This document shows, one piece after another, positions 1 through 40,085 of a stretch of 40,085 nucleotides of DNA. Location of the stretch: contig JANYAY010000064.1 of NCBI GenBank assembly GCA_025361065.1, forward strand, positions 1-40,085. Direction: 5' to 3'. This stretch comes from Deltaproteobacteria bacterium (GTDB lineage: Bacteria > Desulfobacterota > Syntrophia > Syntrophales > Smithellaceae). The notes below the pieces were generated by a model. The model searched no databases and was not told the origin of the DNA. It saw only the letters and a program-made list of their open reading frames with translations. The position numbers were made by a program, and so were the translations under genes. Each line of letters begins with the position of its first letter. Positions within the stretch are counted from its first letter, which is position 1.

Positions 1-294
1 GATGTTGAGGGGGTCAAAGATGTCAATAATGAAATGACTGTATCCAAAATCTCGAACAAAACAGTTAATCGAGTGCTTGGGAAGATAGATGATGCATCAA
101 TTACTGCTCAAGCCAAGATGTCCCTGCTTCTCCATCGTTCCACAAGTATCCGCAATACCAGAGTCATAACCAATAATGGTGTCGTGACATTGGAAGGTGT
201 GGCGGAAAATGCTGCTGAAAAGGAACTCGTCACAAAGCTTGTCCGTGATATTGATGGCGTAAAGAGCGTAACGAACCGGATGACCATTGAATAG
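1..294 (+). CDS. BON-domain protein, 3' end only
   Basis: The reading frame is open from the first base, so the true start lies upstream; it ends at TAG 292-294. The visible 97 residues show a repeated BON (bacterial OsmY and nodulation) pattern. The window opens inside one unit (DVEGVKDVNNEMTV), and a full unit follows: a helix of small residues, then NTRVITNNGVVTLEGVAEN, an alpha-helical stretch rich in Lys and Glu, and the closing strand DIDGVKSVTNRMTIE. BON proteins such as OsmY are usually exported and act at the envelope, where they are thought to bind phospholipid or other envelope components. A multi-BON periplasmic protein is therefore likely. The signal peptide cannot be seen. The gene ends just before a strong intrinsic terminator, so it is not transcribed on into the secretion genes. 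Confidence 0.85.
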   Translation, partial: DVEGVKDVNNEMTVSKISNKTVNRVLGKIDDASITAQAKMSLLLHRSTSIRNTRVITNNGVVTLEGVAENAAEKELVTKLVRDIDGVKSVTNRMTIE

Positions 295-315
295 GTTGAT
301 AGAATTCCGGTTCGC

Positions 316-363
316 TGCCGGCTGGTGTTTCACCCTCCCCGCCCTGCACCAGCCGGCATTTTT
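316..363 (+). terminator. Rho-independent terminator after the BON gene
   Basis: A perfect 12-bp inverted repeat (TGCCGGCTGGTG at 316-327 with its complement at 347-358) encloses a 19-nt loop and is followed at once by five T residues (359-363). It begins 22 bases after the BON stop codon and separates that gene from gspG. Confidence 0.85.
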
Positions 364-521
364 CCTCATCCATTTCCTTACAGGGAAATCGGATATTTGG
401 CAGTATTGATCAAGTTTTCCCCCTATAGTAAAACAGTCTGAAAAATGTAAAATTTCTCTAAAATATCCTAGGCCATTAACTGATATAGCTCCGTTTAAAG
501 AAGTATGTGTGGAGAAATTTT

Positions 522-953
522 ATGATCATGAAATGTTTTCGCAGACAATCCGGCCGGCAGGGCTTTACACTTGTGGAAATGCTTGTAGTTATGGTTATTC
601 TTGCGCTGCTTGCCGCACTGGTCGGACCTCGGCTTTTTCCGAAACTGGGGAAAGGCAAGCTATCGGCGGCAAAAGCACAAATAGAACTCCTGGGGCAGTC
701 ACTGGATCATTTCAGGCTCGATACAGGACGCTACCCGACCACCCAGGAAGGGCTGAATTCTCTGATGGTTAATCCGGGTGTAGAAAAATGGGATGGACCC
801 TATCTCAAGAAAGAAGTACCCAACGATCCCTGGAATAAACCATATTTATATCAATCTCCCGGTACACATGGTGAATATGATCTCTTCTCTTATGGAAGGG
901 ATGGCGCTGCCGGAGGCGAAGGAGAAGATGAGGACATTGTGAGCTGGAAATAA
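522..953 (+). CDS. gspG: GspG, major pseudopilin of the type II secretion system
   Basis: GspG is the main subunit of the inner-membrane-anchored pseudopilus that pushes substrates through the secretin. The protein starts with a 14-residue type III prepilin leader ending in Gly, followed by FTLVEMLVVMVILALLAALV; the Glu at mature position +5 is present. The globular part has the usual GspG order: a long helix, the segment around GRYPTTQEGL, the PYLKK and DPWNKPY motifs, and an acidic C-terminal loop (YGRDGAAGGEGEDEDI) that matches the calcium-binding loop of the family. I chose the ATG at 522 because GGAG (511-514) lies 7 nt upstream; a GTG at 507 would add five residues and has no such site. 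gspD follows 20 bp downstream in the same direction. Confidence 0.95.
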   Translation: MIMKCFRRQSGRQGFTLVEMLVVMVILALLAALVGPRLFPKLGKGKLSAAKAQIELLGQSLDHFRLDTGRYPTTQEGLNSLMVNPGVEKWDGPYLKKEVPNDPWNKPYLYQSPGTHGEYDLFSYGRDGAAGGEGEDEDIVSWK

Positions 954-973
954 CTTTACGGGGATGATGAGTA

Positions 974-3031
974 TTGCAAAAAAAATATTTCTTCACTATT
1001 TTACATATCGGGCTTATCTATTTTATCGGGGTATACAATCCCTTTCCGTTGATGCAGGGAACACAGGCATTGTGCTGGGCACAGGGACCGTCGCCTGTCT
1101 TGGGTATCCAACCACCCGCGGCGAATCCTCAAATGCAGTCTCCCGCAAATTCCAACCCGTCCGCTTTTCCTCCCGGTCCAACGCCAACTACACCGGGATC
1201 AAAGACCGATACTCCATCCAAACCATATCCTCAAAAGGATAATATAATTAACACAAGTCCCGCCCCTTCCGCTTTACAGAGGACCGGTTCGGCTTCATCA
1301 CCCCAAGGCCGCCAACAGAATATCCAGCCGTCAACTTTTATTTCCAACAGGCTGTCCGATGACGAGGTACCGCAGCGAGGCCTCGTCACCCTGAATTTCG
1401 ATGATGCTGATGTATTTACGATTATTCAGACCATTTTCGGCAATGTTCTGAAGGTTAACTATGTAATAGATCCTCGCATCAAAGGCCGGGTAACCTTCAG
1501 GGCTGTTGCTCCCGTCCCGTTTGAAAAAGTGCTGCCTTTAATGGAAGTTATCCTGAGACTCAACGGCATCGGGGTAGTGGAGGAGAGCGGCCTATACAGA
1601 CTCGTGCCCATCAGTGATATTTCCAAGGAGCCGTCGCCTGTCAGTTTCGGACGGGACCCGGCGAAGATCCCGCTCAGAGGAAAGGCTCTGCTTCAGGTGG
1701 TGCCAATCCTCTATATACCGTCATCGGAAGCGCTGAAACTGATCACACCTTTTACCTCGAGCAATGCCGTCCTCATTGATGTGCCCAAGGCCAGTCAAAT
1801 CATCATTGTCGACACAGATGCCAATGTAAAACGCCTGCTCCAGTTGATTGAGATCTTCGACAATGAACAGCTAAAAATAACAAAGCCGCAGGTTTTTGTC
1901 TATTCGGTCCAGAACGGGAAGGCAAAGGATATCGCCAATGTCCTGCAGCAGACCTTTCTGGGAGCAAGGTCATCTACAGCGGCAACTACCCAAAGTTCAT
2001 CTACGGGAGCTCAGCCAACCGCAACAGCTGCGACCACCGGGTATGCGACATACTCTCAGGCGTCCTCCAGCGGCCCGATGCTTGTTGCTGATTTCACAAA
2101 ATTTATTCCCGACGAAGTCACCAACTCTATTATCATTTTATCAACGCCTGAAGAATATTTACTTATCAAGGCGGTCATTGACAAGATGGACATTATTCCC
2201 CGACAAGTTATTATTGAAGGTTTGATTGCCCAGGTAACCCTGACGGATAATCTTAGCCTGGGACTGGCGGCATGGATCAATGGGACTGTGGGAAATTTCA
2301 AAGTGGGAGGAGGAGTTGGCGGGGCAAAACTCTCGGGAGTGGATATCACTCAACCGGCGGGAACAGGCCTTACTCTCTTTGCTATTGACAACATCGGTTC
2401 GCTGCAATTTTTGATTACATCCCTGGCGGCGGACTCGAGGGCTAAACTACTGGCTACGCCCCATATCCTTGTCTCCGATAACAGGGAGGCAAAAATCCAG
2501 GTTGGGCAACAGGTTCCTCTCGTTACATCGGAGACCTATGGTTCCACCACAGTTGCCCCCCAACGGACAATTCAGTACCGGGATATTGGTATTATTTTGA
2601 AAGTCAAACCAAGAGTGAATGAAGGCGGTCTGGTCTCTCTGGAATTGTATCAGGAGGTTTCCACCTATGACACGATTCAGCTTTTCTCCAATGAAACTCA
2701 GATCATATTGAATAACAACAATGCAACAACCAATGTAGTGGTTCAGGATGGCCAGACAATTGTCATCGGAGGACTCATTAGAGAAGACACGACAAAGTCC
2801 CGCTCGGGTATACCCCTCTTGAGTAAGATTCCCTATATCGGCTGGATCTTCGGAGGATGGATTGATAATAAACAAAGAACAGAAATTATTATCCTGCTGA
2901 CGCCGCGCGTGGTGAAGAACCAGAAGGAAGCAAGTGCCGTAACCAGCAAATATATTGATAACATGGCTGATGAAAGCAAAGGGAGAATTACCAAGGAGGA
3001 ACTTATTAAAGGAAAACCGGTTCAACCTTAA
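974..3031 (+). CDS. gspD: GspD, type II secretion outer-membrane secretin
   Basis: GspD forms the multimeric outer-membrane gate of the T2SS. Of 685 residues, about 1-20 look like a signal peptide (KKYFFTILHIGLIYFIG). A Pro/Ser/Thr-rich linker runs to about 130. Then come N0 (about 136-213), N1 (235-297), N2 (from 304, with a Ser/Thr/Ala-rich insertion at about 333-370), N3 (371-420) and the secretin core (about 480-648). The core shows LLATPHILVSDNREA, VPLVT, QYRDIGIILKVKPRV, VVQDGQTIVIGGLI and the terminal SKIPYIGWIFG and IILLTPRVV. The start is an inference: the only in-frame start that keeps the signal peptide is TTG at 974, because an in-frame stop sits at 968. GGGG at 960-963 lies about 10 nt upstream. 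The gene converges on gspC, leaving 58 bp with no clear hairpin. Confidence 0.93.
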   Translation: MQKKYFFTILHIGLIYFIGVYNPFPLMQGTQALCWAQGPSPVLGIQPPAANPQMQSPANSNPSAFPPGPTPTTPGSKTDTPSKPYPQKDNIINTSPAPSALQRTGSASSPQGRQQNIQPSTFISNRLSDDEVPQRGLVTLNFDDADVFTIIQTIFGNVLKVNYVIDPRIKGRVTFRAVAPVPFEKVLPLMEVILRLNGIGVVEESGLYRLVPISDISKEPSPVSFGRDPAKIPLRGKALLQVVPILYIPSSEALKLITPFTSSNAVLIDVPKASQIIIVDTDANVKRLLQLIEIFDNEQLKITKPQVFVYSVQNGKAKDIANVLQQTFLGARSSTAATTQSSSTGAQPTATAATTGYATYSQASSSGPMLVADFTKFIPDEVTNSIIILSTPEEYLLIKAVIDKMDIIPRQVIIEGLIAQVTLTDNLSLGLAAWINGTVGNFKVGGGVGGAKLSGVDITQPAGTGLTLFAIDNIGSLQFLITSLAADSRAKLLATPHILVSDNREAKIQVGQQVPLVTSETYGSTTVAPQRTIQYRDIGIILKVKPRVNEGGLVSLELYQEVSTYDTIQLFSNETQIILNNNNATTNVVVQDGQTIVIGGLIREDTTKSRSGIPLLSKIPYIGWIFGGWIDNKQRTEIIILLTPRVVKNQKEASAVTSKYIDNMADESKGRITKEELIKGKPVQP

Positions 3032-3089
3032 GCAATGGCAAATATAAATATGTTTTAAAACTAAGTCTTATCTGCAAAATTATTTCAAT

Positions 3090-3878
3090 CTATTGAGCTT
3101 GCCTCAACATGTCCTGCTTCATTTGCTGAACTTCCTGCGATATACCCTGCCGGGAATGCGGCCGCGTTGCGGGCACTACATTAGCCCCAGATCCGGGCAC
3201 AGGCACTGCCTGGACTGAAGATGAAGAAGGAACATTGGAACGAGATGCGGCGGATGCGGCGGGAGCTGTTCTTTGGGCGGGATGCGGGATAGCTGATGTG
3301 GAGGGTTGTAAGCCTGACGGTGACATACCAGCAGTCACCGGAGTATTCGTCGTTTCCTTATTATCCCGTCTTTTTTCGCTTTCTTCCAGCCTGACCACAA
3401 TATGGTCTTCCCCCTTGACGAGAACAATTCTATCCGGCTCGATTTGCCGGAGTATATAGCCGCCCACATTATAACCCTTTTGTGCAGCGATCTGCCGCTT
3501 ACCTCTTCCCAGAGTCGTCTTAGGATCCCTTTTGTCTTCAATGTAGGCAATGCTTATATCGTTCGTAACCAATGTTCCGTATAGAATAATATCCGGCCGG
3601 GGAATGACTTTTGCTTCTGCTTTTTCAGCTGGAATCTTTCGTTCCGGATGAAAAAGATTCTGATCACTGATCAGGGCAAAATCCACAGGTGATGGATTTA
3701 CCGCTGCCGTTGACTGTATATTTTCCCCGGCGACTGGCTGTATCACCTCCGGAATAGATGCTTGAATATCCATATTCAGAAACGGGATCACCAGGACATA
3801 AGCAAATATGGCGGCGGTTCCGAAAAGAATTCCGTTAAGAATATTTATGTTTTTTAAAATTGATTTTATTGCCGGCAT
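3090..3878 (-). CDS. gspC: GspC-like inner-membrane T2SS protein without a PDZ domain
   Basis: GspC links the inner-membrane platform to the N-terminal domains of the secretin. Of 262 residues, about 16-35 form one membrane segment (LFGTAAIFAYVLVIPFL). A homology-region domain at about 66-165 (DQNLFHPERK, then IILYGTLVTNDISIAYIEDK) resembles the HR domain of GspC. The rest (about 170-262) is Pro/Ser/Ala-rich and looks disordered, with a short helix at the end. The C-terminal PDZ or coiled-coil domain of classical GspC is absent. The start has a very strong ribosome site (GGAGGAGG) and lies 1 nt after the gspM stop, so the two genes are almost certainly coupled. It is the last gene of the minus-strand gsp block and faces the 3' end of gspD. 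Confidence 0.8.
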   Translation of the reverse strand: MPAIKSILKNINILNGILFGTAAIFAYVLVIPFLNMDIQASIPEVIQPVAGENIQSTAAVNPSPVDFALISDQNLFHPERKIPAEKAEAKVIPRPDIILYGTLVTNDISIAYIEDKRDPKTTLGRGKRQIAAQKGYNVGGYILRQIEPDRIVLVKGEDHIVVRLEESEKRRDNKETTNTPVTAGMSPSGLQPSTSAIPHPAQRTAPAASAASRSNVPSSSSVQAVPVPGSGANVVPATRPHSRQGISQEVQQMKQDMLRQAQ

Positions 3879-3879
3879 A

Positions 3880-4434
3880 TCAGCCTCCTCCGGTCAATCC
3901 TGATACTTTCAGCTTGACGGTTAAATCCCGGGGTTCCCTAAAATTACGGATTCTAATGTCCAATTCCCGGACAACCAGATAAGGGGTCTGGGTTTCAATG
4001 GCGAACAGGGTATCGGTGAGGGCTCTTGTGTCCGGCATAACAGCATCAACGGTTACGGTGATTATCCTGAATTTTCCTCTGCTCTCGGGTTTTTCCACAC
4101 GCTCACTGGCAATAGTCCCCCCTCTTGCGGTGATCATCCCCTTAACGACATTCTGCAGGCCGGCAGCGGCAACAGCGGAAGTCTGACCTTCAATCAGCCG
4201 CGAGTTTTCTGCCTTTCTTGCTTCTCTTCTGGCCACCAGTGTCTCCTCAAGACGCGGTTTTTCGGCAATCAAGGCTCTGTATTTGGCTGCGATCTTCGAT
4301 TTGGTGGACACGGCATCCCTCAGATCACTCAATTCCGTTCGGGCTCGAAGATAGCCATACTCATATACAACTGCGCCCAATAAAATAATTACGAGGGGAA
4401 CAGCAATCATTAGAATTTTACTTTTTTTTGCCAT
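3880..4434 (-). CDS. gspM: GspM-type inner-membrane platform protein
   Basis: GspM partners GspL in the inner-membrane assembly platform. Of 184 residues, a short basic N-terminus (MAKKSK) is followed by one membrane helix (ILMIAVPLVIILLGAVVYEYG), a long charged helix to about residue 85, and a ferredoxin-like periplasmic domain. I chose the ATG at 4434 because AGGTGG lies just upstream; a start at 4464 would add ten residues inside gspL. The gene overlaps the end of gspL by 17 bp. The family call rests on size, topology and position between gspL and gspC, since GspM sequences are poorly conserved. Confidence 0.8.
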   Translation of the reverse strand: MAKKSKILMIAVPLVIILLGAVVYEYGYLRARTELSDLRDAVSTKSKIAAKYRALIAEKPRLEETLVARREARKAENSRLIEGQTSAVAAAGLQNVVKGMITARGGTIASERVEKPESRGKFRIITVTVDAVMPDTRALTDTLFAIETQTPYLVVRELDIRIRNFREPRDLTVKLKVSGLTGGG

Positions 4435-5956
4435 TTTCCACCTTTGCTCCCGGTAATCCTTCAATTTCCATTTTTACGGTAAAGCGATCGACATTCAAAC
4501 GGGGATCTCTTAATGTAGATGAAGTAAATTCCACTTTTTGGAAATACTCGGATGCCTCCAGTTTGGGAACAATTTCTGTTGCTGAGGCAGCATAACCTTC
4601 AATTTCGACAATGGAATCCGCAATCCTTATCCGGGTGAGCCAGGTGCTTTTTGGAAGAATCCTGGTCATCTCCTTGAGTAAATTCAACACCAGCGGTCGG
4701 GAACTCTTAAATGTCCTGATTGTGGTGAGCTCATTTTCCACATTTTGCAGGTCTTTTTGCAATAATTCCACTTTCTTGATGTCACCCTTACGAGCTGTAA
4801 TTTCCCGGTCAATAGCCTCCATCTTCCACTCTTCAATTTGTAGTGGTGATCCCAGCCAGAACAAACCCAGCGCAATAAGAATGCCGACCAGAATGATAGA
4901 CAATACCTTGGGCGTTTTGACAATGCGGTGTCTGCCATGATCAAGAAGGTTTATCTTTGCAACTCCCGGACACAAGTGCTCGAGAGCTCCCCCGACAGCC
5001 ATGTATGGCACTTTCTGCAAATCATCTTTATCCAAAAAATGAAGCTTCAGATCAATTTCATTAATGAAACGAACCGGCGCCTGAATGCTGTCCCGAAGCA
5101 GGAACAGCCATTTCTCCGGCAAAGATTGATCGATGATGACTTCTGTATTTTCTTCATTCGGCTTTATTAATTCCACCCGGGAATTTATCTCTTCGGCAAT
5201 TATCCGTATACTGGATAGCTCATTTTCCGAAGATAGCCTGCCGGCAAAAGAAGCAAACCATTTGTGATCACGGATGACTCCGCCTTCGTATCCACCAGTG
5301 AATATTTGCACGAAAACGCAACTACCGCCTCCATGGGCATTATCACTTAGTGTGCCCAGGGCTGATGAACCGACAGCTATTCTCCCGACGGCAATCTTTT
5401 TTTCCGAAAGAAGCTCAAGGTAGGGCCGCAACACCTCGCTATTGACTGCTGCGACCATAATCTGAAGGCGATTTTTATCCCTGGCGATAATCTGATAATC
5501 ATAGAATGCTTTATCAGCGCGAAGCGGGGTCAACCGATCAAGTTCGTAAGATATGACGTCCGAGAGGTTGTCTGAGACCGACAGGGGGAAATTTGTAGTC
5601 TTCACGATGGTCCATGCTTTGGGAATAACCAGGACTACACACACCCGGGTAACTCTAAGTTCATTTATCACCAGGGTAACGGCGGAAGCGACATTTTCCG
5701 GAGTAGGATATTTTCCCTCCTCGAAGAAATAACGCCGGATACTCCTGATTCTTATTCGCGAGAGAAATCGGGAAGCATATGCAACGGTGATACTTCCTTG
5801 TTCTAAAACAACCGACAAAACCTGCAAAGGGATTACATGATCGTCGGCAAGGCTCAAAGATAGGATGCGCCACAGAAAACTGCTTACGCGGGCTGTCTGG
5901 AATCCGATTTTGGAAGCACAGGATTTTATGCTGTCATAAATTTTTATTTTATTCAT
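4418..5956 (-). CDS. gspL: GspL-type protein: actin-like cytoplasmic domain plus PilN-like periplasmic domain
   Basis: GspL recruits the secretion ATPase GspE to the membrane. Of 512 residues, about 1-345 form a PilM/GspL-like actin-fold domain (features include VISYELDRLTPLRADKAFYDY and AVGGALEHLCPGVAKINLL). One membrane helix lies at about 351-369 (VLSIILVGILIALGLFWLG). The remainder is a periplasmic region with a coiled coil (about 372-415) and a PilN/Fimbrial-assembly-type ferredoxin fold (LLKEMTRILPKSTWLTRIRI, VEIEGYA). The first strand of the actin fold is degenerate, so nucleotide binding is doubtful, as in other GspL proteins. The start codon overlaps the gspK stop by 4 bp (ATGA), and the end overlaps gspM. 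Confidence 0.88.
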   Translation of the reverse strand: MNKIKIYDSIKSCASKIGFQTARVSSFLWRILSLSLADDHVIPLQVLSVVLEQGSITVAYASRFLSRIRIRSIRRYFFEEGKYPTPENVASAVTLVINELRVTRVCVVLVIPKAWTIVKTTNFPLSVSDNLSDVISYELDRLTPLRADKAFYDYQIIARDKNRLQIMVAAVNSEVLRPYLELLSEKKIAVGRIAVGSSALGTLSDNAHGGGSCVFVQIFTGGYEGGVIRDHKWFASFAGRLSSENELSSIRIIAEEINSRVELIKPNEENTEVIIDQSLPEKWLFLLRDSIQAPVRFINEIDLKLHFLDKDDLQKVPYMAVGGALEHLCPGVAKINLLDHGRHRIVKTPKVLSIILVGILIALGLFWLGSPLQIEEWKMEAIDREITARKGDIKKVELLQKDLQNVENELTTIRTFKSSRPLVLNLLKEMTRILPKSTWLTRIRIADSIVEIEGYAASATEIVPKLEASEYFQKVEFTSSTLRDPRLNVDRFTVKMEIEGLPGAKVENGKKK

Positions 5957-6933
5957 GGAGTTAGTTCCGCCGGGCTTTTATAGTAAGCATAATGATATTT
6001 ATGAGGACTGTCAAAAGATACAGTTGCCAGTATGGCGTAGCCCGTTTTCCTGTTTCCTTTATAGCCCGTTGACTCCACTGTGTAAGCAGCAACTTGGCCT
6101 CCGGGGGCAAAGACGGCATAGGGAGCCATTACAGGATAACTGTCTCCGATGATATCTTTGACATCTTCTATGCTGCTTATTTCTGTGGTTTTCCTGAATT
6201 CGATAATCCGCGTCACCATAGCAGCATTCATTCCCGGAACAGCTGCCAGAATTTCGACAGGCGCCACATTGATATTGACCTGCGGTGAAGTGTTCGTCAG
6301 GGACAAGAAGTGAATAATCCCTCTCATTTTACCATTACCATAGAGGATTTGCGGAGTTATTCCCCGGACAAGTATCAGTTCATCCAGAGTCTCAAAATCA
6401 GCATTTCTGGGTTTGTAAGGGTTCGGAAGCGACAAATAATAATCGTTTTCCGCACCATTAAGGCGATGCAGATCATCCGCGTCTTTCCAGTCGAGAATGG
6501 AGTCGATAATAATGTCGGCATTTTCCGGCAATATTCCCTGGTTGATAAGAAGATTTTTTAAAATGATACCGGAGCTGTCGGTCATACCATTGAGAGATAT
6601 TTTCCCGGCTTCATCTATAATCCGCAATTGATAACCGCCATCGCCCATATCTACGCTGTAGGAAGTTCCGTCCATCCGCCACACCTCTTTGCCGACAAGC
6701 GTCATTGTCTGGTTTTGATTGACGGATCGGTAAATAATCTCCGCAATACCCCTATCGACACCAGCCTGGGCTAAATATTTTTTCTCCATCCCTTCTTTAA
6801 AACTCAGAAGGCCATAAGTATCGGCACGTGTCATGACGGAAAACGAAAGAACCATTACTATCAGAACCGTCAGAACCCATAGGACGACAAGCAGTGCAAT
6901 GCCTTTTTCGTTGTATTTCATACCAAGCTGCAT
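5953..6933 (-). CDS. gspK: GspK, minor pseudopilin at the pseudopilus tip
   Basis: GspK forms the tip complex with GspI and GspJ. The 326-residue protein has a short leader (MQLGMKYNEKG) and a hydrophobic helix beginning IALLVVLWVLTVLIV. Position +5 is Val rather than Glu, which is characteristic of GspK among pseudopilins. Its large size, the GSPII_K helical domain (DWKDADDLHRLNGAEND, then YKPRNADFETLDELILVRGI) and the NVAPVEILAAVPGM helix-hairpin-helix-like motif all fit. An internal ATG four codons later is an alternative start. It lies 24 bp after gspJ and is coupled to gspL by a 4-bp overlap. Confidence 0.93.
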   Translation of the reverse strand: MQLGMKYNEKGIALLVVLWVLTVLIVMVLSFSVMTRADTYGLLSFKEGMEKKYLAQAGVDRGIAEIIYRSVNQNQTMTLVGKEVWRMDGTSYSVDMGDGGYQLRIIDEAGKISLNGMTDSSGIILKNLLINQGILPENADIIIDSILDWKDADDLHRLNGAENDYYLSLPNPYKPRNADFETLDELILVRGITPQILYGNGKMRGIIHFLSLTNTSPQVNINVAPVEILAAVPGMNAAMVTRIIEFRKTTEISSIEDVKDIIGDSYPVMAPYAVFAPGGQVAAYTVESTGYKGNRKTGYAILATVSFDSPHKYHYAYYKSPAELTP

Positions 6934-6957
6934 GTTAATATCATCCGATTATCCATA

Positions 6958-7668
6958 TCATTTTGCCGGAATGGGAGCGCTCTTTGCCGCGGTTGCGCCA
7001 ATAGGTTTTCCTCCCTGGACTGCCATCAACTTTCCTCCAACCCTGACCGGAAAAAGCAAAGAAAGTTTTTTAGTCCCTGTAAGCAGGTTAATCCTTATTT
7101 GTTCCGGAATGGCTGCCCCTTCAATCAAAGAATCTACCCAAATTCCCTGCTCTTCTGAGGGATCTTTCCAATAATACTCGAAAGAAATCGAAGATGCTTC
7201 CAAAAGCCTCGTATCCCTGCGGCCTTCGACTCCCGGAACACTCTCAGAGGCAAAGATTATCTCCTTACCTGAGTTATCCGACTCCACCCTGTAATCAACA
7301 ATAACATAACCTCTTTGGCCGCCCCAGATGGAATAATTTGTCGAAAAGCGCAAGGTCTTTCCATCCCCCCGAAAGTAGTATTTCTCATTGCCGTCTTCCT
7401 GATACGTCAGGGGTACTTGAGATTGAATCTGGGCATCGATCAGAGAAATGACCGTTCGGAATCTCTCCTCGGCCTCTATTTTTTTTTCGCCGCCCGCCAC
7501 AGACCTTGCTCCAATCCTCATAGCCCCCATCAACAGAACAATGATTACAACCACTAGAGTCATGGAGATCAGTAGTTCCAGGAGAGTAAATCCAGCGGCT
7601 GATGCACATAACAACTTTCGCCGACTATTTTTCTGCCCGGGTATATGTGTTCTATTTCTGTGATCCAT
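6958..7668 (-). CDS. gspJ: GspJ, minor pseudopilin
   Basis: GspJ is part of the tip trimer I-J-K. From the ATG at 7668 the protein has 236 residues: a 26-residue basic leader ending AAG, then FTLLELLISMTLVVVIIVLL with Glu at +5, and a beta-rich globular domain (YYFRGDGKTLRFSTN, GYVIVDYRV, ISFEYYW, PEQIRINL) typical of GspJ. The frame is open further upstream to 7761, which would add 31 residues overlapping the end of gspI. I rejected that because the leader would be unusually long. No convincing ribosome site is visible for either start, so translation may be coupled to gspI. Confidence 0.88.
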   Translation of the reverse strand: MDHRNRTHIPGQKNSRRKLLCASAAGFTLLELLISMTLVVVIIVLLMGAMRIGARSVAGGEKKIEAEERFRTVISLIDAQIQSQVPLTYQEDGNEKYYFRGDGKTLRFSTNYSIWGGQRGYVIVDYRVESDNSGKEIIFASESVPGVEGRRDTRLLEASSISFEYYWKDPSEEQGIWVDSLIEGAAIPEQIRINLLTGTKKLSLLFPVRVGGKLMAVQGGKPIGATAAKSAPIPAK

Positions 7669-7720
7669 AACGCACACATCAACAGTCAATGGCAGCAATA
7701 TCCACAAGAAATAAAGAGGT

Positions 7721-8167
7721 TCATAGCGCAGCCTGCTTTGCCGCCGGGACCACTCTATCAACCATCTTCACTGTCTTCAGGCTAAAGCTTTTTTCTTTCA
7801 TCCCGGCCATCCAGTGGGCTGTGAGGATTACTTCCATAAGTTTAACCGGAAGATTATCCGTTCTGTCTTTCAGAATTTCCGCTATGGAAACATCAAAGCG
7901 ATAACCATCTTCGGTATTTTCACTCCACACCTTTTCTGCCAAAGTCTCAGCTACTATTATTTCTCTGATCCTTGTATCCGCCCTCGCTGCAGCCGAGGCC
8001 ATATCGCGAGATGTGGCTATGGTTCTTAAATTTGACGAGAATAACTGCACAACCATTGTTACAGCAATTGCCATTATGGCCAGCGCCACCAGAACTTCCA
8101 GCAGGGTAAAGCCCTTTGTTGCAGTTTCCTTTTGCATATATTTTCTCAACATTACTATTGTGGTCAT
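7721..8167 (-). CDS. gspI: GspI, minor pseudopilin
   Basis: GspI is the third tip pseudopilin and the first gene of the minus-strand gsp block. The protein (148 residues from 8167) has a leader ending ATKG and the helix FTLLEVLVALAIMAIAVTMV with Glu at +5. A small domain containing RADTRIREIIVAETLAEKVW and a C-terminal beta sheet follow. Other in-frame ATG codons at 8152 and 8137 would give shorter leaders; the one at 8137 has GAGA a few bases upstream and is a fair alternative. The 180 bp upstream separate it from the lytic transglycosylase gene and presumably hold a promoter, but I cannot point to clear -35/-10 boxes there. Confidence 0.88.
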   Translation of the reverse strand: MTTIVMLRKYMQKETATKGFTLLEVLVALAIMAIAVTMVVQLFSSNLRTIATSRDMASAAARADTRIREIIVAETLAEKVWSENTEDGYRFDVSIAEILKDRTDNLPVKLMEVILTAHWMAGMKEKSFSLKTVKMVDRVVPAAKQAAL

Positions 8168-8347
8168 CCAAACGAAAGAAAAGTAAAATGGATAAACTTG
8201 TTCCTGATTAATAATGCCGCAGATAAAAGTTTACCCCTTCCGCACTTACACTGCCATCGGGACGAAACGTGATTTCTGCTGTATTTTATCTTATTTGTCG
8301 CTCAGGGAATGGATGATCACTAGGTAAATAGCAGGAACTGTTTTGCA

Positions 8348-9007
8348 TTACTTAAAGTGGTTCTGAGTTGTTGAAGCCAATGCCACAACTCCCGCCATTG
8401 ATTTTCTTTTGTAAATTTCATAATTGTCGAGAACCAGGCGTACATAGGTTTTTGTTTCCGCATAAGGCGGAATACCGGCATATTTGGCAACGGCACGTTC
8501 ACCTGCATTATAAGCCGCCAATGCTAAAAACAGGTTGTTGTTGTATACTCCAAGAAGGTAGGAGAGATGACGGATGCCGCCGTCAATGTTCGTTTGCGGG
8601 TGGAAACAGTCGTTCACACCCAGCATCGAGGCGGTCTGAGGCATGAGCTGCATAAGCCCTTTGGCCCCTTTTTTGGAAACCGCTTTGGAGTTGAAATTGG
8701 ATTCAACTTTGATGACCGCTTTTACCAGATCGCAATCCACACCATATTTATTGGCTGTTTCCATAATCACTGCTTCGTATTGCGCTCGACTGACAGGGAG
8801 AAGCTTGGAATCAGATTGCGGCAGTTTTTCTTTGATCAGCAACTTAAACCTTGAGTTCACCGGAACGTTCGTTAAATGAATGACCTGATTTTCATCAACA
8901 TACCGGTAAACATCAGCCTCTGCATAAAATGGCAGCAGTAATGCTGATGTCAAAATGCATATAATGGCAGCTGGTGCCCACATGTGGCGGAATAATTGAG
9001 CTTTCAT
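8348..9007 (-). CDS. Exported lytic transglycosylase (SLT domain, DUF4124-like N-terminus)
   Basis: Lytic transglycosylases cleave peptidoglycan between MurNAc and GlcNAc, forming 1,6-anhydroMurNAc. Of 219 residues, about 1-31 are a signal peptide ending YAEA. A DUF4124-like beta domain (VYRYVDENQVIHLTN) follows, then a Slt-type catalytic domain from about 78 to 195. The catalytic Glu is E102 in VIKVESNFN. The supporting motifs GAKGLMQLMPQTA and LALAAYNAGE are intact. It lies 41 bp behind the FKBP gene with its own ribosome site (AAAAAAGG), so the two are probably co-transcribed. Its position next to the T2SS block suggests, without proof, a role in opening the wall for envelope machines. Confidence 0.92.
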   Translation of the reverse strand: MKAQLFRHMWAPAAIICILTSALLLPFYAEADVYRYVDENQVIHLTNVPVNSRFKLLIKEKLPQSDSKLLPVSRAQYEAVIMETANKYGVDCDLVKAVIKVESNFNSKAVSKKGAKGLMQLMPQTASMLGVNDCFHPQTNIDGGIRHLSYLLGVYNNNLFLALAAYNAGERAVAKYAGIPPYAETKTYVRLVLDNYEIYKRKSMAGVVALASTTQNHFK

Positions 9008-9048
9008 AGCAAGACCTTTTTTCTTTTCGTCCGGAGGAATAGTCAGGC

Positions 9049-9756
9049 TTACTGAATCGCAATAAGTTCCACATCGAAGATAAGTGTTGCATTAGGTCCG
9101 ATTTGGAGGCCTGCTCCCCGTTCCCCATAGGCAAGTTCTGAAGGAATAAAAAGCTGCCATTTGGAGCCCGCAGGCATAAGCTTTAAAGCTTCGACCCAGC
9201 CGGGGATTACTGCTGATACTTTGAAAGTTGCCGGTTTTCCGGTCTGATAGGAACTGTCAAATTCTGATCCATTAATGAGATATCCCCGGTAGTGGCAGGT
9301 TATGGTGTCATCATTAGACGGCATTTTCCCGTCACCTGCCTTAAGGATTTTATACTGCAGACCGCTGGGCAGAGCAACAACTCCTTTTTTCGTCTTATTA
9401 TCCTTAAGAAAAGCATCTCCCTCCTTTTTGTTTTTCTCGGCGGCTGCCTTTCTGACCTGAGCCTGCTTTTGCACCAGTTCTTCCTGATAGGTATTTAAAG
9501 TCTGCCGGAGATCGTCTTCAGCTAAAAGGATTTTCCCACCGGAGAAGGAGTCTCTCAGACCCTTGATCATCAGATCCAGATCGATCTCGATCCCCTGCAT
9601 CTTGAAGTTTCGTCCAACGCTCACCCCGATCCCGTAACTTATCTTTTCTTCTTTTGTTTTTAAGGTCTTTATCTCATCAGCAGTGATTTGACCGGCCAGA
9701 AATAACACACCTGCTATTGTGGTCCACATTATTTTTATTACTGTCTTTCCTTTCAT
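9049..9756 (-). CDS. FKBP-type peptidyl-prolyl isomerase, Mip/FkpA-like, exported
   Basis: These enzymes catalyse cis-trans isomerisation of X-Pro bonds and act as periplasmic folding factors. The 235-residue protein has a signal peptide (about 1-26, ending ITA), an N-terminal helical dimerisation domain (about 27-125, with EKISYGIGVSVGRNF and the long helix YQEELVQKQAQVRKAAAE), and a full FKBP domain (about 146-233). The FKBP motifs are CHYRGYLINGSEFDSSY, VIPGWVEAL, IPSELAYGERGAG and NATLIFDVELIAI. The start has an ideal ribosome site (AAGGAG, 6 nt upstream). An upstream element shared with the multicopper oxidase gene lies at 9806-9834. Confidence 0.93.
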   Translation of the reverse strand: MKGKTVIKIMWTTIAGVLFLAGQITADEIKTLKTKEEKISYGIGVSVGRNFKMQGIEIDLDLMIKGLRDSFSGGKILLAEDDLRQTLNTYQEELVQKQAQVRKAAAEKNKKEGDAFLKDNKTKKGVVALPSGLQYKILKAGDGKMPSNDDTITCHYRGYLINGSEFDSSYQTGKPATFKVSAVIPGWVEALKLMPAGSKWQLFIPSELAYGERGAGLQIGPNATLIFDVELIAIQ

Positions 9757-9805
9757 TGTATCTCCTTTTTATTCATTTCATTTTTCGGCGATATTGTATA
9801 ACTTA

Positions 9806-9834
9806 GCGGATTATAAAATTATCATCAATAAGGG
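9806..9834 (-). promoter_or_regulatory. Possible promoter element upstream of the FKBP gene, shared with the oxidase gene
   Basis: On the minus strand this 29-nt stretch contains TTTATAATCC, a perfect -10-like TATAAT, preceded by CCCTTATTG. Twenty-two of 29 positions match the element at 39575-39603 upstream of the multicopper oxidase gene. No proper -35 box sits 16-18 bp away, so an activator or extended -10 would be needed. The -10 is about 55 bp before the start codon. Confidence 0.35.
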
Positions 9835-9931
9835 ATACGATGACTGCCGATGACGAAAATTCTTAAAGACGAACATCCAAAATATGGTGTAATCATATTC
9901 TAATGCTTTTTCAGAGTGAATCCTTGAAGAC

Positions 9932-9973
9932 AAAACAGGGGAACGATGACCTGTGCATCCCTCCCCTGTTTTT
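9932..9973 (-). terminator. Rho-independent terminator, probably bidirectional
   Basis: An 11-bp perfect inverted repeat (AAAACAGGGGA at 9932-9942 and its complement at 9962-9972) has a 19-nt loop. On the minus strand the stem ends in TTTT, suiting the gene that stops at 10025. On the plus strand it ends in five T residues. No plus-strand gene is nearby, so its main job is to end the minus-strand transcript. Confidence 0.7.
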
Positions 9974-10024
9974 CTAACAATATGCCGAAACTTGTTGCAG
10001 CTTTTATCAACTCTGGAGATATTT

Positions 10025-10561
10025 CTAAAACAGCATCATATTTCGCGCACCGAAAGTTTCGTTGATGCCCACTTTCCATGTGTTATTTTCTCTGAATAAT
10101 TTAAGGATTGCCGGGTGGGCCGATTTTTTAAAGAGGATTTTTATTTCTGCCTGATTATTTTCAATCTTGCCGAATGTCCACTTACTATGTTGCAGTACCA
10201 TCTCCGGATCGAAAACTGAAAGATATCCATCCCAATACTCCCTGGCCAAGGCATCTCCATTCTGACAATCCAACTCGATCTTTTCTTTGAGAACGTCTTT
10301 CCCTGCTTTTTTCAACTCTTTGTAGATCGCATCAACAATTGATTTTTTTGTCTTAGACGTAATCAATTGCCATATTTCCGGGTATTGCTTTTCCTTCATT
10401 GCTTTAAAGAGGGACTCTGCTGAAGTCAAAACGTTACTAATTTCTTCTTCGGAAGCGGATTTAGCAAATAATTCGGAATAGGACAACAAACAGGTAAATA
10501 AAAGAAATACGGCTATCTTTCTTCTGGAAATCATCAAAAATAAATTTTCTCGAAGGAGCAT
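10025..10561 (-). CDS. Exported protein of unknown function
   Basis: I do not recognise this 178-residue protein. An ATG at 10561 or, ten codons in, at 10534 both give a good signal peptide (basic SRRK, hydrophobic IAVFLLFTCLLSY, then LFAKSA). The mature part is about 145 residues with mixed alpha/beta predictions: a helix containing SAESLFKAMKEKQYPEIWQLI, then a sheet (SKWTFGKIENNQAEIKILF, NNTWKVGINETF). That pattern is reminiscent of NTF2-like or DUF4878-like exported proteins, but this is only a fold guess. Neither start has a clear ribosome site. It is flanked by paired CACGTG palindromes upstream and an intrinsic terminator downstream, so it is probably a single-gene unit. Confidence 0.7.
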   Translation of the reverse strand: MLLRENLFLMISRRKIAVFLLFTCLLSYSELFAKSASEEEISNVLTSAESLFKAMKEKQYPEIWQLITSKTKKSIVDAIYKELKKAGKDVLKEKIELDCQNGDALAREYWDGYLSVFDPEMVLQHSKWTFGKIENNQAEIKILFKKSAHPAILKLFRENNTWKVGINETFGARNMMLF

Positions 10562-10617
10562 ATGGGTATATAGAGATTTATGCAGCTGACAGACAGATAA
10601 AGAATCTTTTAATCCCG

Positions 10618-10656
10618 TTCACGTGGTACGAGCGGTAATTCACGTGAGCTTGCTCG
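10618..10656. promoter_or_regulatory. Two CACGTG palindromes 21 bp apart, with an overlapping hairpin
   Basis: TTCACGTG occurs at 10618-10625 and again at 10639-10646, exactly 21 bp (two helical turns) apart. A further inverted repeat, CGAGC (10629-10633) with GCTCG (10652-10656), overlaps the second copy. The block lies 57-95 bp upstream of the start of the unknown exported gene at 10561. It could be an operator, or part of a dispersed palindromic repeat; the sequence alone does not decide. Confidence 0.4.
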
Positions 10657-10680
10657 CGATATAATGACGTTCATTTCATA

Positions 10681-10706
10681 CCTCGCCTCAACAGCTTGAT
10701 GCGAGG
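10681..10706. repeat. Hairpin with tetraloop in the gap after the small Ala/Gly-rich gene
   Basis: CCTCGC (10681-10686) pairs with GCGAGG (10701-10706). After one mismatch, TCAA (10688-10691) pairs with TTGA (10696-10699) around the loop CAGC. There is no T-run on either side, so it is not a standard terminator. It could process or protect the 3' end of the polysaccharide operon transcript, or belong to the same repeat as the CACGTG block. Confidence 0.4.
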
Positions 10707-10753
10707 CGTTTGATTCAGAATGTTTGCCCACTATCTTATACATGACCACATGT

Positions 10754-11125
10754 TTAATGTTGTACGGTCGTCGAAGCAGGAGTTGAAGAACTTGATCCGC
10801 CTGCTGCCGCAACTGCCGCAACTGCTGCCGCCGTAATAGCCGCCGCGACACCGATAGTACCAGCTCCAATTCCGGCTACTGTGGCTGTGCCGGCAGCTGT
10901 CCCGGCTGTGCCTGCTCCTCCAGCACCAGCGGCACCAGCTGTACCGCCAGCTTCAGCTCCCGCCGCACCTGCCTCTGTTCCAGCTGTTGCACCTGTTTCT
11001 AAAGATGCACCGCCGGAACTTCCGACCTCCTGTTCCTGGCTCAGTGTCGTCGAAGGAATCCATGTAACTGCGAAAATGAATACTGTGATGATTACGACAT
11101 ATTTCTTTAAGCTTTTTCGGTTCAT
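10754..11125 (-). CDS. Small exported Ala/Gly-rich protein, YjbE/GfcA-like
   Basis: The 123-residue protein has a basic start (MNRKSLKK) and a signal peptide ending near residue 29 (STTLSQ). A low-complexity stretch built of Gly, Ala and Thr follows (about 38-80), then a hydrophobic glycine-zipper-like segment (81-109, containing AGIGAGTIGVAAAITAAA), and a Ser/Thr tail after GG. This composition and order (Ala/Gly/Ser stretch, valine-alanine hydrophobic run, GG, Ser/Thr tail) recall YjbE of the enterobacterial yjbEFGH exopolysaccharide operon and GfcA of group 4 capsule operons. Low-complexity matches are weak evidence taken alone, but a YjbH-like gene lies in the same cluster. The gene is the last in the polysaccharide cluster, 249 bp beyond the SLBB gene, and may have its own promoter (11238-11266). 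Confidence 0.7.
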   Translation of the reverse strand: MNRKSLKKYVVIITVFIFAVTWIPSTTLSQEQEVGSSGGASLETGATAGTEAGAAGAEAGGTAGAAGAGGAGTAGTAAGTATVAGIGAGTIGVAAAITAAAVAAVAAAGGSSSSTPASTTVQH

Positions 11126-11237
11126 ATTTTATCCCCTTTCAGCAAAATAAACAGAATATTGTCATTTCTCTTCCCCATATATGATAATTAGGGAACATGA
11201 ACCTGCGTTGACGCACTTTCTGCTTATTGTGGGATAT

Positions 11238-11266
11238 AGAATACAAAATCTTATGGTGATTAACAA
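11238..11266 (-). promoter_or_regulatory. Possible sigma-70 promoter for the small Ala/Gly-rich gene
   Basis: On the minus strand TTGTTA (11266-11261) and TATTCT (11243-11238) are spaced by 17 bp. A start site near 11231 would leave about 105 nt of leader before the ATG at 11125. Matches to consensus are four of six at each box, so this is suggestive only. Confidence 0.35.
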
Positions 11267-11374
11267 TCAGGCATACTCTTAATTTGTCGTTTCATAAATT
11301 CTTATTCCCGACTTCGAAAATATTAACATATTTTTGCTCCCTGGCGCACATTCTTTAAGGAAAAGACTCGCTCC

Positions 11375-14300
11375 TTAAAACACCTTGAGGATGACAGCGG
11401 CGACTACTGCAGTATTCATGAGGATTTGAGTGATGTCACGTATTTCGCGCAGCCAGGCTATCTGCTCAAATCGTTCCGGCACGATGATGACATCACCGGG
11501 TTCTATATCCTTGATCTTTTCTCCCCAGGCGGCTAATTCCCAGCGGGATCGATTCTCGTTCCATCCCAAAAACCTTCGGCCCAATTTCCGGGCACTGCCG
11601 TCAACTTTCAGGACGAAGGTTGATGATTCATCGGCATAGCGGGTATAACCGCCGGCCATGCCGATATAGTCTTTATAGGCAAATTGCTCGAGATGGATAT
11701 AGCTTGCCTGATTCATGACAGATCCCATAACGCTGACAACATTGTTTTTCTGGGGTATATATATTCTGTCGCCATCTTCGAGCTCAATATCATACTCGCT
11801 CCCCTTTAGCAGACGCAGATTAGCCAGATGAATAGTCATTCTTCCCTGAGCCTTCAATGTTTTGAGGGTCTCAACAAACTTCTGCTTTTGGGCCATTTCC
11901 ACTTCTTTAGTTTTAATTTCCTCGGCAGACAGAGCTTTCGATACCGCCTGAGACCCCGCTATCAGCAGCTCTCTTTCCATTCTCCTGGCCATCTCCTCAA
12001 GACCCTGCTGCTGCATTTCTTTTACACTGAGCCTCGTAAAGACTGTGCCCCGCAGATAGGCGCTTTGCGCATAGCCGCCGGCCCGTTCAATCAAAGCTGA
12101 CAGCTTTTCTCCCTTATGAATGGCATAGCGGCCGGGAAACTTTAATTCTCCTTCAACTGTTATGAATTTCATTGCGCCCCAATCGGGAATCCTTTTAACA
12201 AAAAGACGATCATTGGGACGCAAAACAATATTATTGGCGGGATCGCCTTCAAGGGCTTTTTTCAGATTAATAACTTTTCGTTCTGCTTTAGATGTGATTT
12301 GACCCTTGTCAATCACAATGGATGAGATTTCCGCTTCATTCACATACGCGGACTCCAGAATGTTGCCACCCTTGAAAACAAGATCACGGACAGTCATTCC
12401 GTCGGTGTATTGATAATTCCCCGGACGGGCGACTTCCCCGTCAATCACCACATCTTTTTTATAAACCTGTTCCCGGACAGAATGAATGACAATTCTGTCT
12501 TCACCCTGCAATACCAGATTATTCTCCGGGTCGCCTTCCATAGCCTTGGCCACATTGAAATAGAGAGTTTGATATGCCCGTTGTTCATTGGTCCTGATGA
12601 TTTCCCCTTTTTCCACATAGGAGTCATTTGTCAGGCCGCCGGCAGTCAAAATAACATCCTTAACGCGCATATTGCCGGCAAGTCCGATGCTGCAGACAAT
12701 CTTCAGCTTATTTTCAATGTCTTTTAGCCGCTCCGCCAATTCAGATTGTCCGAGTCGTAACAAATCTTCTCTCAATATCCGGAGATTATCGGCTGATGCT
12801 CTTCCCTGGTTTGTTAAACCGTCACCGATGTCTCTGGCGGAATTTGCCAAATTAAACAAGCGCTGTTTGCGGAGATCATCTTCCATGTTTTTGATTTCTA
12901 TTGCCACAGCAGCAGGATCGACCCTCTTGGACTCCGGCGTCGCTCCCTGCCCTATATTGCAGTCTCCCCTGATCTCGCCTTCTATTGTCACAACAGGCTT
13001 ATCCTTGAAAAACCACTGGTTAAAAACATACACCTGATCTTGCGGCCGCAATTCCAGATTATTCGCCGAATCGTGATCAAGCAGCTTTTGCAGATTGAAA
13101 GGAATTAGTTCTGTGGACATTTCCGGTGGCCTGAGCCTTTTGATGAGAGCATATTCGAAATATGTATCGGGCAATAATTCATTGTTATCCTTTATGATGT
13201 CTCCCAATCTCATCTTTGATTTTATCTCGTATTTTCCGGGACGTTTAACATTACCGAAGAGATAGACAACATTGACATTCCTATCCACAATGGAAAATAT
13301 TTTAACGAGGTCGGCATCCTGAAGCTGAACGCTGGCCGCTTTATTCATGTTTTTGTCATTGATATCCAGGACAACTTGACGTTCATTCTTAATAATTCTT
13401 TCCAATTGAATTTGCTGGGTATAGGCAGTCGGAATAATACCTCCGGCAAGCTCAATGACTGATGCCAGATCATAATGGTTGCGCAGCTCATAAATGGCCG
13501 GGCGTTTGACATTGCCGGCAATTCCCACCATTGATCCGGTTACGGGAACAAATACAACATCGCCGGCCATCAATGTCATATCTTTAGACTTATCACCCTG
13601 CAAAAGCAGATCATAAAGATCAAATGTTGTAATCAGCCGGCCATTGCGCTTCAGTTGGACATGGCGCATGGAGCCGATACTTGTCGGACCACCAGCCAGA
13701 AGTAAAGCGTCGGTAATTGTAGCAAAAGATCCGATGGTATAGGATCCGGGCCGGCGAACATCGCCCAGAACAAAAATCGGTATAGTTTTCAACGAGCCCA
13801 TGGAAATATCAACATTGGTTCCGACGATCTGTTGCGATTGCGTGATAATCTGCTTGGACATGTCCTCAAACGTCATCCCCGCAACAAAAAGCGGGCCGAT
13901 CTGCGGGATAGCAATCTTGCCGTCACGGTCTACAGTGAGATTGTATTGGGCGTTGACTCGACCCCAGAGAAGAAGTTTGACTTCATCCCCTGCTCCGATT
14001 ACATATTTCAACGGTACGGGAATATCTTTTCGCTCGGTGACCACACTTACTCCCGCCTCCGAGAAAAAATCAAACCCGAATGGTTTGAGGTCAGTGGAAA
14101 TATCCTGATATTTGCCGAAGGTCCGGGAACGATCGAAAAGCGTTTTTTCTTTCGCTGTTTCACTGATAACATTTATATCTGTGCCGGCAGGGGATTTTTT
14201 TTCTACGCCTTTCCGGCTGGAAGATTTTTCTTTTTGCTCTAGAAGCTTCTTTCCTCTGGCAACTTCTTCCGGTGTAAGTCTTTTAAAATCGGACAGGGCT

Positions 14301-14578
14301 TTGCAGGCTTCTGCAGCCTCCGGGGTCAACTGTCCGCCTGATTTACAAATCTCAGACAGGATAGCATCTTTCTGCACAGTCGAAAGCCGTTGATAAATAT
14401 CCGCCTGCTGGGGCATGAGTTGCAACGCTGGTTCCGTCACTTGTCTTCCGGGTATGGGCTGTAGCGTTGCATTTGTCAGAGAAGTGTCTTGCGCATTTAT
14501 TTTTCCCGCTGTAATCAGAGTAAAGATTATTAAAAGGAATACAGATAAAAAGCCCAGCATCTTGAACTTTATTTTCAT
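11375..14578 (-). CDS. Giant Wza-like polysaccharide export protein with about seven SLBB domains
   Basis: This outer-membrane export family (Wza, GfcE, OtnA) forms the channel for capsule or exopolysaccharide. A usual Wza has about 380 residues; this protein has 1067. It has a signal peptide (1-29, INA) and a charged helical region (to about 185). A Poly_export domain at about 188-265 (KYVIGAGDEVKLLLWG, TVDRDGKIAIPQIGPLFVAG) follows. SLBB units then begin near 266, 350, 436, 528, 708, 803 and 946, each marked by a G-x-V-x-R-P-G-x-Y-like turn such as LGDVRRPGSYTIG. The fourth SLBB is split by about 90 mostly helical residues (about 545-625) between Cys540 and Cys629. A second helical insertion lies at about 850-912. 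The last 28 residues form a hydrophobic or amphipathic helix, perhaps the membrane-spanning helix as in Wza. The start overlaps the Wzz gene by 4 bp (ATGA). Confidence 0.9.
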   Translation of the reverse strand: MKIKFKMLGFLSVFLLIIFTLITAGKINAQDTSLTNATLQPIPGRQVTEPALQLMPQQADIYQRLSTVQKDAILSEICKSGGQLTPEAAEACKALSDFKRLTPEEVARGKKLLEQKEKSSSRKGVEKKSPAGTDINVISETAKEKTLFDRSRTFGKYQDISTDLKPFGFDFFSEAGVSVVTERKDIPVPLKYVIGAGDEVKLLLWGRVNAQYNLTVDRDGKIAIPQIGPLFVAGMTFEDMSKQIITQSQQIVGTNVDISMGSLKTIPIFVLGDVRRPGSYTIGSFATITDALLLAGGPTSIGSMRHVQLKRNGRLITTFDLYDLLLQGDKSKDMTLMAGDVVFVPVTGSMVGIAGNVKRPAIYELRNHYDLASVIELAGGIIPTAYTQQIQLERIIKNERQVVLDINDKNMNKAASVQLQDADLVKIFSIVDRNVNVVYLFGNVKRPGKYEIKSKMRLGDIIKDNNELLPDTYFEYALIKRLRPPEMSTELIPFNLQKLLDHDSANNLELRPQDQVYVFNQWFFKDKPVVTIEGEIRGDCNIGQGATPESKRVDPAAVAIEIKNMEDDLRKQRLFNLANSARDIGDGLTNQGRASADNLRILREDLLRLGQSELAERLKDIENKLKIVCSIGLAGNMRVKDVILTAGGLTNDSYVEKGEIIRTNEQRAYQTLYFNVAKAMEGDPENNLVLQGEDRIVIHSVREQVYKKDVVIDGEVARPGNYQYTDGMTVRDLVFKGGNILESAYVNEAEISSIVIDKGQITSKAERKVINLKKALEGDPANNIVLRPNDRLFVKRIPDWGAMKFITVEGELKFPGRYAIHKGEKLSALIERAGGYAQSAYLRGTVFTRLSVKEMQQQGLEEMARRMERELLIAGSQAVSKALSAEEIKTKEVEMAQKQKFVETLKTLKAQGRMTIHLANLRLLKGSEYDIELEDGDRIYIPQKNNVVSVMGSVMNQASYIHLEQFAYKDYIGMAGGYTRYADESSTFVLKVDGSARKLGRRFLGWNENRSRWELAAWGEKIKDIEPGDVIIVPERFEQIAWLREIRDITQILMNTAVVAAVILKVF

Positions 14579-15522
14579 TTGCCAACCTCCCTGGTTTTCT
14601 TTTTTTCTTTTTCATAATATTCCTGAAATTGTGCAATTCCAATGCCTATAAGCAGAGATACTACGAGCGACAGCAACACGATTAGCACCCGTTGGGGTTC
14701 GATTTTTTTATCCGGCGCCATTGGCGGATCGATTACCTTGAAAGCAAAATTTTCCTTCACTTCCGCCATCATTCCATTTTCAATTTGTTGAGCAATCATA
14801 TTGTATGTTTTCTGCTTGATGAAAGGATCCGTTGTACTGCCCAACTGCTCCTCCAGGTATTTTCGATTTATTGCCGCAACTCTTTTTGCCTCGCTACTCA
14901 TGTAATTAGTCAACATCAACAAATAATAATCGGCAATTTTAGCCGCCAGCTCCGGATCATGGAAATTAACAGATATGGTAATAGTATTATCCTTGCTGTT
15001 CCGGTTGATTTTGACGATATCTTCGAGCAGGCGCAAGCCATCCCGGATATCAGGGATATTACTCTTAAAAGGATTCAGTCCCAAAATGGAATATCCTTTT
15101 TTCCAGTTCTGCAGTTTTTGATCCCATTTTTTATAAAACAATATCGGCAGGAGATTATGCTGTTCAATGATCCTCTTCCTGAGGATATTGGAATTGAGGA
15201 GACTGACAATCTCTGAGGCATTAGCCGAAGAAGGCATGGGGATACCAACCGATCCACCCAACTGCTGGGTCAAAATAGCCAGCCCTCCACTGCTGCTTCC
15301 ACTATCCTTGCCGACGACGGGAATAATGATTGCTTTGGCCTGATAGATGTTCGTGACAAAAAGAGATATAATGAAAGCACACAAAACTGTTGCGGCTGCG
15401 ACATAGCCGATCATTTTGCGTCGTTTCCAGACTACCTGCCAAAAATTGAACATGCTTATCTCCCGCTTATATGTCGGGTAACTACAGGGCCTATCCGGAA
15501 TGTCTTTTAATTTATCCGTCAT
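14575..15522 (-). CDS. Wzz/GNVR-type polysaccharide co-polymerase (chain-length determinant), no kinase domain
   Basis: Such proteins sit in the inner membrane with a large periplasmic bell and set polymer length together with Wzy. Of 315 residues, the cytoplasmic N-terminus carries NFWQVVWKRRK. The first membrane helix is at about 38-57 and the second at about 280-300 (VLIVLLSLVVSLLIGIGIAQF). The Pro-rich motif VIDPPMAPDKKIEPQR precedes the second helix, as is typical. The C-terminus is a short charged tail, so the tyrosine-kinase (BY-kinase) domain of Wzc/Etk is absent and no separate kinase gene is seen. The ribosome site GGAG lies 8 nt before the ATG, and the stop overlaps the SLBB gene start. 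Confidence 0.9.
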   Translation of the reverse strand: MTDKLKDIPDRPCSYPTYKREISMFNFWQVVWKRRKMIGYVAAATVLCAFIISLFVTNIYQAKAIIIPVVGKDSGSSSGGLAILTQQLGGSVGIPMPSSANASEIVSLLNSNILRKRIIEQHNLLPILFYKKWDQKLQNWKKGYSILGLNPFKSNIPDIRDGLRLLEDIVKINRNSKDNTITISVNFHDPELAAKIADYYLLMLTNYMSSEAKRVAAINRKYLEEQLGSTTDPFIKQKTYNMIAQQIENGMMAEVKENFAFKVIDPPMAPDKKIEPQRVLIVLLSLVVSLLIGIGIAQFQEYYEKEKKKTREVGK

Positions 15523-15652
15523 AGTTCATTCTCCATTTTTTATGGTTGTAAAATTAGAAGACGATCACATTTCAGTCGGTGCCAATGGAAAAGACATGCC
15601 AAATCCACTATAAGAAAGCAAAATATAGCCTCTGATCTCCTGACGATTACGG

Positions 15653-17725
15653 CTAATGAATTATTTCTTTATCTTTATCCGTATAGACTTTAACGTTTCT
15701 ACCAATGAAATCGAATAGATTGCTGAAGTGTACAATATCCTGAGCCACATCCCGTGTCCACGGAGAGATAGACGTCCGATAGGATGTTCTGGAATCTTTA
15801 CCCAGAAATGCCCGCAAAGGAATGCTCAGCGCGATCCCTTTATCATGATATCCAATATTAACGTTATCCTGAAAAATAGACGTATCGGTAATGCTGTACC
15901 AGGCGGAAAGGATGATTCCGTTGAAGTTCCTGGAAATGGTAATAACCGATCCCCGGTCTCCTGCCAGAAACTGACCATTTTTCAGGTCAATGATAACTTC
16001 CATCTCAGGAATGTTCAAACGTAAGTTAAAAAAACCGGTGAGATATTGATCTTTCCAATCATTCTCTTTCAGGCCGAAGAGATTGTTCGGCTCTCTCTTT
16101 TTTACTACGCTTCCGGAAAGCCCGATGAAGAATCGTCCGTCCATTACTGGTTTTGCCACGTCCCAATCGACACCGGCGTATTGTTCTTCCAGATAACCCA
16201 TTGCTATCCTTCCGAAGATATCATAATTGAATTTATAGATCTGATTAAACAGCAACGCACCCATTTCTAATTTTTGCTGCTGATAGGCAACGATGTCCGT
16301 CCTGACCGGTGTTGATGTCGGTGTATTGGAGGAAGATACTGTATTGATCGGATATCCTAGTAAACCTGCCGCAAAGGTGCCCCCCTTCCACGGTGTGAAT
16401 AAAAGCTCCCCGGATAAACCAAGTCGAAAAGTAAGGAACCCTGATGGATCATTTAAAAACAATTTGAAATCAGGCTTTATTGCATAATCCCAATAACGCT
16501 GATACTGTTTCTGATCATCGATGGTCTTGAGACTACTGGTTTCGATTTTTGATAGATAGAAGAATTCATTTGTTTTCATTTCCCCGTCATAGAAATCACG
16601 CAAATTGGCGACATTGGTCACAAACGCCAGGACGGGTATACCGTTTTCAGTCAAGGTCAAACGAAGGATAAGAAAATCAACTGCCGTATTTTTTATGAGA
16701 ATTTGATTTATCGCAGCAAGCGCCACCCCGGCAGCCTTCATATTGTAATAATACTTGTTGTTAGTGGCCTCAATGCATAATTCTTCGTTATACTTCCTGA
16801 CGGCAATATTACTGAATCCGGATTCATGAAGAGCATTCGCAATGCGGTTTTCCAGTTGACGTAGCGATCTTTCTTTAGGCTCCCGGTAGGGATGATCATA
16901 TATGGGTACAAAAGGTTCGCTGAAATTCACGTCCATGGAAATATTTAAGCCGATCTGGTCGCCACGCTGCCAGCTTAGATCTGCTTCCAGCCAATTCCAT
17001 GGTTTGAAACGAATACCGAAATTGAGATTGGAAGGTACTGCCGTCGTAAAATACTTATTCCGGGCAGGATCACCGCTCTGCTTCTCATATTGTATCGGGC
17101 TGTATTCCGCCATAATCATTAACCAGTCCGTAACAGCATACTGAATCCCTCCGAAAAATTGCCCGTCTCTTCTCCAGGAAGAATTATCCGTAAATATTTC
17201 CATTTTAAAGCTTTCTCCGGCCGGCGGTAAAGGCTCCCGGCCATATCGTCCGTTGCCAAAGCCCACGGAAATATCAAGTGGATAAAACTGTTTGCTTGCC
17301 ACAATGTACTGTGAAGGATAGAGCCTTGTCCCCAGAGGGTCCATTATGCCAAGGGCCAGGGCCGGCCACCACTTGCCCTCCGGAAGGAATTGCCATTTTA
17401 TTGCGATACTCTTGTCTTTGTAATTACCATATTCCGGTGTCAAATCCGGTAAATCCATAATTTCGGTAATTCTGCCACTTACCTCCAGCCCTTTAATAGG
17501 ACTGACAACACCGTAATAATAGTTATAAGGTTTAGCCGTCGCAAAGCCAACCCGCAGTGAACCTTCCCGCAAGATCCTCGCTGTTGGTGTTTCCACAAGC
17601 CCCGTTTGTCCGAAGTTGGCTGGCCCGATAAATGGATCGTCCTCAGCACGAACCGGACATGCCGCAAAGACAACTGCCAAAATGAAAAACAAGTAAGCAA
17701 TAAGAAATATTTTAGGCTTCTTCAT
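15653..17725 (-). CDS. YjbH/GfcD-type outer-membrane exopolysaccharide protein
   Basis: YjbH-family proteins are large outer-membrane beta-barrel proteins linked to secretion of exopolysaccharide and group 4 capsule. From ATG 17725 the protein has 690 residues. It has a signal peptide (about 1-27, PVRA); a Cys at 23 could instead be a poor lipobox. The N-terminal signature region (FGQTGLVETPTARILREGSLRVGFA) is the part I recognise as YjbH. It is followed by alternating aromatic strands (GNGRYGREP, LNFGIRFKPWNWLEADLSWQRGDQ), a small alpha/beta domain at about 285-390, and a second barrel-like half ending SPWTRDVAQDIVHF. A TTG at 17740 would add five residues. It sits between an unknown exported gene and the Wzz gene, in a cluster with Wza-like and YjbE-like genes. 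Confidence 0.85.
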   Translation of the reverse strand: MKKPKIFLIAYLFFILAVVFAACPVRAEDDPFIGPANFGQTGLVETPTARILREGSLRVGFATAKPYNYYYGVVSPIKGLEVSGRITEIMDLPDLTPEYGNYKDKSIAIKWQFLPEGKWWPALALGIMDPLGTRLYPSQYIVASKQFYPLDISVGFGNGRYGREPLPPAGESFKMEIFTDNSSWRRDGQFFGGIQYAVTDWLMIMAEYSPIQYEKQSGDPARNKYFTTAVPSNLNFGIRFKPWNWLEADLSWQRGDQIGLNISMDVNFSEPFVPIYDHPYREPKERSLRQLENRIANALHESGFSNIAVRKYNEELCIEATNNKYYYNMKAAGVALAAINQILIKNTAVDFLILRLTLTENGIPVLAFVTNVANLRDFYDGEMKTNEFFYLSKIETSSLKTIDDQKQYQRYWDYAIKPDFKLFLNDPSGFLTFRLGLSGELLFTPWKGGTFAAGLLGYPINTVSSSNTPTSTPVRTDIVAYQQQKLEMGALLFNQIYKFNYDIFGRIAMGYLEEQYAGVDWDVAKPVMDGRFFIGLSGSVVKKREPNNLFGLKENDWKDQYLTGFFNLRLNIPEMEVIIDLKNGQFLAGDRGSVITISRNFNGIILSAWYSITDTSIFQDNVNIGYHDKGIALSIPLRAFLGKDSRTSYRTSISPWTRDVAQDIVHFSNLFDFIGRNVKVYTDKDKEIIH

Positions 17726-17786
17726 GAGTAACAGAGGCAATTCCCGGTTTTCTTTTTCTAATTTCGATCAAAATATCTGGAGCCTC

Positions 17787-18311
17787 TTACTTATGTCCGT
17801 TGACTGACCTATATGCCTGTATAAACCGTTGCAGTAATACGTCTGTATCTTTTTTTATGACATTAAAATTGCCTATATTGGCAACTCCGGTAATATTGAT
17901 CGACCATGTATCAGCCAGTGTTTTGACTTTCGGATTGATCTCCAGGCGTACGATCTGCCTTAATTCAAATTTAATATCATAGGCATACCAATATTTTTCC
18001 GTCTCGTGAGTATTGATATTGATATAAAGCACCGGTCGACCCGGTGCTTTCAGCCATTCATTGCGCGACGGTGTCCTGATCCCGGCAATGTTCAAATGGT
18101 TTTCGATATCTTTTTGAATCTGCGTCGTTATTAATCCAGCATCCGCAGCAAATTTCTGAATATTGGGTTGAATATTTTCCACAAGAACATAGATACTGTT
18201 GAGTCCTGTCAGCGTCCTTCTGCTTATATCTGAATCTTCCGCATGAAGCTGAGTTGAACAGAAAATAACAGGTATTAATATAGCGATAAATAATCTATTT
18301 CTATATTTCAT
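17787..18311 (-). CDS. Conserved-looking exported protein of unknown function in the export module
   Basis: The 174-residue protein (ATG 18311, ribosome site AGGAAGG 8 nt upstream; a GTG at 18320 is less likely) has a clear signal peptide ending QLHA. The mature part has a pattern I associate with an uncharacterised exported family of about this size: LTGLNSIYVLVENIQPN, then IQKDIENHLNIAGIRTPS, PGRPVLYININTHE, a strand with FELRQIVRLEIN, TWSINITG, and the ending LLQRFIQAYRSVNGHK. The family is not known to me by function. Its place between the phosphotransferase and YjbH genes suggests a periplasmic accessory in polymer export; it occupies the position of GfcB/GfcC-type accessories without resembling them clearly. 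Confidence 0.75.
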   Translation of the reverse strand: MKYRNRLFIAILIPVIFCSTQLHAEDSDISRRTLTGLNSIYVLVENIQPNIQKFAADAGLITTQIQKDIENHLNIAGIRTPSRNEWLKAPGRPVLYININTHETEKYWYAYDIKFELRQIVRLEINPKVKTLADTWSINITGVANIGNFNVIKKDTDVLLQRFIQAYRSVNGHK

Positions 18312-18349
18312 ATCTTTCACCTTCCTATTAATGTGCTGTTTGCCGCTGC

Positions 18350-19717
18350 TTATCTTGCTCCTTTACCAAACAGCACTGTTCTGATTGTCTTGATAATGAT
18401 AATCAAATCCAGCGGCAGTATTGCATTCTTGATATAATAAAGATCATACTCCAGCTTGGCCAGTGCGTCTTTCACTGTGGCGCCATAAGGATAATTGACT
18501 TGAGCCCAACCTGTAATGCCGGGCCTGATTGCATGCCGCAGGCCGTAAAATGGAATTTCCTGTTTCAGTTTCTCCACAAATTCCGGTCTTTCGGGTCGAG
18601 GCCCCACGAAGCTCATATCCCCCTTTAATACATTCCAAAGCTGAGGCAGTTCATCAAAGCGCAACAGCCTGATGATCTTCCCGACGCGCGTTACACGCGA
18701 ATCATTCACTTCAGCCCATACAGCGCCGTTTTTTTCCGCATCTATTTTCATCGAACGAAACTTGATCAGATTGAATTCTTTTTCATCCCATCCCACTCGC
18801 GTTTGACGATAGAAGACCTCTCCTTGCGACTCCAGCTTTATAAAGATCATCGTTAAGAGCATGAACGGGGAAGCGATCGCCAGACCGATAACCGCTATTG
18901 TTTTATCAAATATTTTTTTAAGCTTGGTATTGTAGATATTTCGTTTGACACCGGAAATGTCCGCAAATCCCAGCCACATATTAGTCGTATGCAGCACCGG
19001 AATCATCTCAAAATATTCTTCATAAAAGGTGGGCATTTCATAAACGTCAACGCCGCTGAATTTTACTTCAACAAGCTTTTGAAAGAATTCTACTGATCTC
19101 TTCACAGTGACAGCAACAACAATTAGATCAACTTTGTATTCTTCTGTTATCTTTTTCAAATCACGGGTTATTCCGAGGACAGAATAATTGCCGATCCGGG
19201 AATCCTGTTTACCGGGATCGTCGTCCACAAACCCGGCAATTTTGAAATCATGCCTTGCCTGCAACATTTCACATAACGATAGACCGGATGCACCCGCACC
19301 GATTATTAATACATTTCTGGGAAAGACATCAACGAATAAAGATATAAACGCAAAACGCCACAGGATTGATAATACTATTACTGAAGAGCCACTGATGACT
19401 AAAAGGATTGTGCTGTAGGGACGAAGATGAAAAAGATAGAAGAATGATGCAATTACAAAGTTGGCAATAAGGACTGCCAACAAAAACTGCAGAATAAAAC
19501 CGGGCTTCAGAGGCTTTATGGAAAGATTATAAAAATCGAAAATGTAATTGGAAAAAAGGTAAATGATAACGGCCACAGTATCAGATGCTCCAAAGACTAA
19601 AGATGGATCGATGATTACACCGAAGCGCAATACCGGAGCCAGATAAATGGAGAGGGTGATCAGCACGATATCACCCATAAGCAGAACCATTTGTTTAGCG
19701 GGAATAAATTTCATCAT
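18350..19717 (-). CDS. Polyprenyl-phosphate hexose-1-phosphate transferase (WbaP/WcaJ family)
   Basis: This membrane enzyme starts repeat-unit synthesis by moving a sugar-1-phosphate from its nucleotide donor to undecaprenyl phosphate. Of 455 residues, the N-terminal third has four or five membrane helices. A Rossmann-like domain follows (VLIIGAGASGLSLCEML, about 136-152, then GFVDDDPGK). The catalytic Bac_transf domain (about 264-450) opens with KKIFDKTIAVIGLAIASPFML. It contains RVGWDEKEFNLIKFRSM, the catalytic Asp-Glu pair at 355-356 (LLRFDELPQLWNVLKGDMSFVG), FVGPRPERPEF, RPGITGWAQVNY and the closing DLYYIKNAILPLDL. The donor sugar cannot be read from the sequence. The two start codons (19717 and 19714) lack a clear ribosome site. 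Confidence 0.93.
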   Translation of the reverse strand: MMKFIPAKQMVLLMGDIVLITLSIYLAPVLRFGVIIDPSLVFGASDTVAVIIYLFSNYIFDFYNLSIKPLKPGFILQFLLAVLIANFVIASFFYLFHLRPYSTILLVISGSSVIVLSILWRFAFISLFVDVFPRNVLIIGAGASGLSLCEMLQARHDFKIAGFVDDDPGKQDSRIGNYSVLGITRDLKKITEEYKVDLIVVAVTVKRSVEFFQKLVEVKFSGVDVYEMPTFYEEYFEMIPVLHTTNMWLGFADISGVKRNIYNTKLKKIFDKTIAVIGLAIASPFMLLTMIFIKLESQGEVFYRQTRVGWDEKEFNLIKFRSMKIDAEKNGAVWAEVNDSRVTRVGKIIRLLRFDELPQLWNVLKGDMSFVGPRPERPEFVEKLKQEIPFYGLRHAIRPGITGWAQVNYPYGATVKDALAKLEYDLYYIKNAILPLDLIIIIKTIRTVLFGKGAR

Positions 19718-19803
19718 TCAATTATGGGTCCCGGCAATTAGATAATTCCTTCGTCCGTTACACTTTTATGTTCGCAAAATTACAATATAGAGGATTATTT
19801 CTT

Positions 19804-20556
19804 TTATGAAGCAGATATATATTGCAAAGTTTTGGAAAGAGGCTTCAACACGAAGGTCAGCGGATTCGGCTTGAGGCCGTTGACCTTCCAGGCGCGATAA
19901 TTTTCTGCGATATTATGGATCGTATTATTTAAACTGGGCCGGCAACTTCCGCCTGTTCTCATTTTAACCAATACAGTGGGTATGTATGCGGTGGAGATAC
20001 TATTTTTATAAAGCAATCTGAGCATCAGTTCGTAATCGGCGGCGAGAGGAAAATCCAGATTGAACAATCCGCATTTCTGATAAATATCATGCTTAACAAA
20101 AAATGTGGGATGGGGAGGCATCCATCCTCTGTGGAAATTCTTCTTCCGATAACAGTTAGACTTCCAGTATCGGATAGTTTTATTGACATCTCTGCGATCT
20201 ACATAGGCCAAATCACCATAGCAGGTATCGACAGAAGATTTACGGAAGCAATCAACAACTTTTTCTATAACGTCATTATTATTATACATATCATCTGAGT
20301 TTAAAATTCCTATGATCTCGCCCTTTGATTTCAATATTCCTTTATTCATGGCATCATAAATACCCAGGTCGGGTTCACTGATCAAGGTCGACACCTGACT
20401 CTCGTATTTTCTGATCACCTCTACAGTGCCGTCTATAGAGCTGCCATCAATAATGATGTATTCCAAATTTTTATAAGTTTGATTTAACACACTAAGGATG
20501 CAATCCTCTATATACTTTCTATTATTCAGGACGACTGTGATTATGGATACTTTCAA
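19804..20556 (-). CDS. Glycosyltransferase family 2 (GT-A fold)
   Basis: The protein of 250 residues begins MKVSIITVVLNNRKYIEDCI and carries the GT2 donor-binding features LNQTYKNLEYIIIDGSSIDGT, PDLGIYDAMNKGI and the metal-binding LNSDDMY. The acceptor-side W-containing block is GWMPPHPTFFVKHDIY with DYELMLRLLYK. GIYDAMNKGI and GWMPPHP are shared by WcaA/WbcM-like GT2 enzymes of capsule and O-antigen loci. The start is TTG, four bases after the stop of the GT9 gene, with AGGA about 10 nt upstream inside that gene's end. It is predicted to be a cytoplasmic or membrane-peripheral enzyme adding one sugar to the lipid-linked repeat. Donor and linkage are unknown. Confidence 0.9.
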   Translation of the reverse strand: MKVSIITVVLNNRKYIEDCILSVLNQTYKNLEYIIIDGSSIDGTVEVIRKYESQVSTLISEPDLGIYDAMNKGILKSKGEIIGILNSDDMYNNNDVIEKVVDCFRKSSVDTCYGDLAYVDRRDVNKTIRYWKSNCYRKKNFHRGWMPPHPTFFVKHDIYQKCGLFNLDFPLAADYELMLRLLYKNSISTAYIPTVLVKMRTGGSCRPSLNNTIHNIAENYRAWKVNGLKPNPLTFVLKPLSKTLQYISAS

Positions 20557-20560
20557 TGTA

Positions 20561-21793
20561 TTATGTTCCTGTCATGATTATCTCGGGAAATAAGTCCTGA
20601 ATAGCCCTCTGTACTTGCGCAACAGATATTTCATGAATATGGTTCAAATGTTCTTTGGCTGACGGATCAGACTTGTCACCGAAACTTTTCTTTGGTTGCA
20701 AAATCTTATTTGGTACTTTCCAGGGACCAAAACGTTGAGGGGAATTCCAGTGCCCTATCGGTCCATTATCCGGAAAGCAGGAGATTTCGACAACAGGTAT
20801 GCCCGCGGCTGCAGCCAGATGCATGGAGCCCGTATCATTGCCCACATAAAGCCTGCATCTTTTCAGCAATGAAAATGTTTGTCGCAAAGTGGTGCTGCCG
20901 GTGAAATCAATAACCTGTTGATCAATGCCGTCTTTAATATATTTGCCAACAGGCTTGTCACCAGGACCGCCAACAATTATAAATGATGAATCGTAAACCA
21001 TCTTCAGCCATTGTCCCAATTCAATAAATCTGTCCGGAGGCCACTGCCGATTTGCTTTACCGGCACCCGGACAAAAGGCAATAACCATTTTAGCGGGAAT
21101 ATCAGCAAACAGGTGATCGGCATATTCTTCATCTTCTGCATTTAACCACACTTCTGTAGAATCAGAGGAAGGATTTCCTCCAAGGTAGCGGATGAAATCT
21201 AAATACCTTTCAACTTCATGTTGAGGTTTTTTGTCGAATAGGACATCTGTTAACATTAAATCGAAGCCTTTGTTTACCAGTTGCTTTCGCGCATCAATAT
21301 GTTCCGTATATCCGATTCTTTGTCGGGATAAACTGAAATAAGCTACATAAAGAGAGTAGTCGGTATCCATATCCCGTCTGGGCAGCAGAGCCATGTCGAA
21401 GTGTTCCGGCTGCAATGTATAAAATCCTAATCTAAAGGCGCGTAAAGGCAATATAAATGGCCGGAGGTAGCGGGGAACTTTTTGTCGGTAAATTATGATA
21501 TCATCGACATACGGACACAATTCCGCCAAATTAAATGTTGCCGGATTTACAACTAATGTAATTCTTGCGCGGGGCAACAGCAGGCGTAATTCACGAAGGA
21601 ATACTGTTGCCAATACGAAATCACCAATTTCATCAGTCTTCAATACCAGTACCTTTTTTCTGATGTCATCGGAATTGTCATCTAATTTTGTGAGGCGATT
21701 CTGGATCCTGGTTATTATCTGACCAACAATCAGAGCTGCCTTTGTTTGTAGTAATATAAGGAAAGAAAAATTAAAGAATAATTTATTATACAT
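20561..21793 (-). CDS. Glycosyltransferase family 9 (heptosyltransferase-like, GT-B fold)
   Basis: GT9 enzymes usually add heptoses to lipopolysaccharide core from ADP-heptose. The 410-residue protein has the N-terminal motif VLVLKTDEIGDFVLATVFLREL. The C-terminal donor-binding half has VIAFCPGAGKANRQWPPDRFIELG, FIIVGGPGDK and VGNDTGSMHLAAAAGIPVVEI; the GNDTG-x-x-H motif is intact. The first 40 residues are hydrophobic and may associate with the membrane. A GT9 enzyme inside a Wzx/Wzy cluster is unusual and suggests either a heptose-like residue in the repeat or a link to lipid A-core. It is followed closely (4 bp) by a GT2 gene. Confidence 0.88.
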   Translation of the reverse strand: MYNKLFFNFSFLILLQTKAALIVGQIITRIQNRLTKLDDNSDDIRKKVLVLKTDEIGDFVLATVFLRELRLLLPRARITLVVNPATFNLAELCPYVDDIIIYRQKVPRYLRPFILPLRAFRLGFYTLQPEHFDMALLPRRDMDTDYSLYVAYFSLSRQRIGYTEHIDARKQLVNKGFDLMLTDVLFDKKPQHEVERYLDFIRYLGGNPSSDSTEVWLNAEDEEYADHLFADIPAKMVIAFCPGAGKANRQWPPDRFIELGQWLKMVYDSSFIIVGGPGDKPVGKYIKDGIDQQVIDFTGSTTLRQTFSLLKRCRLYVGNDTGSMHLAAAAGIPVVEISCFPDNGPIGHWNSPQRFGPWKVPNKILQPKKSFGDKSDPSAKEHLNHIHEISVAQVQRAIQDLFPEIIMTGT

Positions 21794-21803
21794 AGTACTA
21801 ATA

Positions 21804-22658
21804 TTACTTAGTCGGCCAGAAATGTATCATAACAGGTTTGGGAGACTTATCCAGATAGCTTAATCCTTTCACATGCCAGGAATAGCCGGGTACTAAAGAA
21901 AGAACAAAGTCCCGCATCTCCTTCCAGTCATTACTTTTATGATAAGTGGTCAAAGCCATCTTTGGTCGGAATTTTCTTATTGTTCGTTCTCCTCCCCGTA
22001 AAACCGGCAATTCGAATGACTCCAGATCTCCTTTGATGTAATCCACTCTATCCAATCCCAATTCAACTACTAATTCATCAATGGTGGTAGTGCGGACGAT
22101 CACAGAATCGTCTTGTGGTGTATCCGGTTCAGCATTATGCAAAACGGAATTCAGGCAACCGGCACTTAAGTATCCTTTTCCTGATTGACTGCTCAGTGCA
22201 GCCGAAATGATTTGCACATTTTGCACCCCGGCAAAGGTCCTGGCCAGAGATTCGGTGAATACGGGTGATGGTTCGATAAGAATGCATTTCGCCCGGTCTA
22301 TCAGATTCAAAGAGAAAATCCCTTCAGCAGCGCCGCAATCCAGAACTACATCACCGGATTCAACCGTTGTCTCCGGCACTTCATAATAATGCCAATCTGT
22401 TTCGTTCAGGGATTCCGCAATCACCATGTAAAGTTTATGCAGTGATATCTGCCGGGGCCAGTAAAGCGGCTTTGCGATGCCCTGCAGCGAGATTCGACGG
22501 CAGTTCCCGGCATCAGCCACATTCACTATACGGGAGCTTGCAAAGAAGTTCGCTGTCGGACGCAACAGGTTTTTCAAGAATTCGCCCGGGGAACACTCAA
22601 AATCCCGTTCCTGTGAACAATATGCGCGCAGTAGATCAAAGCGGTGGATTAAACCCAT
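21804..22658 (-). CDS. FkbM-family SAM-dependent methyltransferase
   Basis: FkbM-type enzymes make O-methyl groups, often on sugars. Of 284 residues, the SAM-binding core starts at about 105 (GDVVLDCGAAEGIFSLNLIDR) with the acidic motif CILIEPSPVF. The FkbM signature follows: TTTIDELVVELGLDRVDYIK, then GDLESFELPVLRGGERTI, and FRPKMALTTYH. The first 90 residues are not part of the core and are unlike the usual short FkbM N-terminus. No ribosome site is visible before the ATG at 22658. It lies between two other sugar-modifying or transfer genes, so a polysaccharide O-methylation role is a reasonable inference. Confidence 0.87.
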   Translation of the reverse strand: MGLIHRFDLLRAYCSQERDFECSPGEFLKNLLRPTANFFASSRIVNVADAGNCRRISLQGIAKPLYWPRQISLHKLYMVIAESLNETDWHYYEVPETTVESGDVVLDCGAAEGIFSLNLIDRAKCILIEPSPVFTESLARTFAGVQNVQIISAALSSQSGKGYLSAGCLNSVLHNAEPDTPQDDSVIVRTTTIDELVVELGLDRVDYIKGDLESFELPVLRGGERTIRKFRPKMALTTYHKSNDWKEMRDFVLSLVPGYSWHVKGLSYLDKSPKPVMIHFWPTK

Positions 22659-22713
22659 TTATTGATTCAACTTTTCATTTCGTCCGGTAACTACCCATAA
22701 TACGGTATCGGAA

Positions 22714-23460
22714 TCATTTATTTTTGAAGACAACGGCTTGTCCCGTGGGCAGGACCAGCGGTATTACATCATGGCGTGAAAAATATTCATCAACAGCTTT
22801 CCTTGCACCGGGACATGTCGGAAACCCATAGTCGTCAAACACCATGAACCCACCGACAGATAATCGAGGGAAAATAAACTCACAACAATCGGCAACTGAC
22901 TGTCTTATATCTACATCCACGTGAGAGAAGGCTATTCGGGAGTGTTCCAATCCTCTAAATGTCTCGGGTATATAGCCCTGGTGGTATATGGCGATATCGC
23001 TGTGTTGAATATAGTTTTGAACTGTTGCCAGCGCTGTATCTGAGAAGTCGCCCTTACTGTGACAGTCAATAGCATGATCTGTTTGAGGCATTCCCTCAAA
23101 TGTGTCAAAGAGTCGAAGGAATCTGGCAGCCGAATAGTCATGGATGATCTGGGCCAGCATGGCGGCAGTTCCACCTTTGTAAACGCCACACTCCCAAATG
23201 TCACCATTTATAAACAGGCTTTGTCGGCAAAGTGCATAAAGAATCCAGCAGCGATCGCGCGAAACAATTGTCCTGTCCTTTGCCAGGTCATAGTATTTCC
23301 GGAACTCTCCGTAACCAAGCCATGGCGAAAACAGCGGGCGGTAATATTTATCATCTGGGATTTGTGAAGACCCAGGCTGCCTGGCATATCTCTGGATACG
23401 ATAGATGTCGACCCCAAATTGATTCAATATACTGCGTATCATCTTCTTGATACGTATCAC
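22714..23460 (-). CDS. TylF/MycF-family O-methyltransferase
   Basis: TylF (macrocin O-methyltransferase) family enzymes are Mg2+- and SAM-dependent sugar O-methyltransferases. The 248-residue protein begins at GTG 23460, supported by a strong AAGGGGGG ribosome site just upstream. Family motifs are DRCWILYALCRQSL, GDIWECGVYKGGTAAMLA (SAM site), LRLFDTFEGMPQTD, the metal-binding FSHVDVDIRQSVADCCEF and GGFMVFDDYGFPTCPGARKA. A second, different TylF-like gene lies at 29096-29869. The polymer is probably methylated at more than one position or on more than one sugar. Confidence 0.9.
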   Translation of the reverse strand: MIRIKKMIRSILNQFGVDIYRIQRYARQPGSSQIPDDKYYRPLFSPWLGYGEFRKYYDLAKDRTIVSRDRCWILYALCRQSLFINGDIWECGVYKGGTAAMLAQIIHDYSAARFLRLFDTFEGMPQTDHAIDCHSKGDFSDTALATVQNYIQHSDIAIYHQGYIPETFRGLEHSRIAFSHVDVDIRQSVADCCEFIFPRLSVGGFMVFDDYGFPTCPGARKAVDEYFSRHDVIPLVLPTGQAVVFKNK

Positions 23461-23553
23461 ATTCCCCCCTTATGAACTTCCCCTTTTTTTATATGTTGAT
23501 TATGCTGATGATTCTGAGCCCCGTTCGCTGTTGGTTGTGCAATCCTCATTTCT

Positions 23554-24750
23554 CTAATTGACAGATTTTTCGCAATTCGAGTTCAGCCGAATCAAGCTTT
23601 TTGAAAATAAACGCACAAGAATGAGAGGCAAGAGTAAAGAAAACCAAAAATCAATTCCGCGTATCACAGGAACGAATACAAAGGACACCGCTCCATATAG
23701 GACGACAAAGTATGTGGCACTAGAATAGATATTTCGCTTCCTTGTATTATCGTCAATGATGTATAATAACATTCCGACAAAATAAAAGGCGATAAAATAG
23801 AAATAGCCAAAGTCCTGGAATGCGTAAGAAGAAAAATACTGTGCAGGATTCCACTCCCATTCATAATTACTCTGAAAATCAGGCAAAGACAGATGAAAGA
23901 ATCTAAAAATAAAATACAAAGGTGCAAGGATCGTTGAAAAACCGTAAGTATATTGATCACACGTATCAATCATCAATTGAAAGTTAACTAACCCTGATTT
24001 AAAATATAACAAGGTGAAATCGATAATGCCTACATTTTCTAAACGTTTTATGGATAAATAATTTGCCAGCAATAATGCTAACGCAATAAATATCCAATAT
24101 CGAATTTTGTTAATGTAACCTTTTTTAATAACAAGAAAGATATTGGCCAGAAGAACCGTCATGATGGTTAAACGATCAAGAGAGAAAAATACTTTAATTA
24201 CTATTGCTACCAATGCTGTAATATTCAGATTCCAGAGTCTTCTCTTGTCAACCTCGCTGGGCATTATAAAATTTATAATTCCCAATGACATAAGATAAAT
24301 AGACAACGGGGCATATGAAAACATTTTGATAATACCCGACAGACCTTCTTCGTCTGACGGTAAAAGAAAGGCATCTCGGATACCGATTTCATAATCACTG
24401 CTTAATAATTTTGTCGCATATTCTGTCAAAGGAACAAATAAAACGACCTGTAAGATGGCTACTGCAGTTCCTATAATTATAATCAGGTATGAATAAACAT
24501 AAAATGTGTTAGTGAATGAATTATATTTATCTTCGTTCTGCCACTCACGATTATCCGGTAGGGAATAAAATAATTTTACTGTAAGAAAACCTACAGCCGA
24601 CCAAAAAACACCGATCATATGCATCCAGATAGCTTTATTCAAGTTAATAGCATCGGAGATCAAGGGGGTGTGATAAAAATACACAGGAACAAATATCAAT
24701 TGGGCGCAGAAAAAATAAAAATAGAGATTATTAAATTGCGCTATTATCAT
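23554..24750 (-). CDS. Candidate Wzy polysaccharide polymerase (polytopic membrane protein)
   Basis: Wzy joins flipped repeat units into polymer at the outer face of the inner membrane. This 398-residue protein is almost entirely hydrophobic, with about ten membrane helices and a longer polar loop containing FRFFHLSLPDFQSNYEWEW in the second half. Wzy sequences share little identity. The call rests on topology, length, absence of any other candidate, and position between two GT2 genes and the flippase. The DNA here is visibly more AT-rich than the gsp region, as is common for wzy. Translation is coupled to the upstream GT2 gene by a 4-bp ATGA overlap. Confidence 0.75.
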   Translation of the reverse strand: MIIAQFNNLYFYFFCAQLIFVPVYFYHTPLISDAINLNKAIWMHMIGVFWSAVGFLTVKLFYSLPDNREWQNEDKYNSFTNTFYVYSYLIIIIGTAVAILQVVLFVPLTEYATKLLSSDYEIGIRDAFLLPSDEEGLSGIIKMFSYAPLSIYLMSLGIINFIMPSEVDKRRLWNLNITALVAIVIKVFFSLDRLTIMTVLLANIFLVIKKGYINKIRYWIFIALALLLANYLSIKRLENVGIIDFTLLYFKSGLVNFQLMIDTCDQYTYGFSTILAPLYFIFRFFHLSLPDFQSNYEWEWNPAQYFSSYAFQDFGYFYFIAFYFVGMLLYIIDDNTRKRNIYSSATYFVVLYGAVSFVFVPVIRGIDFWFSLLLPLILVRLFSKSLIRLNSNCEKSVN

Positions 24751-25583
24751 CTCACAATTACTCCCGTGAGCAAGCCCAAAAGCTCTGATAAATAATAACG
24801 TGTTTTTCTTGGGACAGCGATCATGGTGTAGGGGATATAGAAGATTACTTTCAGTAAACGCAAAAAATATTTATAATACAATTTATGTTTGACACATAAA
24901 TGTGCAAACCCGCAACGATATGAAAAAACTCTTCTTCTTTCTGATGCCTCGGAATGATTAATGACCTTTTGCGGGTGATATATTTCGACTTCAGGTGTAT
25001 AGAAAATGATTATTCTTTTCTGAAGCATTCTTAATACAAGGTCATATGCTTCTTCAGCTCCATAAAATGTTCCAATGCCAAAGGATTCGTCAAATTGAAA
25101 TTTTGAAAAAATATCTTTTTTAATGAACATTGTAGCTTCAATGAACATTGTTTCATGTTGTTTTAATGACAGATAACCACTTTTCTTCGAAAATATGCCC
25201 ACAGAATCCGCCGATGTACGATCCACGCATTTGCCAAATAAAACTTCAGCCCCAGTGCTTTTCAGATATTCCATCGCTAGAGCCATGGTTTCTGGAAATA
25301 ATTCTGCATCATCATCCGGGAAAAACAGATATTGTCCATTGGCAAATTGCAGACCATAATTCCGGGCCCTTGCCGCACCGGTAAAACAAACTTTAATATG
25401 TTCAATTGGTAGAACATTATTAAATTTCCGGACAATCTCAGCCACTATCAATGTTCTATTCTGATCAATTATGATAATCTCATAATGTTTATATTGAGAA
25501 GATACAATTGAGGCCAGCAAAGCTTCGAGCTGTGTGGTTCGGCCTAATGTTGGTATGATGATGCTTATTAAATCATGCGGCAT
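24747..25583 (-). CDS. Glycosyltransferase family 2
   Basis: The 278-residue protein has a GT-A fold start (MPHDLISIIIPTLGRTTQLE), the block YKHYEIIIIDQNRT, the TGAARARNYGL acceptor-side element and the metal-binding FPDDDAELFP. The C-terminal region has a GAEEAYDLVLRM acidic motif and a short basic hydrophobic tail that may lie along the membrane (YFLRLLKVIFYIPYTMIAV). Donor and linkage cannot be told. It overlaps the wzy start by 4 bp and is separated by 111 bp from the preceding GT2 gene. That gap is AT-rich, with nothing I can identify. Confidence 0.88.
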   Translation of the reverse strand: MPHDLISIIIPTLGRTTQLEALLASIVSSQYKHYEIIIIDQNRTLIVAEIVRKFNNVLPIEHIKVCFTGAARARNYGLQFANGQYLFFPDDDAELFPETMALAMEYLKSTGAEVLFGKCVDRTSADSVGIFSKKSGYLSLKQHETMFIEATMFIKKDIFSKFQFDESFGIGTFYGAEEAYDLVLRMLQKRIIIFYTPEVEIYHPQKVINHSEASERRRVFSYRCGFAHLCVKHKLYYKYFLRLLKVIFYIPYTMIAVPRKTRYYLSELLGLLTGVIVR

Positions 25584-25694
25584 ATAGTCATAAATCGATA
25601 GGTTTAGCCGATATTTTATATGGTTTTGCAGACGGTAAATTTGGCAATAATTTATTACTCGGCCAACTTTTTGCGCAGATGTTTTTAATTTCCA

Positions 25695-26792
25695 CTAATT
25701 TAAATACGAAGAATATTTTTCGACGTTTGGAATTGAAGATTTACCTAGGTATAGATTTAATCTGCGATATAGATTGATTATATGCACTAATATAGTCTGC
25801 AACCAGGAAGCATGTTCGCAGGCTTTAGCCGTCAGGTAGATCACTGATGCTAAAAATTTTGCACTAAAATGGTGATAAAGAACACTTGCAGCTTTATATG
25901 TATCTTCGTATTTCTTATATTTTATAGATTGCATCCCGCATAAAAATACTTTCATTTTTAATTCCTTCATTGAATACAAACGAAATTTCTCTCTTATAGG
26001 CATTGGTATACGATTATCATCAGTCAAATTATGTATCATTTTTAGCCAGCCCGGCCAAACGAGACCGAGACCAGCAGTGGAACTAGCAGATGAAGAATGC
26101 ATTACGTATATTCCTCCGGGGACATTTGATAATACAAAGGGAAAATGTGCTGCAATACGCTGCATATAATCATAATCGCAAGGTCCCCCAACTGCTTCAT
26201 CAAAAAATCCTATATGCTCAATCACTATACTGCGAAACAGAACTCCTGTCATAGTTGGCGGATGACGCCCGTCTTCAAACATGGCCAACAACCCTGCGGG
26301 GGGACGATAATAATCGTTTTTCCAGGTCGAATTGGCTGCAATTCCAAAAGAGCCATCAGGCTTCATGCATATAACTTCTGTCGCGGAGAAGGCAGCATCA
26401 GGATATTTATTCAAGCCCTTTAATGCTATTTCATAGAAATCAGGCAATAAAATGTCATCATCCGAAAGAACAGAAAAAAATGGAGTTCGAACCTCTTTCA
26501 CTCCAAAATTGAAATTTCCTATTGCTCCAATGTTTTCCGAATGGCAGTAGTATGTTACGCGTGAATCTTTCCGAGCCAGCTCTGCCACAATATCAGCCGT
26601 TTCATCACCTGAAGCATTGTCATAGATGCATACCCGTAAGTGGGGATAAGTCTGGTTTAAAACACTTTTAATTGCACGTTCCAATAACTTCGGACGACAA
26701 TATGTCGGTATGACGGTTGTAATGGCAGCAGGCATCTTCATGTTCATATTTTCAGAGGGTATTTGTCCATTCGGTGTTATCATATCGTTCAT
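25695..26792 (-). CDS. Glycosyltransferase family 2
   Basis: The 365-residue protein has a 20-residue N-terminal extension, then AAITTVIPTYCRPKLLERAI, VLNQTYPHLRVCIYDNASGDET and the DXD-type motif FFSVLSDDDILLPDF. A downstream block (FFDEAVGGPCDYDYMQRIA) carries the likely catalytic acidic residue. The C-terminal 100 residues are helical and basic, suggesting peripheral membrane binding. The start overlaps the flippase stop by 4 bp (ATGA), giving translational coupling within the cluster. Sugar donor and acceptor are not deducible. Confidence 0.88.
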   Translation of the reverse strand: MNDMITPNGQIPSENMNMKMPAAITTVIPTYCRPKLLERAIKSVLNQTYPHLRVCIYDNASGDETADIVAELARKDSRVTYYCHSENIGAIGNFNFGVKEVRTPFFSVLSDDDILLPDFYEIALKGLNKYPDAAFSATEVICMKPDGSFGIAANSTWKNDYYRPPAGLLAMFEDGRHPPTMTGVLFRSIVIEHIGFFDEAVGGPCDYDYMQRIAAHFPFVLSNVPGGIYVMHSSSASSTAGLGLVWPGWLKMIHNLTDDNRIPMPIREKFRLYSMKELKMKVFLCGMQSIKYKKYEDTYKAASVLYHHFSAKFLASVIYLTAKACEHASWLQTILVHIINLYRRLNLYLGKSSIPNVEKYSSYLN

Positions 26793-28306
26793 TTAGCCTC
26801 TTCTTCATCTGGAGATTTGACACCTCTATTAAACAACAGCAGTCTCGTTGCCTGCGTGGCGATAGCTGTAACGCCGAGAGTTGAAATTGAGATGAATATT
26901 AAGTAAAAGGCTACCATGAATTGAGATGATTGGTTTCTAATAAACAATTTTCCCAACCCTGCAATTATGATGGCTGTTAAAAGTGGCAAACAAACATCCT
27001 GCCAGTACCAACGCCATTTCTCAGATGATAGTAACCGTCTGTGCATGAAATGGATGGCAATCAATAGGCAACAACCGTTCAAGATCACCCAAAGTATTGC
27101 AGCGCCTAATGCGCCATATTGCCAGATCATATATACAATCATCGGTACCATCATAATTACGGCTATCAAATTGGTATAAAAAGCAAGTTTTGTCCAGCCG
27201 TTGGCTAATTGTAATGCATAGGGAATATACATTAACCCGTTAAGAGCGGTACCGCATATTAGAAAGCTAACCAGCAGGTATGTCCTTTCAGCTATAACAG
27301 TATTTTGTGTCCATAGTTGAAGAATTTCTTTAGAAAATATTGCAACAACAATAGTAACTGGGAAAATAAGAACGGACATGACCTGGCAACTTTTGTGATA
27401 AAGTCGCTTCAATCCATCTTGATCGGAGATGGCAACCAGTTGGGTGAATCGGGGATAAATTGCAAAATAAACTGGTCCGATCAACCGGTAGATGGTCATG
27501 GCGACGGCGCTTGCCAAAGTATAATAACCGAACATTTCCAAAGTAAGCATCTTACTTAAAATGATCTTGTCCAGCTGCGTAAGAATTAATGCCAGTATTG
27601 ATATTCCACTTATGCCTGCGGCAAACCTCCATATGCCTGTGAAGATTTGTTTCTGGAACGATGACTTCTTTTCGGTATGCGGAAGCCTGCTCCAGAGAAA
27701 GAATGTCAAAATTGAAGTGTTAATTATGCTGATAAGCAGTTGCCATAAAAAGAAAGCCTGGATCGTTGGGGAAATCAACCAGAGGATAAGTACGGCTCCC
27801 ACACTGCGTAAAGTACTGATAACTATATTGATGATATTCAACACGACCTGTTGTTGGAGCCCCATGAGTCCACCGGAGTAAAAAGAAGCCGGCCATTGGA
27901 GAGCAGCCGTTAAACCCATGATTAGAACTGCTTCCTCGATGGTATGAGGTGATAGCCCGCTCGGATTAATCCAGTTATGCGTAATAAAGGGAGATATTGC
28001 CAAAATAGCCATTCCAATTAAGATGGCCACGAACCAACAAATTATTTCCAGTGAACGGACGAGATCCCTCATTTCCTGTGCCTTGCCCGGCAATGCTGAG
28101 AGACGCGCCATTTCACGGGTCAATGTTGCCGTTAGCCCCAAGTCCAAAAGTACCAGGATAGCCTGCAGTGTTGTAAAAATACCAATTAGCCCGTAAGATG
28201 CAATTCCTATAAATTTTATATATAGTGGTATAAACAGCAGAGCTATACCGGCTTGCCAGAAATTTCCGGCAAAGTTGGCAGCTATGTTTTTTCTAAGGAG
28301 GCTCAT
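26789..28306 (-). CDS. Wzx-type lipid-linked oligosaccharide flippase
   Basis: Wzx moves the undecaprenyl-diphosphate-linked repeat unit across the inner membrane. The 505-residue protein has about 12 to 14 membrane helices and the MATE/RfbX-type start FAGNFWQAGIALLFIPLYIKFIG. Further family features are LTATLTREMARLSALPGK in the first intracellular loop, QLDKIILSKMLTLEMFGYYTLA and RLIGPVYFAIYPRFTQL. It is the only flippase candidate here. The region is co-directional with neighbours and overlaps the next GT2 gene by 4 bp. Gene order and membrane topology make this call firm. Confidence 0.92.
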   Translation of the reverse strand: MSLLRKNIAANFAGNFWQAGIALLFIPLYIKFIGIASYGLIGIFTTLQAILVLLDLGLTATLTREMARLSALPGKAQEMRDLVRSLEIICWFVAILIGMAILAISPFITHNWINPSGLSPHTIEEAVLIMGLTAALQWPASFYSGGLMGLQQQVVLNIINIVISTLRSVGAVLILWLISPTIQAFFLWQLLISIINTSILTFFLWSRLPHTEKKSSFQKQIFTGIWRFAAGISGISILALILTQLDKIILSKMLTLEMFGYYTLASAVAMTIYRLIGPVYFAIYPRFTQLVAISDQDGLKRLYHKSCQVMSVLIFPVTIVVAIFSKEILQLWTQNTVIAERTYLLVSFLICGTALNGLMYIPYALQLANGWTKLAFYTNLIAVIMMVPMIVYMIWQYGALGAAILWVILNGCCLLIAIHFMHRRLLSSEKWRWYWQDVCLPLLTAIIIAGLGKLFIRNQSSQFMVAFYLIFISISTLGVTAIATQATRLLLFNRGVKSPDEEEAK

Positions 28307-28386
28307 ATACTTTTCAATAAGAGATACTAAGATGACTGGAAATTATGTCGAACATTCCTGTATAAGTTCAGTTTTTTCTATGCAGT

Positions 28387-29049
28387 TCAATAATCAGACC
28401 CGGGACGAATAAAGTATTCGTCAGCATAGTAGCGCTTCATTTCCTTAAAAACGGGGCGGCCGCTTTTCCCGGAAAACACATAACAATTGCCGGGAGTATC
28501 CGCATTTATCAGGGCTACACCGGGTGTGAGCACAGTATTCTCACGAACAAGACATTTCCCGATGACCATTGATGAGGGAAACATTACGACACCATTTTCA
28601 AGTATGGTGTGCTCAACACCCTGTCTTCCCACTGTACAACCTTGATGGAATACGCAGTAATCACCGTAGCCGCCCATGGCAAACACCATACCTACCGTAT
28701 GACCAATCGCAAAATAGTGCGGCATTTCAATTTTGTAAAATAAATCTATTCCATTCAGTGCCTTATTCAACAAAAATAAACGAGTCGCGGCATCGTGACC
28801 TCCAGAATCTTTCCAGATGCAATTGGCCAAAAAATAAAGAAATGTCGCATATTGACCGGAAACGAGGTAGTCAAACCCTTTATCACGCCAAGCTAAAATA
28901 GAGCCTATGCATTGTTCTGTGCGTTGCAGGGCATTCGGAATATTTTTCACGACGACATCTTTTATGTTGAAGCGATCAGGAAAATAGGCAGCTATTTGTC
29001 GGACAACATACTCAGCCAGGAATTCACTCTTCGTATCCATGAACTGCAT
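28387..29049 (-). CDS. CysE-like left-handed beta-helix O-acyltransferase
   Basis: The 220-residue protein has an N-terminal helical half and a C-terminal hexapeptide-repeat half. The latter has FAIGHTVGMVFAMGGYGDYC, VFHQGCTVGRQG, NGVVMFPSSMVIGKC and NTVLTPGVAL. This arrangement resembles serine acetyltransferase, with His117 and His135 at the likely catalytic positions. In this setting it more likely transfers an acetyl group to a sugar hydroxyl than to serine. A ribosome site AAGGA lies about 10 nt before the ATG at 29049. Exact substrate unknown. Confidence 0.78.
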   Translation of the reverse strand: MQFMDTKSEFLAEYVVRQIAAYFPDRFNIKDVVVKNIPNALQRTEQCIGSILAWRDKGFDYLVSGQYATFLYFLANCIWKDSGGHDAATRLFLLNKALNGIDLFYKIEMPHYFAIGHTVGMVFAMGGYGDYCVFHQGCTVGRQGVEHTILENGVVMFPSSMVIGKCLVRENTVLTPGVALINADTPGNCYVFSGKSGRPVFKEMKRYYADEYFIRPGSDY

Positions 29050-29095
29050 CTAAATTATATCCTTTTTGATGACCGACAAAAATTGGAAATAAAAA

Positions 29096-29869
29096 TCAAT
29101 CAAGCACTGCGAAAGAAAGTGCTGAAGTAAAGGGGAATCTCTGTATTCGGAGGTTATTTAAACCTACGGTTTCCAAAACTGCAATTGTTTCACCTGGCCA
29201 ACTGGCCTGGTTTAATTCATCAAATGCGAGAATTGCACCTTTGGGCATCCTCGGTAAGAAAGTTTCGATGGCAACTTTTGTCGGTTCATATAAGTCAAAA
29301 TCCAAATACAACATAGCAACTACCAGATGAGGATTCTTACTTAAATATTCCGGTATAGTTTTCACGGCATCGCCAACTACGAGTTCAGCGCGAGGAATAT
29401 GACCTATGGTTCGATTTAAATCATATAGTCTTATTGCCTCTTGCAGATCAGAAAAAGCTTCTGTAGCCAATCCTCCGGGAACGGCAAACTCAAGATTGTC
29501 ACCTTTATCCTTGGCGTTTATATCGACAAAGCCGGTAAAGGTATCAAAACCTATCACGCGGCGGATATGATTCACCGGTTCATAAATGGCGCTTAACTGT
29601 GCCCAGGTCATCAGTCCTCCCCCGAGAAAAATGCCGCATTCTATTATATGTCCATGCACATTCAAAAGGCGTTCAAAAATAGCATTCTTAGCCAAAAACG
29701 CGGAAAGGGCCTGTCGAGGAACGTATTTAGAAAAATTGCGCAATTTGTCCATATTAGTGCCTAAACTTCTGGGGAAATAGGCGCCCATCCCCATTGCATA
29801 TCCTTGATCATTTTCAGTTTGAGTACGGATATCATGCATCGAAAATATTTCTTCTTTCTTATCCGTCAT
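29096..29869 (-). CDS. TylF/CmcI-like SAM-dependent methyltransferase
   Basis: The 257-residue protein shows the TylF-like pattern GHIIECGIFLGGGLMTWAQL (SAM site), VIGFDTFTGF, LVVGDAVKTIPEYL, the metal-binding LYLDFDLYEPTKVAIETFL and GAILAFDELNQASWPGETIA. The N-terminal DQGYAMGMGAYFPR segment is unlike the other TylF homologue in this cluster, so they are paralogues with separate roles rather than a recent duplication. AGGGGGG a few bases before ATG 29869 is a strong ribosome site. Substrate is presumably a nucleotide sugar or a lipid-linked glycan. Confidence 0.85.
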   Translation of the reverse strand: MTDKKEEIFSMHDIRTQTENDQGYAMGMGAYFPRSLGTNMDKLRNFSKYVPRQALSAFLAKNAIFERLLNVHGHIIECGIFLGGGLMTWAQLSAIYEPVNHIRRVIGFDTFTGFVDINAKDKGDNLEFAVPGGLATEAFSDLQEAIRLYDLNRTIGHIPRAELVVGDAVKTIPEYLSKNPHLVVAMLYLDFDLYEPTKVAIETFLPRMPKGAILAFDELNQASWPGETIAVLETVGLNNLRIQRFPFTSALSFAVLD

Positions 29870-29928
29870 TTGTGCCCCCTATTTTTAGTTTTATTATTGA
29901 TGTCAATGCATCATATTATTCAATCTCG

Positions 29929-30594
29929 CTATAATATATTCCCACTTGGATATACAGGGTCGGATAAACGAATCACTCTGGCAGGATTGCCGACCACTGT
30001 TGCATAGTCCGGGACATCTTTAGTAACAACTGCACCGGCTCCGATAGTGGCCCATTTACCGATTTTGATGCGGGGAAGCAGAGTTGCATTTGTTCCAATA
30101 AAACATCCGTCTCCTATTTCAACACACCCCGAAATACTGCAAGCATGCGCAATAAATACGGAGTGACCAATTTTAGATTCATGGGCGATCAATGCCCCCA
30201 TATGTATGCTGCAATTATTGCCGATTACAGCATCTGCTTGAATAATGACGGAATCTTGAAAGTAATTACCGATTCCAATCTGCGTCATGGATAAATTAAT
30301 GGATGGATGGATAAAATTTGTAAATCGACAGCCTTTTTTTGCCATGTAGACGGATGTCTCGTAACGCATTTTCGTGCTTCCGGTAATCAGGTTCACAAAA
30401 TAAATGTCTTCCTTGGAAAATTTTTCCAGAATTTCAAACCCGCCGAATATTGGGTATCCACAGAACAGAGTACCTTTCTTACCGGGATCGTTATCAATAA
30501 AACCTATAACGTTGAAATTTGACGCAGCATCGCTTACTGCCCTTATCATTCGGCCAGTCTCAGGGTTGGCAGCACCTAGAAATAATATATTCAT
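29929..30594 (-). CDS. NeuD/PglD-type sugar N- or O-acyltransferase
   Basis: Family members acetylate 4-amino groups of nucleotide sugars (PglD) or hydroxyls of sialic acid (NeuD). Of 221 residues, a Rossmann-like N-terminal domain (MNILFLGAANPETG, VIGFIDNDPGKKGT) precedes a left-handed beta-helix with hexapeptide repeats. Conserved His residues are seen in FIHPS (H96), LIAHES (H138) and FIAHACSISG (H150). H138 matches the catalytic base position of PglD. The hairpin VVTKDVPDYATVVGNPARVI closes the helix. It follows the DegT-type aminotransferase gene by 39 bp, so acylation of the amine made by that enzyme is the simplest proposal. Confidence 0.88.
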   Translation of the reverse strand: MNILFLGAANPETGRMIRAVSDAASNFNVIGFIDNDPGKKGTLFCGYPIFGGFEILEKFSKEDIYFVNLITGSTKMRYETSVYMAKKGCRFTNFIHPSINLSMTQIGIGNYFQDSVIIQADAVIGNNCSIHMGALIAHESKIGHSVFIAHACSISGCVEIGDGCFIGTNATLLPRIKIGKWATIGAGAVVTKDVPDYATVVGNPARVIRLSDPVYPSGNIL

Positions 30595-30633
30595 TAATTC
30601 TGCTCCATCAGAGAGGCAGTTAAATAAGTTGTT

Positions 30634-31746
30634 TTAATGCTGGGTAAAAATATAATCCTTCACTACTTCTATTACCCTATCAATATCTTCATTCGTCAGG
30701 TCATGATAACTGGGCAGGTTTATAGCTTTTGCATAAATATGATAGCTGACTGAATTCTCATACTTGTTGGTGAATATTGGCAACGAACTAAGTGGATAAA
30801 AGAAGACACGTCCATCGATGTCTCTTTGCTTGAATTTATGAAGCAGAAGCTCTCTGTTAAAATCAAAAGGTCTGTCAAACACTAGCGTCGGCATCCAATA
30901 ACCATTTACAGTATCTTCTGCCTCCGGGTTCATGGTTATACCTTCAATATTTGCAAATGATTTTTGATATTGCTCAAATATATACCTTTTTTTTGCGACA
31001 AGTTCATCAATCCGTTCCATTTGCGCACATCCAAGGGCAGCTTGCAGGTTCGACATCTTATATTTAAAACCAATCATATCAGGCCAGAATTGTTTTACCT
31101 GCCCGCGAGCCCGCCCGTGGTTACTCAGGGTACATACCCTTTCATAGAGAGCGTGATCGTTTGTTACGAACATTCCTCCTTCGCCCGTTGTTACCGTCTT
31201 CGTGCCGTGAAAGGAGAAGACGCCGAAGGCGCCCATGGAGCCGGCACGCCGTCCGTGGTATATCGAACCTATGGCTTCGGCGGCATCTTCAATGACCGGA
31301 ATGCCATGACGGCGCCCTAAGGCTTGCAGAGCATCCATTTCGCAAAGATTGCCGTAAAGGTGAACGGCGATGATCGCTTTTGTATTCGGTGTAATTGCAG
31401 CTTCTGCTTTTTCAGGATCAATACACCAGGAATCGGGCAATACATCTATGAAAACTGGTTTTGCGCCAAGATAGCTAATTGGTGCTGCAGAGGCGATCCA
31501 ATTTATATCTGCCAGTATTACCTCATCTCCCGGTTTAACTCCGATCGCGGCCAACCCCATGTGCATTGCCCCTGTACAACTCGAAGTGGCGATTGCATAC
31601 TTAACGCCTAGATGGTTCTTGAATAAATCTTCTAACCGATAAATATAATCATAGCATTTCTCGCCCCAGCCATTCGCAGCCGCGTCTGCTATATAGTTGA
31701 TCTCCAGATTGGTGATTGATGGTTTTGTATAATAGATCTTAGTCAT
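30634..31746 (-). CDS. DegT/DnrJ/EryC1/StrS-family sugar aminotransferase
   Basis: These PLP enzymes transfer an amino group from glutamate to a keto-sugar nucleotide, usually at C4 or C3. The 370-residue protein has the family features AIATSSCTGAMHMGLAAIG, EVILADINWIASAAPI, VIEDAAEAIGSIYHGRRAG (Asp154 for the PLP pyridine) and FSFHGTKTVTTGEGGMFVTND with the Schiff-base Lys183. SNHGRARG and the MSNLQAALGCAQMERID segment are also intact. Because the Lys is present it should be a transaminase, not an RfbH-type 3-dehydratase, where His replaces Lys. The overall style is like perosamine synthase-type 4-aminotransferases. Confidence 0.93.
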   Translation of the reverse strand: MTKIYYTKPSITNLEINYIADAAANGWGEKCYDYIYRLEDLFKNHLGVKYAIATSSCTGAMHMGLAAIGVKPGDEVILADINWIASAAPISYLGAKPVFIDVLPDSWCIDPEKAEAAITPNTKAIIAVHLYGNLCEMDALQALGRRHGIPVIEDAAEAIGSIYHGRRAGSMGAFGVFSFHGTKTVTTGEGGMFVTNDHALYERVCTLSNHGRARGQVKQFWPDMIGFKYKMSNLQAALGCAQMERIDELVAKKRYIFEQYQKSFANIEGITMNPEAEDTVNGYWMPTLVFDRPFDFNRELLLHKFKQRDIDGRVFFYPLSSLPIFTNKYENSVSYHIYAKAINLPSYHDLTNEDIDRVIEVVKDYIFTQH

Positions 31747-31761
31747 TGTGCACCGGAAATT

Positions 31762-32988
31762 CTAAAAAACCCGGATAGAGGGAATTGGTACAACAAACTT
31801 TGCTCCCCATTCGGAAATATAATCAAGCTGAGTCATAATCTCTTCCTTAATATTCCATGGAAGAATCAGGACATAGTCCGGCTTGTATCTTTTCATCTCT
31901 TCTTCACTCACAACCGGGATATGACTGCCAGGAAGATATTTCCCTTGTTTATGAGGTGACATATCTACCACGAAAGCGACAAGATCTTCTCCAATGCCAC
32001 AAAAGTTAAAAAGGGTATTTCCTTTTGCTGCTGCCCCATAAGCCACCACTTTCCGCCCTTTTTCTTTCTGCTCGATGAGAAACTTAAGCAGTCCGTACTT
32101 CACCTGCGCCGCCTTGCTTTGGAAGTTCTTATAATAAGAAATCATGTGAAGGCCGGCAGATCTCTCCTTTTTCATTAGAGAGGATACATTATCTGAGACA
32201 CTTTTTGTCTGATCCTCCATGTGCTTGGCAAATATGCGAATAGATCCTCCATGTGTTGGAAGCTCTTCAACATCGAACAAATCCAGTCCGTGCGTCAGGA
32301 ATATAGATCTCACTGTCAGAAATGAAAGGTATGAATAGTGTTCATGATAAATGGTATCAAACTGTCCATCAGCAATAAGGTGCATTAAATGAGGAAACTC
32401 CATTGTAACAACACCGGCTGGCTTAAGTACAATTTTTAGTCCCGCCACAAAATCATTCAAATTAGGCACGTGAGCAAGGACATTGTTGCCGATCAGTAAA
32501 TCAGCTTTTTTATTCTGCCTGGCCAAACGATTGGCGATTCCCTTGCCAAAAAAATCTACAATGGTTTCTATGCCTTTTTTTCTGGCCTCTGTAGCTGTTG
32601 CCACTGCCGGTTCGATACCTAGAGACGGGATCCCCTGTTCCTGGAAATATTGCAATAAGTATCCATCATTTGAAGCAATTTCAATGATCAGGCTATTTTG
32701 GTCATAGCCAAATTTTTCGATCATCATCATAGCATATTTTTTTGCATGTGTAAGCCATGTCGAGGAAAAAGAAGAGAAGTAAACATAACCAGAATCAAAA
32801 ATATCCATCGATTTCTTGTACTCGTCAATCTGCACAAGAAAACAGGAATCACAGACGAAAATCTTCAGTGGATAATAAACTTCCGGTTCGTTTAGCTGTT
32901 CTCTAGTAAGGAACGAATTGGATGGAGGGGCACTGACCAAGTCAAGAAATTCAGAAGTTAACTTTTTACTGCAGAAACGGCAGTTCAT
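31762..32988 (-). CDS. Sugar C-methyltransferase (NovU/TylCIII/TcaB9 type)
   Basis: These SAM enzymes add a methyl group to a carbon (C3 or C5) next to a keto group of a 6-deoxyhexulose nucleotide. Of 408 residues, the N-terminal zinc-binding domain has CxxC pairs Cys3/Cys6 and Cys46/Cys49. The SAM domain (IIEIASNDGYLLQYFQ, then LGIEPA and LLIGNNVLAHVPNLNDF) contains the catalytic-site segment FDTIYHEHYSYLS. The C-terminal Methyltransf_14 domain begins near VVAYGAAAKGNTLFN. The start overlaps the epimerase stop by 4 bp (ATGA). Position after rfbF-rfbG-epimerase points to a CDP-4-keto-6-deoxyhexose substrate. Confidence 0.92.
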   Translation of the reverse strand: MNCRFCSKKLTSEFLDLVSAPPSNSFLTREQLNEPEVYYPLKIFVCDSCFLVQIDEYKKSMDIFDSGYVYFSSFSSTWLTHAKKYAMMMIEKFGYDQNSLIIEIASNDGYLLQYFQEQGIPSLGIEPAVATATEARKKGIETIVDFFGKGIANRLARQNKKADLLIGNNVLAHVPNLNDFVAGLKIVLKPAGVVTMEFPHLMHLIADGQFDTIYHEHYSYLSFLTVRSIFLTHGLDLFDVEELPTHGGSIRIFAKHMEDQTKSVSDNVSSLMKKERSAGLHMISYYKNFQSKAAQVKYGLLKFLIEQKEKGRKVVAYGAAAKGNTLFNFCGIGEDLVAFVVDMSPHKQGKYLPGSHIPVVSEEEMKRYKPDYVLILPWNIKEEIMTQLDYISEWGAKFVVPIPSIRVF

Positions 32989-33536
32989 ATTTTAATCCCT
33001 TGGAAGCTATTGCCGATAAACGAGAAATTTCGATCCCTCGATGATACAATTCCGGCAGGCAGAGGCCAACGAATAGCAAAAGCGGGATCGTCATATTTTA
33101 ATCCACGCTCATATTGGGGCTCGTAAAATGCCGAATGATGATAAATCAACTCTGCATTATCGGTGAGCGTCTGGAAGCCATGAGCAAATCCCCCCGGCAT
33201 GAAAACCATGCGCATATTATCTTTCGATAATTCCACACCGTGCCAATGCCTGAAGGTCGGGGAACTAAGCCGGATATCTACCATGACGTCAAAGACCGCT
33301 CCTTGAACACACCGTATAATCTTTATTTCAGAGGCCGGCGAGCATTGATAGTGTAGGCCCCTGATTGTAGCTTTTTGCCTGGTTAAAGAATGATTGATTT
33401 GAACGATCTGCTTATCAAAACCGATTTTGGCAAACTCGTTTTGGCAAAAGGTGCGTGCAAAAAACCCCCGCTCATCGCGAAACGGTTCGAGTTCAATTAC
33501 ATAGGCACCGGCTAGTGACGTTTCGAGAAATTTCAT
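32985..33536 (-). CDS. RmlC-like sugar 3- and/or 5-epimerase
   Basis: The 183-residue cupin resembles dTDP-4-dehydrorhamnose 3,5-epimerase. It has ERGFFARTFCQNEF, the catalytic His62 in TIRGLHYQ, VFDVMVDIRLSSPTFRHWHG, VFMPGGFAHGFQTL, the Tyr132 position in LIYHHSAFYEP, and GLKYDDPAFAIRWP. In dTDP-rhamnose loci it would sit with rmlA, rmlB and rmlD. Here its partners are CDP-glucose enzymes and a C-methyltransferase, so it probably epimerises a CDP-linked 4-keto sugar and the name rmlC would mislead. It is coupled by 4-bp overlaps at both ends. Confidence 0.9.
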   Translation of the reverse strand: MKFLETSLAGAYVIELEPFRDERGFFARTFCQNEFAKIGFDKQIVQINHSLTRQKATIRGLHYQCSPASEIKIIRCVQGAVFDVMVDIRLSSPTFRHWHGVELSKDNMRMVFMPGGFAHGFQTLTDNAELIYHHSAFYEPQYERGLKYDDPAFAIRWPLPAGIVSSRDRNFSFIGNSFQGIKI

Positions 33537-34624
33537 TCTTCCGCCCAGAAAATCTGTTTGTTTTTTGCATCTGAGATATAGCCATGAAGGTCCTCAAAAC
33601 TTCGGACATCTGCGGATTCATGAAATGCCCTGTACCATTGGGTTGTCTTTGCAATGGCTGTTTTCACATCCCAGACAGGTGACCACTGCAATTTTGTCCG
33701 TGCCTTAGAACAGTCCAGCCTAAGCAGGCCCGCCTCATTCGGTTGATCGGGGGACTTTTGTATTTCATAGTCTATTTTCGGCCAGACCGCCTTTACCTGG
33801 TCTACAATTTCAACTACAGTAACATTGCCGTCTTCAGACGGTCCGAAGTTCCAGGCGTCGGCAAATTCTTTCCGGCCTTCCAGTAGTTTTTGACCAAGAA
33901 GCAGATACCCGCTCAACGGCTCGAGAACATGCTGCCATGGACGGGTGGCCCGGGGGTTGCGGATATTTACTGTTTCACTATTGCTTACAGCACGCATCAT
34001 ATCCGGGATTAGCCGGTCTTGCGCCCAATCTCCGCCCCCGATTACGTTTCCGGCGCGCACGCTCGCCAGAAGAGTGTTATGGGTTCTACCGTAGTCTGCG
34101 GGATTGAAGAAAGAATTGCGCCAGCATGAAGTGATAAGCTCGGCGCACCCTTTGGATGCACTGTAAGGATCATAACCACCAATGGAATCGTTTTCCCGAT
34201 ATCCCCATATCCATTCCTTATTGTCATAACATTTATCGCTGGTCACGATGACGATAGCACGAACTGACCTGCATTCTCTTGCTGCTTCCAGAACATTGAT
34301 AGTACCCATTAAATTAGTGGAAAATGTTGCAACCGGATCTTTATAAGAAAGTCTGACAATGGGCTGTGCCGCAAGGTGAAAGACAATCTCTGGTTGCTGC
34401 TCATTGAATAACTGCTTTACTTTTTCTGCATCACGAACATCACCGATCGTGGAAACGATATTGAGATCAAGAAGATCAAAGTGGTTGGGTTCTGTTGGTG
34501 GCAGAAGTGAATAGCCACTGATTTTCGAGCCCAGTTGCACAAGCCAGAAGGCAAGCCAGGAACCCTTGAAACCGGTATGTCCTGTCACTAGCGCTCTGGC
34601 ATTACAATATGTATTATTGAACAT
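33533..34624 (-). CDS. rfbG: CDP-glucose 4,6-dehydratase
   Basis: The enzyme converts CDP-D-glucose to CDP-4-keto-6-deoxy-D-glucose using bound NAD. The 363-residue short-chain dehydrogenase-like protein has the nucleotide-binding motif VTGHTGFKGSWLAFWL and the RfbG-typical TSDKCYDNKEWIWGYRE. The YSASK motif follows (catalytic Tyr154 and Lys158), then SVRAGNVIGGGDWAQDRLIPD and RPWQHVLEPLSGYL. GHTGFKGSW together with TSDKCYDN distinguishes it from the dTDP-glucose enzyme RmlB. It lies 6 bp behind rfbF and overlaps the epimerase gene by 4 bp. Confidence 0.96.
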   Translation of the reverse strand: MFNNTYCNARALVTGHTGFKGSWLAFWLVQLGSKISGYSLLPPTEPNHFDLLDLNIVSTIGDVRDAEKVKQLFNEQQPEIVFHLAAQPIVRLSYKDPVATFSTNLMGTINVLEAARECRSVRAIVIVTSDKCYDNKEWIWGYRENDSIGGYDPYSASKGCAELITSCWRNSFFNPADYGRTHNTLLASVRAGNVIGGGDWAQDRLIPDMMRAVSNSETVNIRNPRATRPWQHVLEPLSGYLLLGQKLLEGRKEFADAWNFGPSEDGNVTVVEIVDQVKAVWPKIDYEIQKSPDQPNEAGLLRLDCSKARTKLQWSPVWDVKTAIAKTTQWYRAFHESADVRSFEDLHGYISDAKNKQIFWAEE

Positions 34625-34630
34625 GCTGCA

Positions 34631-35428
34631 TTACCAGATTTTCCATTTTGCCTGACCGGAATTCCATAAATTATTGAGATACTCCACATCCCGCAATGTG
34701 TCCATACATGCCCAGAATCCCCGGTGCTTGTAAACCATCAGCTGACCATTTTTGGCTATCTGTTCCAAAGGGCCGATTTCGAGGTCGCAGGAATCATCAA
34801 TAGTAAGGTAATCGAAAATAGATTTATGAAACACAAAAAAACCGCCGTTGACGAGGCCATCTCCATTCTGCGGTTTCTCTGCAAAGGATTTAACGAGATC
34901 ACCGTCAATTTTTAATTCACCGAAACGTGAAGCGGGATTGATCCCCGTAACTGTTACCAGTTTGCCGTGAGCATGATGAAATGTCAAAAGAGCATCGATG
35001 TCGATATCAGAGATGCCATCGCCATAGGTCATCATGAATATATCGCCGGAAATATATTTTTCCAGTTTTTTTAAACGTCCCCCTTTAAGTGTCTTTTCTC
35101 CCGTATTAGCTAAAGTTATACTCCAACCGGCTTCATCATGAGACTTATGAATGCATATATTTTCCGGCTGCCCCAAGGCAATGGTCACGTCATTGTTCAT
35201 GAGTTCATAATGGCAAAAATAATTTTTGATCATATCGCCGCGATACCCCAAAGCCAGAGCAAAATCACGAAAGCCGAACCTCGAATAATATTTCATAATA
35301 TGCCAGAGGATCGGGCGCTCGCCGATATTGACCATCGGCTTAGGTCGAAATTCTGTTTCTTCACGCATGCGTGTTCCCGTACCGCCACATAGAATAACAA
35401 CCATGATATTTTTATTTTGATCAATCAT
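34631..35428 (-). CDS. rfbF: Glucose-1-phosphate cytidylyltransferase
   Basis: It makes CDP-glucose from CTP and glucose-1-phosphate. The 265-residue protein has the family start VILCGGTGTRMREETEFRPKPM and IGERPILWHIMKYYSRFG. LALGYRGDMIKNYF, FMMTYGDGISDIDIDALL (metal-binding Asp), GELKIDGDLVKSFAEKP, VNGGFFVF and HRGFWACMDTLRD follow. MREETEFRPKPM is diagnostic for RfbF. GAGG lies 9 nt before the ATG at 35428. It is the first gene of the polysaccharide cluster. The upstream gap (35429-35518) should contain the operon promoter; only a weak candidate (TTGATT at 35484-35479, TATACA at 35459-35454, 19-bp spacer) is visible. Confidence 0.96.
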   Translation of the reverse strand: MIDQNKNIMVVILCGGTGTRMREETEFRPKPMVNIGERPILWHIMKYYSRFGFRDFALALGYRGDMIKNYFCHYELMNNDVTIALGQPENICIHKSHDEAGWSITLANTGEKTLKGGRLKKLEKYISGDIFMMTYGDGISDIDIDALLTFHHAHGKLVTVTGINPASRFGELKIDGDLVKSFAEKPQNGDGLVNGGFFVFHKSIFDYLTIDDSCDLEIGPLEQIAKNGQLMVYKHRGFWACMDTLRDVEYLNNLWNSGQAKWKIW

Positions 35429-35518
35429 TCGATTGCCTCATATTATTTAGATATGTATATTGGATTTAAGGTTCGGAAAATCAATGAAGAAATATTTTTT
35501 GTCGATATCTATGAGCCT

Positions 35519-35553
35519 AAAAAAGGACTGGGGGGAGGGATTGCTCCCTCCCC
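35519..35553 (-). terminator. Intrinsic terminator of the multicopper oxidase gene
   Basis: A 9-bp GC-rich perfect stem (GGGGAGGGA at 35532-35540 with its complement at 35545-35553) has a TTGC loop. On the minus strand it is followed, after 7 nt, by six T residues (plus-strand A-run 35519-35524). It lies 60 bp after the oxidase stop and insulates the polysaccharide operon from that gene. Confidence 0.6.
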
Positions 35554-35612
35554 GTTAAAACTGCTTTTGTTAATTTACTAACTTAGTCGGACTAAATAAC
35601 AATTGCCAGACT

Positions 35613-38600
35613 TTAAAAACCAGCCAACATGACTGTAGGGTCAGCAGTAGTAAGCCGAGTCCAGGCATTGGCTTCCCATTTCCAAACTCCGGCATTGCCT
35701 GCCATACCATCTACATATAACGCAGAACCCAACGCAACCATATTTGTCGGATTGATACCGTTGAGCTGAGTCCAAGCACTGCCGTCATATTTCCAGACGC
35801 CCGCATTGCCTGCCAAGCCAGCTACATATAACGCAGAACCCGACGCAACCATATTTGCCGGATTGACACCATTTAGCCGAGACCAGGCACTACCGTCATA
35901 TTTCCAGACGCCCGCATTGCCTGCCAAGCCACTCGCATACAATACTGAACCCGAGGCTATCATGCTTGTCGGGTTAAGAGTATTGAGCCGAGTCCAGGCA
36001 CTGCCGTCATATTTCCAAACACCGGCGTTACCTGCCATGCCACTTGCATACAATACTGCGCCCGAGGCCACCATGCTTGTCGGGTCGATAGTATTGAGTT
36101 TAGTCCAGACACTACCGTCATATTTCCAGATGCCGGCATTTCCTGCCAAACCACTCGCATACAATACTGAACCCGAGGCCACCATGCTTGTCGGGTTAAC
36201 AGCATTAAGTTGAATCCAGGAATTACCACCCCATTTGAAGATACCAGGCGCTCCCGTTATACCAAACACATACAAGAGGGAACCCGAAGCCACCATATTT
36301 GTCGGATTGTTTGCAGTAATTTTCGTCAAAGCACCCATGTCCCATTGCGAGATACCGGCACCCGTATTGGCTAAATACAGCAGTTGATCAGTATTCAACA
36401 CCAATGGCCGCATCATGTCGTCTTCTTCATGTCCCAGGATATGGCAATGCCATGTATACTCATGACCGAAGTTAGTCACGGCATTGACGACGGTGGTCGG
36501 AGTCCCCGTCAAGGGGTCGAAACTCGGGAATGTAGATCCCACGGGCATTGCAGGGTTCAGAGGTCGAATGCTGTTGGGAACCGAGAAGGGGTAAGTAGGT
36601 ACCTTGGCTCGCATGGCTACAATGATATCTTCCAGCGGGTTCATCCGGACGGTGTCCTTCCAGCCCAGTTCATTGGGGTCGGTAGTGCGGATAGCCCCGT
36701 CCCAGCCGACACGGTTAATTACCTGCACATCGAATAAATGGAAATGAATGCCGTGGGTGTCTACGCCGTTGTGGGTGATCTTCCACAACTGAGTTTCACC
36801 GGCTTTGAAGGTCTCAGTGGGAGGATCAATGAATCCCAGCGGAACAGTAGTTTGAATATTAGCACCTGTAAACGGCAGTTCAACTCCCAATGTTGCGTTC
36901 ATCCTCCCTTCAGGATCAAATAACTCCTGGATGGTTTTCGGCTTCAGCGGCATCGTTACCGGTGCTGCAGCGCCGACAGGTGTAAATGTCAGGAAATTGG
37001 CTGAGATTGTCGAATACGTCGCGGTAGCTGCATTCCCTCCAGAGGCAACCAGATACTCCGGCTCCGGTATAACAAGTTTATCCTGAGTCAAAGCAAAGGT
37101 CGTCGGCAGGGTCGTGTTTAATGTGCTTACCAATGCCGGCGGATAGTCATCAACAGGTCCAGGTACGCCGGAATCAGTTCCTGATACCTGGAATTGCAAA
37201 ATAGTTCTGGTGTTGGGGCCATAACCGGGCATAGTTGAGGGAGCGCCGCCCTGATAATTTGCCCCGCCGGTTGCCGAATAATCGGGGTTGCCCGTATAAA
37301 AGTCATAGCGCGGGTCACCTGCCGGCACTGGCGCCGGGGAGTCATTATAGAGAATAATTTTCTTCCCTTGAAATTTTGAGAAATCGACGATGATGTCCGC
37401 CCGTTCCGCCGGGGCCAGGAAAAGTGTTTTTTCCAGAACATTTAATACAACGATATTTCTTTTGTTTTGTTCAAAACCGACAGGGGTATTGGGGAGGACC
37501 ACCGGTGCCGGCAAAATCCCGCCTTCCGTACCGATCTGGATCATGGCCGGACCACGCAAAGCCGGATCGGGCACGCCCGGGAGTCTGCTGTCCAATATAT
37601 CCGGGATCATACCCGGTGTTTGCGCCTGCCAGGAGGCTGGAAATGCAGCTGCTCCGGGAACCGCCGGCACCATTTTTACTTCCGTACTGCCTCCGACGAT
37701 GACGGTAGGTAAACCGGTATAACCGGCGCCGCCATTTGTCACAGTGATGGCCGTTACAGCACCGCCGGTAACAGTTGCCGTCGCCCAGGCGCCATATCCT
37801 CCGCCACCTGAAATGTGTACCATGGGGGGAACTGTTGAACTGCAACCGGCCCCTCCGCTACTAACAGCGATGCTGGCGATAGTGCCGGCGGCAGCCCCTG
37901 TCCCTAATGTTGCGGTGGCCGTAGCAGGGGTCGTGCAGCTGTCAGCCTGATACAATTGAAGATTTAACATCCGGTCATTAGTGGCGTTGAGGATTCTCAG
38001 CCTGTACAGGGCAGGCGCAACTGAAATGTAGGGATATGCCGTGCCGTTCACAAGAGGAGTATCCATGAAAGCCTCGGGTACGTGAGAGACTGTGGGCGGA
38101 TAAGGCGATGTTACGGGGAATACCGGCCAGAACCAGGGACCATAGTCCCAGCGTCCCAGAGGGTTTGCCCCTGTGATGGAAGTGGGATCCTGGTTTGGTT
38201 GATAAACATGGGGAAACCAGAGATTACCGCCAGTGGGAGGTGTAGCTGCTCCCCAGGTCAGGGGAGAAACCCAAAGAGGATCAGTTGTCGCGGTGTAACG
38301 TGAGACACCTGTTTGAACACCGGCAGGCGGAGCGACTGGGAATGCTGCATCTACGGAGGCATCATAAACAAAAGTCTTGTCTTGAATGACCATTGGAATA
38401 AGGCGTGCCAAATCCGCGCTGGAGATCGCCCCGGTAGTAGGATTAGTCACAATCGTTCCGGGCACTCCTGCGGCAAGCAATGCGCTTTCTTCTGTCGGAT
38501 CAACCAACAGATAGCCCGCGGCCTCACCTGCATAAACATTAACACCGGTTATCCCTAAAGCATGATCATGATAGAACAGCAATCTGCCAGACTGCTGATT

Positions 38601-39449
38601 GGGCCAATAAAAGGTTGCCACACCGGCAGGTGTTGTTGTCGCACCGGGCGTAGCACAAGTCAGTTGGCCGGAGCAGGCTGTAATGATTGTGCCAGCTGCA
38701 TTATACCACATGTCGGGAACATTATGCTGACTGGCGCCCTTAACAAAAGGTGTCACTTCCCCAGCCGGAGTGATCCACTGGTGAGCCGTCCCGTCACTAA
38801 TCCACGGAGGAAGACCGCCATGGAGATGGATAGTAGCCCGGTTTTCCGTATAGCTGGCGCATGTTGAAGCCGGAGCCGTTGGGTCACAGGCAGCACCGGC
38901 AGCTGTCAGCGGACCAAGACCTGCGCCCATGATTGTTTTGTCCACGGGCACAAAGAGATTGCCACCAGCCGCGGTCAACGGGAGTGTGTTGGTGAATTTG
39001 ATGCGCACCGGCCTGTTTTTTGTGGCCAGGATCAGAGGTCCCAAATAGTGGACAGTCGCCGGTACCACACTATTTGTGGTCCCAGCTGCGTCTGTCCCAT
39101 TATTAGTCTGCACATAACCCCGCAGTTTAGTCCCGACCGCGGGTAGATCCAAATGCATCCGCTCTTGATACTCAACCAGAGAGATTTCGTAATAATCGGA
39201 TCCCGGGAAAGTTAACTTATCCGGCGTAGCCAGAGGTATCTGCTGAGGCACAGGAAGGTTGTTTCCTGTGTTAACACCCGGTAGAGTATTGATAAACTTC
39301 CTCAGTGGCGGGCTGTAAGCAAAATTTGGTAAGGCCAAATTGACGTTTGGATTGAGCGTAGGCGCAGCGTGGCTTTGCTCAATATCCCAGGCAAAGATTG
39401 TCAATACCAGGAACATTGGTATCATCATAAATAATTTGCGTTTGTACAT
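35613..39449 (-). CDS. Exported CotA-like multicopper oxidase with an inserted Gly-rich module and C-terminal propeller-like repeats
   Basis: Multicopper oxidases couple one-electron oxidation of a substrate to four-electron reduction of O2. From ATG 39449 (AGGAG 8 nt upstream; an upstream frame to 39509 was rejected) the protein has 1278 residues, about twice the usual length. A Sec signal peptide ends near SHAA (29), with no twin-arginine motif. All four copper-binding blocks are intact: HLHGG (H208, H210), YHDH (H294, H296), HGIHFH (H899, H902, H904) and [12 protein letters not shown] (H1001 to M1012, with Cys1002 and axial Met). The HLHGG and HDH style is that of CotA/bilirubin oxidase-like enzymes. 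A Gly-rich beta module is inserted at about 505-590. Residues 1022-1278 are seven repeats of about 37 residues. The gene has its own promoter element and terminator. Substrate unknown; Mn(II), phenolics and bilins are possible for this family. Confidence 0.93.
35616..36386 (-). repeat. Seven tandem 37-residue (111-bp) repeats at the C-terminus of the oxidase
   Basis: Repeats begin at residues 1022, 1058, 1095, 1132, 1169, 1206 and 1243 of the oxidase. Each has the pattern [20 protein letters not shown], then [14 protein letters not shown]: four short beta strands per unit. Repeats 2 to 6 are exactly 37 residues. Units 3 to 6 are nearly identical and share codons, which suggests recent duplication; the outer units 1, 2 and 7 have diverged. 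Seven four-stranded units fit a seven-bladed beta-propeller. The structure is an inference from repeat count and strand pattern. Confidence 0.85.
37680..37937 (-). other. Gly-rich GGxGY beta module inserted in the middle cupredoxin domain
   Basis: Residues about 505-590 of the oxidase contain two related units, [20 protein letters not shown] and [20 protein letters not shown]. Each is followed by a V-x-I-x-GG-type strand (VHISGGGG and VIVGGS). I associate this kind of repeat with large surface and phage tail-type proteins rather than with multicopper oxidases. It interrupts the second cupredoxin-like domain between [10 protein letters not shown] and VKMVPAVPG. Confidence 0.7.
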
Positions 39450-39574
39450 ATTAATTCTCCTCTCATTGTTGTTTAACTGACACTGATTATTTTCCATTCT
39501 TAATGCCATCCGCCTCCCTATTAATAATAGTCTTTCTGCGTCGAGCGCAGGTAGTCAGGGTTGGCAACAATGTA

Positions 39575-39603
39575 CGGGATTATAAAGTTATTCACAATCA
39601 GGG
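39575..39603 (-). promoter_or_regulatory. Possible promoter element of the multicopper oxidase gene
   Basis: On the minus strand CCCTGATTG is followed by TTTATAATCC, giving a perfect TATAAT at 39584-39579. Twenty-two of 29 positions match the element before the FKBP gene (9806-9834). The -10 box lies about 130 bp upstream of the oxidase ATG. There is no standard -35 box at 16-18 bp. Confidence 0.35.
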
Positions 39604-39807
39604 ACGCCCCGATTGATAGATGCGCTAATTCTTAAAGGTGTACTTCCAAATAATCAGTATTTCTTAGCTTATGGATCAATTCCTTAGACGCAGTATGATT
39701 GATCTCTAATAGTTAGGTAAAACATAGAATACGATCTAATCATAGGCATTATTGATAATTTCATCGTTAATTATGACATATTTGGTATAATCATTGATAA
39801 ATAGATC

Positions 39808-39827
39808 AATGCCGGAGCTCCGGCATT
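39808..39827. repeat. Perfect 20-bp palindrome between the oxidase and the partial upstream gene
   Basis: AATGCCGGAGCTCCGGCATT is its own reverse complement. It lies 52 bp after the stop codon of the partial minus-strand gene. Neither side has a T-run, so it could be a weak terminator of that gene or a dimeric protein-binding site upstream of the oxidase. Confidence 0.5.
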
Positions 39828-39878
39828 ATTGACTATATTGATTTAATTATGGATAATCATAAATGTGCTTAGCGTTTA

Positions 39879-40085
39879 TCACATCTGCTTCTCTTCTTTC
39901 GCCGGATGTGAAGATGGAAGGGCCAGGAAAGAATCAATCCAATCTCTGAGAATTGTCAGTTTGATGCGGAAGTTCTCATGGTCATCTTTCTTCCATTGTT
40001 GAGCATCACAATTATTGAGGCTGGAGACTGTCTTATTAACCATGCCATATAGAGCTTCAAAATTAGCACCTTTGGTTACTTCACC
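39879..40085 (-). CDS. C-terminal end of an unknown protein, start outside the window
   Basis: The minus-strand frame is open from the last base of the window down to TGA at 39881-39879, giving 68 residues. They form a soluble, charged, helical-looking tail: FEALYGMVNKTVSSLNNC, then WKKDDHENFRIKLTILRDWI, and a Pro/Lys/Glu-rich end. Amino-acid composition is protein-like and there is no internal stop, in contrast to the stop-rich DNA beside it. I cannot assign a family. It is transcribed in the same direction as the oxidase gene, which starts 429 bp further on. Confidence 0.55.
   Translation of the reverse strand, partial: GEVTKGANFEALYGMVNKTVSSLNNCDAQQWKKDDHENFRIKLTILRDWIDSFLALPSSHPAKEEKQM

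Follow-up and report, generated by a model that had tools for sequence, protein, structure and literature searches.

A multicopper oxidase with a predicted C-terminal propeller, within a type II secretion and exopolysaccharide island of a Syntrophales-type bacterium

The oxidase gene and its genomic setting

The DNA analysed here, a stretch of 40,085 nucleotides referred to throughout as the window, carries close to one end a gene for a large multicopper oxidase (MCO) whose product terminates in an array of seven repeats, together with genes of a type II secretion system (T2SS), a peptidyl-prolyl isomerase of the FKBP/Mip type, and a 24-kb exopolysaccharide/O-antigen cluster that ends adjoining the MCO (Table 1). 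The reading frame of the MCO can be extended to 35613-39509 on the reverse strand (1298 amino acids from the first in-frame ATG, at 39509), and the residue numbers given here for copper ligands and inserts follow that longer version. The start at 39449, already chosen in the first-pass annotation of this DNA, is preferred, because it is immediately preceded by a Shine-Dalgarno-like GAGAGGAG and followed by an apparent Sec signal peptide. A frame shift or assembly artefact as the source of the fusion between MCO and propeller was considered and rejected, because the same fusion recurs in complete form in two other genomes (G053 and G126). The MCO gene has a GC content of 0.52, above that of its neighbours, and a third-position GC of 0.51, equal to the top of the range in the window (0.32-0.51); horizontal gain, as judged by composition, was not convincing.

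Table 1. Features of the window and of the adjoining part of the contig (residue numbers as in the 1298-residue reading)
Feature	Position	Strand	Basis or remark
gspG, type II secretion major pseudopilin	507..953	+	Pfam T2SSG, 1.2e-39
gspD secretin	974..3031	+	Pfam Secretin, 5.3e-48; gspD_N0
gspM, gspL-like, gspK and minor pseudopilin genes	3880..8167	-	Pfam T2SSM_b, PilN/PilM_2, T2SSK, N_methyl
FKBP/Mip-type peptidyl-prolyl isomerase (MofB-like), candidate folding helper	9049..9756	-	Pfam FKBP_N, FKBP_C
Exopolysaccharide/O-antigen cluster: SLBB export protein, Wzz, YjbH, sugar transferase, flippase, nucleotide-sugar genes	11375..35428	-	Pfam
Propeller-tailed MCO	35613..39449	-	1278 aa from ATG at 39449; ORF and translation
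Predicted seven-bladed propeller, seven units of 35-37 aa	35616..36389	-	HMM units, periodicity, AF2, structural matches
Propeller units	36279-36383, 36168-36278, 36057-36167, 35946-36056, 35835-35945, 35724-35834, 35616-35723	-	HMM
Copper motif 4, H1021-C1022-H1023-xxx-H1027-xxxx-M1032	36414..36449	-	Sequence; M1032 axial
Copper motif 3, H919-xx-H922-x-H924	36738..36755	-	Sequence; invariant in alignment
Gly-rich insert with two short repeats, second cupredoxin domain, aa ~526-606	37692..37934	-	Sequence
Copper motif 2, H314-x-H316	38562..38570	-	Sequence; invariant in alignment
Copper motif 1, H228-x-H230	38820..38828	-	Sequence; invariant in alignment
Putative Sec signal peptide, 28 aa	39366..39449	-	From sequence, MYKRKLFMM...SHA/APT
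ParB-like gene, cut by window end	39879..40085	-	ORF and Pfam
gspE, gspF, gspH and LuxR-type regulator	contig 41982-46264		Beyond the window, after the ParB-like gene; ORFs and Pfam

The genes gspE, gspF and gspH are found just upstream of the MCO. Proximity to gspE recurs: in five genomes (that of the window, G150, G053, G126 and G089) the distance between an OmpB-type MCO and an orthologous gspE (75-80% identical) is about 4.3 kb or less. Beyond the MCO, on the side opposite to gspE, polysaccharide genes are present in the window and in G053; in G126 there is a flippase-like gene. In G089 (L168) the MCO ends near 13.1-13.6 kb, about 4.3 kb from the orthologous gspE, and has another Trp-containing repeat tail (LLWVHTSGQANLWKLDATDNLV...). 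The linkage is not universal, as the MCO of G068 is located about 24 kb from gspE, and no gspE was present within the stretch fetched from G103 or G116; G068 had been regarded as an 'empty' locus, a description that was dropped once the contig was seen to end within a tailed MCO at that distance. In two genomes of the same family (G055 and G067) and one of the same genus (G002), gspD (55-65% identical) stands directly before gspE with no MCO between them, and thus in the window genome the cluster splits the T2SS gene set. That set is near-complete (507-9756 of the window and L113:3983-7197), and the 24-kb exopolysaccharide cluster and the MCO lie between its two parts. No MCO of this kind was found in the three genomes of the same genus that were searched. 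The assembly itself consists of 186 contigs and is 97% complete with 3.9% contamination; the gspE synteny shared with other members of the class argues that the window contig belongs to the lineage.

The FKBP gene is positioned 26 kb from the MCO, within the same window, and its product shares 57% identity with one of the two FKBPs encoded between the tailed MCOs of G126, and 50-62% with many FKBPs encoded beside MCOs in other phyla. It is this genomic context, in which an MCO shares a T2SS island with an exopolysaccharide cluster and a MofB-like FKBP, that is new.

The oxidase core and its family

All the copper ligands reported when the sequence was first read (ten His, one Cys and an axial Met, as in a three-domain MCO) are present, and an alignment of the window MCO with 35 relatives (36 sequences) showed no variation in the ten His and the Cys. 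The best match by sequence in the PDB was the CotA laccase (1gsk; E 9.7e-32), and an AF2 model of residues 99-1298, in which pLDDT was low in stretches (some of them within inserts), superposed on CotA with a Z score of 23.9, with 447 residues aligned at 36% identity. By its ligands and its fold, the core is a CotA-type three-domain MCO. While the copper ligands and the three-domain core are thus held in common with CotA and with bacterial bilirubin oxidase, the window MCO is about twice as long as those enzymes, contains inserts, is predicted to be secreted, and runs on past the HCH motif into a propeller.

At the type 1 copper site, the axial residue (Cys+10) is Met in 53 of 74 relatives and Phe in the remaining 21, a natural substitution that would be expected, in enzymes of the CotA type, to give a higher redox potential. 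Within the second cupredoxin domain lies a Gly-rich insert (residues ~526-606) that does not appear in the first description of the gene; it is missing in a near relative (L006), and a GGxGY motif was present in 32 of the 77 MCO frames scanned.

When bacterial and archaeal genomes were scanned for the MCO core, 79 loci were found, distributed over many phyla. Identity in the aligned core ranged from 52 to 73% among the aligned relatives, one of which is a Comamonadaceae locus of a group in which genes for an MCO, an FKBP and a single-haem cytochrome follow one another as in mofABC. The Leptothrix mofABC operon encodes, besides the MCO, an isomerase of the Mip/FKBP type (MofB) and a cytochrome (MofC) (PMC5566968, PMC8218464). 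Two Comamonadaceae loci (L072 and L081) contain an MCO gene, then an FKBP gene, then a gene for a protein of about 600 residues with a single CxxCH motif; in three other loci (L040, L024 and L018) the FKBP gene and the single-CxxCH protein precede the MCO, and FKBP genes were found near the MCO in 26 of all 79 loci. The core of the window MCO is accordingly assigned to the large secreted family typified by OmpB of Geobacter and MofA of Leptothrix, an assignment made through full-length homology of the core to MCOs from loci with mofABC-like gene order.

Extension beyond the copper sites is the rule in that family. At least 100 residues follow the HCHxxxH motif in 73 of the 74 relatives with a readable end (median about 430 residues), and a Pfam scan of 74 tails (that of the window and those of 73 relatives) detected fn3 in 36 of them, with many others being Ig-like. 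No fn3 domain was detected by Pfam in the tail of the window MCO, which has the propeller in its place; because Fn3 domains are common in these tails but not universal, their absence excludes the designation 'an OmpB' but not membership of the wider family. Five further MCOs, from Geobacteraceae and Nitrospirota (L007, L008, L020, L033 and L010), have tails of yet another repeat (NGxWYLDxxGNGxWD...GDIPVxGDW).

In the account available in PMC5566968, which cites Mehta 2006, OmpB is a T2SS-secreted MCO that possesses an Fn3 domain and is needed for the reduction of Fe(III) oxide, so that an MCO whose tail is thought to bind minerals had already been described. OmpB of Geobacter sulfurreducens (GSU1394) resembles the window MCO in being a large MCO, secreted or of the outer membrane, with an extension at its C-terminus believed to fix it to a surface; it differs, as judged from its description, in having a fibronectin type III tail instead of a propeller, and EXXE motifs have been reported for it, whereas a single EXXE occurs in the entire window MCO. 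MofA of Leptothrix discophora is likewise a large MCO accompanied by an FKBP/Mip-type protein (MofB), and the Comamonadaceae relatives with a mofABC-like order are homologous to the window core, but the FKBP gene of the window is distant, the tail is of another kind, and a MofC-type cytochrome query, searched without a positive control, gave no match.

The statement in the first-pass annotation that known architectures end soon after the HCH motif therefore holds for CotA and bilirubin oxidase and fails for the OmpB/MofA-type family, and the further suggestion that the gene represents a candidate new class of extracellular oxidase is not supported, as C-terminal extensions are so general there. 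The protein is instead an unusual version of a known enzyme: its type of tail is new, and the principle of a C-terminal attachment module is not. In the collection of papers searched, neither a report of a fusion of MCO and propeller nor a test of what the C-terminal extensions of OmpB/MofA-type MCOs do was found.

The repeat array as a predicted propeller and exchangeable module

The tail displays a self-identity of 63, 56 and 54% at lags of 37, 74 and 111 residues, and of at most 14% at every lag between 20 and 119 that is not a multiple of 37. An HMM of the unit recovers seven copies, the first of 35 residues, and the array reaches the last residue of the protein. The first unit does not contain its first strand and opens at an LYxxG strand, and the protein closes with a TxMxAGF strand; because of this register, the last strand could complete the first blade and close the ring. 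When the tail alone (263 residues) was modelled by AF2, 28 strands (7 x 4) were predicted, with a mean pLDDT of 82.7 and a pTM of 0.82. A Foldseek search with that model returned kelch and other propellers (best E 2e-8), and VIA-align placed the seven-bladed PHL/PLL lectins of Photorhabdus at the top (Z 21.1, rmsd 2.5, 238 residues, 18% identity), such that nearly the whole of the tail could be superposed on them. These predictions support a closed ring of seven four-stranded blades, and the seven four-strand repeats that had been proposed to run to the end of the protein, along with the propeller suggested in the first-pass annotation, are in agreement with them.

The PHL/PLL lectins, which are built from seven four-stranded blades containing Trp (PMC6943638), are the closest structural match to the tail; they differ from it in having longer blades than its 37 residues, in the absence of any detectable sequence relation, and in that the tail is fused to an enzyme, so that the likeness is one of fold. 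No match was obtained between the tail and the sequences of solved lectins or other PDB proteins, even with a profile of ten tails, and it is therefore from the predicted fold that a lectin-like, sugar-binding role is suggested. As judged by eye, the abundant residues of the tail are Trp, Tyr, Gly and Ser, and not the acidic ones. The one Pfam match of the tail to exceed a cut-off, Pepdidase_M14_N (24.8 bits, threshold 23.2), extends over 28 residues, no stretch of which passes by itself; it was regarded as a chance match to the repeats, as was a match to Rax2 that fell under its cut-off. No similar tail was found in viruses, phages or plasmids, save for one weak plasmid 'ELWxxDGT repeat' protein.

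Repeats of this type are carried by 10 of 155 genomes of the class to which the window belongs. The search for the combined architecture, which had been proposed along with the original reading, located the propeller on six MCOs in five genomes: the window genome, G150 (the source of L006), G053, G126 (which has two) and G068, with the proteins of G150 and G068 being cut by contig ends (the latter after 29 residues of the tail). The repeats also terminate proteins other than MCOs, including adhesin-like proteins and a protein with one CxxCH motif (possibly a c-type haem protein), and they occur in a putative metallopeptidase in which some residues follow the array. In another family of the phylum, propeller-type repeats end a small secreted protein (L130, in G450) and adjoin a partly resolved papain-like protease frame that starts the same repeat (L129, in G484).

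The two tailed MCOs of G126 display 34% identity in their cores and 56% in their tails; they flank two FKBP isomerase genes in a single cluster (L107:563-9229). In a tree of the cores, made by a quick method, the window MCO groups with L006, but the sisters of the window MCO are the Geobacteraceae proteins L007 and L008, which have another tail, with L006 falling outside (98-99% SH-aLRT); G053 and one of the G126 proteins (G126a) group together, far from the window. The disagreement between the tree of cores and the types of tail, together with the difference in identity between the cores and tails of G126, implies that tails have been exchanged more than once, and that within this bacterial class the propeller is a C-terminal module open to exchange.

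Proposed export and placement of the oxidase

The reading that appears best to explain these observations, to which we would assign a probability of a little under 0.6, is that of an OmpB/MofA-type MCO that leaves the cell through the T2SS and is then retained by its propeller, in polysaccharide or on a surface. The signal peptide suggests that the Sec system would carry the protein across the inner membrane; the MCO would then fold in the periplasm, perhaps aided by the MofB-like FKBP of the same island, and the conserved gene order points to the surrounding T2SS as its probable route of export. The propeller, which stands in place of the Fn3 and Ig tails of relatives, would probably retain the enzyme within the exopolysaccharide that the cell makes from the adjoining cluster, or else on a surface of glycan or mineral, where the type 1 copper may oxidise a small or metal substrate and pass the electrons to the trinuclear copper site. 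Propellers bind many kinds of thing. Sugar-binding lectins are known with the seven-bladed fold, which makes a function in binding or placement a reasonable one; to that extent the original idea of a propeller that places the oxidase on a surface is retained, although the new oxidase class attached to it is not. A more specific version, in which one T2SS, one exopolysaccharide cluster and the lectin-tailed MCO form a dedicated island and the propeller binds the oxidase to the polysaccharide made next door, is tentative and rather doubtful.

Other roles for the tail were also weighed. It might mainly stabilise the MCO or sort it for export by the T2SS, by capping domain 3 and offering a recognition surface, rather than act as a binding module, and the fact that the same module ends unrelated secreted proteins (nearly always at the C-terminus, with the last strand conserved), the presence of the propeller on MCOs that belong to different lineages yet adjoin the same gspE, and the very short linker between MCO and propeller would all accord with such a function. 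It is nonetheless considered unlikely, given that the MCO of G089 carries a different tail at a similar distance from the orthologous gspE, that relatives in other phyla have Fn3 or Ig tails, and that so few genomes of the class possess the module, though a search of eight genomes for gspE gave matches in all eight. Direct docking of the propeller to a metal oxide or a redox partner, as proposed for the Fn3 domain of OmpB, instead of to a glycan, would be more improbable: the single EXXE motif in the entire protein, the composition of the tail, which is rich in residues other than acidic ones, and the position of lectins as its best fold matches all argue against it.

The same genome encodes a second, tail-less MCO (L114:159-2339, on contig C160 of G000), with an apparent Tat signal and near an efflux-type membrane-fusion gene. 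That shorter protein is a better candidate for ordinary copper detoxification, of the kind performed by CueO or CotA, than the window MCO, for which such a role with a neutral tail is very improbable; the window enzyme does have a CotA-like core, but is large, of the Sec type, and located inside the T2SS/polysaccharide island.

The host is presumed to be an anaerobe. Its genome contains a cytochrome bd oxidase, which makes occasional oxygen possible, and a search of that genome for COX1 detected none; in such an organism, O2 as the acceptor is uncertain. These analyses demonstrate that OmpB/MofA-type MCOs, which have been implicated in the extracellular cycling of iron and manganese, occur in Syntrophales-type presumed anaerobes, and if the more specific, doubtful version of a dedicated island were correct, a presumed syntrophic anaerobe would possess a matrix-anchored extracellular redox enzyme. 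The anchoring hypothesis is directly testable, because the compact propeller could be expressed alone, and because the gene adjoins a polysaccharide cluster and is embedded in what is probably its secretion system. In the window genome, a small gene for a COX2-like cupredoxin (L113:8365-8748) also lies near the gspE operon.
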